DNA from: Bradyrhizobium sp. 195
Lineage (GTDB): Bacteria; Pseudomonadota; Alphaproteobacteria; Rhizobiales; Xanthobacteraceae
Length of the DNA stretch: 64,000 bases
NCBI RefSeq assembly: GCF_023101665.1
Contig: NZ_CP082161.1
Location: 3,534,001 to 3,598,000 of the forward strand
Direction of reading: 5' to 3'
In this document: positions 1 to 64,000 of the stretch, one piece after another
Numbering within the stretch: the first letter of the stretch is position 1
Layout: every line of letters begins with the position of its first letter
The notes under the pieces: generated by a model
Databases searched by the model: none
What the model saw: the letters and a program-made list of their open reading frames with translations, nothing else
What the model was told of the DNA's origin: nothing
Made by a program: the position numbers and the translations under genes

Positions 1-134
1 GTGTTGCGGGTGAGCAAGCTATTCGATCATTGAGTTGTTGAATTCGACAAGTTGTGTTCCTAATTTTGGCCTGACCATGAATTTCGTGCAGTCGAATCTA
101 GGCGGTTAGCAGTTCAAATTTGGTGGTGCTTCCG

Positions 135-686
135 ATGTTGCGAGATCCCAGAATGTCCGATGACCGTGTGGATCAATGGCTCGCATTTGCGCGCGAGTTC
201 TTGAGGGCGCTCGCAGTTCGTAAGCGGAAGCAGTTCGATCGGAGGGTGTCGATCGGAGACCTTCTCACCGAGCGCGAGGATAACGCCGCAGCATATGGCT
301 TTGGAGAGGGCAGCACGATGTACGACAACGTGCTCGTACTGGGATCTGTGAAGGTCGGACGAAATACCTGGATTGGACCGGGATGTATTCTGGATGGATC
401 AGGTGGAGATTTGCAGATCGGCGATTGGTGCTCCATCTCCGCGGGCGTTCAGATCTACACGCATCATACGGTCAATCGTTCAATATCGCTCGGAAGGGAG
501 CCAATTGATTGCGCTCCCACTCGGATCGGTGATGGCGTATACATTGGCCCGAACTCGGTGGTTCAGATGGGTGTCACGATCGGCAATCAGGCTATTATAG
601 GGACCAACTCTTTCGTCAATAGGGATATTCCTGCCGGTGCTAAGGCATTTGGTTGCCCTGCGCTAGTCCGGCCTAGTCAGAGCTAA
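135..686 (+). CDS. Hexapeptide-repeat acyltransferase
   Basis: This 183-residue protein belongs to the left-handed beta-helix (hexapeptide) acyltransferases, which move acetyl or similar groups from CoA to sugars or amino acids. Residues from about 70 onward show imperfect hexads, for example around VKVGRNTWIGPGC, TRIGDGVYIGPNSVV and VTIGNQAIIGTNSFV, and the end IPAGAKAFGCPALVRP is the usual closing segment. An Asp-Arg-rich helical N-terminus precedes the coil. The ATG at 135 follows GGTGG and is preferred over a TTG at 120. Such enzymes often serve polysaccharide loci, but no sugar gene is nearby, so the acceptor is unknown. Confidence 0.85.
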   Translation: MLRDPRMSDDRVDQWLAFAREFLRALAVRKRKQFDRRVSIGDLLTEREDNAAAYGFGEGSTMYDNVLVLGSVKVGRNTWIGPGCILDGSGGDLQIGDWCSISAGVQIYTHHTVNRSISLGREPIDCAPTRIGDGVYIGPNSVVQMGVTIGNQAIIGTNSFVNRDIPAGAKAFGCPALVRPSQS

Positions 687-1037
687 CTAATGTAGCCTGG
701 AGACTGCTCTCGTCGGCTTATCGCCTTCGAGCAAAGAGACCGCTCAAAAGTTGGAAATCAACATGCAATGCCGCAGACGGTTGCAGCGCTTGGAGCCAGG
801 CCCAAATCCGCCAGCAAATTAAATGCTGTTATTGAATTGGTTCAACATTAAATGTCAAAATAAAGCGACGAGCTCGCGATCGAACTGGCGCACGAGAGAT
901 TGAAGGCACCTGCCAGCCGATGCAAATCGTGATCGCCACCGGCGAAACTCAAATCGCGCGATTAACTTATTTAATTTGAGAAGGCGATGATTTTGGTCTA
1001 CCTTCAAGATCGGGCTGGATTTTAGCAGGACGAGCCG
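687..1037. other. Intergenic region, 351 bp
   Basis: No convincing coding sequence was found on either strand. The right end is AT-rich and holds the element AACTCAAATCGCGCG at 946-960. A similar string, AACTCAAATTTGCGCG, occurs at 3644-3659 ahead of the paralogous small gene at 3826, so this may be a shared promoter element; that is inference from two copies only. Confidence 0.35.
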
Positions 1038-1259
1038 ATGACCCAACTCGACGCGGAAGGCGATGATCGTCGTGAGTTCTTGAAGACCTGCGGAAAATTC
1101 GCCGCGGTTACTCCTCCGACAGTGACGCTGTTGCTCTCCACTTCCCTGACCTCGGCCGCGATAGCCAGTTCAGGGGGGCGCATTGTGCGTGGCAACAACG
1201 GCTTCGGCAATGGCGGCGGTGACGGCACCCCCAACGGGAAAGAGGACGACAATAGGTAA
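1038..1259 (+). CDS. Small protein with RR-x-FLK leader and Gly/Asn tail
   Basis: This 73-residue protein starts with a charged stretch and the twin-arginine-like motif DDRREFLKTCG. A hydrophobic segment (AAVTPPTVTLLLSTSL) follows, then a short Gly/Asn/Asp-rich tail. The first 47 residues closely match the protein at 3826, while the tails differ entirely. The pattern suggests an exported or membrane-anchored peptide with a conserved leader and a variable mature part. A purine-rich AGGAC lies upstream of the ATG. The function is not recognised. The neighbouring genes are an H-NS-family protein on the other strand and a LuxR-type regulator. Confidence 0.7.
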   Translation: MTQLDAEGDDRREFLKTCGKFAAVTPPTVTLLLSTSLTSAAIASSGGRIVRGNNGFGNGGGDGTPNGKEDDNR

Positions 1260-1296
1260 ATCGGCGGCCCTTGGGCCGCCGCGGTGTGGCTGGGAA

Positions 1297-1641
1297 TCAG
1301 CCGGTCCGGCGGCGTCTTTGTGCGGACGAGCGGTTGATCAGGAGATCGTTCAGCTTCTTGCCGGCGCGCAGCTGCGCTTTCAGCCAGCGGGGCTGCTTGC
1401 CGCGGCCGGACCAGGTTTCGGAGGGGTTCTTCGGGTTCTGGTATTTCGGTAGCACCGGGGGGTACGGACGGCGCTGACGTTCCCCGGTCGGGGACGACAC
1501 GGCGGTCCCCTCAATCTTGCGCAGCCGCTCTTCGAGCTTGGCCTTTTCCGCGGTCATCCTGCGACTGAGAACGGTCGTGACCTCATCGTAAAGCCGCCAC
1601 AGCTCGGCTGTGGTCAAGTTGGCCCAGTCACCCTTCTCCAT
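1297..1641 (-). CDS. H-NS family nucleoid-associated protein (HvrA-like)
   Basis: This 114-residue protein has an N-terminal helical oligomerisation part (residues 1-45, rich in Glu, Arg and Leu). The C-terminal half carries the H-NS DNA-binding signature: KYQNPKNPSETWSGRG followed by PRWLKAQL, matching the family core Y-x-N-P-x-x-P-x-x-x-W-x-G-R-G. Proteins of this type bind AT-rich DNA and silence or modulate acquired genes. The gene lies in an AT-rich accessory stretch, a plausible target. The C-terminus ends in a basic RRRRTG tail. Confidence 0.9.
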   Translation of the reverse strand: MEKGDWANLTTAELWRLYDEVTTVLSRRMTAEKAKLEERLRKIEGTAVSSPTGERQRRPYPPVLPKYQNPKNPSETWSGRGKQPRWLKAQLRAGKKLNDLLINRSSAQRRRRTG

Positions 1642-1760
1642 GGAAGCCGTCCCCAGCTACTTCCGAACCGAAACTGGAGGGGGATTATCAGGTCATACCA
1701 GGGTTGGGCAAGCGCGATCCGAGCGCGTGGCGGCGCTTGTGTGCAGTGCAGTACTTGGTG

Positions 1761-1946
1761 CTAGCGGTTGAGGCTGTGTCCCCGACCGCGCGGTCGCTTC
1801 CCAAGCGCCCTCCGTCCGGGGGGGCGTCGCTTGGGCTCGAGCAATCGCTTCTCTGCTTTCAACACGCGAATACGTAAGTTCTGCAATTCGGTGAATTGAA
1901 CGATGAGGGCCTTATGTGTTTGATGCAAAATCGCCGAAGAATACAT
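1761..1946 (-). CDS. Possible small basic protein
   Basis: This 61-codon frame encodes a helical N-terminal half (HKALIVQFTELQNLRIRVLK) followed by a strongly basic Arg/Pro/Lys tail. AGGTGATC precedes the ATG. The sequence looks protein-like, but it is short and no family is recognised. A chance open frame remains possible. Confidence 0.3.
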   Translation of the reverse strand: MYSSAILHQTHKALIVQFTELQNLRIRVLKAEKRLLEPKRRPPGRRALGKRPRGRGHSLNR

Positions 1947-1977
1947 GTGATCACCTACTCATTGCCAACGACGACCC

Positions 1978-2106
1978 GTGCCGATCATTGAAGTTGCTGA
2001 ATTGGCGAATCAGCTTCAAGCGCGGTACTGGGACTTCATCGGTTACTACACGGGCTACGATAAACAGCAGCCTTGTTCGGTCCTTGACTACCTGCCGTTG
2101 CTTTGA
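1978..2106 (+). CDS. Possible 42-residue ORF or gene remnant
   Basis: A GTG-initiated frame of 42 codons encodes a compact aromatic-rich sequence containing ELANQLQARYWDFIGYYTGY and ending DYLPLL. The residue composition is unlike random translation, but no clear ribosome binding site precedes it, and a TGA lies 30 bases upstream in frame. It could be a small gene or the 3' end of a lost longer one. Confidence 0.25.
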   Translation: MPIIEVAELANQLQARYWDFIGYYTGYDKQQPCSVLDYLPLL

Positions 2107-2392
2107 TGAATAGTAATACTTTTTCTCACCTCTCTTCCCGAAGCGAGGGCTTCACGAACAGCCTCGCATCAGTGAAACTTCGTCGAATGTTAGATTTGAA
2201 TCGCGAATGTCCCTATATATCGTTCGTAATATCCGGCACTAGCTAAGGTAGTTGGATGTTGACCATAATAATAACCCCCCGATCAGTACGACCGATGACA
2301 TTCTTGGAGTGAATTTTCAGATCGGGGCTATCAAAAATTGTAGACGAAACTTCAATATCCTCGTGGAATTTGCGGTTTCTTATTTTGCGTTG

Positions 2393-2414
2393 AGCACCGC
2401 ATTCTTACGGTGCT
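2393..2414. repeat. Inverted repeat, 7-bp arms
   Basis: AGCACCG (2393-2399) and CGGTGCT (2408-2414) are perfect inverted arms around an 8-base loop, about 180 bp ahead of the response-regulator gene. No T-tract follows, so an operator or RNA hairpin is as likely as a terminator. Confidence 0.3.
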
Positions 2415-2593
2415 GCAAGCATTCTCTGGGCGAGCTACGGTAGCGCGGCCATCGAGCGTTGCCGCCAGGCGGTGTCTCAGACCTAAGACGCGTCGCTAGT
2501 GAGGGGCCTGACTGGTTATAAATTCGCGCGTCTCAAAAGGGGGGTGGGATTAAACGGCCGCAAGGGGGGTTGTTAGCAACAGGCAGGGGAAGC

Positions 2594-3280
2594 ATGCGCC
2601 GTACCAGAATTGTCATCGCTGATCGACATCCGATCGTCTTGCAAGGGATTAGGAGCGTTCTTGCGGCGCAGCGTGATTTTGCGGTCGTTGCTTCTTGCAG
2701 CGATGGCGCTAGCTGTATCGAGGCAATTCGATTTCTTGCGCCGGACGTCGCGCTTGTCGATGCTGCACTACCCGACTTCAGTCGACAGCGGATCCTCGCT
2801 CCTACAAAGGCCGTCGGCCGCCGTGCTCCGATAATCTTTTTCACCGGTATGGCGGGCGACAGTGAGTTACAAAGGCTGGCCTCGGACGGCGCCTGCATCG
2901 TCCTCTCGAAAGATTCGGGTGTGGAGATGCTGGTCGCAACTCTGCGGAAAGCTGCCCGGCGCCAAGCAGCCGCCTCGAGCACCGGTCACGTCAGCGAGAA
3001 GCCCCACGCCGGTGAGAAGCCCCTGACACAGCTAACTGACCGGGAGCGGCAGATCATGCGGCTGGTATCGGAGGGGCTATCGAACAAGGAGATTGGGCGT
3101 CGGTTGAATCTTGCCGACGGTACGATCAAGGTCCATCTTCATCATATCTTTCAGAAGCTGGATATCAGCAATCGTACGGTTCTTGCGGCATTGGCGATTT
3201 CGCGAAACGAGCTGCATTCAGCGCCAGGTGAGTTGGATTCCCTTGATCTTTTGCGTCAGGATCCGGCCAGCGCTGATTGA
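2594..3280 (+). CDS. LuxR/NarL-type response regulator
   Basis: This 228-residue regulator has a receiver domain (residues 1-115) and a LuxR-type helix-turn-helix (about 147-205; LTDRERQIMRLVSEGLSNKE, then GTIKVHLHHIFQKL). The phospho-acceptor is Asp56 in VALVDAALPD, and the conserved Thr/Lys positions (FFTG, LSKD) are present. The acidic pocket has one Asp (ADRHP) instead of the usual pair. The ATG at 2594 follows AGGGGAAGC and is preferred over an upstream TTG at 2570. It closely resembles the N-terminus of the giant protein at 6223, so the two probably arose by duplication. No sensor kinase is adjacent. Confidence 0.9.
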   Translation: MRRTRIVIADRHPIVLQGIRSVLAAQRDFAVVASCSDGASCIEAIRFLAPDVALVDAALPDFSRQRILAPTKAVGRRAPIIFFTGMAGDSELQRLASDGACIVLSKDSGVEMLVATLRKAARRQAAASSTGHVSEKPHAGEKPLTQLTDRERQIMRLVSEGLSNKEIGRRLNLADGTIKVHLHHIFQKLDISNRTVLAALAISRNELHSAPGELDSLDLLRQDPASAD

Positions 3281-3321
3281 TAGGCTGGGCCTGGCGTTTT
3301 CGGGAGTCTGCGAAAGGCGGT

Positions 3322-3573
3322 CTATCGCGCTGCGAGATGCTCAATCATGTTGCGGCAGGCCCCTTCGGCCTCGGCCAACGTTCGAAAGGGCGAGCCGCCA
3401 ATCTTGATTGCGGCCTGGTTGTTGTGGAGCGGACGCCAACTTGCCAGGTAGCCGGAGCGTCCGTGAAAACCCGGACCTCCCGGGCTTCCGAAACTGATCA
3501 CGAACGAGAAGCCGTGGCTGTTCGCACTCCAGATCTCCATGTCCCGGACGGACCGATAGAATTCCAGTGGCAT
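3322..3573 (-). CDS. Small conserved-looking hypothetical protein
   Basis: This 83-residue protein is rich in aromatic and Gly residues (MEIWSANSHGFSFVISF; GRSGYLASWRPL) and ends in a helical segment, PFRTLAEAEGACRNMIEHLA. Codon use and amino-acid order look genuine. No family name is recognised. It has no signal peptide and no Cys-rich motif, and appears to be a small soluble protein. It lies convergent to the response-regulator gene ending at 3280. An alternative ATG lies 11 codons inside. Confidence 0.6.
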   Translation of the reverse strand: MPLEFYRSVRDMEIWSANSHGFSFVISFGSPGGPGFHGRSGYLASWRPLHNNQAAIKIGGSPFRTLAEAEGACRNMIEHLAAR

Positions 3574-3605
3574 CGCAAGGGTCCATTGTAGCCGAGCCCG
3601 CGCCC

Positions 3606-3624
3606 GGTTAATTGAAAATTAACC
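3606..3624. promoter_or_regulatory. 19-bp palindrome upstream of small secreted-protein gene
   Basis: GGTTAATTGAAAATTAACC is a perfect 8-bp inverted repeat around GAA. It lies about 200 bp ahead of the gene at 3826 and just upstream of the gene on the other strand that starts at 3573. It is AT-rich, perfectly symmetric and sits between two divergent genes, which suits an operator for an unknown regulator. Confidence 0.4.
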
Positions 3625-3825
3625 TAATTAAATGCCATAACGCAACTCAAATTTGCGCGTCGGCAGAGTGCCCTGGCAAAAACGGGGGAAGAGACCGGAA
3701 ATTGCCGGCTTTCTGTCCGAGGCACGCACGTTCAGCAACCTCTCACAAGGCCAAGAAAATTAGTGGTTGAGAATTGATTTAATATATAATAATGTAAATA
3801 ATATTTTAAATCGAGGAGGCGCGTC

Positions 3826-4317
3826 GTGACCCGAGACGGCAACGAAGACGACGACCGGCGGGCGTTTTTGAAAACCTGCGGAAGATTTGCAGCCGTGACG
3901 CCCCCTGTCATGACGCTGCTTCTGTCCACCTCCCTGAGTTCAAAAGCCATTGCACGTTCGGGCGGCTTGCAGGGGGCGAGGCAAAGCGACAGCGGCCAGT
4001 CGTTCTTCGACAATAATCGGTCATCCGCGGCAGGGGGTTCCAGTGGCGGATCATCAGGGGGCGGGGGAGCACCTGGCGGTCGCCCTGCTGGATCTTCTCG
4101 TGCCGGAGGGACATCCGGCGGCGGATCTGGCGGTACCGGCGGGTCCGGTGCTGGCGGAGGCAGTGCCAAAGGGCCCTTCGCAACCGGTGGCAGCTCTGGA
4201 ATTCCAAGCGCAAATGGTGGGGTCGATTGCGCAGACGAAGAGAACGAGGAAAAGCGCAAGGCCGATTGCCCCGGAGCTAATACGCGGATCTCCAGCGCAA
4301 CCGAATCCAGCCGGTAA
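3826..4317 (+). CDS. RR-x-FLK leader protein with long Gly/Ser tail
   Basis: This 163-residue protein shares its first 47 residues with the protein at 1038 (DDRRAFLKTCGRFAAVTPP, then TLLLSTSL and an AIA-x-SGG end). It then has about 80 residues of Gly/Ser repeats. It ends with a charged segment carrying two Cys about 14 residues apart (CADEENEEKRKADC). The leader resembles a Tat-type export signal. The GTG start at 3826 is chosen because GAGGAGG sits 6 bases upstream and the leader aligns from there. An AT-rich promoter-like stretch lies at 3778-3812. The function is unknown. Confidence 0.75.
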   Translation: MTRDGNEDDDRRAFLKTCGRFAAVTPPVMTLLLSTSLSSKAIARSGGLQGARQSDSGQSFFDNNRSSAAGGSSGGSSGGGGAPGGRPAGSSRAGGTSGGGSGGTGGSGAGGGSAKGPFATGGSSGIPSANGGVDCADEENEEKRKADCPGANTRISSATESSR

Positions 4318-4571
4318 GAACTTTTCGGCCCATGAAGGAGCCCTATGGGCTGCTAGGCGGCCAAAGCCAGGTTGGGCCTTGCGCTCCGACAGGCCAAACG
4401 CGAGGCCGAAAGCACATCTGGCCAGCCGAGCTGCCTTGATTCACCGCCAGCCATCGCTGCAAAGTTCTTGTGCTCGCTCAGGATGGGGCGATTTGTAACG
4501 ACCGAGTCTCGGGCACTTTTTTGCTGAATCGCGAGGGTGCATGTGCGAGTGGTTCGCGAAGCGAATCGGTT

Positions 4572-5363
4572 CTACGAGCCTGTCCCGGCTATTCGGCTAC
4601 CGGGCGAGCGGGAAGGGGGCCGCGCTGGAGCCCCATGGCCGAGCCCGACCGCGCCGCGCGAGACTATCCGATCGATTCTGCGGCTCATGACCTTGTAGCA
4701 CTCGCATGCCACGGCTTCGAGCCGCGGCCGATCAATCTCGAGCTGGCCGCGCCGATTGGATTTCAACGCCCTTGACGCGCGCATTGTGCACACGACATGC
4801 GTGACAGTGGTGCGGCGGACGCCCAGCAACTCCGACAATGTTTCTTGCGTCAGCGGGAGCAGATCACCTCCATCCGCACGATCGTGGATGTGAAGAAGGC
4901 AGCGCGCCAGGCGGGCTTCGACGGAATGCAGTGCATTGCAGGCCGCCGTGTACTGGAGTTGCGTCAACAACGACATCGTGAAGACCTGCACCATGGATGC
5001 GATTGCGGGGCTGCGATGTTGTGCTGTCAGGAATTGCGCAGGCGAGATCTGCAACGCGGCCCCGGATATGCGGACGACCGCCGTCGCGGGCGCGGCGGAT
5101 GCACCAAACGCTGACGTCAAACCCACAGCGCCCTCGTGCCCGATTATCGCCGTAGCAACTGTCTGCCCGTTCGGCAGCCCTGTGATCGCCGCGATCGCGC
5201 CGCTGAGGGGGAAGAGAAGATGTTCAATTTGTTCGCCCGATCGGACGAGCACGGAATCGCGTTCGATCACGACTTTCCGCAGATGAGGCGCAAGCAAAGC
5301 AAAATCCGCTGGTGGCAACCCTGCTAACAAACGATTACCAACTCTGGTCGCGTGGTCCATCAT
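4572..5363 (-). CDS. Crp/Fnr family regulator
   Basis: This 263-residue protein has a cyclic-nucleotide-binding-like beta barrel (about residues 15-130) and a C-terminal winged helix (LPLTQETLSELLGVRRTTVT). The recognition helix lacks the E-x-x-S-R signature of FNR/FixK proteins, so it should not read the TTGAT boxes found further right. No Cys cluster for an Fe-S centre is present. The chosen ATG at 5363 follows GGGAG; an upstream ATG at 5402 is possible and a longer open frame reaches 5603. The last 30 residues are Pro/Gly/Arg-rich and unlike the family's usual end, perhaps a readthrough tail. Confidence 0.85.
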   Translation of the reverse strand: MMDHATRVGNRLLAGLPPADFALLAPHLRKVVIERDSVLVRSGEQIEHLLFPLSGAIAAITGLPNGQTVATAIIGHEGAVGLTSAFGASAAPATAVVRISGAALQISPAQFLTAQHRSPAIASMVQVFTMSLLTQLQYTAACNALHSVEARLARCLLHIHDRADGGDLLPLTQETLSELLGVRRTTVTHVVCTMRASRALKSNRRGQLEIDRPRLEAVACECYKVMSRRIDRIVSRGAVGLGHGAPARPPSRSPGSRIAGTGS

Positions 5364-5739
5364 GGGATTGGCTCCCGACGGATGTTCGGCACTAGAACTC
5401 ATGCCGATGTGTCGAGCTGCTCTGCAGAGTGCCAGCTCAACAGCAAGCCAACCGACCACCAAAGATATGGTTCCCATGGCCAATGGCGAGCATACGCGGC
5501 CCGACGATCGCATGCCGCAGCGGAGGCAATGGCGATAGGTGCTCTCGTCATCTGGCCCCGCTAATATCCTGGTTGAAGACGAGTTCAGGTGGCATCGCTT
5601 CAAGTTGAAGCCGAGACTTGAGCGCCTTCACACGCTCGCGCCGCATGGGCCGTGCAGTCGCTGGGAGGCCTCAAGTTGGCATTCTCGCTGGAGGCGTATC
5701 GTCCTTCGACATGCTTTCTCTAACGATCGCGCCGCAGGT

Positions 5740-6057
5740 CTAGTGTGAGGGACTGCAGTCTAGCGCCTTGATCTGCCCGGTAACGTCAAACGAGAAAAGC
5801 GCACTCATGACACCACTATTGATGACGTACGAGATAATGGTCCCCTCGTGCAATGGATTGAGATCGCTCAATGTGCCCGCCGGATATTCTCGGAGGCGAT
5901 CAATCCAATAGGCACGAAGTGCCTCGTGGCCGGTAATGGTTTTGACGCCCCCGCAGCCGCAGTGCACCACGGCATCTTCGGCATGCATTTCTAAGATCGC
6001 CTCGATGTCGCCCGCGCGGTAAGCATCGAGCCAGTCAATGGCAATGGCAATGGCCAT
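5740..6057 (-). CDS. NTF2-like / SnoaL-like protein
   Basis: This 105-residue protein has the cone-shaped NTF2 fold signature: WLDAYRAGDIEAILEMHAED at the N-terminus, then a central ITGHEALRAYW segment and alternating beta strands. Relatives include ketosteroid isomerases and small polyketide cyclases, but many are of unknown role. No catalytic assignment is possible from sequence. The gene is transcribed away from the giant regulator gene at 6223 across a short AT-rich gap. Confidence 0.8.
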   Translation of the reverse strand: MAIAIAIDWLDAYRAGDIEAILEMHAEDAVVHCGCGGVKTITGHEALRAYWIDRLREYPAGTLSDLNPLHEGTIISYVINSGVMSALFSFDVTGQIKALDCSPSH

Positions 6058-6222
6058 GGGTCAAATGACATATTTCTCGCCTACATCCCTGTAAGCTTGT
6101 GATTTTAGGTCGTTTTTGGCCCGCTAAGCCTCTTTCCGTACGCAATTAATTGTATTTTAATAATCCCGCTTGGCCTCGGCCATATGCCGAAGTACATAGA
6201 TGGTCGGGCCGAGGCAGAGACC

Positions 6223-9200
6223 ATGTTAGACGTGTCTGTGAAGCAGAGACGGATCCGGCTTCTGATCGTAGATCGACAACCGATCGTTCTACAGGGGCTG
6301 AAGTCGGTGCTCGGGGCAGAGCAGGACTTCGACGTTGTCGCATCATGCAGCGATGGAACAAGCTGCCTCGAAGCAATTCGGAATTTGGCACCCGATGTCA
6401 CGCTTGTTGCTGACAACCTGCCAGATCTGACGGTACCCGAGATCCTCGCGATTGCGAAAGCTGAGAATCTCTCCACGCGCTTGGTGTTGTTTACCGAGTC
6501 CGAAGCAGATCACGATCTAACCGCAGCTATTGCTGCTGGCGCCTCCAGCGTAATCTCGAAGCATGCTTCCTCCGACACTATGCTGCGATTACTGCGCCTG
6601 ATGACAAAGCGCAGCGTGTCGCCCGAGCAATCCGATCTGTTGCCAGCCGACGAGGGAGCTGACGGCGGCGGCAAAGTTGAAACGATGCTGGAGCTGTTGA
6701 CGCACCGGGAGCGTCAAATTGTACGACTGGTCTCAGAAGGAATGTCGAACAAGGAGATCGCGCGCCAGCTAAGCGTTTCCCCAGGGACAGTCAAAGTACA
6801 CCTGTACAACATATTTCAGAAGCTCGAAATTACCAACAGAACTGTGCTCGCTACCCTCGCGTTGTTGCAGCGCCCGTCCGGCTTCGGCCATCTTGCGCTG
6901 GCGTTCCTGGCGTTCGCAATTGCGGACGAACTCAAGGCGTCGGAAGCGAACGACGTGGATCCGGATGACGACAGCGTCGGTCGCGCGCGAGAGCATGCCG
7001 AATATGAGCCCTGGAAAAGAGCTATTCTCCGATACCTCATGGTCGAGGAATCCGGCGAGACGCCCCCGCTCACCCAGAGGGACTTGTTTGCCAAGGCGAG
7101 CCTAGTCACGAACCCGGCGGCGGCAGTAGAAGCGCTGCGGCCGGCTGAGCAATCCGTAGGCTCGAAAGCGTGGAAAGACTACGGTCCAGTTGGATCGAGC
7201 ACGCCCAATCTTCCTACGCCATTACTGCGGGGAGCCAGCGACCCACAGATCTGTGGCGACCCGACCGCGGAACATCAATTCCCGCGGCTTAATTCCACTT
7301 CGACGTTGATTCACGGAGGGTATGGCACCTTCGCCACTTTGACCGGTGCGTTGATCTACGCACTGAATGATCCCCATCTTGCCGTGCAATCGCATGACCC
7401 GGTCAAAGCGCCGATCGACAGTTTCGTGGTGGTCACCGCCGAGAATGCGACCACAAAACTCGCCGGGATCACCGATGCTGATACCAATGAGGTAAACGGC
7501 TCGCCCCCGGCTTTCCCTTTGCACGATTTGCGGCTGCCTGCCGCGCTTGGGACCACCGGCAACGAGCGCGTTGCTGGAGAAGGCGTTTCGAGCCAAATGA
7601 GTCATGGCGCTGCGGATGACAACCTGCAAGGACCTTTTGGCTCACGGGACACTGGTCACGAGGCCGGTATTGGCGGAGATGGCCACGATCAACAGATGGG
7701 CGGCAACGTTGGCGAAAATGTTGTTTCTGGCTCCGCGATCGACTCTAATTCGAGCTCTTCCCACTCTGGCTTCGATTTCGCATCTGGATCGAGCAGGATC
7801 AATCTTGCGGCTTTCGGAGCGCTTGCCTGGCTTCATATGACAGCAGCAAGCAAGTCTGTACCGCCGCATACCCTCGCTTGGATCTACAATCCTGCAACCA
7901 ACGAAACGATCGTCTACGTGAACCCGACCGATCGGAGTCTTGATGTCGGGGACAGGGCCCTGCTCGAAATCCATCTGCAAGGGATTGTCTCCATTGCGGA
8001 GTCGGATTTCGTCGGCCAGCCGGAAGGCGCGGCTGTCGCGATCACCTTGGAGCAGCTCGAAGAAGCGCTGATTTCGGCGACCGCAAGCGATGAGACTGTT
8101 CTGAGTACGGACAGTGCCCATACAGCTGTCGGGACGAGCGAGAGCACACTCGGGATCGCTGGAGTTTGGAACATTCTGGCCGACGACGGCTTGGGGTTCG
8201 AATTCGGGCAGGCTCGGACCGGCTTAGGGGGAGCGACAAGGTTCAGAACCCTCAGCAGCGATTCGGCGGGTACAACGGATGAGAGCGCTGATGGGTCCGG
8301 CGGGTCGCCTCATGTTTCACCGATCGTGCTTGTTCATAGCGCGACGGTAGTTGAAAATCTCACATCGAAGAATGAGCCCATCAATGAGGGGGGTGGCTCT
8401 AGCCTCTCAGCGGGCGGTAACTCACAGCACGCTCCTGAGGCAGAGTCTGCAGCGGAGTTGACTGAAGCTGGCGTCATACGTGGGAATGGCGTCGGCAATG
8501 ATAATGAGCATCATTCCCCCGCTTCGGACGCTTCGCGAGGGTCAGCGAAGACAGCAGAAGCCGATGCCGTGGAACACGGCAATTCAGGGCACTCAGCCTC
8601 GCCAAAAGCCGACCCTGGTGAGCCAGGCCTCGGTAGCCCGGGCCGCGGTAACTCACAGCACGCTTCGGAGCCAGGGTCTGCAAAGGCAGCAGCGGAGTTG
8701 ACTGAAGCTGACGTCATACGGGGGAATGGCGTCGGCAATGATAATGAGCATCATTCCCCTGCTTCGGACGCTCCGCGAGGGTCAGCAAAGACAGCAGAAG
8801 CAGATGCCGTGGAACACGGCAATTCAGGGCACTCAGCCTCGCCAAAACCACCGGAAGCAGCCGACCCTGGTGAGCCAGGCCTCGGTAGCCCGGGCCGCGG
8901 TAACTCACAGCACGCTTCGGAGCCAAGGTCTGCAAAGGCAGCAGCGGAGTTGACTGAAGTTGGCGTCATACGTGGGAATGGCGTCGGCAATGAAAACGAG
9001 CATCATTCCCCTGCTTCGGACGCTCCGCGAGGGTCAGCGAAGACAGCAGAAGCAGATGCCGTGGAACACGGCAATTCAGGGCACTCAGCCTCACCAAAAC
9101 CACCGGAAGCAGCCGACCCTGGTGAGCCAGGCCTCGGTAGGCCGGGCCGCGGTAACTCACAGCACGCTTCGGAGCCAGGGTCTGCAAAGGCAGCAGCGGA

Positions 9201-10218
9201 GTTGACTGAAGCTGGCGTCATACGGGGGAATGGCGTCGGCCATGACGACGAGCATCATTCCCCCGCTTCGGACGCTTCGCGAGGGTCAGCGAAGACGGCG
9301 GAAGCAGATGCCGTGGAGCACGGCAATTCGGGGCACTCAGCCTCGCCAAAACCACCGGAAGCAGCCGACGCTGGTGAGCCAGGCCTCGGTAGCCCTGGCC
9401 GCGGTAACTCACAGCACGCTTCAGAGCCAGGGTCTGCAAAGGCAGCAGCGGAGTTGACTGAAGCTGGCGTCATACGTGGGAATGGCGTCGGCAATGACAA
9501 CGAGCATCATTCCCCCGCTTCGGACGCTTCGCGAGGGTCAGCGAAGACGGCAGAAGCAGATGCCGTGGAACACGGCAATTCGGGGCACTCAGCCTCTGCA
9601 GACGCACCGGACGCAGCTGATCTCGGTGAGCCGAGCATCGCAGCGGCTGGCAGCACGGGCCGTGGTGGCTCACAGCACGTTTCAGAGCCGGGGCCTCCAA
9701 ACGCGGCCACAGAGTTGACTGAAGCTGGCTTCGCACCGGGAAATGGCGCCAAGCATCACGCTCCGGTTTTGGATGTTGCGGGAGCGTCAGCCGAGGAAGA
9801 GTCGACCGTCGTGGAGCAGGGCAACTCCGGGCACGATTCACGCCACTCTGAAGACGCACCGGAAGCAGCCGAGATGGTCGAACCGAGCGTCGCAAATGGC
9901 AGTAACGCCGGAAACTGGCCGCAGGCCGGGCAATCTGCTGCAACCGCCTTGGGACACGTACAGCCGGCTAAAGTTGCCTCCGAAATTGGCGGCGCAGAAC
10001 TCGCGTTTCGCTTCGATAGCTATGCAACTCCTCCCACATTCGTCGCGGTAGTTGAGGTTAATAACCCGCTCGATCCGCACGTTTCCCTCGGTCAGGAAAA
10101 GGATCTTCACGTCATCGGCAAATTGATCCCTAATGCACTGGACGAACACGCGGTCGCCCCCGTTCATAACCTTCCGCATCATGCCATTTTACCCGCGCCT
10201 CATGACGTGCTGATTTGA
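6223..10218 (+). CDS. LuxR-type response regulator fused to adhesin-like repeat tail
   Basis: This is one open frame of 1,331 residues. Residues 1-120 are a receiver domain and about 158-215 a LuxR-type helix-turn-helix (LTHRERQIVRLVSEGMSNKE). The usual phospho-acceptor is Ala63 (VTLVADNLPD), unlike the paralogue at 2594, so phosphorylation there is unlikely. Two short hydrophobic stretches follow (GFGHLALAFLAFAIADEL near 217; a second near 365). Around 550-600 lies a segment, LAWIYNPATNETIVYVNPTD, of a type I associate with large secreted proteins of rhizobia. Residues about 744-1185 are five near-identical repeats of about 84 residues plus a degenerate one. ATG 6223 follows GAGGCAGAG; ATG 6184 is also possible. 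DNA-binding and secreted-type parts in one chain are hard to reconcile, and the function is unknown. Confidence 0.8.
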   Translation: MLDVSVKQRRIRLLIVDRQPIVLQGLKSVLGAEQDFDVVASCSDGTSCLEAIRNLAPDVTLVADNLPDLTVPEILAIAKAENLSTRLVLFTESEADHDLTAAIAAGASSVISKHASSDTMLRLLRLMTKRSVSPEQSDLLPADEGADGGGKVETMLELLTHRERQIVRLVSEGMSNKEIARQLSVSPGTVKVHLYNIFQKLEITNRTVLATLALLQRPSGFGHLALAFLAFAIADELKASEANDVDPDDDSVGRAREHAEYEPWKRAILRYLMVEESGETPPLTQRDLFAKASLVTNPAAAVEALRPAEQSVGSKAWKDYGPVGSSTPNLPTPLLRGASDPQICGDPTAEHQFPRLNSTSTLIHGGYGTFATLTGALIYALNDPHLAVQSHDPVKAPIDSFVVVTAENATTKLAGITDADTNEVNGSPPAFPLHDLRLPAALGTTGNERVAGEGVSSQMSHGAADDNLQGPFGSRDTGHEAGIGGDGHDQQMGGNVGENVVSGSAIDSNSSSSHSGFDFASGSSRINLAAFGALAWLHMTAASKSVPPHTLAWIYNPATNETIVYVNPTDRSLDVGDRALLEIHLQGIVSIAESDFVGQPEGAAVAITLEQLEEALISATASDETVLSTDSAHTAVGTSESTLGIAGVWNILADDGLGFEFGQARTGLGGATRFRTLSSDSAGTTDESADGSGGSPHVSPIVLVHSATVVENLTSKNEPINEGGGSSLSAGGNSQHAPEAESAAELTEAGVIRGNGVGNDNEHHSPASDASRGSAKTAEADAVEHGNSGHSASPKADPGEPGLGSPGRGNSQHASEPGSAKAAAELTEADVIRGNGVGNDNEHHSPASDAPRGSAKTAEADAVEHGNSGHSASPKPPEAADPGEPGLGSPGRGNSQHASEPRSAKAAAELTEVGVIRGNGVGNENEHHSPASDAPRGSAKTAEADAVEHGNSGHSASPKPPEAADPGEPGLGRPGRGNSQHASEPGSAKAAAELTEAGVIRGNGVGHDDEHHSPASDASRGSAKTAEADAVEHGNSGHSASPKPPEAADAGEPGLGSPGRGNSQHASEPGSAKAAAELTEAGVIRGNGVGNDNEHHSPASDASRGSAKTAEADAVEHGNSGHSASADAPDAADLGEPSIAAAGSTGRGGSQHVSEPGPPNAATELTEAGFAPGNGAKHHAPVLDVAGASAEEESTVVEQGNSGHDSRHSEDAPEAAEMVEPSVANGSNAGNWPQAGQSAATALGHVQPAKVASEIGGAELAFRFDSYATPPTFVAVVEVNNPLDPHVSLGQEKDLHVIGKLIPNALDEHAVAPVHNLPHHAILPAPHDVLI
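8457..9713 (+). repeat. Tandem coding repeats, ~252-bp unit
   Basis: The string GTTGACTGAAG recurs at 8457, 8697, 8949, 9201, 9453 and 9714, giving units of 240, 252, 252, 252 and 261 bp. The first unit lacks the 12 bases coding PPEA. Units are nearly identical at DNA level, which implies recent amplification or gene conversion. Each unit encodes Gly/Asn/His/Ser-rich sequence including RGNGVGNDNEHHSPASDA and AVEHGNSGHSAS. Confidence 0.95.
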
Positions 10219-10964
10219 AGTGTTCCATCGTTGGCTAAAGACGAGCAGGAGCGCGACCGCGAGGGCCCGATGTTGAGCAGGCTGCCGCCCGCGTCCATGG
10301 GCTTCCTGACCAGCGATCAGCCTTATTCTGGTTGAACGGCCCGTTCGCTTAGGCGATGGACAGGCGCGCGTGCAGGTGTCGTCCATGATCATGAAGGTCG
10401 CCGGCTTCTTCGCCCACACTCGCCGATGTTCGGCCATTCAGTGTGCCTGTTGAGTTCGTCGACGCGTTCGCGAAGGCGAGCGCGAGCATATGGCGATCGT
10501 TGGGATGGCCGACAAATGGTGAACACGACGGCGCGATGCTGAGCTCGCCTATGGCGGTCTGAAGATCGAGCCGGCAGGCTGGTTGCCCTAGGAATTGCGA
10601 TGACGAATGACAACCCACCCCTTACGATCTGCTTGGGCTGCTGGGCTCATCAATTCGCCGAATGAGCCGTTGTGGAACGAGCGCCGGTCCATGGGGACGT
10701 CTTTCAGTTGGAAGGCCAGGTGACCATTCTAAGCTTCGGTCGAGAACCCAGCTTACATTGCTGATCTCCCTCGTTTGTTTCTGCATCTTCATGGCCTGAA
10801 ATACAGGGCGACGCCATTTGGGTACGGATCGACCACATGTGGGTCGTAGAATGGGATGATATCGCGAACAAAAAAGATGTACGCGCGATTGGGCTCGTCG
10901 ATGCCGCTAGACCGCAGAGGGACGATTCGTATGGTGAGCGAAAGGATAGCTCTACGGCTCCGCA
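10219..10964. other. Intergenic region with decayed sequence
   Basis: About 750 bp without an intact gene. A lipA-like remnant on the minus strand (about 10330-10480) is described separately. The rest (10480-10964) has only short frames with no recognisable similarity. Confidence 0.5.
10330..10480 (-). pseudogene. lipA: Remnant of lipoyl synthase (lipA)
   Basis: Read on the minus strand, one frame gives EWPNIGECG. After a one-base shift, a second frame gives KKPATFMIMDDTCTRACPS. Together these match the highly conserved lipoyl synthase stretch C-PNIGEC-W-x-KK-x-ATFMIMGDTCTRAC, which precedes the radical-SAM cysteines. The reading frame is broken, the C-x-x-C context after TRAC is lost, and no similarity was recognised further on either side. 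It is therefore a short decayed copy; the working lipA must lie elsewhere. Confidence 0.7.
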
Positions 10965-11489
10965 TCAGCTGAGCTTCAACACCAGGTGAATCGTGTGCGG
11001 ATCAAGCTTTGCTGAGGGAGCGAAGCCCAACTTGTCGAACACGCTGCGCATCCTGGCGTTTTCCGGAAGAACCTCCGCCGTCAGCTCGGCCAGGTCGGCG
11101 CTGCGAGCGATTGCAACGAGGGTACGGGCCAGCATCGAACCGATTCCGCGTCCCTGCCAGGCGTCCACCACCATGAAGGCCATCTCGGCACGCCCGGGTT
11201 CGAAGACGATGTAGCGGCCGCCCCCGACGATGGCATTTTGGCCGGCTTCCGTCGCAAGCGCCACCAGCGCGACGTGATTCCTGAAATCGACGTCCATGAA
11301 GAAGGCGCGTTCGCGATCGGAGAAGTGGTGCTTCGTCGCGAAGAACCGGCGCTGCAATGATCGGGCGCCGGTCTGTTCCACTGCGGCGAGCATGCCGGAC
11401 TCATCCTCAGGGCGAAGCGCCCGGATTTCGACCTGACTTCCATCTGGCAAGTGCTCGCGTGCGCTGTAGTTGGCGGCGTCCGACATCAC
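10965..11489 (-). CDS. GNAT family N-acetyltransferase
   Basis: This 174-residue protein has the GNAT fold. The acetyl-CoA-binding motif A appears as VVDAWQGRGIGSMLARTL (about residues 108-125; the Q-x-x-G-x-G/A core is QGRGIG), followed by the usual C-terminal strand ending in MRSVFDKLGF. The N-terminus (VEIRALRPEDESGM) is typical of the type fused to acyl-CoA synthetases or acting as protein acetyltransferases. It is divergent from the AI-2E transporter gene and shares the FNR/FixK-type box at 11564-11577, which implies induction at low oxygen. The substrate is unknown. Confidence 0.88.
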   Translation of the reverse strand: MMSDAANYSAREHLPDGSQVEIRALRPEDESGMLAAVEQTGARSLQRRFFATKHHFSDRERAFFMDVDFRNHVALVALATEAGQNAIVGGGRYIVFEPGRAEMAFMVVDAWQGRGIGSMLARTLVAIARSADLAELTAEVLPENARMRSVFDKLGFAPSAKLDPHTIHLVLKLS

Positions 11490-11563
11490 GGCTCCCGGTA
11501 AGGCAAACAGGCTCCGATAGGGCCCGGCGTCGGCTGATCAGGTCCCCGCGGCCCGTGGAGTGT

Positions 11564-11577
11564 TTGATCCAGATCAA
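11564..11577. promoter_or_regulatory. FNR/FixK-type box, perfect palindrome
   Basis: TTGATCCAGATCAA matches the TTGAT-N4-ATCAA consensus exactly. Its centre is about 82 bp from the GNAT start at 11489 and about 100 bp from the transporter start at 11671. A class II start site about 41 bp from the centre would leave leaders of about 40-60 bases on either side. Confidence 0.85.
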
Positions 11578-11670
11578 GATTGCATCGCCAAGCTGCGAGC
11601 TACGCTTGCTGATGGTCTGGACCTGGACGCCGCCTTGAAGACACTTCGCCAGCTTCTCACCGGAGAGGAC

Positions 11671-12780
11671 GTGATCCAGCTCGTGATCCGGCTCGGATTG
11701 CTCGCTCTGCTGATCGTTTGGACGTTCTATCTGGTCCGTCCCTTCGTCACGATCCTGGTCTGGGCTCTCGTGCTCGCGGTCGCGTTCAATCCCGTCTTTG
11801 TTTTGCTCGCAAAGATCCTGGGCGGCCGGGCGAAGCTCGCCGCGGTCATTCTCACGGCCATCAATCTCGCGATCGTCATCGGGCCGGCGGCCTGGCTCGG
11901 TCTCGGCGCGGTCGACGGGATCAGAGATTTCGCCGGCGAGCTGGCGGCGGGCGATCTGGCCATTCCGTCGCCGCCCGCGACGATCAAGACTTGGCCGCTG
12001 ATTGGAACGCAGCTCTACGATTTCTGGGATCAGGCCTCGACCAATCTCCGTTCGGTTCTGCAGCGGATTGTGCCGTATCTGAAGCCCTTTGCGGGCACGC
12101 TGCTTGGCGTTGCGGGCGATGCCGGCGTGGGCACGATCAAGTTCCTGCTATCGGTCGCGGTCGCCGGCGTCCTCTTTCCCTATGGACCGCAGCTCGTGAC
12201 GGCGGGCAGGGAGTTCCTGTCACGGATCGTGCCCGAACAAAGCGAGCACTTCCTGGACCTGGCGGGCGCAACTATTCGCGCGGTATCCCAGGGCGTGATC
12301 GGGATCGCAGTCGTCCAGGCGCTGCTGGCCGGCATCGGATTCAAGCTGGCCGGCATCCCGATTGCCGGGCTGCTTGCCTTCCTCGTGCTGCTGCTCTCCG
12401 TCGTGCAGATCGGCGCAGCCATCATCATGCTGCCGGTGATCATCTGGATCTGGACCGACAAAGACCTCACCACGGCGTTGCTGCTGACGCTTTTTCTCGG
12501 AATCGTCAGCATTCTCGACAACATATTGAAACCTCTCGTGATGGGGCGCGGCCTGACGACGCCGACGCTCGTGATCCTCATCGGCGTGATCGGGGGCACG
12601 CTGGGGCACGGAATCGTCGGTCTCTTCATCGGGCCGATCATCCTGTCGGTGGCCTGGGAGCTCATGATGGCCTGGATCAGGACCGACCGCGCCGTTCCGC
12701 AGCCGCAAGCATCGTCGACCGTTGACCTAAATCAACATCGGCCAACTCTGAGTGCCTTGGATGAAACCGCGCGACGATGA
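11671..12780 (+). CDS. AI-2E family transporter (PerM-like)
   Basis: This is a polytopic inner-membrane protein of about 369 residues with the AI-2E/PerM layout: two early membrane helices, a central soluble segment, then a C-terminal block of helices ending in GLFIGPIILSVAWELMMAW. Family members export small molecules or ions; the substrate here is unknown. The open frame begins at GTG 11560, but a perfect FNR/FixK box lies at 11564-11577, inside that extension. GTG 11671, preceded by GGAGAGG, is therefore the more likely start. The downstream DUF3141 gene has its own box near the 3' end of this gene. Confidence 0.88.
   Translation: MIQLVIRLGLLALLIVWTFYLVRPFVTILVWALVLAVAFNPVFVLLAKILGGRAKLAAVILTAINLAIVIGPAAWLGLGAVDGIRDFAGELAAGDLAIPSPPATIKTWPLIGTQLYDFWDQASTNLRSVLQRIVPYLKPFAGTLLGVAGDAGVGTIKFLLSVAVAGVLFPYGPQLVTAGREFLSRIVPEQSEHFLDLAGATIRAVSQGVIGIAVVQALLAGIGFKLAGIPIAGLLAFLVLLLSVVQIGAAIIMLPVIIWIWTDKDLTTALLLTLFLGIVSILDNILKPLVMGRGLTTPTLVILIGVIGGTLGHGIVGLFIGPIILSVAWELMMAWIRTDRAVPQPQASSTVDLNQHRPTLSALDETARR
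12722..12735. promoter_or_regulatory. FNR/FixK-type box
   Basis: TTGACCTAAATCAA differs from the consensus by one base. It lies inside the end of the AI-2E gene, centred about 62 bp before the ATG at 12790, which fits a class II promoter for the DUF3141-pta-ackA-fabI operon. Confidence 0.75.
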
Positions 12781-12789
12781 GGTCGGAAC

Positions 12790-15009
12790 ATGTCGATGGA
12801 AAAACCTACAGTGCCAAGCGGCCCGCTGTCGGGGCTTGTCGCCTCGGCCGTCGAATACATGGTCGATGCCGGCCAGCGGAGCGTCCTGTTCCTCGACATC
12901 ATGCGCCGGCGCGGCGACCAGTACCGGGAGCATGTCGCGCAGACCGCGCCGCATGTCCTGCAATATGCCGCCGAATTGATCATCGACGGCCGCAAGCTGG
13001 ACGAGCCCGTCAACTACGCGCTGGTTCGTATCATTCCGCCGAAAGGCGTCGAAATTGATCCCGAGCGGCGGCCGTTCGTCGTTGTCGATCCGCGCGCCGG
13101 CCACGGGCCGGGCATCGGCGGTTTCAAGGCCGACAGCGAGATCGGCGTTGCGATGAAGGCCGGGCATCCGTGCTATTTCGTCGGCTTCCTGCCGGAACCG
13201 ATGCCGGGACAAACCATCGAGCGCATCGCACGGGCCGAAGCGTTGTTCGTCGAGAAGGTCATCAGCCTCCATCCCAAGGCTGACGGCAAGCCATGCGTGA
13301 TCGGAAACTGCCAGGCCGGCTGGGCGGTCATGATTCTGGCGTCGCTACGGCCGGAATTGTTCGGACCGCTCATTATTGCCGGGGCGCCGCTCGCCTATTG
13401 GGCCGGCGTGCACGGCAAGTATCCGATGCGCTATTCCGGCGGTCTGCTAGGCGGGAGCTGGCTGACGGCGATGACTTCCGATCTTGGCGCCGGGAAGTTC
13501 GACGGCGCCTGGCTGGTACAGAATTTCGAGAACCAGAATCCGTCGAATACGCTCTGGACCAAGCAGTACAACGTCTATTCCAAGGTCGACACCGAGGCTG
13601 ACCGCTATCTCGAATTCGAACGCTGGTGGGGTGGGCACGTCAACCTCAACGCCGAGGAAATACAGTTCATCGTCGATGAGCTTTTCATCGGTAACAATCT
13701 CGCCGCGGGCAAGATCGAGATGTCCGACGGCCAGAAGGTCGACTTGCGCAATATCCGATCGCCCATTCTCGTGTTCTGCTCCGAAGGCGACAATGTCACC
13801 CCGCCACAGCAGGCGCTGAACTGGATCCTCGATTGCTATGCCGATGTCGACGAGATCCGGGCCTATGGGCAGACCATCGTCTACACCGTTCACCAGAGCA
13901 TCGGCCATCTCGGCATCTTCGTCTCTGGCGGGGTTGCAAAGAAGGAGCACGCCGAGTTCTCCAGCAATATCGACCTGATCGACGTGCTGCCGCCGGGACT
14001 CTACGAAGCGACGTTCGAGGCCAAGGGCGAGGAAACCACGAACTCCGATCTCGTCGTCGGCCAGTGGGTGATGCGCTGCGAGGCGCGGACGCTCGACGAT
14101 ATCCGCGCCATGGGTGGCAACTCCCCCGAGGACGAGCGGCGCTTCGCCGCCGCCAAGCGCGTCTCGGAGCTCAACCTTGCCGCCTACCAGAAGTTCGTGC
14201 GGCCCTGGATCAAGAACATGGTGACGCCGCAGATGGCGGACATGATGCGCAACTTGCATCCACTTCGGCTGCAGTATGAGGCCGCCAGTAGCAAAAATCC
14301 ATGGATGACGGCGGTGAAGTCGGCCGCCGAGGAGATCGAGGACAACCGCAAGCCGGCTTCCGCGGATAATCCTTTCGTCGCCTTCCAAGAGCAGATGTCC
14401 AAGCAGATTGTGCACGCGCTGGATAGCTGGCGCGATGCACAGGAAGCGCTGAGCGAAACGATCTTCCTCAACCTCTATGGCTCTCCAGCCTTGCAGGCGG
14501 CCGTCGGAATCGATCCGAAGTCCGAACCATCCCGGCGGCGCGAGATGACGCCCGAGCATCGCGCGATGCTGGAGACGCGGATTGCGCAGCTGAAATCGAT
14601 GATCGGCGAAGGCGGTCTGCGCGAGGCAGCCATCCGCAGCCTGCTCTATATCGGCTCAGCGCGGGGAATGGTCGATGAGCGCAGCATCGAGGCCTTGCGC
14701 CAGATCCGCCGGGACTACAGTGGACCGCGGATGACGTTGCCTGAGTTCAAAATGCTGGTTCGAGAGCAGTTCTTCATGCTGCTGATCGACCGGGAAGGCG
14801 CCGTTGAAGCCATCCGGAAGCTGTTGCCCGAGGATATGGCCCAGCGGCGTGCCGCCTTCACGGCGATCAGCGAGGTGCTATCCGCGAGCGGCGACATCAC
14901 GGGCGAGCGCGCAAGAAGGTTGCAGCGTGTCGCCGCCTTGTTTGGCGTCGATGCCGGGGAGGGCGTGTCGAACGTCGCCCCTTTCGATCCAAAAGCGAAG
15001 GCGTCGTAA
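12790..15009 (+). CDS. DUF3141 protein, PhaC-like alpha/beta hydrolase
   Basis: This 739-residue protein matches the DUF3141 family, related to polyhydroxyalkanoate synthases. Residues about 85-390 form an alpha/beta-hydrolase core. The nucleophile elbow appears to be IGNCQAGW, with Cys in place of Ser as in PHA synthases; VFCSEGDNVTPP and SIGHLGIFVSGG carry the likely acid and His. The C-terminal 350 residues are helical. The gene heads an operon with pta, ackA and fabI, a grouping I recognise from other proteobacteria, and a FixK-type box lies ahead of it. A role in handling hydroxyacyl-CoA or polymer is inferred. Confidence 0.85.
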   Translation: MSMEKPTVPSGPLSGLVASAVEYMVDAGQRSVLFLDIMRRRGDQYREHVAQTAPHVLQYAAELIIDGRKLDEPVNYALVRIIPPKGVEIDPERRPFVVVDPRAGHGPGIGGFKADSEIGVAMKAGHPCYFVGFLPEPMPGQTIERIARAEALFVEKVISLHPKADGKPCVIGNCQAGWAVMILASLRPELFGPLIIAGAPLAYWAGVHGKYPMRYSGGLLGGSWLTAMTSDLGAGKFDGAWLVQNFENQNPSNTLWTKQYNVYSKVDTEADRYLEFERWWGGHVNLNAEEIQFIVDELFIGNNLAAGKIEMSDGQKVDLRNIRSPILVFCSEGDNVTPPQQALNWILDCYADVDEIRAYGQTIVYTVHQSIGHLGIFVSGGVAKKEHAEFSSNIDLIDVLPPGLYEATFEAKGEETTNSDLVVGQWVMRCEARTLDDIRAMGGNSPEDERRFAAAKRVSELNLAAYQKFVRPWIKNMVTPQMADMMRNLHPLRLQYEAASSKNPWMTAVKSAAEEIEDNRKPASADNPFVAFQEQMSKQIVHALDSWRDAQEALSETIFLNLYGSPALQAAVGIDPKSEPSRRREMTPEHRAMLETRIAQLKSMIGEGGLREAAIRSLLYIGSARGMVDERSIEALRQIRRDYSGPRMTLPEFKMLVREQFFMLLIDREGAVEAIRKLLPEDMAQRRAAFTAISEVLSASGDITGERARRLQRVAALFGVDAGEGVSNVAPFDPKAKAS

Positions 15010-15038
15010 GGCTGTCTGAAAGGACCGGGAGCCAGATC

Positions 15039-16001
15039 ATGTCAGCCGAAACAAGGCAAACACAGTCTCCCAGCAAGTACGATCGACTAATCGTCGCAGC
15101 AAAGGCCGTTCCGCCGCTTCCGACAATCGTGGTGCATCCCTGCGACGAAACCTCGCTGCGCGGCGCTGTCGACAGCGCGCAAGCAGGCATCATTCGCCCG
15201 ATGCTGGTTGGGCCTGAAAACAGGATCAGGGATATCGCGGGAAAGCACGGCCTCGACATCGCCGGCTTCGAGATGGTCAACGCTGCTCACAGCGATGAAG
15301 CGGCTGCCAAAAGCGTCGAGCTTATTCACGCGGCTAAGGGCGAAATGCTGATGAAGGGCAGCCTGCATACCGACGAGCTGATGCGGGCCGTGACCGCGAA
15401 AGTGGGCGGCCTGCGCACCGATCGTCGCATCAGCCATGTATTCGTGATGGACGTGCCGGCCTATGCCGAAACCCTGTTTGTGACGGATGCGGCCATCAAC
15501 ATTTTTCCGGATCTCGATGCCAAGCGAGACATCATCCAGAACGCGATCGATCTCTACGTTCAGGCCGGCTTCGGCGCATCGCCGCGGGTGGCGATCCTTT
15601 CGGCGGTCGAGACCGTGACCTCCAAAATTCCATCGACGCTTGAAGCCGCGGCGCTCTGTAAGATGGCTGATCGCGGCCAGATCACCGGCGGCGTGCTCGA
15701 CGGACCGCTGGCCTTCGACAATGCGATCGATATCGAGGCCGCGCGCATCAAGGGGATCAAATCGGAAGTGGCCGGCCGGGCGCAGATCCTTGTCGTGCCG
15801 GACCTCGAGGCCGGGAACATGCTGGCGAAGAATCTGGCCTATTTCGCCAAGGCCGATGGTGCGGGCCTCGTGCTTGGTGCCCGCGTTCCGGTCGTCCTGA
15901 CCTCGCGCGCGGACTCGCCGCGTGCGCGCATGGCATCGTGCGCGGTGGCCTCGCTTTATGCCAATGCCAGGCGCCAACGTTCGCCAACAGTCGCCGCGTG
16001 A
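15039..16001 (+). CDS. pta: Phosphate acetyl/butyryl transferase
   Basis: This 320-residue enzyme is of the short phosphate acetyl/butyryltransferase type, which swaps CoA and phosphate on acyl groups to give acyl-phosphate. Conserved blocks include RPMLVGPENRIRDIA, LMKGSLHTDELMRAV and the C-terminal LVVPDLEAGNMLAKNL. It starts 29 bases after DUF3141 and overlaps the region just before ackA, so acyl-phosphate made here can be used for ATP synthesis by AckA. Acetyl-CoA is the likely substrate because of ackA, but butyryl-CoA or other short acyl-CoAs are possible. The gene symbol is by role. Confidence 0.88.
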   Translation: MSAETRQTQSPSKYDRLIVAAKAVPPLPTIVVHPCDETSLRGAVDSAQAGIIRPMLVGPENRIRDIAGKHGLDIAGFEMVNAAHSDEAAAKSVELIHAAKGEMLMKGSLHTDELMRAVTAKVGGLRTDRRISHVFVMDVPAYAETLFVTDAAINIFPDLDAKRDIIQNAIDLYVQAGFGASPRVAILSAVETVTSKIPSTLEAAALCKMADRGQITGGVLDGPLAFDNAIDIEAARIKGIKSEVAGRAQILVVPDLEAGNMLAKNLAYFAKADGAGLVLGARVPVVLTSRADSPRARMASCAVASLYANARRQRSPTVAA

Positions 16002-16006
16002 CCGCC

Positions 16007-17221
16007 ATGGATACGATCCTCGTCGTCAATGCAGGCTCCTCCAGCGTCAAGTTCCAAGTCTATTCTGTTGAAGGAGAGGGCAAGCTCCGGCGTCAGATCA
16101 AGGGCCAGATCGACGGCATCGGCAGTCGTCCACGGTTGCGGGCGAGTGGCGCGAATGGCAACCCGATCGCCGATCGCGCTTACCCGATCGAGGCGGTTCC
16201 TGACGTTCCCGCCGCAATGGGGACCGCCGGCGAATGGTTGCGGGACGAGCTTCGCATTCATCCGATCGCTGTCGGGCATCGCGTCGTGCATGGCGGTCCG
16301 GAATACGATCGTCCCGTGCTGATCGACCATGGCGTGGTAGCCCGTCTCGAGCGCTTCGTGATGCTGGCGCCACTGCATCAGCCGCACAATTTGGCGCCGA
16401 TCCGTTCGATTCTTGCCGGCTTCCCGACGCTTCCGCAGGTGGCCTGCTTCGACACCGCGTTTCATCGTACGCACGGCCCGCTCGCCGACCATTACGCAAT
16501 CCCGCATCAGCTCCATGCCGAAGGCGTGCGGCGCTACGGTTTCCATGGCTTGTCCTACGAATACATCGCCAATGCCTTGCCGCAAATCGCGCCGGATATC
16601 GCCAAGGGCCGTGTGATCGTTGCGCATCTCGGCAGTGGCGCTTCGATGTGTGCGATGAGCCAGGGGCAGAGCGTCGAGAGCACCATGGGCTTTACCGCGC
16701 TTGATGGCCTTCCGATGGGAACGCGGCCCGGTCAGCTCGACCCCGGTGTCGTGCTATATCTGATCTCCGAGAAGGGTATGTCTGCCTCGAATGTGCAGGA
16801 CTTTCTTTATCGCGACTGCGGATTGAAGGGGCTCTCGGGCGTCAGCAACGACATGCGCGAGCTGGAAGCCAGCTCGGACGCCAATGCGAAGCTGGCGATC
16901 GAGTATTTCGCCTACCGGATCGGTCTCAATGCCGGGATGCTCGCCGCCGCCCTGCAAGGCCTCGACGCCTTCGTCTTCACGGCCGGCATCGGCGAGAACT
17001 CCGCAACCATTCGCGCGCGCGTGGTGGAGCAGCTCGGATGGCTCGGCGCTACGCTTGATCCGGCTGAGAACGCACGCCATTCGACGCGGATATCGCGCTC
17101 CGACAGCCGCATTCCCGTCTACGTCGTGTCGACCGACGAAGAATTGATGATTGCAAAACACACGCTGTCGCTGCTGATGACCAAGCCGTCGACCAACCCG
17201 AGACAAGAGAGGGTGTCATGA
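16007..17221 (+). CDS. ackA: Acetate kinase
   Basis: This 404-residue enzyme converts acyl-phosphate and ADP to acetate and ATP. It shows the ASKHA phosphotransferase signatures: VVNAGSSSVKFQVY at the N-terminus, the RYGFHGLSYEYI block, LGSGASMCAM for the phosphate loop, and FTAGIGENSATIR near the C-terminus. The frame is open back to 15938, but ATG 16007, where the family normally begins, is chosen. It follows pta by 5 bases and its stop overlaps the fabI start (ATGA), showing translational coupling. Together with pta it offers substrate-level ATP formation under low oxygen. Confidence 0.95.
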   Translation: MDTILVVNAGSSSVKFQVYSVEGEGKLRRQIKGQIDGIGSRPRLRASGANGNPIADRAYPIEAVPDVPAAMGTAGEWLRDELRIHPIAVGHRVVHGGPEYDRPVLIDHGVVARLERFVMLAPLHQPHNLAPIRSILAGFPTLPQVACFDTAFHRTHGPLADHYAIPHQLHAEGVRRYGFHGLSYEYIANALPQIAPDIAKGRVIVAHLGSGASMCAMSQGQSVESTMGFTALDGLPMGTRPGQLDPGVVLYLISEKGMSASNVQDFLYRDCGLKGLSGVSNDMRELEASSDANAKLAIEYFAYRIGLNAGMLAAALQGLDAFVFTAGIGENSATIRARVVEQLGWLGATLDPAENARHSTRISRSDSRIPVYVVSTDEELMIAKHTLSLLMTKPSTNPRQERVS

Positions 17222-18006
17222 TTCCCGTGTTCCCGGATACCAAGGTTGCCCTGAAGGGAAAGAAGGGCCTTGTCGTGGGTATCGCCAATGACCAGTCGAT
17301 CGCCTGGGGTTGCGCCAGGGCGTTTCGCGCACTTGGAGCCGAACTTGCCGTCACCTATCTCAATGAGCGCGCTAAAAAGCACGTCGAGCCGCTGGCCCAG
17401 GCGCTGGAGGCGCCGATCTTCATGCCGCTGGACGTGATGGTGGAGGGGCAGACCGAACAGGTATTCGAGCGGATCGCGAAGGACTGGGGGCAGCTCGATT
17501 TCGTGCTGCATTCGATCGCCTTCTCGCCGAAGGAGGCGCTGCATGGTCGCGTCGTGGACGTCGGCCGCGACGGCTTTCTCAAGACGATGGATGTCTCCTG
17601 CTGGTCGTTCCTACGGATGGCGCATCTCGCCGAGCCGCTGATGAAGAATGGCGGCACGCTGTTCACGATGACTTACTATGGCAGCCAGATGGTGGTGGAG
17701 AATTACAACATCATGGGCGTGGCAAAAGCGGCGCTTGAAGCCGCCGTTCGCTACGCTGCCGCCGAACTGGGCCCGAAAGGCATCCGCGTGCACGCGATCT
17801 CGCCTGGACCTTTGGCGACGCGTGCCGCGTCAGGCATCCCCGAGTTCGATGAACTCATGGACAAGGCGCAGTCGAAGGCGCCGGCGCGCAGCCTGGTCAG
17901 CATCGACGATGTCGGCAATGCGACGGCGTTCCTGGCCCTCGACGGCGCCAAGCTGATCACCGGCGGCGTCCTCTACATCGATGGTGGCTATCACATCATC
18001 GACTGA
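17218..18006 (+). CDS. fabI: Enoyl-[acyl-carrier-protein] reductase, NADH
   Basis: This 262-residue short-chain dehydrogenase is of the FabI type. The cofactor loop is GIANDQSIAWG (residues about 17-27), the catalytic Tyr-x6-Lys appears in NYNIMGVAKAAL, and the C-terminal GGVLYIDGGYHI is typical. It performs the last reduction in fatty-acid elongation. Alphaproteobacteria often carry several FabI copies; this one is coupled to pta-ackA behind a FixK-type box, so it may be a low-oxygen isozyme. Whether it is the housekeeping enzyme cannot be told from the window. Confidence 0.92.
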   Translation: MIPVFPDTKVALKGKKGLVVGIANDQSIAWGCARAFRALGAELAVTYLNERAKKHVEPLAQALEAPIFMPLDVMVEGQTEQVFERIAKDWGQLDFVLHSIAFSPKEALHGRVVDVGRDGFLKTMDVSCWSFLRMAHLAEPLMKNGGTLFTMTYYGSQMVVENYNIMGVAKAALEAAVRYAAAELGPKGIRVHAISPGPLATRAASGIPEFDELMDKAQSKAPARSLVSIDDVGNATAFLALDGAKLITGGVLYIDGGYHIID

Positions 18007-18012
18007 GCGCGT

Positions 18013-18471
18013 TCAGCGATAGTGCAGGGCGATCAGCTCGGCGACGCATGCGGGCTTCTTGCCGCCTTCGACCTCGATCACGAGATGGTAGTTGACGCGG
18101 AGACCGTCCGGCGGCACGTCCTCCACCTCGGCAACCGTGATGCGGCCGCGCAACCTCGAACCCGCGGGTACCGGCGCCAGATAACGTATCCTGTCCGCGC
18201 CGTAGTTCAGAGTGTTGCGCAGTCCCTTCAGCCCGATGACCGAACGGATGAACATCGGCGCCAGCGCGAGCGACAGCATGCCGTGAGCGATCGTGGTTCC
18301 GCCCGGCAGCTCCTTCTTTGCGCGCTCCTGGTCGACATGGATCCATTGCTCGTCGCAGGTCGCTTCCGCAAACCGATTGATGCGATCCTGCGTCACCTCG
18401 ATCCAGTCGCTGACGCCGATCTCGGTGCCGACAGCGGATTTGATCTCATCGAAGTCGCTGAATGTGCGCAT
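18013..18471 (-). CDS. MaoC family (R)-specific enoyl-CoA hydratase
   Basis: This 152-residue hot-dog protein carries the hydratase-2 motif: FAEATCDEQWIHVD holds the catalytic Asp and His, followed by the Gly/Ser-containing TTIAHGMLSLAL. Such enzymes (PhaJ-like) hydrate trans-2-enoyl-CoA to (R)-3-hydroxyacyl-CoA, linking beta-oxidation to PHA synthesis. It is the last gene of a minus-strand operon with two CoA-transferase subunits and lies 13 bases after them. A phasin gene and the DUF3141 gene in the same regulon fit a storage-polymer role, which remains inference. Confidence 0.88.
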   Translation of the reverse strand: MRTFSDFDEIKSAVGTEIGVSDWIEVTQDRINRFAEATCDEQWIHVDQERAKKELPGGTTIAHGMLSLALAPMFIRSVIGLKGLRNTLNYGADRIRYLAPVPAGSRLRGRITVAEVEDVPPDGLRVNYHLVIEVEGGKKPACVAELIALHYR

Positions 18472-18484
18472 GATGCTGACCTGC

Positions 18485-19135
18485 TCAGATCTTCATTTCA
18501 GGGACTTCGTCGGGAACGACCAGCTCAGCGTCGGTCACCGCCATCACCTCGCCGATGCCGACGCCGGGTGCGGTTTCGAGCAGAGTGGCCCTGCCGTCCG
18601 GGAAACCAATGACCGCCATGTCGGTCACCACGAGGTTCACCGGCCGCGCAGAGGTCAGCGGCAGCGAACATCTGGGTACGATCTTTGATTTCCCCTTCGC
18701 CGCGTGCTGCATGGCGACGATCACCCGCTTGGCTCCGCTGACGAGATCCATTGCGCCGCCCATTCCCGGCACCATCTTGCCGGGGATCATCCAGTTGGCG
18801 AGATGTCCCTGCGCGTCGACCTGAAGCCCGCCGAGGACGGTCACATCGACGTGGCCGCCACGAATCAATCCGAACGACATGGCGCTGTCGAAAGTGCTGG
18901 CGCCGGGCAGGGCGCTGATCGGGCGGCCGCCAGCGTCCGTTAGCGTCGGATGAGCCATGCCTTGCTCCGGAATCGGCCCCGTGCCGATCAAACCGTTTTC
19001 CGACTGAAAGAACACCTTGAGATCGGGAGGAACGTAGTTCGCGACCAGCGTCGGAATCCCGATACCGAGGTTGACGAGGTCGCCGCTCCTGAGCTCCTTG
19101 GCGACGCGTCGAGCAATGATGGTCTGTGCGTCCAT
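18485..19135 (-). CDS. 3-oxoacid CoA-transferase subunit B
   Basis: This 216-residue protein has the family I CoA-transferase beta-subunit signature. The catalytic glutamate sits in FFQSENGLIG (S-E-N-G motif), preceded by NLGIGIPTLVANYVP. Its length equals that of E. coli AtoA. It transfers CoA between an acyl-CoA and a free acid such as acetate or acetoacetate. The ATG at 19135 is chosen from the family start; the open frame runs upstream through subunit A in another frame. It lies five bases after the subunit A stop and ahead of a MaoC hydratase. Confidence 0.92.
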   Translation of the reverse strand: MDAQTIIARRVAKELRSGDLVNLGIGIPTLVANYVPPDLKVFFQSENGLIGTGPIPEQGMAHPTLTDAGGRPISALPGASTFDSAMSFGLIRGGHVDVTVLGGLQVDAQGHLANWMIPGKMVPGMGGAMDLVSGAKRVIVAMQHAAKGKSKIVPRCSLPLTSARPVNLVVTDMAVIGFPDGRATLLETAPGVGIGEVMAVTDAELVVPDEVPEMKI

Positions 19136-19140
19136 GGAGA

Positions 19141-19788
19141 TCACCCGTTCGTAATGAGGTAATCGACGAGTGGCGCCGGCGTGACAACATGGTCGGGCGC
19201 GATGACGCCAACAGGCACGATGTGCTCCGCCGTGACGATCACGGTATCGGCGGCCATCGCCATGATCGGATTGAAATTGCGCGAGGTGAGTGCATAGCTG
19301 AGATTGCCGAGGTAGTCGGCGAGGAAGGCGTGAACAAGCGCGAACTGCGCGCGCAATGCCGTCTCGAGCAGGAAGGGCCTGCCGTCGACTTCGATCTGGC
19401 GCTTGCCTTCTGCAACCAGCGTGCCGACGCCGGTCGGCGTCAGGACGCCGCCCAGTCCACATCCCCCCGCACGAATGCGCTCGACAAAGGTCCCCTGAGG
19501 CACGAGGTCGACGTTGATTTGATTGGCCAGCATTTGCTGCTGCGCTTTCGGATTGAGCCCGATATGCGTCGCGGTCAGACGCGAGACCAGGGCAGCGTCG
19601 AATAATTTTCCGACGCCTTTCCCCGGAATGGCAGCATCGTTGCAGATCAACGCCAGATCGGACTTGCGCTGCCTGGTCACTTCGTCAAGCAGGCGCTCCG
19701 GAGTTCCGACACCCATGAAGCCGCCGACCATGACGCTCGCGCCGGCCGGGATCATCGCGACTGCTTCTTCGACAGAAACGGCCTTCAT
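19141..19788 (-). CDS. 3-oxoacid CoA-transferase subunit A
   Basis: This 215-residue alpha subunit carries the family signature VMVGGFMGVGTPERLLDEV near residue 20 and the RNFNPIMAMAADTVI block near the C-terminus. ATG 19788 is chosen because TGGAG lies 8 bases upstream; a TTG at 19806 is less likely. It is the first gene of the A-B-MaoC operon, and a FixK-type box lies about 85 bp ahead. With Pta-AckA producing acetate, this enzyme could reactivate acetate or exchange CoA on 3-oxoacids; the direction is inferred. Confidence 0.92.
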   Translation of the reverse strand: MKAVSVEEAVAMIPAGASVMVGGFMGVGTPERLLDEVTRQRKSDLALICNDAAIPGKGVGKLFDAALVSRLTATHIGLNPKAQQQMLANQINVDLVPQGTFVERIRAGGCGLGGVLTPTGVGTLVAEGKRQIEVDGRPFLLETALRAQFALVHAFLADYLGNLSYALTSRNFNPIMAMAADTVIVTAEHIVPVGVIAPDHVVTPAPLVDYLITNG

Positions 19789-19866
19789 GTTTGGAGCTCC
19801 AGTCAACAGGCGATCAAAGGAAGGCGACGGAGAGAGACAAAATTGGCGGACGGTCGGCCGACTCTA

Positions 19867-19880
19867 TTGATCTGCGTCAA
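19867..19880. promoter_or_regulatory. FNR/FixK-type box
   Basis: TTGATCTGCGTCAA has one deviation in the right half. Its centre is about 85 bp upstream of the CoA-transferase A start at 19788 and immediately follows the stop of the gene ending at 19887. Confidence 0.75.
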
Positions 19881-19886
19881 GGATTC

Positions 19887-20489
19887 TCATCGTTCCTGCC
19901 TGACGGTGATGCCGATGCTCTCAAGCGCGTCCGCCCATAGTTTGCGAACCTCGGCGTGACGCCGTTCCAGCGCCGTGCTGACAGCGTCCCGAAACGGCAC
20001 GAGACTGTCACTCTTCAGCAAGAGAATTTGTGCCTGCAACAGCCGGCCGCTTTCGAATTCGATGCGGCGCAGGGCCAATACGAAAGGATCGTTGGCGTTC
20101 GCGTCAACCGGCAGCAGGGCCGCCGGTCGGATGCCGGCATGAATGGCATGGGCTCGTGTCGCAAGATCAATCGGAAGGGCGAGAGGCCGATCGACAATCC
20201 CCTCGACCGGCTTTGGAAGCCAGGCCGTCTCCCACGAGGCCGCCATGTAGGCCAAGGCCATGTCGGGCACCCAGGAGGTCGAGCGCTGCAACAGCGAGAC
20301 AATCTCGGACTCGCGATAGAATTGGGCGTTCAATTCGGTCTGCCACGCGGCCTCGATCCGCATCGGCAGGGCGATTGCGTATTGTCGTGCCAAGGCGCCG
20401 TGAGCCGAGATCAGGAACGCGGCGATGCGTGTCTGCTGATGCGATGGTATCCGGCCTTCCGAATCCAGCGGTCCGAGAAATCGGCTCAT
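19887..20489 (-). CDS. Hypothetical helical protein
   Basis: This 200-residue protein is predicted to be mostly helical and lacks a signal peptide. Trp and Tyr are frequent in the middle (SWVPDMALAYMAASWETAWL), followed by a long region that looks like two amphipathic helices. It overlaps the upstream alpha/beta hydrolase by four bases (ATGA), so the two are co-translated and probably work together. No family is recognised. Confidence 0.7.
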   Translation of the reverse strand: MSRFLGPLDSEGRIPSHQQTRIAAFLISAHGALARQYAIALPMRIEAAWQTELNAQFYRESEIVSLLQRSTSWVPDMALAYMAASWETAWLPKPVEGIVDRPLALPIDLATRAHAIHAGIRPAALLPVDANANDPFVLALRRIEFESGRLLQAQILLLKSDSLVPFRDAVSTALERRHAEVRKLWADALESIGITVRQER

Positions 20490-21412
20490 GGCGGCGCTGC
20501 CCGGACAGGAATGGCGCGCAAATGATCATAATCGGCCGGAAATAGCGCAAGCTCGCCACCGGGCTCCTCCGGCGCGATCCAGACCGCCCTGTTGCCATGC
20601 CAGCGCCCGGCGAGCACATCATCGGCAAAGCGGGCGAGCAGGTCTGCCGTGAGCGCGCTCTTCTCGAGCGTGAAGGCGTGATAGGCTTTCGGAATGATCA
20701 CGAGCGAGCTGTCGGGGATCTCGACGCGCAGGGTCTCGTGCAGGGCTCGCGGCGTCAGGAAGTCGAACTCGCCGTTCAGGATCATTGTCGGAACGGCGAT
20801 CGTGGACAGGCGCGGCGTTAATGGCTCGAAATCGAGAAACGATTCCATCAGGTTCTGGAGCGCGTAGAGATCGTTGACGAGCCAGCCCTGCCGCTTGACG
20901 CTGTCGAGCTTGTCGAGCAGCGGCTTCAGCCACTGGTCGGAGAGGTTCATCGGCAGCAGAAGGTCCTGGAGATAGCTTGTGCCCCCAAGAATCAGACCGG
21001 TCCGCAGTGCGTTGCCGAGCAGAAGCAGCTGCGGCGAGAGCTCGGCGAAGCAGCTCATTGGCACGAGGCCGGAGATGCGCTCGCCGTGCTCGATGGCGTA
21101 GCGCAACGCAATCAGCCCACCGAAACTGATGCCGCTCAGGAATATCGGGCCATCACCGAGCTCACCGATCAACAGGTGGAGCGCGGTCACCTGATCGTCC
21201 TGGCTGATGAAGAGTGCCGGTTTGTCGGACTCGCCCTGGCCGAGCAAATCGAAGGTTGCGACGCGGAAGCCTCGCGCGAGCAGCGCCTCGCGATAGGCGG
21301 ACCAGAGCTCGGAGTATTGCGTGAGTCCGTTCACCAGCACATAGGCGGGCGCGTTCGCCGGCCCATCGAGCTCATAGCGGATCCGGTATGAGCCGAGACT
21401 GAGGCAGGGCAT
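20486..21412 (-). CDS. Alpha/beta hydrolase
   Basis: This 308-residue cytoplasmic hydrolase has a nucleophile elbow LSGISFGGLIAL (G-x-S-x-G-G), a preceding YVLVNGLTQYSELW oxyanion strand and an IPKAYHAFTLEKSA segment for the catalytic His. The likely acid lies in ILNGEFDFLTPRAL. The class resembles enol-lactonase or haloperoxidase-type esterases; the substrate is unknown. It is divergent from the 836-residue double hydrolase at 21542, with a FixK-type box between them. Confidence 0.88.
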   Translation of the reverse strand: MPCLSLGSYRIRYELDGPANAPAYVLVNGLTQYSELWSAYREALLARGFRVATFDLLGQGESDKPALFISQDDQVTALHLLIGELGDGPIFLSGISFGGLIALRYAIEHGERISGLVPMSCFAELSPQLLLLGNALRTGLILGGTSYLQDLLLPMNLSDQWLKPLLDKLDSVKRQGWLVNDLYALQNLMESFLDFEPLTPRLSTIAVPTMILNGEFDFLTPRALHETLRVEIPDSSLVIIPKAYHAFTLEKSALTADLLARFADDVLAGRWHGNRAVWIAPEEPGGELALFPADYDHLRAIPVRAAPP

Positions 21413-21470
21413 GCGGAAAACCGGCAGGTGTTCTGACGCTGCGATCTTGAGCCGCTCCTGAAGGATTCCC

Positions 21471-21484
21471 TTGCGTTAGATCAA
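21471..21484. promoter_or_regulatory. FNR/FixK-type box, weaker left arm
   Basis: TTGCGTTAGATCAA keeps the TTG and the full ATCAA arm. It is centred about 64 bp from both divergent starts (21412 and 21542), an arrangement that could serve both genes. Confidence 0.65.
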
Positions 21485-21541
21485 GGCTCCTCGGGTCGCG
21501 CTCCCTAGCGTTTAGGCAAAACACCGCCAGGAGGACGTGCC

Positions 21542-24052
21542 ATGATGACCGGGAGAGACGCCGTGAAGCGTTGCTTCGTCAGTCTGATCGTGTTGCTGAT
21601 CGGTACTGATCTCGCACTTGCGCAACCTTTGACGCGTCGCTCGTCGCAGGTGCAGCACGATGGCCTGAAGAAGACCTATGAGATCGCCAACTTTCGCTTG
21701 GGCGGCAAGTACGATCTGTCCACGCCCGCCAAATGGGAGAATGGAGGAGAGGGCGGCGTCACGCTCGAATCCCTCGGCGGCGGCAAGCTCCGCACCGCAT
21801 ATATCGCGATCGGCAACGCGCGGCGCAATGCAGCCGGCGAGATCACCAACGCCATCGTGATCAATTCCTACTATTCCGGCGATTCCAGCGATATGTATGA
21901 ACAGTGGGTCAAGGGCGCGGCGCTGTCAGGCGGCGTGCCGATCATTGGTCCGGGCCGGCCGATCGACACCGACCGCTACTACGTCATCATGGTCGATCCG
22001 CTCGGCACCTGGGGCGCCAGCAAGCCGTCCGATGGCCTCGGCATCAAGTTTCCGCAGTACAGCTACTACGATATGGTGCAGGCCAATTACCGGCTGCTGC
22101 GGGACGAGCTGAAAGTTGCCCGCGTCGCGCTGGTGACCGGCGTCTCAATGGGCGGGACGCAGACCTACGTCTGGGGCGTGATGCATCCGGAGTATATCGG
22201 CGCGCTCATGCCCATTGGCGGGACCACGCAGTCGGACGGCGAGGATCCCGTCGGCAACTGGACGTTCCAGATGATGACGGCCGCCATCGAGTCCGATCCG
22301 GTCTGGCAGGCGACCAATGGCGACTACTACAAGCAGCCCAAGGAGAAGCATCCCATGCCGGGCGTTGCGTTCGGCTGGTCGATCCTGGGAATGACGGGCT
22401 ATGATTTCGGCTTCCGCACGACCCAGAACTGGAGCGCAGTCCAGCCTGAAATCTTCTACTGGACCCCGCCGAACGAGAAGGCGGCGCTGAGCGTTATCAA
22501 TCGCGCCAAGCTCTATGACGCCGTCGATCTCGTCTGGCGCAACCGGGTGGGCGAGACCCACAACATAAATCCCTATCTCGGCCGCATCCAGGCACGGACG
22601 CTGGTGATGCACATCACCAATGACCTGTGGCTGAACTTCAAGCTGGCTCAGAAGGCCGTCGATCGCGTGCCGGGCGCGGATCTGATCGCGCAGGAGAGCC
22701 CGGTCGCTCATTACGGCGTGTTTCCGATCATCAACCAGCGCAAGAACGATCCGAAGTTCGTCGCTTTCATGGATGACGTGGCGGCCCTCGATCGCGCGCA
22801 GAAATTCGTCGACAAGAACTATCGGGTGCCGGCTGTCGCAGAAGAAGTCGACCCGAAGAAGTCGTTCTGGAAGGCCAATGTGACCTATCCCTATCCGGTC
22901 AAATTCGGCGGCGCCAAGGACAAGAGCGGCAACTCCTGGGAAATCGGATACATGGACGAGTACGCCGGGACCGACAGGGATCCGAAAGTGCTCGTCATCA
23001 TCCATGGCAAGGGGGCGTTCGGCGGGCACTACGGCAATATCATGCAATACGCGTTGCGCAGCGGCCTGCGCGTGATCGTGCCGGATTTGCCGCACTATGG
23101 CATGTCCGGTCCCGGCAATCTCGACAAGAGCCCGGCCCGCACGATGCAGGATATGCGCGAGGTGATCTATGACCTCGTCGTCAACCAACTCGGCGTCAAG
23201 AAGGCCACCTATCTCGGCCACTCGCTGGGTGGCCAGTTTGTGATGGGCTACGCCCTGACCTGGCCGGACACGGTGCAAGGCCTTGCGCTCGAAGCGCCGT
23301 CGGGTCTCGAGGAATATCCGCGCGAGATCACCATTGCCAAGGACAAGAAGGCGCGTCTGTTCGACGAGGCTTTCGGGCGTGATTTCGACAAGTGGAGGCA
23401 GACATGGGACCAGACCGGCATCCTGGCCGCTGAGAAGGCCCGTGATGAACCGAACATCCGGGACTTCTTCTACTTCAAGAAGCGCGATCCGGACACGGGC
23501 ACGGTATCGGCGGCGAAGAGCGGTTACTTCTTCAGCGACAGCGAATATGCCCGCCTTCACACCGAGCAGCGCGTCGGGCTGACCAAGGGCAATCCCAAGG
23601 AGCTGGAGCAGTGGTGCAACGTCTTCATCTACGACATCTACACGATCGGAGCGGAGCTGCAGCAGGATGACCCGAAGAACCTTTACGAGCGGCTGCCCCA
23701 GATCAAGGCGCCGATCTTCCTGTCATTCGGTGACAAGGAACCGTTCATTCCGACCCCCGCGTTCAACGGTCTGACTGAACTCGGGCGCGACGTCATCACG
23801 CCCTTCATGACGCGGATGACGAATGCCGGCAACCGGCCGATGCTCAAGATCTATCCGGAAACTGGTCACTTCATCCACACGGACAACCCGGTGGAATTCT
23901 CCGCCGACGTGGTTGATTTCGTCACCAAGGGGACCATCGACACCTCCTCACCGCAGGGCACCGACCGCATGATCAAGGGCGCGGTGGTCTCAGCCCTGCC
24001 GGTCGCGCCGACGCCGCCTGGTGCGGCGCCGACGGCTGGCCTCAACAAATAA
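21542..24052 (+). CDS. Exported double alpha/beta hydrolase
   Basis: This 836-residue protein has a signal peptide (hydrophobic core SLIVLLIGTDLALAQ) and two alpha/beta-hydrolase domains in one chain. Domain 1 (about 40-420) resembles homoserine acetyltransferase-type proteins, with elbow TGVSMGGTQTYVWG and a His in SPVAHYGVF. Domain 2 (about 440-820) has the elbow LGHSLGGQFVMGY, acid LSFGDKEPFIP and His in YPETGHFIHT. Both catalytic sets look intact. It probably acts in the periplasm. CCAGGAGGACGTGCC precedes the ATG, and a FixK-type box lies about 64 bp upstream. The substrates are unknown; periplasmic ester cleavage or acyl transfer is likely. Confidence 0.85.
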   Translation: MMTGRDAVKRCFVSLIVLLIGTDLALAQPLTRRSSQVQHDGLKKTYEIANFRLGGKYDLSTPAKWENGGEGGVTLESLGGGKLRTAYIAIGNARRNAAGEITNAIVINSYYSGDSSDMYEQWVKGAALSGGVPIIGPGRPIDTDRYYVIMVDPLGTWGASKPSDGLGIKFPQYSYYDMVQANYRLLRDELKVARVALVTGVSMGGTQTYVWGVMHPEYIGALMPIGGTTQSDGEDPVGNWTFQMMTAAIESDPVWQATNGDYYKQPKEKHPMPGVAFGWSILGMTGYDFGFRTTQNWSAVQPEIFYWTPPNEKAALSVINRAKLYDAVDLVWRNRVGETHNINPYLGRIQARTLVMHITNDLWLNFKLAQKAVDRVPGADLIAQESPVAHYGVFPIINQRKNDPKFVAFMDDVAALDRAQKFVDKNYRVPAVAEEVDPKKSFWKANVTYPYPVKFGGAKDKSGNSWEIGYMDEYAGTDRDPKVLVIIHGKGAFGGHYGNIMQYALRSGLRVIVPDLPHYGMSGPGNLDKSPARTMQDMREVIYDLVVNQLGVKKATYLGHSLGGQFVMGYALTWPDTVQGLALEAPSGLEEYPREITIAKDKKARLFDEAFGRDFDKWRQTWDQTGILAAEKARDEPNIRDFFYFKKRDPDTGTVSAAKSGYFFSDSEYARLHTEQRVGLTKGNPKELEQWCNVFIYDIYTIGAELQQDDPKNLYERLPQIKAPIFLSFGDKEPFIPTPAFNGLTELGRDVITPFMTRMTNAGNRPMLKIYPETGHFIHTDNPVEFSADVVDFVTKGTIDTSSPQGTDRMIKGAVVSALPVAPTPPGAAPTAGLNK

Positions 24053-24061
24053 GGCCGGTCC

Positions 24062-24925
24062 ATGCCGAAGGTGCAGGCGGGCGAAATCGAGTTGGGCTGG
24101 CGGGAGTGGGGACGAGGCGACGTCACCGTCGTCTTCATCCACGGCAATCTCGCCAGCAAGGACTGGATCGAGCTCGCCGCGCCGATGTTTCCGAACGGGC
24201 TGCGGGTGGTCGCGATCGACTGGCGCGGCTGCGGCGAAAGCGATCGGCCAAAGCCCGCTGCAGACTATGCCAACTATTCGATGCAGCAGCATGCGCTGGA
24301 TATGCTGGCGGCCCTTGATAAGCTCGATATCGGATACTGCCACCTCGCCACTCATTCGACCGGTGGCATCATCGCAGCCCGCATGTTGCTGATGCAGCCT
24401 CGGCGCTTTGGTCGTGTGTTCGCACTCGATCCGGTCACGCCGCTGGGCATGTCCTTCGATGCCGACCAGATCGGCCTTTTCCGGGCAATGATGGCGAGCA
24501 AGGAACTGACGAGGATCGTGATGGCGACCGCCGCGACCTCGTTGTTCGTGCCGGATAGCATGACCCCGAATGCGATTCCCCGTTTCCGGGAAGGACTCGG
24601 CGAAATTCAAGCTCTGTTCGACCGGATCATCGAGCAGACCTTCAGCGTCTCCGAGGGAATCTGGATCGGAACGCCTGTCAATCTCACCCGCGAGAGGGAG
24701 AGCCGCGAACTCGATCGGCGTATGCCCGATATCGGGCATTCGCACCTGGTGCTATGGGGCGAGTGGGACGGCTGGATTTTGCCCGCGGATCTTCGCGCCA
24801 TGGCGGAGGCGATGCCGGACTGCCGGCTCGTGATCGTGCCCGGCGTCGGGCATTCGATGAACCTCGAGCGGCCGGCTCTCTACGCCGGCTACTTCGGCGC
24901 CTGGTTCGGGGGGCTTGCGGCATAA
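24062..24925 (+). CDS. Alpha/beta hydrolase
   Basis: This 287-residue hydrolase without signal peptide carries VVFIHGNLASKDWIEL (oxyanion region), the nucleophile elbow ATHSTGGIIAARML and a C-terminal VPGVGHSMNLERP with the catalytic His. A possible acid lies in WGEWDGWILP. It follows the double hydrolase by 9 bases and precedes a phasin, suggesting one operon. A PHA-linked role (depolymerase-like or thioesterase-like) is possible but rests only on context. Confidence 0.88.
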   Translation: MPKVQAGEIELGWREWGRGDVTVVFIHGNLASKDWIELAAPMFPNGLRVVAIDWRGCGESDRPKPAADYANYSMQQHALDMLAALDKLDIGYCHLATHSTGGIIAARMLLMQPRRFGRVFALDPVTPLGMSFDADQIGLFRAMMASKELTRIVMATAATSLFVPDSMTPNAIPRFREGLGEIQALFDRIIEQTFSVSEGIWIGTPVNLTRERESRELDRRMPDIGHSHLVLWGEWDGWILPADLRAMAEAMPDCRLVIVPGVGHSMNLERPALYAGYFGAWFGGLAA

Positions 24926-24942
24926 TCACAAGGAGCAACGTC

Positions 24943-25293
24943 ATGGCAGAGATCAATCCATCCGCCGAGGATATCCGCGGGATGCTCACCGAAGCCCTTG
25001 GCCGGTTGAGAAAGGCCCATACGGAGTATTTTGATCTGCTGGAAAGGGGGCTCAGTTCCTCGCCGCTGCCGATGGCCGACCAGGCCAAGCAGTTTTGCAG
25101 TTTCATGCAGCGCAACGTCAACGCGACGTTCGATCTTGGCGATAAGCTCGTTCAAGCCAAGGACGCTCAGGACGCGCTCAAGCTTCAGACCGAGTTCTTT
25201 CAGGGCCAGATCCAGGCCTTGACCGACCAGGCGAGGAGCGCTGGCGAGTCCGCTATGAAGGCGGCAACCGGCATGTTCGGACAGAAGAACTGA
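24943..25293 (+). CDS. Phasin family protein
   Basis: This 116-residue protein matches phasins, which coat polyhydroxyalkanoate granules. It is nearly all amphipathic helix, with FCSFMQRNVNATFDLGDKLV and a C-terminal LTDQARSAGESAMKAATG typical of the family. The ATG at 24943 follows AGGAG at 24931-24935. The frame stays open back into the preceding hydrolase gene, but that extension is not coding. It lies 17 bases after the hydrolase, supporting a link between this operon and storage granules. Confidence 0.88.
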   Translation: MAEINPSAEDIRGMLTEALGRLRKAHTEYFDLLERGLSSSPLPMADQAKQFCSFMQRNVNATFDLGDKLVQAKDAQDALKLQTEFFQGQIQALTDQARSAGESAMKAATGMFGQKN

Positions 25294-25358
25294 GACTGCC
25301 GTGAGGCAGGGACAAGGCTATTGGCTCGCAGGCACTCGCGATTGATACGAGGTCACAA

Positions 25359-25535
25359 ATGGCGGATACGACAAAGCTTTCGGTAGAGAAGGCGCTTGAG
25401 AAATTGCGCAGCAGCGATCAGGCAAAATCAAAAGATCAGCGGCGCGATGAAAGGACCGAGAAACTTAACGAGGAAATCAAGCGCATGAGAACGCAGAGAT
25501 CGCGTCTCGACCATAAATCACGGACGCGCGGCTAG
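25359..25535 (+). CDS. Small charged protein, 58 residues
   Basis: A 58-codon frame encodes a highly charged, helix-forming protein (KALEKLRSSDQAKSKDQRRD; KLNEEIKRMRTQRSRL). It contains no Cys or Trp and looks like a short coiled coil or nucleic-acid-binding peptide. It lies 65 bases after the phasin gene. No family is recognised. It is supported by composition and by its position in a dense operon-like series. Confidence 0.55.
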   Translation: MADTTKLSVEKALEKLRSSDQAKSKDQRRDERTEKLNEEIKRMRTQRSRLDHKSRTRG

Positions 25536-25648
25536 AAAATTGCCGCGGTCCAGCAGCGCATCGAATTCGCTCCATTCTGACGGTGCTCAATGGAGACCAA
25601 CGACGCGTCTGGCCAATTTGATCGTTGCTTTGGGAAGGAGAGCACGAC

Positions 25649-25723
25649 ATGCAAAGCGTACGAGAGTTGTTCCAGGCGTGTCGCGGAACCGACGAAAATG
25701 CGACTGGGACCGGGGACTGCTAA
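25649..25723 (+). CDS. Possible leader peptide ahead of ion channel
   Basis: A 24-codon frame starts at an ATG with a strong Shine-Dalgarno sequence (GGAAGGAG) 9 bases upstream. Its TAA abuts the ATG of the channel gene at 25724, which has no good ribosome site of its own. Translation of the channel is thus likely coupled to this short frame. Whether the peptide itself matters is unknown. Confidence 0.4.
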   Translation: MQSVRELFQACRGTDENATGTGDC

Positions 25724-26170
25724 ATGGTGGTGGTTCAATTGTTGGTCGGCTCAATCGTCAGCGTGATCAACATCGTGATCCACGCTTTGGTAACCGTTGC
25801 GGCCATCGTCATCGCCCGGGCCGTCGGGCTTCGGTATCTTGCGCGGCCAAGGCTGCCACTGATGGCCGTGATGGTTGCGACAGCGGCGGCGCTGATGGTG
25901 GCGCACACAATCGAGGTTCTGGTCTGGGCGTTGACCTACGCCGTGATCGGCGCGGCCCCTGCCGGCAGCGACCTGCTTTATTTCGCTTTCGTCAACTACA
26001 CCACTCTGGGCTATGGCGACATCACTCCCGTGCAAGAGTGGCGGCTGACGGGACCGATGACCGCGATGAACGGGATCCTGATGTTCGGCTGGTCAACCGC
26101 CGTTCTGTTCGAGGTCTTGCGCAAGACGCTCGACGATCTCGGAATGACCAAGCTGCCGGGTGCTCGGTGA
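25724..26170 (+). CDS. Two-pore-helix potassium channel family protein
   Basis: This 148-residue membrane protein has about four hydrophobic segments and a clear potassium selectivity filter, YTTLGYGDITP, at about residue 90. No ligand-binding or RCK domain is attached, so it is a minimal Ion_trans_2-type channel. Functions of such small channels include membrane-potential control. Translation probably depends on the short frame directly upstream. Confidence 0.85.
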   Translation: MVVVQLLVGSIVSVINIVIHALVTVAAIVIARAVGLRYLARPRLPLMAVMVATAAALMVAHTIEVLVWALTYAVIGAAPAGSDLLYFAFVNYTTLGYGDITPVQEWRLTGPMTAMNGILMFGWSTAVLFEVLRKTLDDLGMTKLPGAR

Positions 26171-26228
26171 TTTGACGTTGACAATGTGAACCGGCAAGGG
26201 CGGACACACCCCGGGAAAAGACTGCCGC

Positions 26229-26912
26229 TCAATGCTGTAGATCGAGACTGGCGAGCTCCCGCCGGTCCAGTAGCACGATCTGGCGCTGGGTATTGCCGAT
26301 AAAGCCGAGGACGCCGAGATCATGCAGGTGCGATATCGCACGCGAGACGGTCTCCAGTGTCAGGCCGAGATAATCGGCAATGTCGCGCCGGGACATCGGC
26401 AGTGCCATGACTTCGGATGCGGTCAGCCGCTTGTCCATTTCGAGTAGGAAGGCCGCCACCCGCTCCAGCGACGTCTTGCGACCGAGCAGGAGCATGTGGT
26501 CCTCTGCGTGCTGCAGATTGATTGTCGTCATGCTGAGCAGATTGCGCGCCACCATCGCGTCGCTTTCGGCTACCAATTCAAGGCTTTGCCTTTTGACGAG
26601 CTGCACAGTGGTGTCCACGATCGCCTCGGCGGTAAACCGATGCTCGCTGCCGTTCTCCAGGCCAAAAATGTCGCCGGCAAGATGGAATGCGCCGATCTGG
26701 CGGCGACCGTCTGACAGCAGCTTGTAGCTTCGTACGGCACCAGACTTGACCTGATAGACATAGTCGGCAGGCTCCTTCTCCCCGTAGACCTCCGTTCCTT
26801 TTTTGTATGTAAATTCGTTTAAACAGATGATCGGATTCGAATCACTCCTCATTCCGAAGTCGTGGAGCGAATTGGGGCGGGGCAGGGGGGCGGTCTTTGT
26901 GCGCACCAGCAT
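26229..26912 (-). CDS. FixK-like Crp/Fnr family activator
   Basis: This 227-residue regulator has a cyclic-nucleotide-binding-like barrel and a winged helix at about 165-215. Its recognition helix TLETVSRAISHL contains the E-x-x-S-R signature of FNR/FixK proteins, which read TTGAT half-sites; the winged-helix lead MSRRDIADYLGL is FixK-like. Only one Cys is present, so no Fe-S centre is expected: FixK rather than FNR type. Start ATG 26912 follows GAGGAG; the frame is open to 26951. It is divergent from a FixJ-like regulator and is the best candidate to bind the nine boxes found between 11.5 and 46 kb. Confidence 0.9.
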   Translation of the reverse strand: MLVRTKTAPLPRPNSLHDFGMRSDSNPIICLNEFTYKKGTEVYGEKEPADYVYQVKSGAVRSYKLLSDGRRQIGAFHLAGDIFGLENGSEHRFTAEAIVDTTVQLVKRQSLELVAESDAMVARNLLSMTTINLQHAEDHMLLLGRKTSLERVAAFLLEMDKRLTASEVMALPMSRRDIADYLGLTLETVSRAISHLHDLGVLGFIGNTQRQIVLLDRRELASLDLQH

Positions 26913-27255
26913 AGGCCAACTCCTCAACGTTGATCGCTGAATTGGTCTCAACCGAATATTTCATCGCAAGGAATGCGCGCTGTCCCACTCCCGCCGGGGT
27001 TGATTTAAGACGAAGGAGGCATTTCAAACCATTGTCTCTAAGGGCGTTGTACCAAAGGACAGTGAGGGTAAAGGCGTGCACGCAATGAGAATTCGTCCGC
27101 ACCGAGAGGGTGGGATCTTCGTAAGGTCTTCTGTCCAATTCGCACATTTTCGCTATGCCTGATATCATTCCTAGAGTTGACTGCACTTGCGTCTTTTCCC
27201 GCTGACTTGGCTCCCCAGAAGCCAATCCGGGAGACATTGCGGCTAAGAGGTAAAA
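26913..27255. other. Intergenic region between FixK-like and FixJ-like genes
   Basis: This 343-bp gap holds the divergent promoters of the two regulators. No TTGAT-N4-ATCAA box and no credible small gene were found. A regulator site for the FixJ-like protein could be here, but none can be named from sequence. Confidence 0.4.
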
Positions 27256-27888
27256 TTGCCCGGCCTCATTCACGTCGTAGACGACGACGTTTCGTTCCGA
27301 ACGGCGATGGAACGCCGTCTCAAGCTTGCCGGCTATGACGTCGTCACCTATGCGTCTGCGCAGGATCTGCTCGATCTCTTGCCAGCCGAAGACAAGCCGG
27401 CATGCATCCTGCTTGACGTGCAGATACCGGGGCTGAGTGGGCCGGAGCTGCAAGCGCGTCTGCTCGAACTCGGTTCGACGCTGCCGATCGTCTTCCTCAC
27501 CGGGCACGCCGATACGCAGACAACCGTGCGGGCCATCAAGGCCGGTGCGGAAGATTTCCTGACCAAGCCGGTGTCGTCAGAGGAGTTGATCAACGCGGTC
27601 GAGCGGGCCATGTCGCGCCATGAGATGACGCGCGCGCAGCACGGCAAGCTCGTTGCGCTTCGTGCTCTGGTCGCGTCGCTGACACCGCGAGAACGTCAGG
27701 TGCTCGACCTCATGGTGCGTGGCAAAATCAACAAGCAGATTGCCTACCAGCTCGGAACGACCGAGCGCACCGTGAAAGCTCACCGTCATCAGGTGATGGA
27801 AAAAATGCAGGTGCTTTCGTTCGCGGAACTTGTTTCGGTCGCAGAGCGACTGGGAATGCTCGATCCAAACGGCGATGCGGGCAAGTAG
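27256..27888 (+). CDS. FixJ-family response regulator
   Basis: This 210-residue protein has a receiver domain with a complete active site: acidic VVDDD, phospho-acceptor in ILLDVQIPG, Thr in VFLTGHAD and Lys in FLTKPVSSEE. A FixJ/LuxR-type helix-turn-helix follows (LTPRERQVLDLMVRGKINKQ). The start is TTG, and the family start fits. In rhizobia a FixJ-type regulator drives fixK; here a FixK-like gene is divergent and adjacent, repeating that layout. No FixL-type heme sensor is in the window, so the input kinase is uncertain. Confidence 0.9.
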   Translation: MPGLIHVVDDDVSFRTAMERRLKLAGYDVVTYASAQDLLDLLPAEDKPACILLDVQIPGLSGPELQARLLELGSTLPIVFLTGHADTQTTVRAIKAGAEDFLTKPVSSEELINAVERAMSRHEMTRAQHGKLVALRALVASLTPRERQVLDLMVRGKINKQIAYQLGTTERTVKAHRHQVMEKMQVLSFAELVSVAERLGMLDPNGDAGK

Positions 27889-28086
27889 CAGAAAACCATG
27901 TCGCTTGTCAGTCTGCGTAAGGTGGACCTGCACGTTGGTGCATAACATAGATTGTTGACAGGATGCCGCTGAAAGCGCGCAATAATGCTGGAGATCGTCG
28001 GCTGTCGAAGCAGGACCTAGCTCGCGAACAAGCCGTTCGTTTGACGATCGCCCAGCATATTTTTCGTACCGAAGAGGCCGACAATC

Positions 28087-28461
28087 GTGCCGATCCGAGA
28101 ATCCGTCTTCGTCCTGGATGATGATTCATCGATGCGCATGAGCATCAAGCGACTGCTGCGAGAACACGGTTTTGGCGCGCTGCTGTTCGCCTCGGCGAAG
28201 GCGCTATTCGATCACGATGATTTCGGAAACGTCATCTGCATCATCATCGACATCAATTTGAGCGATCAATCCGGGATTGCGGTGCGCAAGCGGCTTACGA
28301 ACGAAGGCGTGATGGCCCCCGTCGTCTACATTACCGGCAATGACAGCGCGGCGAACCGCGCGGCCGCGATCGACTCAGGGTGTATCGCTTATCTGACTAA
28401 GCCCTTCGCGGCGCACTCACTTATTGCGCCAATTGAGCGGGCCTGCGGCGGGATCATCTAG
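28087..28461 (+). CDS. Stand-alone receiver domain protein
   Basis: This 124-residue protein is only a receiver domain of the FixJ type: VFVLDDDSSM (acidic pocket), IIIDINLSD (phospho-acceptor), YITGND and LTKPFAA are all present. With no output domain it may act as a phosphate sink or a competitor in the neighbouring FixJ-like pathway. It starts with GTG and lies about 200 bases after the FixJ-like gene. Confidence 0.85.
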   Translation: MPIRESVFVLDDDSSMRMSIKRLLREHGFGALLFASAKALFDHDDFGNVICIIIDINLSDQSGIAVRKRLTNEGVMAPVVYITGNDSAANRAAAIDSGCIAYLTKPFAAHSLIAPIERACGGII

Positions 28462-28475
28462 CGCGGCCGAGACGC

Positions 28476-29066
28476 TTATTCATCGACATACTGCTCGAAC
28501 GTCTGCGCCGGTGCTCCCTTGTGCACGACGGAAAATTGCGCCAGCGGAAGTGACGTCGCCAGCGACAGAAGGTTGGAATCGACGACCTCCAGGACCAGCA
28601 CTTTTCCTGATTCCAGCTCCTTGACGATTTTTGGATCGGCGACATCGGCGGCAATGCAAGCATTGGTGACGCACCAGCTATAGGGTAGGCGGTAAGGGCT
28701 TCCTTGATCCACCGTCAGCTTGATAGGGTACTGCAGATACATGCCGACCGGAACAAACAATTGCAGTCTGGCAACGGGCTCGCCCTCGCGCTCGATCAGG
28801 TCCACACGCACGGCGGTTTGACCGGTCGGGAAGGTGCCCGTGATTGAAGTCCGGCACAGCATCTTGGCGCCACCCGCCCTAAAGCAGAGTTTGCGCCAGT
28901 CTCCATAAGTGATGTCCTTTGCCTCGCGTTGGCCCCGGGTCGTCACCTCGGCGGGCTTCGCTGTTTGTGAATTTTGCCGTGTCGCGGCGACCGCCGAGGA
29001 CGCTACGCCGGCAGTGACGACGACCAGCAAGCCCGACAAACAGTGACGTGCATAAGCCATGGCCAC
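28476..29066 (-). CDS. Invasion-associated locus B (IalB) family protein
   Basis: This 196-residue periplasmic protein has a signal peptide (LSGLLVVVTAGVASSAVAA) and the IalB-type core. That core starts at YGDWRKLCFRAGG and contains paired Cys (KLC..MLC and SWCVTNAC), probably two disulfides, with LFVPVGMYLQYPIKLTVD as a typical beta block. The family name comes from Bartonella, but members occur widely in non-pathogenic Rhizobiales as envelope proteins. It is the last gene of an operon with a periplasmic hydrolase and an AspT-type transporter. Confidence 0.88.
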   Translation of the reverse strand: MAMAYARHCLSGLLVVVTAGVASSAVAATRQNSQTAKPAEVTTRGQREAKDITYGDWRKLCFRAGGAKMLCRTSITGTFPTGQTAVRVDLIEREGEPVARLQLFVPVGMYLQYPIKLTVDQGSPYRLPYSWCVTNACIAADVADPKIVKELESGKVLVLEVVDSNLLSLATSLPLAQFSVVHKGAPAQTFEQYVDE

Positions 29067-29078
29067 ATCTCCTTGCGC

Positions 29079-29981
29079 CTAGTGCGGCGCGTCGAGAAAT
29101 TTCGTCACCAGCGGCGACCAGATCGGAATGGCGTCCGGGGAACCAATGAAGAAGTGTCCTTCATTGCCGAACGGCGGCATCAGATGGTACTCGGCCCTGC
29201 CGCCCGCGGCGGTGAAGGCGTCGTGCATGCGCTTGGACAGATCGGGGCCGAAAAACGTGTCGTTCTCGATATAGATCCAGAGCATCGGCACGCGCGAAAT
29301 GCGGCCGAAATTCGCGGTCGCCTCGACGAGCTTGTCCGGCGCGCAATTGTTGTTCGGCTTGCCGTCGACACGGCCGCCGCGGCCGGCCGCGAAGGTGATG
29401 ATCGCCTTGACCTGAGGCGGGTTGACGCTGGACAGCGCAATGGAAGCCCAGCCGCCGGCGGATTGCCCGACGACAATGACATCCTTGGGCACAATGCGCT
29501 TCTCGGCAGCCAGATAGTCGATAATCCAGAGATCGACCTGCGCCACTGCCAGGCCGGCGTCGCGGAAATTAGGGTTGGTGCACTTGCCGACCTTGGAAAA
29601 GAACGGGCCGTAAATGCCGCGCTCGGGGATATCGATGGCCGAGGCGCCATACCCCGTCCCTACGGGCGCCACCACCAGGTGGCCTCGCTTTGCGAACCAT
29701 TTGGCGGCGTCGCGGAATTCCACCAACGGAAAGAAGCTGCGGTCCGTCGGATTGAGTGAGACCCCGTGGTTCATGATGACGAGCGGGAACGGACCGTCGC
29801 CGACCGGACGCACCAGGTAGGCGAACATTGGTAGCGGTAGTGGCAGCGCCCAGATCTCCTCCTGGATGGAGACATCTTTCTCCGCGCGTGCGGTCGTCGT
29901 GAAAGCGGCCAGCACCAGCAACATGGCCGCGAACCACCCGAGCGCCGGGCTGACTGGTTGCCGCATTGCGGGTCTCCTCAT
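29079..29981 (-). CDS. Exported alpha/beta hydrolase, chlorophyllase/DLH-like
   Basis: This 300-residue protein starts with a signal peptide (FAAMLLVLAAFTTTARA) and has an alpha/beta-hydrolase core. Seen are PLVIMNHGVSLNP (oxyanion region), the elbow VVGQSAGGWASIAL (G-x-S-x-G-G), a probable acid near IYIENDTFFGPD and a His in FGNEGHFFIGS. It probably acts on esters or acyl compounds in the periplasm. Its ATG overlaps the stop of the AspT-type gene by four bases, and IalB follows after 12 bases. Confidence 0.85.
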   Translation of the reverse strand: MRRPAMRQPVSPALGWFAAMLLVLAAFTTTARAEKDVSIQEEIWALPLPLPMFAYLVRPVGDGPFPLVIMNHGVSLNPTDRSFFPLVEFRDAAKWFAKRGHLVVAPVGTGYGASAIDIPERGIYGPFFSKVGKCTNPNFRDAGLAVAQVDLWIIDYLAAEKRIVPKDVIVVGQSAGGWASIALSSVNPPQVKAIITFAAGRGGRVDGKPNNNCAPDKLVEATANFGRISRVPMLWIYIENDTFFGPDLSKRMHDAFTAAGGRAEYHLMPPFGNEGHFFIGSPDAIPIWSPLVTKFLDAPH

Positions 29982-31666
29982 CCGGTGTAGGTGGCGGCCA
30001 CGATGATCGGACCGAGTACGGTCAGCACCACGTTTCCGACCGCGTACGGGACGGCGACGCCGAGCACCGGCGTCTGGCTCTCCGCGACGTCGCAGGCACC
30101 GGTCACGGCGGCATCGACGGTCATGGCGCCGGCCAGCGCGCCGCAGGTGATGACAGGGTTCATGCGCAGCACGTGACGTGCAAACAGCGTCGCGACGATC
30201 AGAGGTACGACGGTGATGACAAGGCCCATGCCGACAAGAAGCAGCCCGTGGGCCTGGATCGCAGCCCAGGCGGCGGCGCCGTTGCCAAGCCCGATCGCCG
30301 CAATGAAGCCGCCGAGCCCGAGATCGCTCAGGGTCTGCTGCGCAGCCGGCGGCATTGCTCCCATGGTCGGCTTGCGCGACCGCAGCCAGCCGCAGAAAAG
30401 GCCTGCAATCAGCGCGCCGCCGCCGCCGCCAAGCGAGAGGGCGATGCCGCCGATCCTGAAGCTGACGAGCCCTGCGAGCAGGCCGGCCGCAATGCCGATC
30501 GCGAGAAATGCGATGTCGGTGCGATCGCCCGAACGTAGGATCTGGCCAATCGCCGTTGCGGCACGCTCGATGTTGCGCGTACCGCCGACCAGGGTCATGA
30601 CGTCGCCGACATAGATCCGCGTGTCCGCGCTTAGAGGCACCTCTCGGCCCATACGGGTGAGGGCGCGTAGAAAGACACCCCGAGCGTCGGTGCCGACGCG
30701 GGACGCGATCTCCTGGATTGAGCGGCCATGGAGATGGCGATTGTCCACGAGCACCTCGAGCACGTTGCCCGGCATCGTCTTCAGGATCTCGTCGGCATCG
30801 ATCTCGGTGCCGATGATCGGCTTCGCCGCGACAATGGCAGCAGTGCGACCGGCGAGGACGATGTCGTCGCCGGCTTCGAGCACAGTTTCGAGATGCGGTT
30901 CGATGTCCGCGCGCCCGCGGACGATGCGCTCGACGACCGTGCGACTTCCGATCTCTTCCTCGATCGACCGGACGGTGCGGCCGGCGGCTGCGGTCACGCG
31001 GTAGGCGCGCGCCTGGAACTTGCGGTAGGAGAGATTTTCGCTTTTGGGCGGATCGCCGCCGGCAAGCTCCGCCTCGAGCTTCTTGGCCTCCACCTTCAGA
31101 TCGATCCCCATCAGCTTGGGGGCAACGAAGGGGACGAACAGCAGTGTCAGGATATAGCCGAGGACGTAGGTGACGGCATAACCCGCCGCGATGTTCGCCT
31201 CCTGCTGACTGAGCACATCCTTGGGCAGGCCGAGCTGGGCCAGGGCGCCCGACGCGGTGCCGATGACCGAGGATTGCGTCAGTGCTCCGGCCGCGATTCC
31301 GGAGGCGGTGCCAGGATCGAGCCGGAAGCCGTGCGCGAACAACAAGACGATCGCGAGACCCGTGCCCCCCAGCACCAGCGCCAGGGCGACCTGGGCAAGG
31401 GTGCGGAAGCTCAAGGAAGCGAAGAATTCCGGTCCCGACCGATAGCCGATCGTGAACACGAACAGGCTGAACAGGATGACGCGCAAGAGCGACGGAAACG
31501 TGAACGTTCCGAGCTGCCCCATCAGCACGGCGACGACCAGGATACAGGCGGTGGTCCCTATCGAGAAGCCGCGAACCTTAATGCGGCCGAGGATCGTGCC
31601 GATGGCGACCGCCAGCAGCAGGAATATCTCCGGAGCGGTGGTGATGATCCACCTGACGGTGTCCAT
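29978..31666 (-). CDS. AspT/YidE-family antiporter
   Basis: This 562-residue transporter is of the aspartate:alanine exchanger (AAEx) family, with two blocks of membrane helices around a central cytoplasmic pair of RCK_C/TrkA_C-like domains (about 200-370; YRVTAAAGRTVRSIEEE and VLEAGDDIVLAGRTAAIVA). The C-terminal Gly-rich helix ends VTGACDVAESQTPVLGVAVP. ATG 31666 follows GGGGGA; the open frame extends to 31735 but crosses the FixK-type box at 31722. Family members exchange amino or dicarboxylic acids. A second copy lies at 37073. Confidence 0.88.
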   Translation of the reverse strand: MDTVRWIITTAPEIFLLLAVAIGTILGRIKVRGFSIGTTACILVVAVLMGQLGTFTFPSLLRVILFSLFVFTIGYRSGPEFFASLSFRTLAQVALALVLGGTGLAIVLLFAHGFRLDPGTASGIAAGALTQSSVIGTASGALAQLGLPKDVLSQQEANIAAGYAVTYVLGYILTLLFVPFVAPKLMGIDLKVEAKKLEAELAGGDPPKSENLSYRKFQARAYRVTAAAGRTVRSIEEEIGSRTVVERIVRGRADIEPHLETVLEAGDDIVLAGRTAAIVAAKPIIGTEIDADEILKTMPGNVLEVLVDNRHLHGRSIQEIASRVGTDARGVFLRALTRMGREVPLSADTRIYVGDVMTLVGGTRNIERAATAIGQILRSGDRTDIAFLAIGIAAGLLAGLVSFRIGGIALSLGGGGGALIAGLFCGWLRSRKPTMGAMPPAAQQTLSDLGLGGFIAAIGLGNGAAAWAAIQAHGLLLVGMGLVITVVPLIVATLFARHVLRMNPVITCGALAGAMTVDAAVTGACDVAESQTPVLGVAVPYAVGNVVLTVLGPIIVAATYTG

Positions 31667-31721
31667 GTGGCAATCCCCCGGCGCTTTGGGCCTGATATGA
31701 TTTGCGGCGCGGAGCGATTGC

Positions 31722-31735
31722 TTGATCCAGATCAA
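31722..31735. promoter_or_regulatory. FNR/FixK-type box, perfect palindrome
   Basis: TTGATCCAGATCAA is identical to the boxes at 11564 and 40941. It lies between the AspT-type operon (start 31666, about 62 bp from the centre) and the YoaK-SulP pair (start 31801, about 72 bp). Confidence 0.85.
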
Positions 31736-31800
31736 GCCCCGTTGGCGACGGGATGCCGCTATGAATTCATGCAGCTATTGCGACAGCCGTCATTGCTGAC

Positions 31801-32481
31801 ATGAGCACCCTGGACGTCGCAGCCGGCGTGGTGCGCCGCGAGGAGACCGTCGAGGTGGTGCTGCTGCTGGCGTTTGCCGGCGGCTATATCGACGCCTATA
31901 CCTGGATCATCCATGGCGTATTGGCGAACGCCCAGACCGCCAATCTGATATTTCTCTGGGGCTACGCGACCGCCGGGAATTGGGCGAAGGCGCTTCACTT
32001 CGTGCCGCCGATCCTCGCCTTCACAGTGGGCATCGTCATCGCGGCATGGCTCCGTCGCGCCACCGGCGAACGAGCTGGCGCGGTCAGCATCTTGATCGAG
32101 ATCCTGTTGTTGGCTTCAATCGGCATTGTGCACAACCGGATGCCTGATCTTGCAGGTACGCTCGGTATTTCGCTCGTCGCCGCGATGCAGACCGCCATCT
32201 TCACCAAGGTCGAAGGCGTCCTTTGCAGCACCGTGATGATCACGGGCAATATGCGCCAGGCGGTCGAGAATATGTTTGCAGTAACATCCGGCGACGCGGC
32301 GGTCGGAACACTGCGCCGCTCAGGCATCTTCGCCGCCTTGTGCGCCGTGTTTGGCTTTGGCGCGGCGATCGGTGCCTTAGTCACCAAAAGCATCCCCGAT
32401 CTCGCGCTCGGCATTCCCGTGGTTGCGTTGCTCGCCGTATTGCTGCGCTGCGAGGCGACGCCCCGCGAGGTGGCGTCGTGA
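31801..32481 (+). CDS. YoaK family membrane protein (DUF1275)
   Basis: This 226-residue polytopic protein matches DUF1275/YoaK. The family signature GGYIDAYTWI at about residue 30 is followed by QTANLIFLWGYATAGNW, and the C-terminal half shows GVLCSTVMITGNMRQAVE. About six membrane helices are expected. Its function is unknown. It overlaps the SulP gene by four bases and is led by a perfect FixK-type box. Confidence 0.85.
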   Translation: MSTLDVAAGVVRREETVEVVLLLAFAGGYIDAYTWIIHGVLANAQTANLIFLWGYATAGNWAKALHFVPPILAFTVGIVIAAWLRRATGERAGAVSILIEILLLASIGIVHNRMPDLAGTLGISLVAAMQTAIFTKVEGVLCSTVMITGNMRQAVENMFAVTSGDAAVGTLRRSGIFAALCAVFGFGAAIGALVTKSIPDLALGIPVVALLAVLLRCEATPREVAS

Positions 32482-34163
32482 ACGCGCCACGTGGCCTCGG
32501 CTGGACACGGTTCTTTCCGCCGTTCGGCTGGCTTGCTGCCTATCGGCGCGAATGGCTTCCCTCCGACGCCGTCGCCGGCATCACCCTGGCCGCCTACGCC
32601 ATCCCGGTTTCGCTCGCCTATGCTGCGCTGGCAGGCCTGCCGCCACAGGTCGGCGTCTACGGCTACATGCTCGGAGGCATCGGCTATGCCTTGCTTGGAT
32701 CATCGCGGCAACTCGCGATCGGTCCAACCTCAGCGATCTCCCTGATGATTGCGGGCACCGTCGGCGCACTCGCCGGCGGCGATGCGGTGCGCTATGCGCA
32801 GATCGCGAGCCTTGCTGCCTTTGCCGTGGCAGTGCTGTGCTTCATTGCCTGGCTGTTCAAGCTGAGTGTGCTCGTCTGCCTCGTCAGCGACAGTATTCTG
32901 GTCGGCTTCAAGGCCGGTGCGGGACTCACCATCATCATGAGCCAGTTGCCGAGCCTGCTCGGGGTTGCCGGCGGCGGCCATGATTTCTTCGACCGCGCCG
33001 TCAAGCTGATGGGGCAGCTCGGCGATATCGCCCCGCTTGTGCTTGCGATCGGCGCGTTTGCCGTGTTGTTGCTCCTGCTCGGAGAGCGGCTGCTGCCGGG
33101 CAAGCCGGTCGGCATCACCATCGTGGCGCTGGCAATCCTGGCCGCTTCGCTGCTGGGCCTCCCGGCGCTCGGTGTGCCCGTCACAGGGAAGATACCCGAG
33201 GGGCTGCCGGTACTGGGGATGCCCACATTCGGGCTGCTGGAGTTCGACGATCTGTTCCCGCTCGCCGCCGGATGTGTGCTGCTGGCCTACATCGAAGGCG
33301 TTTCTGCTGCCCGCAGCTTTGCAGCGAAGCACGGCTATCCTCTCGACGTCAGGCAGGAGTTTTTGGGGTTGGGCGCCGCGAATCTCGCGGCCGCTTTTGG
33401 CCATGGCTACCCCGTCGCCGGCGGCCTGTCGCAATCCGCAGTGAACGACAGCGCCGGCGCACGAACGCCGCTGGCGCTGGTGATCTGCTCGGTGACGCTG
33501 GGGCTGTGCCTCCTGTTCTTCACCGGGCTCTTGACCAACCTGCCCAAGGCGGTGCTCGCGGCCATTGTCTTTGCCGCGGTGTACAAGCTCGTGGATATCC
33601 GCGCGCTGCTTCGGATGTGGCAGGTCAGCCGCATCGACTTCTGTGCCGCGTCGATCGCGCTCGTCTCCGTGCTGCTGCTGGGCATCCTGCAGGGTGTCCT
33701 GCTGGCATCGATCGCATCTATCTTCCTGTTGCTGGCACGGGCCTCGCGGCCCAATGTGGCATTCCTGGGCCGGCTGCCGGGTAGCGGCCGCTATTCCGAC
33801 AGCGCGCGGCACGAAGACGTCGAGCCCCTAGCCGGCATCCTCGCGTTCCGCCCGGAGGCTTCGCTGCTCTATATCAATGTCGGAACGATCCTCGAGGCAG
33901 TCCTGATCGCGCTCCGGCGATCGCCGGACATCCGGCTGGTGGCGTGCGACCTTTCGGCATCGCCCTATATCGATCTCGCTGGCGCGCGCATGCTGCACGA
34001 TCTGTACGACGAACTCGCCGCGCGTGAGGTCACGTTCTGTATCGTCGGCGCGCATGCGCAGCTCCGCGACCTGCTACGGGCCGAAGGGCTCGCGGAAAAG
34101 ACCGACAGCGGCCAGTGGCTACGCTCGCTCGACAGCGTCTTGGGCGATGTCAGACGGGCCTGA
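32478..34163 (+). CDS. SulP family anion transporter with STAS domain
   Basis: This 561-residue transporter has the SulP membrane core: SDAVAGITLAAYAIPVSLAY near the N-terminus, then the LAIGPTSAISLMIAG signature. A C-terminal STAS domain (about 440-555; YINVGTILEAVLIAL and DLSASPYIDLAGARML) completes it. SulP proteins move sulfate, bicarbonate or dicarboxylates; the substrate is unknown. GTG 32478 overlaps the preceding stop (coupled translation); the longer frame from 32223 is not coding upstream of this point. Confidence 0.9.
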   Translation: MNAPRGLGWTRFFPPFGWLAAYRREWLPSDAVAGITLAAYAIPVSLAYAALAGLPPQVGVYGYMLGGIGYALLGSSRQLAIGPTSAISLMIAGTVGALAGGDAVRYAQIASLAAFAVAVLCFIAWLFKLSVLVCLVSDSILVGFKAGAGLTIIMSQLPSLLGVAGGGHDFFDRAVKLMGQLGDIAPLVLAIGAFAVLLLLLGERLLPGKPVGITIVALAILAASLLGLPALGVPVTGKIPEGLPVLGMPTFGLLEFDDLFPLAAGCVLLAYIEGVSAARSFAAKHGYPLDVRQEFLGLGAANLAAAFGHGYPVAGGLSQSAVNDSAGARTPLALVICSVTLGLCLLFFTGLLTNLPKAVLAAIVFAAVYKLVDIRALLRMWQVSRIDFCAASIALVSVLLLGILQGVLLASIASIFLLLARASRPNVAFLGRLPGSGRYSDSARHEDVEPLAGILAFRPEASLLYINVGTILEAVLIALRRSPDIRLVACDLSASPYIDLAGARMLHDLYDELAAREVTFCIVGAHAQLRDLLRAEGLAEKTDSGQWLRSLDSVLGDVRRA

Positions 34164-34221
34164 CGCTGTTGCGCTGCGCTGCCAACGGTCTCGTCAGGGC
34201 TGATTAGAATGCGCACGACCG

Positions 34222-34235
34222 TTGACTTGGATCAA
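34222..34235. promoter_or_regulatory. FNR/FixK-type box
   Basis: TTGACTTGGATCAA has one deviation in the left arm. It is centred about 72 bp before the decarboxylase ATG at 34301, which is preceded by GGGAGAG. The open frame could be read from 34235, but the box argues for 34301. Confidence 0.8.
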
Positions 34236-34300
34236 TGGAGCGACCGCCACCGTACTCACGATCCCGCATCACCTTTGCTCCAAGGGATCGGGAGAGACGC

Positions 34301-37054
34301 ATGTCCAAGGACACCAAACTCGCGCAAAAGCGCATCGACCAGTTTTTTTCGGGGCCGGGGGCACGGGCGGACGACTGGCGTGATCTCGTGGAGGCTGCGA
34401 AGACTTGGGCGCGGGTGGGCAATCGCGCGGCTTACGATGCGGCGCTGGCCGATCTCTGCATCATCGAGGAATTTCACGGCTATCCCGGTCTGCAGTTGAT
34501 GGCGGCGCTGCGGGAAGCTGCCGCCGCCGGCGACGGAGCGACCTCGTTCGCCCTTGCGACGAGGATTGCCCAGGCGCTGGCCACGCGATCCTTCCGCCAG
34601 CATGCTGGCGACTGGAGTGCCAAGGATGATGGCAATGGCGATGCGCCCGAACTAGTGCCGCCGAGCTTCGGCGCGCACGCGGCGCGCCGGCCCTATTTCG
34701 AGACCCTAATCGTGACCGGTGTGTCACCCGGCCAGTGGCCGACGCTCGCCGCCGAATGGCGCAAGCTGCGGCGTCCCGTCGATGCCTTCGTCTATGAACC
34801 CGTCATCGTCGGCAGCCTAGAGGACGCCTTCTGCGCGACGATGCTCAATCCGAACATCGGAGCAGTCATCATCAACGAGGGCTTTGGCCTTCGTTCGCGG
34901 CATAACGCCCCGGTGCTGCGTTCGATCATGGCTACAGCCGGTCTGAACGACGAAACCGACGGGTCGGCGCTGCGGCTCGCTCAGATCATCAAGCGCGTCA
35001 GGCCCGAGCTCGATCTCTACATGATCTCGAACCGCGACGTGGAAGAGCTCGCCGGCAATTCCGAGGCGGACGTGGTTCGCCGCATCTTCTATTCCGTCGA
35101 AGAACTTCTGGAGCTGCACCTGTCGATCCTCGAAGGTATCCAGGATCGCTACGACACGCCGTTCTTCGACAATCTGAAGAAATACGCCCAGCGCCCTATC
35201 GGCACGTTCCACGCGCTGCCGATCGCTCGCGGCAAATCCATTTTCAAGTCCGACTGGATCCGCGACATGGGCGAATTCTACGGCCCGAACCTGTTCCTCG
35301 CCGAGAGCAGCGCCACCACCGGTGGCCTCGACAGCATGTTGGAGCCGACCGGCAACATCAAGAAGGCGCAGGAGAAGGCGGCGAGGGCGCTCGGAGCCGA
35401 CCGGGTCTTTTTTGTCACCAACGGCACCTCGACGTCGAACAAGATGGCGGTGCAGGCGTTGCTCGCGCCGGGCGACATCGCAATCGTCGATCGCAACTGC
35501 CACAAGTCGCATCACTACGGAATGGTGCTGGCCGGAGCGCAACCGCTCTATGTCGAAGCGTTCCCGATGACGGAATATTCGATGTATGGCGCGGTGCCGC
35601 TGAAGACGATCAAGCAGGCGCTGCTCGGGGCCAAGGCCGACGGCCGGCTCGACCGCGTCAAGCTGCTCGACCTGACCAACTGCACCTTCGACGGTCACAT
35701 CTACAATACCCGCCGGGTAATGGAGGAATGTCTCGCGATCAAGCCGGACCTGATCTTCCTCTGGGACGAAGCCTGGTTCGGCTTCGCGCGCTTCTCGCCG
35801 TTCCTGCGCCGCCGCACCGGTCTCGGCGCCGCCAACGAGATCGAGGCGTGGATGCGCGATCCGAAGTCGGTCGCGGCCTATGAGAAGCAGCAGACCGAGC
35901 TCGGCAAAAATCCATCCGACGAGGTGCTGCTCAAGACCCGGCTCATCCCCGACCCGAGGCAAATCCGCCTGCGCGTCTACCAGACCAACTCGACCCACAA
36001 GTCGATGTCGGCGATCCGCCAGGGGTCGATGCTTTCGGTCAAGGACGTTGAATTCCACACGGTCGAACAGCAGTTCAAGGAAGCGGTGTTTACCCATGCC
36101 TCGACCAGCCCGAACCAGCAGCTGATCGCCAGCCTCGACATCTCGCGGCGGCAGATGGAGCTGGAGGGCTACGGCCTCGTCGCCAATGCGATCGAAATCG
36201 CGTTCGCGATCCGCCAGGCGGTCAACAACAATCCGCTGATCTCGAAATATTTCCGTATCCTCGGTGCCGACGTCATGGTGCCGGCACAATACCGCCAGAG
36301 TGGCTTCACCGACTTTCTCGCCCCCGGCGTCAACTGGGCGAATACGCTCAAGAGCCTGGACGACGACGAGTTCTGCCTCGACCCGACCCGCATGACGCTG
36401 GTGTGCGGCATGGCCGGCTATGACGGCACGCAGTTCAAGGGCATTCTCGCCAACGAGTATAATATCCAGGTCAACAAGACCTCGCGCAACTCGGTCCTGG
36501 TCCAGTCCAACATCAACAACACCCGCAGCGACGTTGCGCATCTCATTCGCGTCCTCGCCGAGGTCGCAGGCGAGATTGACCGAGGTCTGGCCCAGGGCGG
36601 CGCCAATGCCAGGAAGACCTTCGAGGCACGGGTCACGAGCCTGATGAAGGACGTGCCTGATCTGCCGAACTTCTCGCATTTCCACCCGAGCTTCCGCGGC
36701 GATGCAGGCGCCAAGACCAACGAAGGCGACATCCGCACCGGCTTCTACGCCGCCTATGACGTCGCAGGTTGCGAGCATCTCCGTCTCAGCGATCCCGAGA
36801 TCGACCGGCGGCTGAAGGCCGGTCCCGAACTGGTCTCCGCCAATTTCGTGATCCCGTATCCGCCGGGCTTCCCGATCATGGTGCCCGGCCAGGTCATCAC
36901 CCAGGAGACCATCGACTTCATGCGCAAGCTCGATGTGAAGGAAATTCACGGCTACGACGCCAAGGAAGGCCTGAAGCTCGTACGCACGGAGGCCTTGGCG
37001 AAACTCGGCAAGCCGAAGCCCGGCACGCAGCCGAAGCTCAAGGCCGCGTCATAA
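34301..37054 (+). CDS. Orn/Lys/Arg-type PLP decarboxylase
   Basis: This 917-residue enzyme belongs to the group III Orn/Lys/Arg decarboxylases. The PLP lysine lies at about 567 in TNSTHKSMSAIRQGS, with FFVTNGTSTSNKMAV for PLP-phosphate contacts and LIFLWDEAWFGF for the ring-binding Asp. It is roughly 170-200 residues longer than usual, with extra helical sequence at the N-terminus. These enzymes consume a proton per reaction and are normally paired with an antiporter. An AspT/YidE-type antiporter follows after 18 bases. Lysine, arginine, ornithine and other substrates cannot be separated by eye. Confidence 0.88.
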   Translation: MSKDTKLAQKRIDQFFSGPGARADDWRDLVEAAKTWARVGNRAAYDAALADLCIIEEFHGYPGLQLMAALREAAAAGDGATSFALATRIAQALATRSFRQHAGDWSAKDDGNGDAPELVPPSFGAHAARRPYFETLIVTGVSPGQWPTLAAEWRKLRRPVDAFVYEPVIVGSLEDAFCATMLNPNIGAVIINEGFGLRSRHNAPVLRSIMATAGLNDETDGSALRLAQIIKRVRPELDLYMISNRDVEELAGNSEADVVRRIFYSVEELLELHLSILEGIQDRYDTPFFDNLKKYAQRPIGTFHALPIARGKSIFKSDWIRDMGEFYGPNLFLAESSATTGGLDSMLEPTGNIKKAQEKAARALGADRVFFVTNGTSTSNKMAVQALLAPGDIAIVDRNCHKSHHYGMVLAGAQPLYVEAFPMTEYSMYGAVPLKTIKQALLGAKADGRLDRVKLLDLTNCTFDGHIYNTRRVMEECLAIKPDLIFLWDEAWFGFARFSPFLRRRTGLGAANEIEAWMRDPKSVAAYEKQQTELGKNPSDEVLLKTRLIPDPRQIRLRVYQTNSTHKSMSAIRQGSMLSVKDVEFHTVEQQFKEAVFTHASTSPNQQLIASLDISRRQMELEGYGLVANAIEIAFAIRQAVNNNPLISKYFRILGADVMVPAQYRQSGFTDFLAPGVNWANTLKSLDDDEFCLDPTRMTLVCGMAGYDGTQFKGILANEYNIQVNKTSRNSVLVQSNINNTRSDVAHLIRVLAEVAGEIDRGLAQGGANARKTFEARVTSLMKDVPDLPNFSHFHPSFRGDAGAKTNEGDIRTGFYAAYDVAGCEHLRLSDPEIDRRLKAGPELVSANFVIPYPPGFPIMVPGQVITQETIDFMRKLDVKEIHGYDAKEGLKLVRTEALAKLGKPKPGTQPKLKAAS

Positions 37055-37072
37055 GTCGCAAAGGGGACGAAC

Positions 37073-38773
37073 ATGCAAGGTTTCTTCTCTTTTTTGCAGC
37101 ACAATCCTTATCTGCTGCTGTTCTTCGTCGTCGGGCTCGCCGTCTGGATCGGACGGGCCAGCATCAAGGGTTACGGCCTCGGCATGGTCGCCGGCGCCAT
37201 CGTGGTGGGCGCGGGCCTCTCGGTCTGGGCCTCGATCTACGGCGTCAAGCTCGAGCTGAACACGTTTGCGAAGAGCCTGTTCTACTATCTCTTCATGTAC
37301 GGCGTCGGCCTGCGGGTCGGCCCGTCCTTCATCAACAGCTTGAGGGGCGACGGACTTAAGTTTGTCGTCCTGGCGACGGTGTCGAGCGTAATTGGTCTGG
37401 CGCTTGTCGTTATTTTTGCAAAACTCTTCGCATTGCCGCCGGGGGCGGCCGGCGGCATGCTGGCGGGCTCACAGACCATGTCGGCCGCGATCGGTTCAGC
37501 CGAGCAGGCGGTGACATCAGGCGTCGTCAAGCTGCCGGAGGGCATGAAACCCGAAGATGCCGCGGGCATGATCGCGCTGTCCTACGGCATTACGTACATC
37601 TGGGGCACCGTCGGCATCATCCTGATCTGCAAGTATTTGCCGCGCTGGTGGGGCGTCGACGCAAAGGCCGCCGCGAAGCAGTACGAGGCGGAGTTCGGCG
37701 TCAAGGATCTCGAAGGCGGCGGCCTGACCGGCTATCGCCAATTCGGGCTGCGTGCCTACCGGCTGGAGAATCCGGCGCAGGTCGGCATGAGCATTGCAAA
37801 ATTCCGCGCGATGAATCCTGAATACCGTATCGTCAACGTGGGGCGCAACGGTGAGCCGCAAGGAGCCGATCCCGATCTCGTCCTCCGAAAGGGCGACATT
37901 GTCGCGCTGGGCGGCTCGACCGAGCATCTCACCGACAAAATGGGATTGATCGGCCCGGAGGTCGCGGATGCCAAGACCCTGGGTATTCCCATGGACCAGG
38001 CCGACATTCTCGTCACTAACAAGGAGATGGTGGGACGCACCTTCGAGTCTTTCCGCGAAACGGCAATCGCCGGCCAATTGCAGGTCACCAAAGTCGAGCG
38101 CGGCGGCGTGCAGATACCCGCCGGTCTCAAGACCGAGTTGCAACGAATGGACATCGTCTCTGTGGTCGGCCTGAAGTCCGCCGTCAACGAGCTCGGTGAC
38201 ATGTGGGGCCGCATCGCGCGCACCAACACCTCCACCGACCTGCTGACGCTGGCCACCGGGATGATCCTCGGCTTCCTGATCGGGATGATCGAATTCCCGG
38301 CCTTCGGCGCCAAGATCGGCCTCGGAAATGCCGGCGGCCTGCTGCTGTCTGGCGTCATCGTGTCCTCGGCCGTGTCGCGGCTGCGCTTCTTCGGCAACAC
38401 CCCCAACGCTGCGCGCAACGTGCTGGAGGATCTCGGCCTCGTCGTCTTCGTCGCCATCGTCGGCATCAACGCCGGAGCGGGATTGCTCTCACAGCTCACG
38501 GGCGCCGTGGCCTTGAAGATCTTCATCGCCGGCTTCATCGCCTGCACCGTCCCGCCCTTCATCGTCTGGGCGATCGGCTATCACGTCTTCAAGATCAACC
38601 CCGCAGTGCTGATGGGCGGGGTGGCCGGGGCGAGGTCGCATTCCGGTCCGTGCCGTGAGGCCGCGGTCGAGATCCAGAGCTCCGTGCCCTGGATCGGATT
38701 CCCGGTCGGCTATGCCGTCTCGGGCATCCTGCTCACCATCTTCGGCTACTTCGCAATGATCTTGGCGCAATGA
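37073..38773 (+). CDS. AspT/YidE-family antiporter
   Basis: This 566-residue paralogue of the transporter at 29978 has the same plan. N-terminal helices (FFVVGLAVWIGRASIKGYGL; YGVGLRVGPSFINSL) are followed by a central RCK_C-like pair (about 205-385; DLVLRKGDIVALGGSTEHL) and C-terminal helices with GGVAGARSHSGPCREAA. In AspT systems antiport of substrate and decarboxylated product builds a proton gradient. Its position directly after the decarboxylase fits that role. Because AspT handles acidic amino acids, the pairing with an Orn/Lys/Arg-type enzyme is notable. Confidence 0.88.
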   Translation: MQGFFSFLQHNPYLLLFFVVGLAVWIGRASIKGYGLGMVAGAIVVGAGLSVWASIYGVKLELNTFAKSLFYYLFMYGVGLRVGPSFINSLRGDGLKFVVLATVSSVIGLALVVIFAKLFALPPGAAGGMLAGSQTMSAAIGSAEQAVTSGVVKLPEGMKPEDAAGMIALSYGITYIWGTVGIILICKYLPRWWGVDAKAAAKQYEAEFGVKDLEGGGLTGYRQFGLRAYRLENPAQVGMSIAKFRAMNPEYRIVNVGRNGEPQGADPDLVLRKGDIVALGGSTEHLTDKMGLIGPEVADAKTLGIPMDQADILVTNKEMVGRTFESFRETAIAGQLQVTKVERGGVQIPAGLKTELQRMDIVSVVGLKSAVNELGDMWGRIARTNTSTDLLTLATGMILGFLIGMIEFPAFGAKIGLGNAGGLLLSGVIVSSAVSRLRFFGNTPNAARNVLEDLGLVVFVAIVGINAGAGLLSQLTGAVALKIFIAGFIACTVPPFIVWAIGYHVFKINPAVLMGGVAGARSHSGPCREAAVEIQSSVPWIGFPVGYAVSGILLTIFGYFAMILAQ

Positions 38774-38792
38774 TAACTAAGGGGAAAGAGTT

Positions 38793-39227
38793 ATGAGAAA
38801 GCTTGCCATCGGCGCCGCTCTGATTGGGTCGCTTGCAGCTACCGCTGGTTTCAGCACGCCATCGCGTGCCGAGACCGGTGAGGTTGCGGTCGTCTTCACC
38901 AAGGGCGGCTTCATCGTCGGCATCGGTGGCGGTGAGGGTGTTCTGCTCCTCAGGGGCAAGAAGTATCCGTTCACTGTCTCTGGCATGAGCGTCGGTTTCA
39001 CCATTGGGGCGTCGACCACGAAGTTCGTGGGTCGCGCGCTCAATCTGAGGGGGCCGGCGTCGATCGAGGGTTCCTATGCGGTGGGCGGAGCGGGCGGTGC
39101 GGTTGCCGCAGGCGCCGGTGCCGTTCAGCTCCAGAATGGCAATGGCGTCATCCTTCAGCTCACCGGGCCAAAGGTCGGAGCGGAAGTATCTGCGGCGGTG
39201 GGCGGTGTGACCATCCGTTTGAAATAG
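38793..39227 (+). CDS. Exported DUF1134-like protein
   Basis: This 144-residue protein has a signal peptide (LAIGAALIGSLAATAGFS) and a beta-rich, Gly-rich body. The body pattern G-x-G-x-G-V-L-x-x-R-G-K-x-Y-P-F-x-V-S-G, ending in TIRLK, resembles DUF1134/EipA-type envelope proteins of Alphaproteobacteria. That assignment is by pattern only. A paralogue lies at 48575. It closes the decarboxylase-antiporter operon, 19 bases after the antiporter, preceded by AAGGGGAAAGAG. Confidence 0.7.
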   Translation: MRKLAIGAALIGSLAATAGFSTPSRAETGEVAVVFTKGGFIVGIGGGEGVLLLRGKKYPFTVSGMSVGFTIGASTTKFVGRALNLRGPASIEGSYAVGGAGGAVAAGAGAVQLQNGNGVILQLTGPKVGAEVSAAVGGVTIRLK

Positions 39228-39264
39228 ACCCGGAGCACGGTCGGACCGCCCAACACGCGGCTCG

Positions 39265-39520
39265 ACGCGAGGACTGATTCTCGCGGCTGTTGCGGCCTTC
39301 GTTCTTCTCGCGATCACTCTGATTCCCGATGATGCCCACGCCCGTCGCGGCGGTGCGGCTTTCACGGGGTGAGGGGGCATGCGCGGCGGGGGGCTTCCAC
39401 GGTGGCGGCGGCGCGGTTCACGCCGCGACGCCGCCTACGGCGCAGCCGCAATTGGAGCTTAAGGCTACTACAATTGTCCGCAGACTCAGTATCCGTATTG
39501 ATATCACGCGCTGCTGACGG
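39265..39520 (+). pseudogene. Broken gene for a small Gly-rich exported protein
   Basis: One frame reads a signal-like LILAAVAAFVLLAITLIPDD followed by AHARRGG, then stops at 39370. Continuing in neighbouring frames gives MRGGG, FHGGGG, AAAIGA and GYYN segments with internal stops. This is the composition of small Gly/Tyr-rich secreted proteins common in Bradyrhizobium-type genomes. No start codon is in place. It is best read as a gene decayed by frameshifts and stops. Confidence 0.5.
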
Positions 39521-39586
39521 GCCGACTAGAGGTCCGTCGGCAGGTCTGCGTCATGCGATCGGGCCGGTCATTGCGCGGCCTGATCT

Positions 39587-40387
39587 TCAATATTGCTCTG
39601 CGACGAAATTCATCCCGCGCAAGCCCGCCTGGTCGTTATAGTGCCCCTTGTCGGAGCGTTTCGGCAGTCTGATCCTGTCCTTCTTGATGGGCTTGTGCGG
39701 GATGGACTTCAGGAGATGCGCGATGCAGTTCAGCCGCGCCCGGCGCTTGTCGTCGGAGCGGATGATATACCACGGCGCGTCTTTCGTGCTCGTTTTCCGG
39801 AGCATCAGGTCGCGGGCTCGCGAATAATCATACCAGCGCCGATACGATTCCAGGTCCATCGGGCTCAGTTTCCATTGCCGGACCGGGTCGTCGATGCGCG
39901 CCTTGAAGCGGCGTTCCTGCTCGTCCATCCCGACCTCCAGCCAGAACTTGATCAGGATGATGCCGCCGTCGATGACGTATTTTTCCATTTGCGGACACAG
40001 CGACAGGAAGCGATCGTGCTCGGCGGGTGTGCAGAAGCCCATCACGTATTCGACGCCGGCGCGGTTGTACCAGCTTCGGTCGAAGATCACGATCTCGCCG
40101 CCGGCGGGAAACTGCTCCATGTAGCGTTGGAAGAAGAGCTGCGTCTTCTCACGGTCCGAAGGTGCCGGCAATGCCACGACGCGAAATACGCGCGGGCTGA
40201 CCTTCTCGGTTATCGCCTTGATCGTGCCGCCTTTGCCGGCCGCGTCGCGACCTTCGAAAAGGACGATGACACGGAGCTTGTTCTGCCTCACATAATCCTG
40301 GAGGTGACACAGCTCGACCTGGAGTTTTTCCAGCTCCTTCTCGTAATCCTTGCGCTTCATCCGCTCAGAGGAGTCGTCCTTGGCCAT
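39587..40387 (-). CDS. ppk2: Polyphosphate kinase 2
   Basis: This 266-residue enzyme of the PPK2 family moves phosphate between polyphosphate and nucleotides. The Walker A loop is FEGRDAAGKGG (about residues 44-54), Walker B is IVIFDRSWYNRAGVE and the lid carries FKARIDDPVRQWKLSP. The length fits a single-domain (short) PPK2. Its direction in the cell (making NTP from polyphosphate or the reverse) cannot be told. It lies 26 bases after the hypothetical gene at 40414, behind a perfect FixK-type box, so it may support ATP/GTP supply at low oxygen. Confidence 0.93.
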   Translation of the reverse strand: MAKDDSSERMKRKDYEKELEKLQVELCHLQDYVRQNKLRVIVLFEGRDAAGKGGTIKAITEKVSPRVFRVVALPAPSDREKTQLFFQRYMEQFPAGGEIVIFDRSWYNRAGVEYVMGFCTPAEHDRFLSLCPQMEKYVIDGGIILIKFWLEVGMDEQERRFKARIDDPVRQWKLSPMDLESYRRWYDYSRARDLMLRKTSTKDAPWYIIRSDDKRRARLNCIAHLLKSIPHKPIKKDRIRLPKRSDKGHYNDQAGLRGMNFVAEQY

Positions 40388-40413
40388 GTCCGTTCCTTTG
40401 ACTGCCTTCCTCG

Positions 40414-40869
40414 CTAGTCATCGCCCCAGGAGATGGTCACGCCGATATCGCCCGGCATGCCGCCCGGGAAGTCAATGATCTGATAGGCAATGCGATAGCC
40501 GCGCGGCTTCAGATAGTCGGTCCAGAGCTGGAAGATTTCCTTCGGGATGCCGGTCAGGGTGCTCTCCCAGCCCTTTTCCTGCTGATTGATGGCGCGGCCC
40601 TTGTCCGTGCACAGCGTGTTGGGGAAACGATAGACCTGAACCTCGGTCAATCCATTTCGCACCGCACGCTGGATAATGGTCGAAGCGAGCTTGATCTTCT
40701 CGTCCTCGGTCTTGCCCGACGGCTTTGTCAGTCGATCAATCAGGGCCCGCTTCTCTGCTTCGGCGGCGGCGGCAAGGCGGACATATTCGTCTGCTTTCTC
40801 GGCCTCCTTGAGGGCCGCTTCCTTCCGGATCTGCGTGGCACTGGGAATGAGATCATCGATGCCGGGCAT
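40414..40869 (-). CDS. Hypothetical soluble protein
   Basis: This 151-residue protein has an Ala/Glu/Lys-rich helical N-terminal half (QIRKEAALKEAEKADEYVRL) and a mixed C-terminal domain ending YQIIDFPGGMPGDIGVTISW. No signal peptide or membrane segment is seen. No family is recognised. It is the first gene of a two-gene unit with ppk2 and starts about 78 bp from the FixK-type box centre. Confidence 0.75.
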   Translation of the reverse strand: MPGIDDLIPSATQIRKEAALKEAEKADEYVRLAAAAEAEKRALIDRLTKPSGKTEDEKIKLASTIIQRAVRNGLTEVQVYRFPNTLCTDKGRAINQQEKGWESTLTGIPKEIFQLWTDYLKPRGYRIAYQIIDFPGGMPGDIGVTISWGDD

Positions 40870-40940
40870 GACAGGGGGCTCCTGCTTGGTTGCTTTATTT
40901 CAGCTTTCAGGCGACGCTAGGTGGCGCCGTTTTCAGGCCG

Positions 40941-40954
40941 TTGATCCAGATCAA
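40941..40954. promoter_or_regulatory. FNR/FixK-type box, perfect palindrome
   Basis: TTGATCCAGATCAA lies between two divergent units: hypothetical-ppk2 (start 40869) and the DUF3302/HlyD pair (start 41026). Centre-to-start distances are about 78 bp on each side, again ideal for two class II promoters. Confidence 0.85.
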
Positions 40955-41025
40955 GCAATTCCGCAGCCCGCTGCGGACACTGCGTTGGAAAATCAGGCGG
41001 ACATGCCTCAGATGAGGAGAGAACG

Positions 41026-41490
41026 TTGAGCGAGCAACTTCATCCGATGGCTCCGCATCATCTGCCGTTCTATCTCGCGCCGGGAAGTGGCGTGGATCCG
41101 CTGATGGTGGTGATGGGCATCTTCCTGATCGGCGTCGTGTTCTGGGTCGGCACGCTCTATTGGAAATTACACAGCCTGCCAGAGCGGATGGCGCACAAGT
41201 CGCAGAAGCTGCAATTTGAATTTGTCGCCGTGCTCGGTCTGATTTCGCTCTTTACCCATATGCATGTCTTCTGGGTGGCTGGCTTGTTGCTCGCACTTAT
41301 TGATCTTCCCGATTTCGGTACGCCAATGCGCAGCATCGCCGACTCCGTCGAGAGGATCGCTGACGGGCAGCCGACAGAGCCGAAATCGTCGATGCCCGAG
41401 GACGGAACGCCGCGTCCAGATGATCAGGGCGGTTCGCCGCCGGAAGAAAAATCCCGCGTCATGAAGGAGAAGGAGCGCAGCCATGTTTGA
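41026..41490 (+). CDS. DUF3302-like (YiaW-type) membrane protein
   Basis: This 154-residue inner-membrane protein has two helices (PLMVVMGIFLIGVVFWVG; LISLFTHMHVFWVAGLLLAL) and a charged cytoplasmic tail. The loop KLHSLPERMAHKSQKLQ and the SLFT-x-x-H-V pattern resemble E. coli YiaW, whose gene also sits next to an HlyD-family gene (yiaV). The start is TTG with a strong GAGGAG six bases upstream. It overlaps the following gene by 8 bases. Confidence 0.75.
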   Translation: MSEQLHPMAPHHLPFYLAPGSGVDPLMVVMGIFLIGVVFWVGTLYWKLHSLPERMAHKSQKLQFEFVAVLGLISLFTHMHVFWVAGLLLALIDLPDFGTPMRSIADSVERIADGQPTEPKSSMPEDGTPRPDDQGGSPPEEKSRVMKEKERSHV

Positions 41491-42715
41491 GCTCATGTTC
41501 TGCTCTCTCCTCACAATACTGCCAGATTACCTCTATCGCCGGTATGTCCAGGGCAAACGTTTCGGCAAGGAGATCACCTTCTTCTCGGTCTGGTATGAGC
41601 TGCGATGGGGCATCACGGGTTGCTTGATGCTCACGGTCTCGCTGATCACCATGATCTTCTACTTCCATCCGTCCACCACCTCGGCAGCGCTCTATTTTCG
41701 CACTGTGCCGATCCTGCCTGAGGGATCGGGACGGGTGGCCGAGGTCAAGGTTGGTTTCAGCGCGCCGGTGAAGCAGGGCGACGTGCTGTTCACGCTCGAT
41801 AGTTCCAAGCAGCAGGCTGCGCTCGAGACGGCAAAGCGCAAGGTTGCCGAGGTCGATGCATCAATGACGGCGGCGCAATCCGATGTGGTCAAGGCCGAAG
41901 CCCAAATCCAGGAGGCAAAGGCCAGTTATCAGCAAGCCAAGGACGAACTCGACACGAAGTCCGACCTTCAGCGCCGCAATCCCGGTATCGTGCCGCAGCG
42001 TGATATTGAGAAGCTCCAGGTTCTGGTCGATCAGCGCCAGGCCGGAGTGGACGCGGCGAAAGCCGTAAAGGAATCGGAGACGCTGCAAGTATCGACTTTG
42101 ATTCCTGCGCAGAAGGCGAGCGCAGAGGCTGCTCTCGCCCAAGCCCAGGTCGATCTCGACAAGACCTTTATCCGAGCCGGTATCGACGGACGCGTCGAAC
42201 AGTTCCTGATCCGCACAGGCGACGTCGTCAACCAGTTGATGCGGCCCGCCGGTGTGCTGGTTCCCGAGGGAGCTGGCCGGAAGTCTCTGCAGGCAGGCTT
42301 CGGTCAGATTGAGGCCCAGGTGATGAAGGAAGGCATGGTGGCGGAGGCGACCTGCATCTCCAGGCCTTGGGTGATCATTCCGATGGTTGTCACGACAGTG
42401 CAGGACTATATCGCCGCCGGGCAGTTCCGCGCAGGCGAGCAATTGATCGATCCGCAAAACATCGTGCGTCCCGGCACGATCCTTGTGTTCCTGGAGCCGC
42501 TCTACAAGGGAGGGCTGGACGGCGTCACGCCGGGCAGCAGTTGCATCGTCAATGCCTACACCAGCAACCACGAAGAAATATCTGCCGAGGGCACCAGTAC
42601 CGGCCGCAAGATCGCGCTGCATGTCGTCGATGGCGTCGGCCTGGTACACGCCTTGCTCCTGCGCATCCAGGCGCTGCTGCTTCCCATCAAGACGCTGGTT
42701 CTGAGCGGGCACTGA
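41483..42715 (+). CDS. HlyD-family membrane fusion protein (YiaV/YibH-type)
   Basis: This 410-residue protein is anchored by N-terminal membrane segments (about 35-58) and has the HlyD/EmrA layout. A lipoyl-like half (VGFSAPVKQGDVLFTLD), a long coiled-coil hairpin (about 95-220) and the returning half (TFIRAGIDGRVEQFLIRTGD) are seen. No ABC, MFS or outer-membrane channel gene is adjacent, only the small DUF3302-like partner, as in the YiaW-YiaV arrangement. The transported substance is unknown. Confidence 0.85.
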   Translation: MFELMFCSLLTILPDYLYRRYVQGKRFGKEITFFSVWYELRWGITGCLMLTVSLITMIFYFHPSTTSAALYFRTVPILPEGSGRVAEVKVGFSAPVKQGDVLFTLDSSKQQAALETAKRKVAEVDASMTAAQSDVVKAEAQIQEAKASYQQAKDELDTKSDLQRRNPGIVPQRDIEKLQVLVDQRQAGVDAAKAVKESETLQVSTLIPAQKASAEAALAQAQVDLDKTFIRAGIDGRVEQFLIRTGDVVNQLMRPAGVLVPEGAGRKSLQAGFGQIEAQVMKEGMVAEATCISRPWVIIPMVVTTVQDYIAAGQFRAGEQLIDPQNIVRPGTILVFLEPLYKGGLDGVTPGSSCIVNAYTSNHEEISAEGTSTGRKIALHVVDGVGLVHALLLRIQALLLPIKTLVLSGH

Positions 42716-42754
42716 CACGGTTACACGCAACGGAAATTGCCGCCAACGCTCTTC

Positions 42755-42768
42755 TTGATTCAAATCAA
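42755..42768. promoter_or_regulatory. FNR/FixK-type box, perfect arms
   Basis: TTGATTCAAATCAA has both consensus arms. It is centred about 60 bp before ATG 42821. An ATG at 42794 lies upstream of the predicted transcript start (about 42803), so 42821 is the more likely start of the following gene. Confidence 0.85.
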
Positions 42769-42820
42769 CAATGCAGGGACCGGTGCGTCCTGAATGCGCT
42801 TCCATCACGGGAGTATCCTC

Positions 42821-43621
42821 ATGAAGAAGAAAGAATTCCTTCGCGCAAAATGCCGCGCCAGCTCGGCGATTGCCGCAGCAGCGGTGATAGTTGCCGCGAC
42901 CGCTTCGGCCCGCGCTGACGATCCAGCCAAGCTCCTGAAATCCATGACTGACTATCTCGGCGCGCAGAACACACTGTCCGCTGCCTTCGACAGCGACATC
43001 GAGGTCATTACGCCGGAGCTGCAGAAGATCCAGTTTGCGAGCTCGGGTCAGCTCAAATTGAGCCGGCCCGACAAGCTCCGCGTCAGGCGCACCGGCGGCT
43101 ATGCCGATATCGAATTGATCTATGACGGCAAGACGGTCTCGCTCTACGGCAACGATGCCAAGTCCTATATTCAGGCGGAGGCGCCGGGCACGGTGGACCA
43201 GATGATCGCGACGATGCAAGCCAGCTCGGGCCTCGGCATGCCCGGCACCGACCTCATCCTCTCCAACGCTTTCGACGAGCTAATGGCCAGCGCCAGCGAA
43301 GGCAAGCATATCGGCCAAGGCGTAGTCGATGGCGTCGAATGTGAGCACCTTGCTTTTCGGAACCCCGAAATCGACTGGCAGATCTGGATCGAGCAGGGTG
43401 CTAAGCCAGTGCCGCGGAAATACGTGATCACCAGCAAGACGCTCTCAGGTGCGCCCCAATACACGCTGCGGATCAGGGACTGGAAGACCGATGCTTTTGC
43501 GGATGCCGACACATTCATCTTCAAGGCCCCTGCGGGCGCGACCAAGGTCGGTCTCGATTCCGTCGCGATAGCCGAATTCGACGAACTCCCTCCCGGAACT
43601 CCGTCAGGAGCAAAGAAATGA
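42821..43621 (+). CDS. Exported DUF2092 protein
   Basis: This 266-residue periplasmic protein has a basic N-terminus and a signal core (SSAIAAAAVIVAATASARA). The body matches DUF2092, a fold related to LolA/LolB lipoprotein carriers: LRVRRTGGYADIELIYDGK and DGVECEHLAFRNPEIDWQIW are typical. A role in lipid or lipoprotein handling is inferred from the fold. The ATG follows GGGAG. Its stop overlaps the next small gene (ATGA). Confidence 0.85.
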   Translation: MKKKEFLRAKCRASSAIAAAAVIVAATASARADDPAKLLKSMTDYLGAQNTLSAAFDSDIEVITPELQKIQFASSGQLKLSRPDKLRVRRTGGYADIELIYDGKTVSLYGNDAKSYIQAEAPGTVDQMIATMQASSGLGMPGTDLILSNAFDELMASASEGKHIGQGVVDGVECEHLAFRNPEIDWQIWIEQGAKPVPRKYVITSKTLSGAPQYTLRIRDWKTDAFADADTFIFKAPAGATKVGLDSVAIAEFDELPPGTPSGAKK

Positions 43622-43899
43622 TCAAGTCGCGACAAATCCTCATCTACGCATCCGCAGCAATAGCAGTTGCCGCAGGACTATTCATGAATGGGACTCGCCA
43701 CCTTGCCGAAGGCGCCTTTGTCTCGGAGGCGCAAGCGAGAGTAGGGCGACCGCTGACCCCCATGAGCTATGCCGGCGTTGCCCGTAGGACGACGCGCCGG
43801 GCGGTGGCTGTTGGTGCGGCGGCCGGCGCGGCTGGCGCCTATGGTTCGTCGTGTGTGCAGGTTGTGGATGCCTACGGCAGGGTGACCACGCGCTGTTAA
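43618..43899 (+). CDS. Small exported hypothetical protein
   Basis: This 93-residue protein has an N-terminal signal or anchor (ILIYASAAIAVAAGLFM) and an Ala/Gly/Arg-rich middle. It ends with a short segment holding two Cys (GSSCVQVVDAYGRVTTRC) that could form a disulfide. Its start overlaps the DUF2092 stop by four bases. No family function is known. Confidence 0.7.
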   Translation: MIKSRQILIYASAAIAVAAGLFMNGTRHLAEGAFVSEAQARVGRPLTPMSYAGVARRTTRRAVAVGAAAGAAGAYGSSCVQVVDAYGRVTTRC

Positions 43900-43981
43900 T
43901 GGCAAACCCAACGGGATGATTGGCTCCTGCCCGGTTCGAGTTAGAGTAACTGCGGCAGGCAGCCACTCTTCCGGAGAAAGC

Positions 43982-45895
43982 ATGAGCGGGCGCATCTTCA
44001 CAGCCCCGATCAAGTCGGATTGGCCGATCACGGTTGCCCGGCTCATTCTTTGCCTGCTGTTTTGGGGGGCTCTGCGGCCTGCGGCGCTCGCCGCCGAGCG
44101 CAATGAACCCAAACGGGTTTTGCTGCTCCATTCCTTCGGTCGGGATTTCCGGCCTTGGAGCGAATATGCGCGGAGCATCAAGGCCGAACTCAAGCGGCAG
44201 TCGCCATGGCCGCTCGACATCCAGGAGCACACGCTTCTCACTGCGCGCTTCAACGATCCTGGGCCGGAAGCGCCCTTCGTCAACTATCTCGGCTCGCTTT
44301 ACCAGGGCGCGCCTCCCGACATCGTCCTCAGCATCGGAGCGCCCGCGGCGCGGTTCGTGCAGGGATACCGCGCAAAGCTCTTCCCCAAAACGCCGGCGGT
44401 GCTGACCGTCGTCGAGCAGCGGCTGGTGAACGGCCTCGACCTTACTGACGACGACGTTGTCGTGGCGGTCCGCAACGATTTCATGGCCGCCTTCGGCAAC
44501 ATCCTTCAGGTCCTGCCGGACACCAAGACGGTCGCCGTCGTCATCGGTGCCTCACCGCTCGAGAAGTTCTGGATCGATGAGGTGAAGCGGGAGCTAAAGC
44601 CCCTGGCGGGCCGGCTTGACCTCATCTGGTATTCGGATCTGCCGTTCGAGGAGATCCTGAAGAGCGCGTCAACGCTTCCGCCCCACACAGTACTGTTCTG
44701 GGGCCTGATGTCGGTCGATGCCGCAGGCATCGTTCACGAAGGCGACATCGCCTTGCGCAGCCTGCACGCGGTCGCCAACGCGCCGATCTTTTCCTACCAG
44801 GAGCCCTTCTTCGGCGGGAGCAGCGTCGGCGGCCCGATGCATTCGGTTGGCGAGACCAGTTCGAAGACCATCGATGCCGCTATCCGCATCCTTCGCGGGG
44901 AGAAGCCCGCCAACATCAAATACGAAGCAATTGAACTCGGGCCACCAAAATACGACTGGCGCGAGATTCATCGCTGGGGCATCAGCGAGAGCAATTTGCC
45001 GCCGGGAAGCGAGGTTCTGTTTCGCGAGCCGCGAATGTGGGAGCGGTATCGTTGGCAGATCGCAATGATCGCAGCGGTGTTCCTGGTCCAGGGCGGGCTG
45101 ATCAGCGGATTGCTGCACGAGCGTCGCCGCCGCCGGCTGGCTGACGTCGAGTCGCGGCAGCGCCTCGCGGAGCTCGCGCATCTCAGCCGTTATGCGGCCG
45201 CCGGAGAGATGACGACTTCCATAGCGCACGAGCTTAACCAGCCACTCGGCTCGATCCTGACCAACGCCGAGACAGCGGAGCTCATGCTGAAGAGCGCCTC
45301 TCCCAACCTCGATGAACTCAGAGCGATCCTGGCTGATATCAGGCGCGACGACCAGCGAGCCAGCGAAGTGATCCGACGGCTGCGCAGCATGCTGAAAAAG
45401 ACTCCCTTCGAGGTGCGTGACGTTCAACTGAACAGTACCATCCGCGAGGTCGTGGGTTTCGTCGCTGATCTGGCGCAGGGACGTGGCGTCGTACTGAGCT
45501 ACGCTCCCGCGACGAGCGAGCTTTATGTTCGGGGCGACCCGATTCATCTTCAACAGGTCCTTCTCAACCTCATCATCAATGCGCTGGATGCGACTGCTGA
45601 GGCTCAGACAAGCAAGCGAGAAATCAGCGTGGCCCTGAGTCGTACGGGGAGCTTTGCCGAGGTCAGGGTCCGTGACACCGGTCCCGGCGTCCGGGCGGAT
45701 GATCTCAAGACGATCTTCAATCCGTTCTTCACCACCAAGCCGCAGGGAATGGGCATGGGACTGGCGATCGTCCGTACCATCGTCGAGGTGCACCACGGAA
45801 CGGTTTCGGCGGAAAATCTGCCGCCCGGTGGAGCTGTGTTCACGGTCAAGCTTCCGATCCTGCGATCGACCTTCGCGTTGCAGCAGGGCGATTGA
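43982..45895 (+). CDS. Sensor histidine kinase with periplasmic binding-type sensor
   Basis: This 637-residue kinase has an N-terminal signal/anchor and a large periplasmic region (about 45-330) resembling ABC-transporter substrate-binding proteins (RVLLLHSFGRDFRPWSEYA; PDIVLSIGAPAARFV). A membrane helix lies near 357-380. The phospho-accepting His is in TSIAHELNQPLGSILTNAE (about 415), and the ATPase domain shows IFNPFFTTKPQGMGMGLAI. ATG 43982 follows GGAGAAAG. The H-E-L-N-Q-P type often pairs with FixJ-like regulators; the FixJ-like gene at 27256 is a candidate partner. It is probably co-transcribed with the DUF2092 operon. Confidence 0.9.
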   Translation: MSGRIFTAPIKSDWPITVARLILCLLFWGALRPAALAAERNEPKRVLLLHSFGRDFRPWSEYARSIKAELKRQSPWPLDIQEHTLLTARFNDPGPEAPFVNYLGSLYQGAPPDIVLSIGAPAARFVQGYRAKLFPKTPAVLTVVEQRLVNGLDLTDDDVVVAVRNDFMAAFGNILQVLPDTKTVAVVIGASPLEKFWIDEVKRELKPLAGRLDLIWYSDLPFEEILKSASTLPPHTVLFWGLMSVDAAGIVHEGDIALRSLHAVANAPIFSYQEPFFGGSSVGGPMHSVGETSSKTIDAAIRILRGEKPANIKYEAIELGPPKYDWREIHRWGISESNLPPGSEVLFREPRMWERYRWQIAMIAAVFLVQGGLISGLLHERRRRRLADVESRQRLAELAHLSRYAAAGEMTTSIAHELNQPLGSILTNAETAELMLKSASPNLDELRAILADIRRDDQRASEVIRRLRSMLKKTPFEVRDVQLNSTIREVVGFVADLAQGRGVVLSYAPATSELYVRGDPIHLQQVLLNLIINALDATAEAQTSKREISVALSRTGSFAEVRVRDTGPGVRADDLKTIFNPFFTTKPQGMGMGLAIVRTIVEVHHGTVSAENLPPGGAVFTVKLPILRSTFALQQGD

Positions 45896-45921
45896 GCCAG
45901 CCTCGGCGGAGCGAACTTCCT

Positions 45922-45935
45922 TTGATCTTTGTCAA
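45922..45935. promoter_or_regulatory. FNR/FixK-type box
   Basis: TTGATCTTTGTCAA has one deviation in the right arm. It is centred about 63 bp before ATG 45992, which has GGAGG six bases upstream, and rules out the alternative start at 45929 inside it. Confidence 0.8.
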
Positions 45936-45991
45936 AGAACGATCCAGTCGCGGACCGATCCTGCCAATCGCGAATTCGATGGAGGATTGTG

Positions 45992-47677
45992 ATGCGTGGT
46001 TGTGCGAAAGCTCTGGTGACGCTTGCGCTATTGACCGCTATGCCGGTCGTCGCCTCGGCGCAGACAGCAGACAATCCTGCAGCTCCAGTAGCTCAAACGC
46101 AGCCGGGGAGCCCGCCGCCGCCGAGCGCCGAACTCCTGAAGCCTGAACAGCTCGAAGCGCTAGTCGCGCCGGTCGCCCTCTATCCCGACGAATTATTGGC
46201 AAATGTGCTGGCGGCCTCGACCTATCCGCTGGAAGTCGTGCAGGCCGATCGCTGGCTGAAGGAGCGCAAGTCGCTGAAGGGCGATGCGCTCAGGGCCGAG
46301 GTCGAGAAGCAGGCATGGGATGACAGCGTCAAGGCGCTGGCGAGCACTGCAGAGGTGCTGACCATGATGAGCGACAAGCTCGACTGGACCAAGAATCTCG
46401 GGGACGCCTTTCTTGCCCAGCAGGCAGATGTGATGGATGCGATCCAGCGATTGCGCACCAAGGCCTATGACAACAAGAAGCTCGTTACGACCAAGCAGCA
46501 GAAGGTCAGCGTCAAGACGCAAGAGAACAAGCAGGTGGTCGTCATCGAACCGGCCGAGCCCGGGACGATGTACGTGCCATATTACGAGCCAGCCGCCGTT
46601 TATGGGGCATGGCCTTACGCGGAATACCCGCCCTACTATTTCGGCTATCCCTCTTATATCGGCGCAGGCGTTGTCGCGGCTGGTCTTGCGTTCGGCACCG
46701 CCTGGGCTATCGGACGCTGGGGCAATTACTGGGGCGGCGGCTGCAACTGGGGCAACCGCAACGTCTACGTCAACCATCGCAACACCAACATTAACACCGG
46801 CTGGCAGCACAATGCGGCGCACCGTCAGGGCGTGCGCTACAACAACGCCAATGTTCAGCAGCGGTTCGGTAACAACAATCTAAAGACTGGCGCGGCGGAC
46901 CGGATGGATTTCCGCGGCCGCGACGGCAACCAGGTGCTGCGGCCGGATCAAGGAGTGCGTGACCGCGCGGGCGACGGTGCTGGTGATCGTGGTGGCCCGG
47001 GTGATCGCGCTGGTGACCGGGCCGGAGATCGCGCGGGTGACCGTGCCGGCAATCGTGGCGATCGGCCGGGCGACCGCGCCGGTGCTGCGGGCGCCAAGGG
47101 CGGCGGTGACCGCGCTAAGAATGCTGGCAAGGGCGGCGGCGATCGCGCCAAGGCCGCTAACCGCGCAGGTGGCGGTGCGGCCAACCGTGGCGGAGGCGGC
47201 AATCGTGGCGGCGCGATGAACGTTTCCTCCGGCCGATCGGCGGCCGCGGCATCGGCACGTGGGCGATCCAGCATGGCCAGCATACCCCGCGGTGGCGGCG
47301 GCGGACCGAGCATGGCCGGTCGTGGCGGTGGTGGCGGGATGTCGATGGGTGGCGGCGGTGGCTTCCGCGGTGGAGGCGGAGGAGGCGGGCGCGGCGGTGG
47401 TGGTGGCCTGCGCTCCGATATGGCGCTGAAGCACGACGTCGTCCTGCTCGGCTATCTCGGCAACGGCCTCGGCTATTACCGCTTCAGCTACGTCGGCAGC
47501 GACAAGGCCTATGTCGGTGTCATGGCGCAGGAGGTCGAGCAGGTGATGCCGAACGCCGTAACGCGCGGAAGCGACGGATATCTGCGCGTGTACTACGAGA
47601 AGCTCGGACTGACATTCCGCACCTACCGCGACTGGCTCGCCGGCGGCGCGAAGATCCCCGCGGAGGTGTCACCATGA
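45992..47677 (+). CDS. DUF3300 protein with Gly-rich linker and S74-like C-terminus
   Basis: This 561-residue protein has a signal peptide (ALVTLALLTAMPVVASA). The DUF3300 domain spans about 40-235: EQLEALVAPVALYPDELLA is its hallmark, followed by VPYYEPAAVYGAWPYAEYPP. A long Asn/Gly/Arg/Asp-rich stretch (about 250-465) includes GDRA repeats. The last 90 residues (SDMALKHDVVLLG; YVGVMAQEVEQVMPNAV; GYLRVYYEKL) resemble Peptidase_S74 intramolecular-chaperone domains of phage tail spikes. The gene is coupled to a DUF2950 gene, a known pairing. The role in the envelope is unknown. Confidence 0.85.
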   Translation: MRGCAKALVTLALLTAMPVVASAQTADNPAAPVAQTQPGSPPPPSAELLKPEQLEALVAPVALYPDELLANVLAASTYPLEVVQADRWLKERKSLKGDALRAEVEKQAWDDSVKALASTAEVLTMMSDKLDWTKNLGDAFLAQQADVMDAIQRLRTKAYDNKKLVTTKQQKVSVKTQENKQVVVIEPAEPGTMYVPYYEPAAVYGAWPYAEYPPYYFGYPSYIGAGVVAAGLAFGTAWAIGRWGNYWGGGCNWGNRNVYVNHRNTNINTGWQHNAAHRQGVRYNNANVQQRFGNNNLKTGAADRMDFRGRDGNQVLRPDQGVRDRAGDGAGDRGGPGDRAGDRAGDRAGDRAGNRGDRPGDRAGAAGAKGGGDRAKNAGKGGGDRAKAANRAGGGAANRGGGGNRGGAMNVSSGRSAAAASARGRSSMASIPRGGGGGPSMAGRGGGGGMSMGGGGGFRGGGGGGGRGGGGGLRSDMALKHDVVLLGYLGNGLGYYRFSYVGSDKAYVGVMAQEVEQVMPNAVTRGSDGYLRVYYEKLGLTFRTYRDWLAGGAKIPAEVSP

Positions 47678-48591
47678 CCGGTCTGAAATCGTTACGCCGC
47701 GCGTTTCTGCCCGGCATCATGGCCCTGGCGCTGCTTGGCTCTGCGTCACAGGCCCAGCAATCGTACGAGACGCCGGAAGACGCTGCCGCGGCGCTTGCGG
47801 CGGCGGTCAAGAGCGGGCCGGGCGACATCCTGAAAGTGCTCGGCAAGGCCGCCGAGGACATCGTCTTCTCCGGTGACGAGATTGCCGACAACGATATACG
47901 CCAGCGCTTCACGTCGATGTATGACGCCAAGCATGGCCTCAAGGCGGAGGGTAACAAGACCGCAACCCTGATGCTGGGTCCGGACGATTTTCCGTTTCCG
48001 ATCCCGCTGATCAACACCAAGTCCGGATGGGCGTTCGACACTGACGAGGGGCGGATCGAAGTGCTCCGCCGCCGCATCGGCCGGAACGAGCTCGACGCGA
48101 TCCAGACCGCACTCGCCTATGTCGACGCCCAGAATGAATATGCCGGCAAAGATCGCGGTGAGGGCGTCGGCGTCTACGCGCAACGCATCGTCAGCAATCC
48201 CGGCAAGAAGGATGGGCTGTTCTGGCGCGACGACAACGACCCGAGCCCGCTCGGTCCGCTTGCGGCGGAGGCCTCTGCCGAAGGCTACAAAGCTGCAGGT
48301 GTAGGGCCGAGCCCATATCACGGATACTATTTTCGGATCTTGAAGGGGCAGGGGATGGACGCGCCGGGCGGCCCACTCAACTACGTCGTGAAAGGCAAGA
48401 TGATTGGCGGCTTCGGGCTGATTGCCTGGCCTGCCGAGTATGGCAATTCCGGCGTGATGACCTTCCTCGTCAATCATGACGGTACCGTCTACCAGAAGGA
48501 TCTCGGCAAGCGCACAGACTTCGTCGCCAGGCGTACCTCCTTGTTTGATCCCGACCAGACCTGGAAGAAAGTCGATGCAGAGAAACCTTGA
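47674..48591 (+). CDS. Exported DUF2950 protein
   Basis: This 305-residue periplasmic protein has a signal peptide (MALALLGSASQAQQ) and the DUF2950 core: GWAFDTDEGRIEVLRRRIGR, AYVDAQNEYA and the C-terminal PAEYGNSGVMTFLVNHDGTV are characteristic. Its start overlaps the DUF3300 stop (ATGA), so the two are co-translated and likely form one functional unit. The function is not known. Confidence 0.88.
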   Translation: MTGLKSLRRAFLPGIMALALLGSASQAQQSYETPEDAAAALAAAVKSGPGDILKVLGKAAEDIVFSGDEIADNDIRQRFTSMYDAKHGLKAEGNKTATLMLGPDDFPFPIPLINTKSGWAFDTDEGRIEVLRRRIGRNELDAIQTALAYVDAQNEYAGKDRGEGVGVYAQRIVSNPGKKDGLFWRDDNDPSPLGPLAAEASAEGYKAAGVGPSPYHGYYFRILKGQGMDAPGGPLNYVVKGKMIGGFGLIAWPAEYGNSGVMTFLVNHDGTVYQKDLGKRTDFVARRTSLFDPDQTWKKVDAEKP

Positions 48592-49045
48592 GCGCTGCAT
48601 TGCCTTGTTGAGGACTTCGGTGATTTACCTCGGAACGATCGCGCTCCTTGCGTTGGTCGTTCCGGCGACACCGTCCTTCGCGCAGGCCTCAGGCCAGGTC
48701 AGGGTCAAGATAGTGAAGGCGGGCCTGCTCGTCGGCGCTGGCGCGGGCAACGGGGTGCTGACCTATCGCGGCCACAACTATCCCTTCCAAGTGTCCGGAA
48801 TTAGCCTTGGTATCACGGCCGGCGCGACCATCGGCCGGCTCGATGGCTGGGCTTCGGGCATCCGCGAAATCTCCGACTTTGCGGGTTCCTACAGCTCAGT
48901 TGGCGGCGGCGCGGCGCTCGTCGGGGGAGTGAACGGTGTCCACTTGCGCAACGACAAGGGGGTTGTGATCGTCCTGCGAGGGCCGAAGGCTGGCCTGGAG
49001 TTTGCCGCCAACCTCAGCGGGATCACAATATCGCTTGCGAAATGA
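48575..49045 (+). CDS. Exported DUF1134-like protein, paralogue of 38793
   Basis: This 156-residue protein has a membrane/signal segment (IALLALVVPATPSFAQA) and the same body as the protein at 38793. Both share G-x-G-x-G-V-L-x-x-R-G-x-x-Y-P-F-x-V-S-G, a Gly-rich centre and a final TI-x-L-x-K. ATG 48575 lies within the last codons of the DUF2950 gene. Two paralogues in separate operons of the same presumed regulon suggest an envelope role under low oxygen. The DUF1134 assignment is by pattern only. Confidence 0.7.
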   Translation: MQRNLERCIALLRTSVIYLGTIALLALVVPATPSFAQASGQVRVKIVKAGLLVGAGAGNGVLTYRGHNYPFQVSGISLGITAGATIGRLDGWASGIREISDFAGSYSSVGGGAALVGGVNGVHLRNDKGVVIVLRGPKAGLEFAANLSGITISLAK

Positions 49046-49358
49046 GGTTGCAGGCGATTGACACTTCTGTCGCACATTAGGCGGCAAGTCTCAGTGTCGA
49101 GGGTTTGACGGCCAACCCAAGACTGTAGGCCAGAAGGCTGCACGGCAGGCTTGTCGGGGACCGGGAAGGTTCGATGACGAGAACGGCCTCATCGCCCGCA
49201 CCTGGAAGCTCAGTTGCTGCGGTCACTACACCGTGGCAGGATGTCCCCTGTTAAAACCCGAGGCTGCCCAGGTGAGCGGGAGCCATGGACTGATCTTCGG
49301 GCCGCCGCGCACTCGAACAACCACAGTATCAACAACCGCCGGAGCACAGGCGGCCACC
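49046..49358. other. Intergenic region, about 310 bp
   Basis: No gene or FNR/FixK-type box was found here. The kinase reading frame is open through part of it (from 49233), but that stretch has no family-like sequence and no ribosome site. Confidence 0.4.
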
Positions 49359-50957
49359 ATGCTGAACGTCGAAACGCAGCGTTACACGCCCGCATCGGAT
49401 CGGGATCTTCCTGTCGTAGTCGCATTGATGCCCGCAACGCCGAAACAGCGAGCAGTCGCGGTTGGCCTTGCCATTGTGATTATCGCTCTTGCAGCGCTAG
49501 TTGCGCCTTTTGCGCATCTCCAGATCGGCAGGATCGACAGTTTCGTTCCGGTTCTTCAAACCGTCCTGAGCGCAGCCGACCTGCTTACGGCAATTCTGCT
49601 GTTGGCCCAGTATTCGGTCCAGCCGCATCGATCGCTGCTGGCCATCGCCAGCGCATACCTCTTCAGCGCCTCGTTCGCTTTCTTGCAGACGTTGAGTTTT
49701 CCGGGAGGCTACGCACCTAACGGCATCATCGGTGACGGCTACAATACGCCGGCCTGGTTCTTCGTCCTTTGGCACACGACGTTTTCCTTGTGCGTGCTGT
49801 CCTACGTCTTGCTGAAAGAGATGAAAGCGGCAATTCCCCGGTCACCCGCTGCCAGCATCGCGCTCACGCTTGCGTTCGTGTTCGGGGTGGTGGTTCTAGC
49901 GGCGACGCTTGTGACCACTTGGGTCGGGCACCTGCCGAGCTTCTACACGACGAGTGTCACGCTGCAGACGCGGCTCGGTAATCAGATCAACGTCGCTTTG
50001 TTCGTTTTCGGCGCATTCTTGTTCTTGCTGCTTTTTGCACGCGGGCGAACGGTGCTTGATCTCTGGCTGATGGTGACCTTGTTGGCGTGGCTGCCTAACT
50101 TCCTCGTGGCAGCCGTCGCGAGCTCGGTTCGCTTTTCGGTTGGTTGGTATGCGGCTCGCGGCTTTGCGCTGGTCGCAAGTTGCATGCTGTCGGTCCTGCT
50201 GACCGAAATGACCGTGCTCTACTCTCGGCTCGCCAGCGCCCTGACAATGCAGCGGCGTGAGCGAGCCAATCGCTTGGTGAGCATCGACGCTGCCACCGCG
50301 GCGATCGCCCATGAAGTCAGGTCGCCTCTGGGCTCGATCACTTTGAATGCAAGCACGGCTCTCCAAATGCTTCAGGCACAACCTCCTCGGCTGGACGAGA
50401 TCAACGTCATTCTCAAGGATATGGAAGAAGCAAGTTTAAGGGTGAATGAGACGATCAGGAGCGTTCGCGGGCTTTTCAAGGACGCCGCTGATCAACCTGC
50501 GACGATAAACATTGAGGAAATCACACGCCAGGTATTGCGGCTACTGCAGCACGAATTGCAGTTGAACGAAGTGTCGGTCGTGACCGATTTTCAAGTCGAT
50601 GGCGCCTTGGTGCGTGCGGATCCCGTGCAACTGCAACAAGTGATTTTGAACCTGCTGAAAAACGCCATCGAAGCGGTGAACTCCGCTTTGACCGACGGTC
50701 GCAGATTGAACGTTGGAACACGGCTCGACGGCGAGGCTGTTATCCTCTTCGTTCGCGATAACGGCGGGGGAATTTGTCCGAACGACCAAGGCCGCATTTT
50801 TGAGCCGTTCTTCACGACCAAGCGGGCAGGGATGGGACTGGGCCTGCCGATCTGCCGCATGATCGTCGAAAGGTATGACGGCAGCTTGGTTCTTGCAGAA
50901 TCCAGTCGTCACGGCTCGACCTTCGAGGTGGCTTTGCCGGCCATGCATCTGGTCTAA
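49359..50957 (+). CDS. Sensor histidine kinase with MASE4-type membrane sensor
   Basis: This 532-residue kinase has an N-terminal block of about seven or eight membrane helices (about 25-275) resembling the MASE4 sensor domain (QIGRIDSFVPVLQTVLSAAD; SFPGGYAP). A short linker leads to the phospho-His in AAIAHEVRSPLGSITLNAS (about 318) and an ATPase domain with RIFEPFFTTKRAGMGLGLPI. Start ATG 49359 is chosen from where sensible sequence begins. No regulator is adjacent; the FixJ-like or receiver-only protein at 27-28 kb may be partners. Confidence 0.85.
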   Translation: MLNVETQRYTPASDRDLPVVVALMPATPKQRAVAVGLAIVIIALAALVAPFAHLQIGRIDSFVPVLQTVLSAADLLTAILLLAQYSVQPHRSLLAIASAYLFSASFAFLQTLSFPGGYAPNGIIGDGYNTPAWFFVLWHTTFSLCVLSYVLLKEMKAAIPRSPAASIALTLAFVFGVVVLAATLVTTWVGHLPSFYTTSVTLQTRLGNQINVALFVFGAFLFLLLFARGRTVLDLWLMVTLLAWLPNFLVAAVASSVRFSVGWYAARGFALVASCMLSVLLTEMTVLYSRLASALTMQRRERANRLVSIDAATAAIAHEVRSPLGSITLNASTALQMLQAQPPRLDEINVILKDMEEASLRVNETIRSVRGLFKDAADQPATINIEEITRQVLRLLQHELQLNEVSVVTDFQVDGALVRADPVQLQQVILNLLKNAIEAVNSALTDGRRLNVGTRLDGEAVILFVRDNGGGICPNDQGRIFEPFFTTKRAGMGLGLPICRMIVERYDGSLVLAESSRHGSTFEVALPAMHLV

Positions 50958-51116
50958 CCTCCGAAGCGTGACGCCCGCGCCGTATTGGATGCGCACGAAT
51001 GGCCAAGGCTCCGGTCTTGCACAGCTCACCAATCACAATGTCGGATATTGCGCTGAAATCGCAAGGCTATCCGCTTCTCCGTCGTCCCAATGATGGATTG
51101 GAGCGTCGGAGCGCAT

Positions 51117-52331
51117 CTATCCGCAGATCTCCAGAATGGCGAGCATGTAGATGCGGATCATGTCAACGAAATCGATGATATCGACCCGTTCGTCGGGCAT
51201 GGTGTTGTAACGTCCGCCGGGCCCGCAGACGATGCCTTCCATCTTGCCGAAATAGTGCAGGTGTCCGGCATCGGTGCCGTAGAAGCAGCTCGGCGCAACG
51301 GGGCCGGTCGGCTGATCTTCGCCGCGCACCGTACGATAGGCGCGATTGACCGCCGCCACGATCGGGCTCGTGCGCGGGACCTCGAACGGCGGCATGGTCG
51401 GAACTCCAGAGCGGTCCTCCGACCTGATTTCGGCCTTGAGGCCCCGAAACCTTGCTTCGAGCGCGTCGAGTTCGCGGCGCATGTCGGTCATCGCGCCGGC
51501 CTCGGTTTGCCCCGGCGCATAGCGGCCTGAGCCCTTGATCCGCACGAAGTCCGCGACCTGAGGCGTGCGCCATTCGTGCAGCTCGCGTCCGAGCGCGCCG
51601 TGGACGACGCCGACATGGACTCGATTGATCCGCTCATGCTCCGGCGAGAGCGCGCCGGAAAACTTCATCGCATTCAGGCGCGGGATGAGGTCACAGGCCG
51701 CCGTGATCGCGTCGACCGCCTCTTCGCGCTTGGACAGATGGCGGGTGTTGCCGGTGAGCTCGATGATGAACATGAAGGCCGCGGCGTGCATGGTCATCGC
51801 TTTCAGATCGGTCGGCTCCGAATTGATGAAGTAATCGGCGCGCAGTCCCTGCTCGACCAGCGAGTAGGTGCCGACCCCGCCTTGCAGCTCGCCCACGACG
51901 TAGGTGAGGATGACATCGCCCCGAAGTTTGACGCCGGCATCGATCAGCGTCTTGACGGCGCAGAAATAGGCGGCGTCGCCGGCCTTCATGTTGGAAACGC
52001 CGATGCCATAGATGAAGGATTCGTCGACCTTGCCGGCCCAGGGATCGACAGTCCAGCCTTCGGTCACCGGGTTGGTGTCGAGATGGCCGTTGAACATCAG
52101 GCTCTTGCCGCCGCCCGAGCCTTTCCAGCGGCCGACGGCGTTGACGCGGCCTTCGTCGCCGAATGGCGAGAGCTCGGTGTCGAGGCCGATCTCGCGCATG
52201 CGACCGGCCATGAAGGCTGCAAGCTGCTTCTCGCCGTCCGATTTTGAATAGCTCTTGTGCTGCACCATACTTGACAAAAGGTCGAGGGCGGTAGGCACAT
52301 CGATCCGCGTGAGAAGGGTGTTGTGATCCAT
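51117..52331 (-). CDS. M20 family peptidase-like protein with lost metal ligands
   Basis: This 404-residue protein aligns with ArgE/DapE-type M20 metallohydrolases. The first ligand region is intact (MFNGHLDTNPV), but the bridging Asp is Asn (GIGVSNMKAG), the usual DEE is GEL (VVGELQGGVGT) and the C-terminal His is Thr (YNTMPDERV); SEPT is kept. So three of five zinc positions are altered, which argues against normal two-zinc hydrolysis. It is the last gene of the dipeptide ABC operon, 19 bases after the ATPase. It may be a binding or non-hydrolytic protein, or use one metal. Confidence 0.85.
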   Translation of the reverse strand: MDHNTLLTRIDVPTALDLLSSMVQHKSYSKSDGEKQLAAFMAGRMREIGLDTELSPFGDEGRVNAVGRWKGSGGGKSLMFNGHLDTNPVTEGWTVDPWAGKVDESFIYGIGVSNMKAGDAAYFCAVKTLIDAGVKLRGDVILTYVVGELQGGVGTYSLVEQGLRADYFINSEPTDLKAMTMHAAAFMFIIELTGNTRHLSKREEAVDAITAACDLIPRLNAMKFSGALSPEHERINRVHVGVVHGALGRELHEWRTPQVADFVRIKGSGRYAPGQTEAGAMTDMRRELDALEARFRGLKAEIRSEDRSGVPTMPPFEVPRTSPIVAAVNRAYRTVRGEDQPTGPVAPSCFYGTDAGHLHYFGKMEGIVCGPGGRYNTMPDERVDIIDFVDMIRIYMLAILEICG

Positions 52332-52350
52332 GGAGAAAAGATCCTTGTCG

Positions 52351-53925
52351 TCAGCCGACTGGCACGGGGGAGGCGGCCATCAGCTCGCGCGTGTAGGGAT
52401 GAACGTGATCTGCGTCGAAATCCTCGGCCGGCAACAGGTCGACCATTTCACCGCGGCGCATCACGGCGATGCGGTGGGCGATCTGACGGATGAGGTTGAG
52501 ATCGTGGGTGATGAAGAGAAAGGCGGTTCCAGTCGCGGCGCGCAGCGCCAGCAGCAGTTCGATGATCTGTGCCTGCACCGAGACGTCCAGCGGCGCGGTG
52601 ATCTCGTCGCAGATCACGAGCTTCGGTCGCGCGGCGAATGCCCGCGCGATGGCGACGCGCTGCTTCTCGCCGCCTGAGAGCTGGTGCGGCCAGCGGCCGG
52701 CGTAGGAGGCCGGCAGGCGGACCTGTTCGAGCAGGCGGGGAATCTCGGCGGCGTTTCCGCCATAGAGCTTCAGCGGGCGCGACAGAATTTCGCCGATCTT
52801 GTGGCGCGGATTGAGCGAGGAGTCCGGATGCTGGAAGATGATCTGCACATCGCGGCGATAGGCCGCGTTCATGTCGCGGGCGCCCGTGATCACCTGATTG
52901 GCGAAGCAGACCTTGCCGGAGAAGCGAGCAAGACCGGTGAGCGCGCGCGCCACCGACGATTTGCCCGATCCGGATTCACCGACAAGACCAAGGATTTCTC
53001 CGGCCCGCACGTCGAGCCCGATGCTCCTGGTCGCGGGCGCCGGCACCTGGCTGAAAAGGCCGGCGCGGCCGTATTGGACTTCGATGTCCGAGGCCGAGAG
53101 AAGAATCTCGTCACTGGACTTGTCATGTACCAGGCGCCGCTCGGGTCTCGGCACCGCCTGCACGAGGACCTGCGTATCGGCATGGCGTGGGGCACGGAAG
53201 ATGTCGGCGGCTGGGGCCTGCTCCACGAGACGGCCGCGTTTCAACACTGCGACCCGGTCGGCAACCCGCGTCACCAGCGCGAGGTCGTGGGATATATAAA
53301 GTGCGGCAACGCCGGTTTCCTGCCGCAGCCGGGCGAACAGCTCGAGGATGCGCGCACCGGTGATGACGTCGAGCGCCGTGGTCGGCTCGTCGAAGAGGAT
53401 GATGTCGGGGCGGCAGCCGAATGCCGTGGCAATGATGACGCGCTGCTTTTCGCCGCCGGAGATCTCGTGTGGATATCGGCGCATGATCGCGGCGGGAGCG
53501 CGCAGTTCGACATGTCCGAGCAGGTCGACGGCCAGCGCGTCCGCTTCGCGGCGCCCCACGCCGCGATGCCTGATCAGCGTCTCCGTGACCTGCCGACCGA
53601 TGGTGAGGGTCGGGTTGAGCGAGGTCGAGGGATCCTGGAACACCATGCCGAGCCGGCGTCCCCGGATCCTGGTCAGTTCCCGCGGGCTCAGGCCCTGCAG
53701 GTCGGTATCGCCGAGATGGAGGGAGCCTGCGATTTCGCGGGCATTGTCCGGCAAGTGGCGCATCAAGGCCCAGGCGAGCGAACTCTTGCCCGAGCCGGAT
53801 TCGCCGACGAGGCCCAGCACTTCGCCCGGTGCGATCTCGAGCGAGATGTCGCGCAGTACGCGCACGGACCCCGCAGCCGTCGCGTAGTCCAGCGTATAGT
53901 TCTTGACGGCAAGGGCCGGCATCAC
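52351..53925 (-). CDS. Dipeptide-type ABC transporter, fused double ATPase
   Basis: This 524-residue protein joins two ABC ATPase domains (DppD- and DppF-like) in one chain. Each has a Walker A (GLVGESGSGKSSLAWAL; GLVGESGSGKSSVARAL) and a signature (EISGGEKQRVIIA; QLSGGEKQRVAIA). Walker B is FDEPTTALD in the first and CDEITAPLD in the second. It powers uptake through the two permeases upstream and overlaps DppC-type gene by four bases. Peptides are the likely cargo, given flanking M20 genes, but opines or other solutes are possible. Confidence 0.93.
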   Translation of the reverse strand: MMPALAVKNYTLDYATAAGSVRVLRDISLEIAPGEVLGLVGESGSGKSSLAWALMRHLPDNAREIAGSLHLGDTDLQGLSPRELTRIRGRRLGMVFQDPSTSLNPTLTIGRQVTETLIRHRGVGRREADALAVDLLGHVELRAPAAIMRRYPHEISGGEKQRVIIATAFGCRPDIILFDEPTTALDVITGARILELFARLRQETGVAALYISHDLALVTRVADRVAVLKRGRLVEQAPAADIFRAPRHADTQVLVQAVPRPERRLVHDKSSDEILLSASDIEVQYGRAGLFSQVPAPATRSIGLDVRAGEILGLVGESGSGKSSVARALTGLARFSGKVCFANQVITGARDMNAAYRRDVQIIFQHPDSSLNPRHKIGEILSRPLKLYGGNAAEIPRLLEQVRLPASYAGRWPHQLSGGEKQRVAIARAFAARPKLVICDEITAPLDVSVQAQIIELLLALRAATGTAFLFITHDLNLIRQIAHRIAVMRRGEMVDLLPAEDFDADHVHPYTRELMAASPVPVG

Positions 53926-54752
53926 CGCTCATCCTTCGGATTGAGGGCGTCGCGAAGGCCATCGCCCAGCAGGTTGAAGGCAATGGCGGTGAGCGCGATC
54001 GCCGCGGCAGGCACGATCAGGCCCCACGGCGCCTGGTACATGTACTGCCGGGCATCCGCCACCATGAGCCCCCATTCGGATGCGGGAGGTTGGGCGCCGA
54101 CACCGAGGAAGCTGAGCGTTGCGAACAGCATTACGGCAAAGGACACCCGAATGGTGGATTCGATCACGATCGGCGCCATGACGTTGGGCAGCATCTCGCG
54201 GAAGATGATCCAGCCTGCGCCCTCACCACGCGCGATGGCCGCCTTGACGTAGTCCTGATTGCGCACGTTGAGCGCAACCGAACGCGTGACGCGCGCCATG
54301 CCGGGTGCAAAAGCCACCGCAATGGCAATGACGGCGTTGCCGGCGCCGTTGCCGAGCGTCGAGACCAGCAACAGGGCCAGCAGAAGGCCGGGGATCGCCA
54401 TCACCGCGTCGTTCGTGCGCATGATGGCCTCGTCGGTCCGGCCGCCGAGATAGGCCGAGCCGACGCCGATGATGGCGCCGGCCGCACTGCCGACAAAAGT
54501 CGCGATCAGAGCCATCGGCACGGTCGACCGGGCGCCGACCATCAGGCGGCTCAGGATGTCGCGGCCGAATTGGTCCGCGCCGAGCCAGTTCTGCCAGCCG
54601 GGTGGACGAAACCGGCCAAGAAAATCGATTTTCTCGGGCGCGTACGGGGCAAGCGACGGCCCGAACAGGCATGCAATGGCGATGAGTGCCAGGAGTGTGA
54701 CGCCGACGAGCCCCTGCGGTCTTCGGATCAGGCGGACGAACAGCTCAATCAT
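53922..54752 (-). CDS. ABC transporter permease, DppC-type
   Basis: This 276-residue inner-membrane permease has the N-terminal helix (LVGVTLLALIAIACLFGPSL) and the extended DppC-type loop. The BPD_transp_1 core includes the EAA-like motif EGAGWIIFREMLPNVMAP. ATG 54752 is chosen: it overlaps the DppB-type gene by 8 bases, while the longer frame to 54812 lies inside that gene. It forms the channel together with the DppB-type protein. Confidence 0.93.
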   Translation of the reverse strand: MIELFVRLIRRPQGLVGVTLLALIAIACLFGPSLAPYAPEKIDFLGRFRPPGWQNWLGADQFGRDILSRLMVGARSTVPMALIATFVGSAAGAIIGVGSAYLGGRTDEAIMRTNDAVMAIPGLLLALLLVSTLGNGAGNAVIAIAVAFAPGMARVTRSVALNVRNQDYVKAAIARGEGAGWIIFREMLPNVMAPIVIESTIRVSFAVMLFATLSFLGVGAQPPASEWGLMVADARQYMYQAPWGLIVPAAAIALTAIAFNLLGDGLRDALNPKDER

Positions 54753-55692
54753 AGCGGATCCGCGGGTCCAGAAGGGCATAGGCCATGTCGGCAAGCGTGT
54801 TGGTGACCGCATAGGTCGCCGCCATGATCAAAGCGCCGGCCTGGATCGACGGCAGGTCGCGCGTGGTGATTGCGACCATCAGGGCCCGTCCGATGCCGGG
54901 AATGGCGAAGATCTCCTCGATCACGATGATGCCGCCGAGCAGGTAGCCGACATCGAGCGCGATGATCGTCACCACCGGCAACAGCGCGTTGCGCAGCGCG
55001 TGACGAAACAGCACGCTGCGTTCCGGCAGGCCCTTCAAGCGGGCTGCGCGGATATAGTCCGATTTCAGCACGTCCAGCGTCTCGGAGCGCATCATGCGCA
55101 TCACATGCGCGATGAGGATCACCGAAATCGTCAGCACGGGCAGCGCCAGATGAGAAATGCCCTCCCCGAAATGTTCCAGCGGCGAGACGTAGCCCGTTGC
55201 CGGCAACCAATGCAACGTGTCGGCCAGCAGGAGCGCAAGCAGCGTGGCAGTAACGAATTCGGGCAACGAGACACCGAGATATGCGATCAGGCTGAGGCCT
55301 GTGTCGGCGAACCTGCCTTGCCGCAGCGCCGCCACCACGCCGAGCGGTACGGCGACGACCAGCGTGACCAGGATGGACGATGCCGCGAGCAGCAGCGAAC
55401 GCGACAGCGCGCTCAGCATTTCCGGTCCGACGGGCTGGCTGGTCCGCATCGAGATGCCGAAATCGCCGGTGAAGACGTGGCCGGCCCAGCGCAGATATTG
55501 CTGCCAGGCCGGAGCGCCGAGCCCAAGCCTCGCCCTGAGCGCAGCCAGCATCTCCGGCGTCGCGTTTTCGCCGAGCAGTGACTGGGCCGCGTCGGCCGGC
55601 AGAATCTGCGTGATGGCGAACACCAGCATCGAGACCACGATGACGGTGTAGACCATCAGCAGCAGACGGCGCCCAAACCAGACGAGCGACAC
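54745..55692 (-). CDS. ABC transporter permease, DppB-type
   Basis: This 315-residue permease has the DppB-type N-terminus (LLLMVYTVIVVSMLVFAITQ, LPADAAQSLLGE) and the conserved EAA-like loop ARLKGLPERSVLFRHALRNA. GGIIVIEEIFAIPGIGRALM near the C-terminus is characteristic of peptide/nickel transporters. It lies 14 bases after the binding-protein gene. Confidence 0.93.
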   Translation of the reverse strand: MSLVWFGRRLLLMVYTVIVVSMLVFAITQILPADAAQSLLGENATPEMLAALRARLGLGAPAWQQYLRWAGHVFTGDFGISMRTSQPVGPEMLSALSRSLLLAASSILVTLVVAVPLGVVAALRQGRFADTGLSLIAYLGVSLPEFVTATLLALLLADTLHWLPATGYVSPLEHFGEGISHLALPVLTISVILIAHVMRMMRSETLDVLKSDYIRAARLKGLPERSVLFRHALRNALLPVVTIIALDVGYLLGGIIVIEEIFAIPGIGRALMVAITTRDLPSIQAGALIMAATYAVTNTLADMAYALLDPRIRYD

Positions 55693-55706
55693 TCGAAGTC
55701 TCCGCG

Positions 55707-57254
55707 TCAGCCGCGCTTCGGCGCGCCGGCGCCGAGCGACACGAGATCGAGACGGAATACTGAACCGCGCGGATGCAACGTGTAGCCCTCGACATAGGCT
55801 CGCTGCGCAGCAAGAAGATCAAAGAATGCCGAGATCACGGAGGGCACTTCCATATTCATCATCTCCTGCGCCTTTGTATAAAGCGCGGCACGCTTCGCCT
55901 CATCGGTCTCGACACGGGCCGCATTGATGACTGTGTCGAAGGCGCTGTTGTTCCAGCGTGTCTCATTCCAGGTCGCGTTGGAGGTAAAAAGCAGGTTGAA
56001 GATCGCATCCGCCGTCGGCTGCATGTTGTAGAAGCCGACGTAGAAACTCCCCTTCTTCCAGACCTGGTCGAGATAGGTCGCGTGGGGCATTGTCTGCAGG
56101 TTGATGCGGAAGCCGGCCGCAGCGGCCATCTCGCGAACCGCGACGCCGAGTTGGGTGCGGGTCGCCGGCTTGTCGGACGCGATCAGCGTCAGATCGATAC
56201 CGTTGGGATAACCGGCCTCGGCCAGAAGCTGCTTCGCCTTGGCGATGTCGGGCTTCTTCATCGGAATGTTCTTGTAGAAGTGATAGGCGGAGTTCAGGGG
56301 GGTATCGTTGCCCGGCGTGCCGTACCCGCCGGCGACGAAACCGACGGTCGCCTCGCGGTCGACCGCCAGGGCGAGCGCCTGGCGAACCCTGATGTCGTTG
56401 AAGGGCTTCTGATCGCATCCAAGGATGATATTGAGGAATTGGCCGGACGGGACGCGCAGCGCCTTGACGCCACCGGTCTTCGCAAGTCGCTCATATTCGC
56501 CAGGCGTCGTCGTCAGAAGCAGGTCGATCTCGCCTGAGATCATCGCCGAGGCTTCGGCCGTGCGATCGGGATAGACCAGCAGTTCCACGCTGTCGAGGTA
56601 CGGCCGCGTCGGGTCGTAGTAGGCGGCGTTGCGTTCGACGACGATCTTTCGATCGGGCTCATAGGATACCAGCTTGAAGGGCCCTGTGCCGTTCGCCGTG
56701 GTGGACAGCCTGGCGAGATCGGACGCGATGACCTTCGCCGGGACGATCCGCGCGTTGAGGTAAGTGAGGGCCACCGGTAGGTCGGCGTAGGCGCCGGAGA
56801 GCGTGAACTTGACGGCCAGCGGATCGATCGCTGCAACCTCCTGGATCGGCCCGACATTGGTCCGCCCGGGGGAGGCCGTTTTCGGATCGAGGATAGCCTT
56901 GATGCTGGCGACGACGTCTTCGGACGTCAGCGGCGAACCATCGTGGAACGTCACACCCGGGCGCAGCTTGAAGATCCACTCGGTGCGCGTCTCGTTTGGC
57001 TCCCAGGATAGCGCGAGGTCCGGCTCGACCGTCATGTCCGGCTTCAGCCGGGTCAGGTTGGAATAGAGCAGCTCGGTAACGAGATATTCCGGATTGACCC
57101 GCGCCAGCATCGGGTGAATCACCGACGCGGCCTGGTCGAGCGACATCCGCAGCACGCCGCCGCGCTTGGGGGTATCGGCGCCGGCGATCCTGGGAAGAGT
57201 GACGAGGCTGATGGCCGTGCCGGCAAGAAACACGCGACGGGTAACGGACAGCAT
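55707..57254 (-). CDS. ABC transporter solute-binding protein, family 5
   Basis: This 515-residue periplasmic protein begins with a Tat-type signal (TRRVFLAGTAISLVTLP, A-G-A cleavage region). The SBP_bac_5 fold follows, with markers KLRPGVTFHDGSPLTSEDVV and FNDIRVRQALALAVDRE. It captures the solute, probably a peptide or amide, for the DppBC-type permeases. ATG 57254 follows GAGGAG by 8 bases; the open frame extends far upstream, but only as a shadow of the M20 gene. Confidence 0.93.
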   Translation of the reverse strand: MLSVTRRVFLAGTAISLVTLPRIAGADTPKRGGVLRMSLDQAASVIHPMLARVNPEYLVTELLYSNLTRLKPDMTVEPDLALSWEPNETRTEWIFKLRPGVTFHDGSPLTSEDVVASIKAILDPKTASPGRTNVGPIQEVAAIDPLAVKFTLSGAYADLPVALTYLNARIVPAKVIASDLARLSTTANGTGPFKLVSYEPDRKIVVERNAAYYDPTRPYLDSVELLVYPDRTAEASAMISGEIDLLLTTTPGEYERLAKTGGVKALRVPSGQFLNIILGCDQKPFNDIRVRQALALAVDREATVGFVAGGYGTPGNDTPLNSAYHFYKNIPMKKPDIAKAKQLLAEAGYPNGIDLTLIASDKPATRTQLGVAVREMAAAAGFRINLQTMPHATYLDQVWKKGSFYVGFYNMQPTADAIFNLLFTSNATWNETRWNNSAFDTVINAARVETDEAKRAALYTKAQEMMNMEVPSVISAFFDLLAAQRAYVEGYTLHPRGSVFRLDLVSLGAGAPKRG

Positions 57255-57271
57255 GGGAGAGGCTCCTCGAG

Positions 57272-58579
57272 TTAGCCAATGGCGGTTGCTTCGGGCGAGA
57301 GATCGGGACGGAATTCGGCGGACAGATAGGCGAGGACCGACTTCGCGAGCGTGACGATGTCGGTGAGCGTCGTGAATTCGCCGGGCGCGTGAATGCGGCT
57401 GTTCGTGCGACCAAGGCCCGTGAGAAGGATCTCCTGCATGCCGGTCGCCTGCACCCAGCCGAAGTCGGAACAGCTCGTCGCGCCCCATTTGGCGAATTCG
57501 TCGGGCGCGTAGCCGAACCCGGCCGACAGTGCATCCTGCCAGCGCGGCCAGTGAGGACCGGTCGGATCCGACGTCGGCATCAGGTGCCCCGTGAGGACAA
57601 TCTCGATCGCAGCGTGGAGCGCGGCCGTGCGGATCGCGTTTTCGATTTCGCTGCGCGCTGCGAGGAAGTCCTCCTCCGGCGCGTAGCGGCGGCAGATGAG
57701 GATCTCGAACTGCGACGGAATCTGGCCGCCGCATTCGCCGCCATGCGCGGCGGAAATGTCGAGCTGCGCGGCGAGCGGACCCGTCGCGCCTGGCGGGGCG
57801 GGCAGGGCGGAGACGCGCTTTGCGATCTCCGGCTTTAGTGCGGCAAGCGCATTGAGGATCGGCAACGCGGCCTCGATGGCATTGGCGCCGGCCCCGGCGC
57901 GCGCGGCCTCGCTCGCATGAACCGTCCGGCCATGGACCTTCACCAGCAATGTGAACAGACCGAAGCACCCGGCCCAGATCCGTGGCGCTGCGACGCCGTT
58001 GAAGTTGAGGATGTGCCCTTCGAGCAGGCCCTGCTCGGCGAGATAACGTACTCCGGGATAGAGCCCGCCTTCCTCGTCGGTGCAGAGCAGCAGCATTGGA
58101 TCGTAGCCCAGCTGCAGGCCCGTTCTTTCGGCGGCGCGCAGCGCCAGCAGCACGGCGGCGATGGTTCCCTTCATATCGGCGGCGCCAAGGCCGATCAGGC
58201 GATCGCCATCGCGCGTCAAACGCAGCGGATCGGTTGTCCAGCCGGGCGAAGCAGGCACGGTATCGATGTGAAAATACAACCCCAGGGCCGGTTTGCCGGA
58301 GCGGCGGCGTGCAATGAGATTGGTGCGCGTGCCATGCGCTGGGCCGCCGGCGACGCGCCACAGATGGTCGGGTACGTCGACGCGCTGACATTCCAGGCGG
58401 AGCGTTGCGAGCACGTTCTCCATCAGAGCGGCAAATGCACCGTATCCCGCGCCAGGCGGAAAACTTGTATCCACTGCGATCATCCGCGCGAGATCGTCGA
58501 TCGCACTTTCAGCGGTGCGTTCGATCTCGGCGAAGCTGTCGGCCAAGGTCGGCCCGGGCGGCGATGGAGGCGAATTCAT
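57272..58579 (-). CDS. M20 family metallopeptidase (ArgE/DapE-like)
   Basis: This 435-residue protein shows M20 metal and catalytic motifs: FHIDTVPA (first His), LGAADMKG (bridging Asp), CTDEEGG (base and ligand) and SRIHAPGEF (last His). The usual E-P-T ligand position reads NFNG, one possible change. It probably removes an acyl group or cleaves a small peptide after uptake. It is the first gene of the transporter operon, and an inverted repeat lies just upstream. Confidence 0.88.
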   Translation of the reverse strand: MNSPPSPPGPTLADSFAEIERTAESAIDDLARMIAVDTSFPPGAGYGAFAALMENVLATLRLECQRVDVPDHLWRVAGGPAHGTRTNLIARRRSGKPALGLYFHIDTVPASPGWTTDPLRLTRDGDRLIGLGAADMKGTIAAVLLALRAAERTGLQLGYDPMLLLCTDEEGGLYPGVRYLAEQGLLEGHILNFNGVAAPRIWAGCFGLFTLLVKVHGRTVHASEAARAGAGANAIEAALPILNALAALKPEIAKRVSALPAPPGATGPLAAQLDISAAHGGECGGQIPSQFEILICRRYAPEEDFLAARSEIENAIRTAALHAAIEIVLTGHLMPTSDPTGPHWPRWQDALSAGFGYAPDEFAKWGATSCSDFGWVQATGMQEILLTGLGRTNSRIHAPGEFTTLTDIVTLAKSVLAYLSAEFRPDLSPEATAIG

Positions 58580-58591
58580 TTGCGGCGGCCG

Positions 58592-58614
58592 ATTTCTATA
58601 TTCTATAAAGAAAT
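58592..58614. promoter_or_regulatory. Inverted repeat between M20 operon and GntR gene
   Basis: ATTTCT and AGAAAT form 6-bp inverted arms 11 bases apart in an AT-rich stretch, 12 bases above the M20 start and about 45 bases ahead of the GntR start. Its position suits an operator for the adjacent GntR-type regulator, overlapping both promoters. Confidence 0.5.
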
Positions 58615-58660
58615 AGACGATGGACGCCGACTGCTGTCAATTCCAAATAATGAGGCACGT

Positions 58661-59422
58661 GTGACCGGCAAACAGGCAAAGGCACCGACCGGCGACCCCT
58701 CGAGCCTGCCGGTTCCGCTGTACGAGCACGTAAAACGGCAGATCGCCGAGGCGATCCTCATCGGGGAATTATCCCCAGGCACTGTCTTGCCGGGCGAGGT
58801 CGCGCTGGCAGCACGGTATGGAGTTGCGGTCGGCACCATGCGCCGCGCTCTGGCCGATCTGACGGGTGACGGCATGCTGGTGCGCCGTCGCAAGACCGGA
58901 ACGGTCGTGACCGGCCGCGCGCCGCAGCACAGTCTTCGCTTCTTCTTTCAGTATTTTCGCCTGCATGGCGAGGACGGAACCTTGCAGCATTCCACGCCCA
59001 AGGTCCTGTCGGTGCAGATTGGACCTGCCGATCCTGAAGAGGCTGCGCTCTTTGCAGAGCCTGTCGGCGAGCCACTTATCCGTCTGCACCGCATCCGACT
59101 GCTTGGCAGAGCACCCGTGATGCATTCGCGAATTCGCCTGGTTGCGCGCCGCGTTCCCGATTTCCCGGATGTGGCGGCCCGGGTGCCCGCGCTTCTCTAC
59201 CTCCATTTGCTCGATGCTTACGGCATTCGGATTGCGGCGGTGCGTGAGAAGCTCACGGCTGAACTTGCCGATAAACACGACCGTCGCCTGCTAGTGCTGC
59301 CTTCCCCAAATGCCGTCCTCGTGATCCGCGAGGAAGCTTACGACCAGGCGGGCGCGTTGACGCTGCTCAGCGAGCACCGCGCGACGACCAAGCATCATCA
59401 CTACGTGAATGAGATCAGCTGA
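58661..59422 (+). CDS. GntR family regulator with UTRA domain
   Basis: This 253-residue regulator has an N-terminal GntR winged helix (LYEHVKRQIAEAILIGELSP; LAARYGVAVGTMRRALADL). A HutC/UTRA-type ligand domain (about 90-245) includes EPLIRLHRIRLLGRAPVMHS. GTG 58661 follows GAGG; the frame is open back to 57917, but the sequence upstream is a shadow of the M20 gene. It is divergent from the peptide-transport operon, which it presumably represses until a ligand appears. Confidence 0.9.
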   Translation: MTGKQAKAPTGDPSSLPVPLYEHVKRQIAEAILIGELSPGTVLPGEVALAARYGVAVGTMRRALADLTGDGMLVRRRKTGTVVTGRAPQHSLRFFFQYFRLHGEDGTLQHSTPKVLSVQIGPADPEEAALFAEPVGEPLIRLHRIRLLGRAPVMHSRIRLVARRVPDFPDVAARVPALLYLHLLDAYGIRIAAVREKLTAELADKHDRRLLVLPSPNAVLVIREEAYDQAGALTLLSEHRATTKHHHYVNEIS

Positions 59423-59440
59423 GACGCGCATGACCGATCA

Positions 59441-59509
59441 GCTGGGATCGTCCAGAGCGAGCGCCCAGAGGCAATCCATCTTCAGCGATGCAATCCGGGC
59501 TGAGGTCCG
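59441..59509. repeat. Direct repeat, relic of FMN-dehydrogenase gene end
   Basis: This 69-bp stretch matches 61910-61983 except for a 5-base deletion and one substitution. In the other copy it covers the last codons and stop of the alpha-hydroxy-acid dehydrogenase gene plus 15 bases beyond; here the deletion removes the stop. Confidence 0.9.
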
Positions 59510-59530
59510 GCCTAGGAGAGAGCGACGCAA

Positions 59531-60460
59531 TCAGCGCCCTTCGTAAACCGGCGGTCTGTTCTGCGCTTCGGCATCGCGGCCCTCCTGGAAATCCCTTGTC
59601 ATGAGCAGCGCACGATATTGTTCGCCAAGTGTGGCCATGGCCGCGCTCTCCGGGTCTTCAAGCGCCATGCGGGAGCTGGCTAGAGAGGCTTTGGTGCCGA
59701 GCGGACCGGACGCAGCGATCTTGTTCGCAATTTCGATCGCCTTCGTGAGAGCCGCCTCCCGGTTTGGAGCCAAAACCTGAACGGTTCCCATTCGGAAGGC
59801 CTCTTTGGCTCCCCAATGGTCTCCCGTCAAAATGTATCGCATGGCGTTTCCCCAACCCGCTTCTCTGGGAAAGCGGATCGTGGCGCCGCCTCCAGGAAAT
59901 CGACCATGCGTATTTTCATCTTGGCCGAACTCCGTGTCTTCCGAAGCTACGCGTATGTCCGCTGCAAGGAAGAGCTCATGGGCCAAGTTCCAGGTGTCGC
60001 CATGGACCGCAATGATCAGTGGCTTCGTGAGCCTTGGCTTGATCCGACCCGTGGGGTCGATGAAGCCTGGCCCGTCCAGAAGTTTTCTTCCTGACTGGGC
60101 GAACGATTTGGTGGCATCGACATCGATGCCTTTGGAAAAGCGATCGCCATGGCCGAACAGCACTGCGGCACGAAGCGACGGGTCCCGATCATAGTCGAAG
60201 TATGCTCTCGCCAGTCCTTCCAGCGCCTCTGGGTCGATCCGGTTGTCGATGTAGGGCCGGTTGATGCCGATCAATACGACCTGTCCCTGGCGTTCGACCG
60301 TGATCTTCGTCCGAGGGCTGTAAGGAATTTCTGCCATACGAGCCGTCTGATCATTTTGTGCTGAAGTGGACGGCGCGCCTCCGGTCTGTTGCGCGTGCAA
60401 AGGCGACAGCCAAAGCAGGACGACCGCAAGCGAGATCGTTACTCTGTCGAAACGAAGCAT
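59531..60460 (-). CDS. Crotonase-family protein with signal peptide
   Basis: This 309-residue protein has a clear N-terminal export signal (VTISLAVVLLWLSPLHAQQ) and then an enoyl-CoA hydratase/isomerase (crotonase) fold. The first oxyanion region is kept (AVLFGHGDRFSKGIDV), but the usual G-x-x-x-G-G-G second loop reads HGDTWNLAHE. A Glu is present in GQDENTHGRFPGGG. Crotonases normally act on CoA esters in the cytosol, so export is odd and CoA may not be the handle. It is the third gene of a run of three signal-bearing enzymes. The function is unknown. Confidence 0.85.
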   Translation of the reverse strand: MLRFDRVTISLAVVLLWLSPLHAQQTGGAPSTSAQNDQTARMAEIPYSPRTKITVERQGQVVLIGINRPYIDNRIDPEALEGLARAYFDYDRDPSLRAAVLFGHGDRFSKGIDVDATKSFAQSGRKLLDGPGFIDPTGRIKPRLTKPLIIAVHGDTWNLAHELFLAADIRVASEDTEFGQDENTHGRFPGGGATIRFPREAGWGNAMRYILTGDHWGAKEAFRMGTVQVLAPNREAALTKAIEIANKIAASGPLGTKASLASSRMALEDPESAAMATLGEQYRALLMTRDFQEGRDAEAQNRPPVYEGR

Positions 60461-60612
60461 CTTGATCTTTCACCGAGAAGCGAGGGCATGTGCTGGAATT
60501 GGGATGAGTGGCCAAGAGCTCTGATGAACCTGGCTGCAGGACCGATATCGGTGTCTGCCCCAATTGGCTCAATGGCCACTCATCCTATGATCGTCGAGCG
60601 CAAACACAATCA

Positions 60613-61635
60613 TCAGGCGAGGGTGAACGATAGCGTCCCAAGTCCCTGGATCGTGCTTTCGATCTTATCGCCGGCTTTCAACCAGACCTGCTTCTCCTTG
60701 GGATATCCGACGATCACGCCGGAAGGCGTGCCGGTGAAGATGATGTCCCCCGGTTCGAGAGCGAGCAGCCGGGAGGCGTACGCGATGATCTTCTGAGGAT
60801 TGAAGATCAGTTTCGTCGTGTTCGACGATTGCCGCACTTCTCCGTTCACGCGAGTCTCGAGGTCCAGATTGTTGGGATCGATCTGATCGGCGGAAACGAA
60901 ATATGGTCCGATGGGGGCGAAATCATCGAGCGTCTTGCCGACCATCCACTGGCCGCCGGGAACCTCCAGTTGCAGATCTCTCGATGTAAAATCGTTGCCT
61001 ACGGCGTATCCGGCGACGTATGACAGAGCATCCTCAACGGGGACATTGCGCGCCTTGCGGCCAATCACGACGACCAGCTCGGTCTCATAGTCAAACTTGT
61101 AGCAGACGTCGCGCGGCGGAAGTTGCACCGTCACCATGTGCGGTGCAAGCGAGTTGTTGTACTTGTTGAAGAGGATAGGTAGAGGAGGCAGTTTCTGGCC
61201 CGTTTCCTCGACGTGTTCTCGGTAATTGAGGCCGAGGCAGACGATCTTTCCAGGCTTGTTGAATAGACGCCCGAACTTGATCTTCGATTCATCAAGGAAT
61301 GCAGCTTTTGCGTTGGGCGCCTTGAGAGCAGTATCTACGAGGGTTTTCAGCTCGGCATTGCCGCCGTTGACGAGGAGCGCCTCCAAAGTGAGCGGCGCCG
61401 ATAATCCGAGGAGCTTGGTCGCGGCGGCCACGTCGAGTACGCCGGCAGCGGTCTTCACTCCCATGGTTTCGCGCCCGTCGTCCTGGCGTATCGACAATAT
61501 GGTGAGCTTGCGAGGCAGTTCATCGCTCCCGTTGCTCCGCGACGCCGTTTCCCCCGCAGCCTGCGCACTGACCTTAGTAGTGGCAAGGGCGGCCGCGGCA
61601 AGGCCTGCTTTCATCAGCTTTCGACGTGAGTGCAT
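60613..61635 (-). CDS. Exported fumarylacetoacetate hydrolase family protein
   Basis: This 340-residue protein starts with a basic, Tat-like signal (HSRRKLMKAGLAAAALATTK) and carries the FAH fold. Metal-binding glutamates lie in LGLNYREHVEE and FDYETELVVVIGRKARN, and the catalytic core includes GYAVGNDFTSRDLQ. FAH members cleave C-C bonds or decarboxylate keto acids. Export is unusual for the family. The ATG follows AAGGAG. It lies between the crotonase-like and FMN-dehydrogenase genes and is probably co-transcribed. Confidence 0.88.
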   Translation of the reverse strand: MHSRRKLMKAGLAAAALATTKVSAQAAGETASRSNGSDELPRKLTILSIRQDDGRETMGVKTAAGVLDVAAATKLLGLSAPLTLEALLVNGGNAELKTLVDTALKAPNAKAAFLDESKIKFGRLFNKPGKIVCLGLNYREHVEETGQKLPPLPILFNKYNNSLAPHMVTVQLPPRDVCYKFDYETELVVVIGRKARNVPVEDALSYVAGYAVGNDFTSRDLQLEVPGGQWMVGKTLDDFAPIGPYFVSADQIDPNNLDLETRVNGEVRQSSNTTKLIFNPQKIIAYASRLLALEPGDIIFTGTPSGVIVGYPKEKQVWLKAGDKIESTIQGLGTLSFTLA

Positions 61636-61909
61636 GATAATCTCCTTGGATGTATTGTTGGTGAGGTGACTGAAGTTGTTTCCGCTGTGGCGCTCAGCGG
61701 CAGGTTACGTCACGGGGTAGATCGAGGGGACTTGTGGGCCGGGCAGTTCCTCGCGGCTCCAATGAGTTTGTCATGAGAACAATAGGATGGACGTATCGCG
61801 CGCGCTCCGGTTAATTCGGCTAGGCGTTATTCATCGGAGAATGGTTCCGCTTAGAGCTCCATATGTCTGCCGAAGGTCATGCCGCGGATGGAAAGAGCGG
61901 CAGAAGATC
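61636..61909. other. Intergenic region between FMN-dehydrogenase and FAH genes
   Basis: No gene was found. The right end adjoins the intact copy of the ~74-bp direct repeat. A separate promoter for the FAH-crotonase pair could be here, but none is clear. Confidence 0.35.
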
Positions 61910-61983
61910 GCTGGGATCGTCCAGTCATGAGCGAGCGCCCAGAGGCAATCCATCTTCAGCGATGCAATCCGTGCTGAGGTCCG
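61910..61983. repeat. Direct repeat copy covering the end of the FMN-dehydrogenase gene
   Basis: This 74-bp copy is near-identical to 59441-59509. It spans the gene's final codons, the stop at 61925 and 15 bases downstream. The two copies bracket the FAH and crotonase genes. Confidence 0.9.
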
Positions 61984-63175
61984 CAATCGAGGGGCAACCA
62001 ATTTGTGCCATGGTGTTGTCGATCTCTGCGAACATCATGTTGAGCACTTCCGTTACGCCAATTTCGCCCCGAGCCGCCAACCCGTAGAGTGTCGCGCGAC
62101 CAAGTTGAACCGCGTTTGCTCCAAGAGCGAGCGCCTTCACGATGTCTGCGCCGCGGCGGAAACCGCTGTCGATAAGGATCGGTTGTGTGATCTTGCTTCT
62201 TGTTTCGGCCAAGACTTGAAGCGGGGAGATCGCGTCCCCCAGCTGCCGACCTCCGTGATTTGACAGGATTACGCCGTCAGCGCCCTCAGCGACGCATCGC
62301 ACGGCATCGTCCGGCCGCAACACTCCCTTGACCAATAGCTGATGAGGCCAGATGGAGCGTAGCCACTTCAGATCTTTCCAGCTGAAGGTCGTGTCCAGGC
62401 CTCGTCTCATTTGCCCAGCCTGACTTGCCGTATCCGAAGCGTCTCTTCTGGTAAAGTTCGCCACCTTCGGCATGCCGTGCTTTGCAAAGTCGAGTGCCCA
62501 GCTTGGATGCGTCAGGCCATCGACGAGCAAGCTCGATGAGTAATTCAACGGCAACTTGAAGCCATTGCGATTGTCGCGCTCTCTGAGCCCGTCAACCCCG
62601 AGATCGACCGTTAGAATGAGCTTTGAGTAGCCTGCTGCCTTGGCCCGCTCTACCAGTTGTTGCGACAACGTCTTGTTCAACACATAGAGCTGGAACCACT
62701 TGTCCCCGCCCGCATTTTGCGCCACGTCCTCAATGGACGCTGTTGAAGCGGTCGACAAGGCAAAGGGAATGTTGGTCTTCTCAGCGGCTCGCGCCAACGC
62801 GATGTCCCCGTTAGGCCAGAACGCGCCATTCAAGCCGGTCGGAGCAATAATGATCGGTGCATCATACTTCTTTCCAAACAAGACAGTCGAAATGTCTCGT
62901 TTGCTGATGTCGAGCAGCCGTTTGGGACGGAAAACAAGGCGTTCGAATATTTCCCTGTTGTGCAACAAGGACCACTCGCCTCCCGCGCCACCCTCGAGGT
63001 AGTCAAACACAATTTTTGGCAAGCGCGTCCTTGCCAGCTCGCGATAGTCAAGAACGTTTACCGGAGCGTCTCCATAGTTGAAAAACGTCGTCCCACCTAG
63101 CGAGCTGGCAAGCGCCCCTCCCGCTGCCGCTCCGCCAATGCCAAAAAGCACGTTCCGACGAGAAATCATGTTCAA
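61925..63175 (-). CDS. Exported FMN-dependent alpha-hydroxy-acid dehydrogenase
   Basis: This 416-residue protein has a Tat signal (SRRNVLFGIGGAAAGGALAS) and the FMN-dependent alpha-hydroxy-acid dehydrogenase fold. ARTRLPKIVFDYLEGGAGGE opens it, PTGLNGAFWPNG and QLYVLNK line the flavin site, and VILSNHGGRQL contains the catalytic His and Arg. It resembles lactate or mandelate dehydrogenases. A Tat signal is sensible for a protein exported with bound FMN. Its start overlaps the stop of the small upstream gene by four bases. Confidence 0.9.
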   Translation of the reverse strand: MNMISRRNVLFGIGGAAAGGALASSLGGTTFFNYGDAPVNVLDYRELARTRLPKIVFDYLEGGAGGEWSLLHNREIFERLVFRPKRLLDISKRDISTVLFGKKYDAPIIIAPTGLNGAFWPNGDIALARAAEKTNIPFALSTASTASIEDVAQNAGGDKWFQLYVLNKTLSQQLVERAKAAGYSKLILTVDLGVDGLRERDNRNGFKLPLNYSSSLLVDGLTHPSWALDFAKHGMPKVANFTRRDASDTASQAGQMRRGLDTTFSWKDLKWLRSIWPHQLLVKGVLRPDDAVRCVAEGADGVILSNHGGRQLGDAISPLQVLAETRSKITQPILIDSGFRRGADIVKALALGANAVQLGRATLYGLAARGEIGVTEVLNMMFAEIDNTMAQIGCPSIADLSTDCIAEDGLPLGARS

Positions 63176-63507
63176 TCCTTCACAGCCGCCAATCGCTTGT
63201 TTGCGATGAGCGAAATCAGAAGAGGAAAGGGCGCCAAGAAGACGCCTAGGCCGGCCATCTGAATGGCGAACAGCAGGCTGTCACACGCAAGGCGCGCTTC
63301 CTGCGATTTCACGCCGTGACCTGCTTTGGCATACCAAAGGTCCCATAAACCTGGCCCGCTCTTCAGTTTGATCAAAGTCATTTCTGCCAAATCTCTGGCT
63401 CTACGTATCGGGCCGACCCCTTCGCGAAGGCTTCGATCAGCCACCGATCGAAATGAAGATTCGAACAGACGCTCGGATGGCAGCTCGCTCGATGTTGCTT
63501 CCTCCAA
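63172..63507 (-). CDS. Small membrane protein upstream of FMN-dehydrogenase
   Basis: This protein of up to 111 residues has one strong membrane segment near its C-terminus (FAIQMAGLGVFLAPFPLLISLI) and a basic end. It overlaps the FMN-dehydrogenase start by four bases, so they are co-translated, and it may serve as membrane anchor or electron-transfer partner; this is inference. The TTG start at 63507 is uncertain; an internal ATG at 63381 would give 69 residues. Confidence 0.6.
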   Translation of the reverse strand: MEEATSSELPSERLFESSFRSVADRSLREGVGPIRRARDLAEMTLIKLKSGPGLWDLWYAKAGHGVKSQEARLACDSLLFAIQMAGLGVFLAPFPLLISLIANKRLAAVKD

Positions 63508-63699
63508 CGGCGTCGCTCGGGTCCGCTCGGTATGGCTCTCAAGCAGCTGCCGAAATTAGTTATTGACTAGTAAGTATGTTAATTGAAGTGACTCGTAGTT
63601 GTCAACCGAGCGCCAGGCAGAGAAATTGGATTGCTTCGTCGCTTTCGCTCCTCCAGGACGGCCTTGTGATCAACGTGCCTACATCCGCTTTAGCAAGTC

Positions 63700-64000
63700 T
63701 CAAGGTCGGAAGCCGAAGCGGGGAGGTCCCAATTCGCCCGCGAGTTTCGGTTCGGCCATGTCGATCCACTCGGCGAGGCGTGCCCTTGTTTCGACTGGAT
63801 GGATGATGTCGTGAACGGCAAAGGCTTCAGCCTGACGAAATGGCGATTGCAGTGCGGCGAACTGCTCCTCCAACTCGGCCCGTTTCGCACCCGGGTCCGG
63901 AGCGGCGTCAATCTCGCGCTTGAAAGCGATGGCGACGCCGCCTTCCACCGGGATGGCGCCGCTCTCTGCCGAGGGCCAAGCGAGAACGAACGTGCCCGTC
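63700..64000 (-). CDS. Acyl-CoA carboxylase beta subunit, C-terminal part
   Basis: The gene is cut by the right window edge; only the last 99 or so residues are present. They read TGTFVLAWPSAESGAIPVEGG, then AIAFKREIDAAPDPGAKRAE and AFAVHDIIHPVETRARL, the typical end of the carboxyltransferase (beta) subunit of biotin-dependent propionyl-, methylcrotonyl- or geranyl-CoA carboxylases. Which acyl-CoA is used cannot be decided. The frame is open to the edge, so a GTG at 63948 is internal and not a start. Confidence 0.85.
   Translation of the reverse strand, partial: TGTFVLAWPSAESGAIPVEGGVAIAFKREIDAAPDPGAKRAELEEQFAALQSPFRQAEAFAVHDIIHPVETRARLAEWIDMAEPKLAGELGPPRFGFRP

Follow-up and report, generated by a model that had tools for sequence, protein, structure and literature searches.

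In a 64,000-nucleotide stretch of the Bradyrhizobium sp. 195 genome (hereafter, the window), one gene encodes a DNA-binding response regulator that continues into the tail of a secreted protein. Alignments show that this tail descends from a VCBS-RTX surface protein of the type I secretion system (T1SS) type, whose FecR-like N-terminal domain the regulator replaces, and the comparison with relatives shows that the fusion was accompanied by loss of the phospho-acceptor Asp. The joined DNA-binding head and export-type end were both retained, a hint that the gene switch may be connected to a secretion machine; if so, it would, to our knowledge, be the first regulator wired to the T1SS. A published description of such a regulator-T1SS-tail fusion was not found in the literature searched, mostly papers open without subscription, and passages of PMC8277102, PMC10574481, PMC3430570, and PMC6515984 contain nothing contrary to these readings.

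A previous reading of the window, made from the sequence only, reported one uninterrupted frame, and the frame at 6223-10218 does hold a receiver, a LuxR-type helix-turn-helix (HTH), and a tail of 1,115 residues without interruption (1,331 aa from the ATG at 6223, or 1,344 aa from an upstream ATG at 6184). Judging from the aligned upstream regions, translation probably starts at the ATG at 6184 (MPKYIDGRAEAETMLD...) rather than at 6223 as previously assumed; a similar N-terminus is read in frame in two relatives (L031 and L039), and the sequence conservation directly upstream of 6223 is explained by coding that begins at 6184. No promoter-like site was found in 5600-10700. As regards an internal start from which the tail might be translated separately, the window protein has no Met at residues between 174 and 273 (ATG being the start codon considered). 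The features are listed in Table 1.

Table 1. Parts of the fused gene, with positions in the window and the observations on which each is based
Feature	Position	Strand	Basis
Whole fused gene	6184..10218	+	Single frame; bases from 6184 on conserved in aligned upstream regions
Receiver domain, residues 12-124	6256..6594	+	Pfam; NarL alignment; (beta-alpha)5 model; dN/dS 0.24
LuxR/GerE helix-turn-helix, residues 157-213	6691..6861	+	Pfam; dN/dS 0.11
Post-FecR linker with hydrophobic helix, residues 217-335, start of the secreted-protein part	6871..7227	+	Residues 220-328 aligned with own-genome FecR-VCBS-RTX protein, 37% identical
Remnant of one VCBS/cadherin-like repeat, residues 360-425	7300..7497	+	Aligned with repeats of L009:7154-11287; own Pfam match absent
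Decayed RTX stretch, residues 440-510	7540..7752	+	Aligned with RTX region; no PF00353 match
Serralysin-C-like core, residues 517-597	7771..8013	+	Alignment; dN/dS 0.24
5.1 tandem repeats of 252 bp (84 aa) each	8449..9729	+	Rich in Ala, Gly, Ser, Glu, Pro, His
C-terminal 115 residues	9871..10215	+	F-x-F motif 10006-10014; terminal HDVLI 10201-10215

Pfam placed Response_reg at residues 14-123 (E 1.1e-12) and GerE at residues 158-213 (E 1.5e-20) of the window protein, and the order of receiver and GerE HTH, seen also in the NarL alignment and the predicted structure, is the usual one of NarL/FixJ regulators, with NarL (1a04) as the best solved relative (E 3.2e-24). The protein differs from these regulators in its 1,115 extra residues past the HTH and in the absence of the phospho-acceptor Asp: in the alignment with NarL, Ala63 (6409-6411) is found where the Asp is expected, while D17 and K113 are retained. 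As a PF00072 domain without this Asp, the receiver is an aspartate-less (pseudo-)receiver, and by its sequence the head is a relative of the NarL/FixJ family but not a canonical member. In passages of PMC12632262 and PMC4395418, pseudo-receivers likewise lost the Asp but retain the Lys and the first of the acidic residues; a secreted-protein tail is not described in those passages, whereas here the loss is associated with a fusion. The former source gives the Asp as missing from 2.0% of sampled PF00072 domains. Regulators with pseudo-receivers are common, yet according to the abstract of the same source the activation of the bacterial ones "remains a mystery". No cognate histidine kinase was seen among the ORFs of window positions 1-20,000 or, by Pfam, in the scanned neighbours.

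The architecture had been called non-standard, rightly so. Fused frames are present in 77 of the 242 sampled Bradyrhizobium genomes. Matches at 1e-90 were obtained in 78 genomes, 77 of them with a frame of at least 799 aa, the remaining one (G431) having a 224-aa regulator frame with a stop. After 7 duplicates were dropped, 55 distinct fused frames, the window's own included, keep both parts in one frame; together with the number of genomes, this rules out two separate genes as well as a sequencing frameshift. In a tree of the heads, 56 out of 56 fused rows were located on one side of a branch (100/99; all 200 bootstrap trees), and so were 60 out of 60 (again 100/99 and all 200 bootstrap trees) in an enlarged tree that adds four rows (G314, G321, G400, and the second G363 gene) and omits the long-branch row L040_un5368, a topology that fits a single fusion event. 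Position 63 is Asp in 46/47 unfused relatives vs. 1/56 fused rows (L047), and the four added fused rows have Gly, Gly, Glu, and Ser. An unfused neighbouring regulator, at 2570-3280 of the window, retains the Asp.

The surface-protein-like character previously ascribed to the tail was correct, as it matches a VCBS-RTX T1SS substrate: the FecR-VCBS-RTX protein encoded in the same genome has the same order of linker, VCBS, RTX, and serralysin C (E 4e-37), and the tail starts at the end of its FecR-like head, with the fusion junction at ~6868-6879. The early-branching G314 protein is nearly full length (Response_reg, GerE, 5 Cadherin_4, 3 RTX stretches, M10_C) and gives two long alignments, 59% and 64% identical, with the FecR-VCBS-RTX protein of the window's genome; the similarity begins at GGFG, directly after the HTH, and the G314 linker is far closer to that protein than the window linker is (37%). 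By Pfam, no intact RTX repeat (GGxGxDxUx, PF00353) is present in the window protein, whose tail gave a chance-level DELLA match (0.23) as its only one at E ≤ 1 and no PDB match either. Among the members scanned, PF00353 was found in 3/47 and absent in 44/47, while PF08548 was found in 7/47 but not in the window protein; relatives that retain PF00353 are L040, L047, G314, G321, and G400. The 84-residue repeats noted earlier were recovered by TRF as one array (period 252, 5.1 copies, 91% matches). Compared with RTX/VCBS T1SS substrates, as far as they are covered in the available part of PMC3034196, the VCBS-RTX-serralysin C order and the uncleaved C-terminal end recur in G314 and the extreme C-terminal motif throughout the fused family, while in the window protein a DNA-binding head stands where these substrates have the FecR-like domain, and the RTX repeats are lost.

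It had also been suggested that the regulator was fused with its former target gene. The fusion is strongly supported by the one-branch tree and the G314 intermediate, but the tail as a former target found no confirmation, as FecR/VCBS/tail matches occur in 0/26 unfused-regulator loci besides L116, and this sole locus itself holds a fused gene. A donor arrangement, with the regulator and a FecR-VCBS-RTX gene as separate neighbours, was sought in the same 26 loci and not found outside this exception. In G228, which carries the nearest unfused regulator, the neighbouring genes are different. The lost phospho-acceptor, the T1SS-type C-terminus, and the VCBS/RTX ancestry had all been missing from the sequence-only reading.

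Pooled dN/dS values, calculated from non-independent sequence pairs, show that selection kept the HTH (0.11), the receiver (0.24), the serralysin-like core (0.24), and the last five codons (0.13 vs. 1.32 in the preceding five), while the RTX and VCBS parts decayed (0.48-0.71 across linker, VCBS/RTX remnants, and the stretch that follows the core). The core is the most strongly constrained part of the tail, the last residues excepted, and the C-terminal 115 residues (0.60; last 25 alignment columns 0.58) are unconserved except for the very end. There, the window protein carries HDVLI, an acidic residue followed by hydrophobic residues, i.e., an ending of the T1SS-substrate type. This terminal motif is present in 45 of the 46 fused frames with a stop, and the 46th (L053) is interrupted by unread bases, with a following piece that ends in HDLLI. 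An acidic and three hydrophobic residues end 43 of 1,007 crudely called genes (71 stretches), namely 37 fused frames, the L053 piece, the own FecR-VCBS-RTX protein, three other own-genome RTX-type frames, and one unrelated gene. A four-residue C-terminal motif was reportedly described by Ghigo and Wandersman in 1994. According to the part of PMC2642768 that was available, AprA-type T1SS proteases have a C-terminal Asp and three hydrophobic residues, and the extreme C-terminal motif was dispensable in one lipase.

From the observed architecture, ancestry, and selection we infer docking and regulation, and tentatively favour, at somewhat less than an even chance, a phosphorylation-independent transcription factor that may still dock with the T1SS, whose state would control the regulator. 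Leading with its C-terminus, the protein would still engage a type I exporter through the serralysin-like core and the extreme C-terminus, and its folded receiver-HTH head would be held back on the cytosolic side. The exporter, in place of a histidine kinase, would then set the location of the regulator and its access to DNA, leaving it free if exporters are busy or absent and keeping it at the envelope otherwise. In early-branching lineages with VCBS and RTX parts the tail may also be displayed outside. The lineage of the window protein has lost the adhesive part to decay, and constraint remains mainly on the head and the targeting parts. A fast-folding N-terminal passenger is described in the accessible part of PMC4648471 as stalling the T1SS with the head cytosolic and the C-terminus outside. 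LapA-type adhesins (PMC6890996) offer a working likeness only: there, too, the exporter retains its T1SS substrate through a stable N-terminal domain, but in LapA a retention domain does this at the outer-membrane component, whereas the head of the chimera would be a DNA-binding protein in the cytosol. It is conceivable, if rather doubtful, that the chimera is a transcription factor with a type I secretion signal whose tail is threaded, C-terminal end leading, into or out of the cell with the head left in the cytosol, and in which exporter occupancy or, in early-branching species, outside contact of the tail replaces the kinase input. FlgM is an exported anti-sigma factor and an export-coupled regulator; gene control would in both cases be coupled to an export machine, the flagellar exporter with an anti-sigma factor there and the T1SS with a DNA-binding protein here. 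The switch (Asp) was lost together with the gain of a secreted-protein tail, the export-type end of which is still under strong selection. Because the relatives form a series, with the nearly complete G314 protein at one end and the decayed window protein at the other, what replaced phosphorylation becomes a testable question in harmless soil bacteria. Should the tail dock with the T1SS, a type I exporter would be governing gene expression, which would be a novel kind of secretion-coupled regulation, and a single protein would connect the cell surface, or the state of secretion, with DNA.

In the AlphaFold model (residues 1-690, 47 alignment rows, mean pLDDT 41), the receiver and HTH are usable while the tail is not, being without structure (pLDDT < 50 over 217-545), and a structural comparison with PDB returned receivers as matches and was uninformative on the tail. 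Such a tail, the decayed VCBS and RTX parts, and the constraint on receiver and HTH would also be expected of a purely cytosolic atypical regulator that lost secretion and whose long, mostly disordered tail modulates DNA binding, oligomerisation, or stability; we consider this possible but unlikely, as it alone leaves the low dN/dS of the last five codons and of the serralysin-like core unexplained. Export of the whole chimera via the T1SS, either removing the regulator from the cell (cf. FlgM) or letting it act outside, agrees with the T1SS-type C-terminus and with the RTX parts of early-branching and some other lineages. It is nevertheless improbable, given that most of the members scanned are without a PF00353 match and that the receiver-HTH head should fold fast; folded passengers stall the T1SS (PMC4648471, same part).

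The hydrophobic stretches of the sequence-only reading are present but weak, and so is the case for the membrane-tethered regulator it proposed, considered here as tethered or proteolytically released with a hydrophobic helix past the HTH as anchor. ToxR/CadC-type regulators have a single transmembrane helix after the DNA-binding domain. Here, the AlphaFold model has a low-confidence helix at 221-242, and the 19-residue Kyte-Doolittle mean exceeds 1.6 in 19/55 fused members (median 1.57), but the best mean in the window protein is just 1.33 (starting at residue 219). Four early-branching fused proteins (0.92-1.45) and the four FecR-VCBS-RTX frames in which the segment could be located (1.05-1.49) have it as well, and it was therefore inherited, so that tethering, with its borderline hydropathy, was set aside as the main reading and appears quite improbable. 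A selectively unimportant fusion drifting towards tail loss could account for the relaxed dN/dS of the linker, the VCBS/RTX remnants, and the post-core part, for lengths of 735-1,633 aa among the 120 homologous matches listed, and for a second copy with a stop in G502, but is highly implausible with frames open in so many genomes and the C-terminal end conserved in nearly all frames that have a stop.

As regards docking with the T1SS, three PrtD-type transporters over the cut-off are encoded in the own genome. Against it counts that 2/8 readable own-genome RTX-type ends miss the motif (AGTLV, GFLLS), and the C-terminal motif could serve some other partner. In nine of the 26 unfused loci, a T1SS-type ABC transporter and HlyD are located ~2-9 kb from the unfused regulator. 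No PrtD or HlyD match was found beside the fused gene in any fused locus (114 loci searched; flanks ≤ 10 kb, often shorter), which rules out, within these flanks, T1SS genes as its conserved neighbours. A T1SS cluster ~12 kb upstream in the own genome, ahead of the window (943-aa Ig-like protein, PrtD, HlyD, Peptidase_C93) is therefore a lead only, peculiar to this genome. The Peptidase_C93 gene within this cluster belongs to the LapG family.

The gene at 6223-10218, without any internal stop, encodes 1,331 aa, and the in-frame ATG at 6184 is a likelier start than that at 6223. Pfam matched Response_reg (residues 14-123) and GerE (158-213), with no significant match beyond GerE in the window protein, whose tail of 1,115 residues is abundant in Ala, Gly, Ser, and Glu. 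The sequence-only reading, which had described a receiver, a LuxR-type DNA-binding domain (helix-turn-helix, HTH) and a repeat-bearing tail in one frame, was correct in its main points. The inverted repeat at the start of the gene occurs twice in the window (0.34 expected) and is possibly a binding site, or else merely coding sequence.

Features of the fused gene and its comparison loci (window coordinates unless prefixed; G, sampled genome, G000 being the own genome; L, compared locus or stretch; T1SS, type I secretion system)
Feature	Position	Strand	Remarks
Short Tat-like protein	1038-1259	+	N-terminus DRR-FLKTCG-FAAVTPP, common to both
Unfused NarL-type regulator	2570-3280	+	50% identical to fused head, phospho-Asp retained
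Short Tat-like protein	3826-4317	+	N-terminus as above
Inverted repeat TCGGC-N5-GCCGA	6176-6190		spans ATG at 6184
Fused gene	6223-10218	+	
Tandem repeat array	8449-9729		period 252 bp, 5.1 copies; only array in tail
T1SS cluster	L156:3843-11286 (G000:C1:3521842-3529285)		upstream of window, ~12 kb before fused gene
FecR-VCBS-RTX protein	L009:7154-11287 (G000:C1:5742153-5746286)		1,377 aa
Two FecR-VCBS-RTX-type frames	L076:7619-14828		in tandem, overlap of a few bases
Second fused-gene copy in G502	G502:C1:3790307-3792481		one in-frame TAG

The fused gene is a member of a family and no accident. A protein search with the window protein, limited to candidates of 0.55-1.75 times the query length and thus leaving stand-alone regulators outside its reach, returned 295 relatives out of 7,987 scored candidates; all of the 120 homologues listed carry PF00072 and PF00196, and every one of them whose name gives an organism is from Bradyrhizobium, which marks the window's genome as one of Bradyrhizobium type. 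Genome scans, which also reach stand-alone regulators, matched 76 loci, with fused frames found in this genus and in three MAG contigs (L054-L056) whose differing names may reflect mis-assignment. The second scan found matches in 29 of the 296 genomes of the taxonomic family, and nine genomes from three other genera showed a regulator match only, with no fused frame. Within the genus, 78 of 242 genomes matched at 1e-90, 77 of them fused as judged by frame length. After removal of 7 duplicates, 55 distinct fused frames were available, including the window's own.

In a first tree of 103 receiver-HTH regions, a branch (100/99) separated all 56 fused rows from the others, the unfused regulator of G228 lying next to them. 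A second tree, to which G314, G321, G400, and a second G363 gene were added, placed 60/60 fused rows on one side (100/99; the same in all 200 bootstrap trees), the G228 regulator again being nearest (100/99); G314, G321, G285, and G400 lay outside the group of the other 56 fused rows (83/89), and G220 formed a long branch of unsure placement. The tree is compatible with one fusion and does not disprove a second. In both trees, the regulator of a contig labelled Acidobacteria (L066) sits among Bradyrhizobium-family rows; perhaps the contig was mis-binned or the regulator transferred.

Loss of the phospho-acceptor Asp goes together with the fusion. Ala63 of the window protein aligns with the phospho-acceptor of NarL, a position held by Asp in 46 of the 47 unfused rows of the 103-region tree and, in its 56 fused rows, by Ala (49), Gly (2), Ser (2), Glu (2), or Asp (1); the added G314, G321, G400, and second G363 genes have Gly, Gly, Glu, and Ser, as read from the alignment. 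D17 (56/56) and K113 (53/56) are kept in the fused rows, the same pattern as in the pseudo-receivers treated in sections of PMC12632262 and PMC4395418, and the fused regulators likely work independently of phosphorylation.

Within the limits of sequence data, the architecture and ancestry of the fused gene are secure. The FecR-VCBS-RTX protein of the own genome has a FecR match under the curated cut-off, followed by four stretches of the cadherin-like VCBS type, by RTX repeats and by a serralysin C domain. The window tail matches its parts in the same order (E 4e-37), residues 220-328 being 37% identical to the post-FecR linker and residues 366-627 37% identical to the region that runs from the final VCBS repeat through RTX to serralysin C. 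Relatives bridge the distance between the two proteins: RTX repeats are retained in L040 and L047 (PF00353, 9e-11 and 4e-8), and a VCBS-like part (by reading) with the same kind of C-terminus in G285, G321, and G400. The 2,122-aa G314 protein consists of receiver, HTH, five Cadherin_4, three RTX stretches, serralysin C, and repeats, ending in HDLIV; its similarity to the own-genome protein (two long alignments, 59% and 64% identity) starts at GGFG, immediately past the HTH. In the PDB, its RTX part matched serralysins (~1e-11) along with further RTX proteins, while the corresponding window part had no match there: the window protein is the worn end of a series running from such near-complete relatives.

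Pooled dN/dS (848 non-independent pairs, repeats left out), which shows what selection has kept, was 0.11 for the HTH, 0.24 for both the receiver and the serralysin-like core, and 0.47-0.71 for the two linkers, the remnants of VCBS and RTX, and the region that follows the core. Taken together, the last 115 residues gave 0.60; within them, the last five codons gave 0.13 vs. 1.32 for the preceding five (598 pairs). Of 46 fused frames with a natural stop, 45 end in [H/N][D/E/H][L/W/V/F]L[I/T/V]; the 46th (L053) is interrupted by unread bases, and the following piece ends in HDLLI. Such ends are rare outside fused frames: an acidic and three hydrophobic residues close 43 of 1,007 crudely called genes from 71 stretches. 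Fused frames account for 37 of these 43; the remainder are the L053 piece, the FecR-VCBS-RTX protein of the own genome, three further RTX-type frames from that genome (one so classed solely by likeness to its neighbour), and one unrelated gene. Among eight readable RTX-type ends of the own genome, six fit in a wide sense (DFLL, HDLIV, HDILVV, TDFLI, TDFII, HEYLV) and two do not (AGTLV, GFLLS). The same kind of end is found in AprA-type T1SS proteases, according to a portion of PMC2642768, which also tells of one lipase where the motif is not essential.

Export of T1SS substrates begins at the C-terminus, and an N-terminal passenger that folds fast causes a stall, with the head cytosolic and the C-terminus outside (excerpts of PMC4648471). 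LapA-type adhesins stay in the exporter by means of a stable N-terminal domain (excerpts of PMC6890996). The receiver-HTH head, replacing the FecR-like domain, could thus be a natural plug, and we infer that the exporter could keep the regulator bound or release it. Decay in the window's lineage has struck the adhesive and calcium-binding parts, and the head and targeting-like parts were retained, a pattern that suits an exporter-held regulator better than an adhesin. The main rival is a plain cytosolic regulator. The own genome has three PrtD-type ABC transporters above the cut-off, the chances of T1SS docking in this species are about even, and exporter-coupled regulation by the fused protein is put forward as a testable proposal.

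A block of two short Tat-signal-like proteins, a putative H-NS-like gene (labelled by reading), an unfused regulator and a CRP-like gene precedes the fused gene in the window and seven loci (L010, L012, L013, L022, L025, L039, L051). Both Tat-like proteins are Gly/Ser-rich after the N-terminus, one preceding each of the two related regulators. At many other fused loci a divergent SnoaL-like gene is the sole common neighbour, and among the loci compared this too is missing in L040, L046, L047, and L049. The T1SS cluster upstream of the window encodes a 943-aa Ig-like/W_rich_C protein, a PrtD-type transporter, HlyD and a Peptidase_C93 (LapG family) protein. In nine loci with unfused relatives (L058, L059, L061, L062, L063, L065, L072, L085, L120), HlyD occurs together with an ABC transporter that shares 32-33% identity with the PrtD of the own genome and is 882 aa long in L059 and L061; most of these loci have a second, divergent regulator. 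The surroundings of some unfused loci look, by reading, like polysaccharide genes; these neighbours suggest a possible old tie between such regulators and the cell surface.
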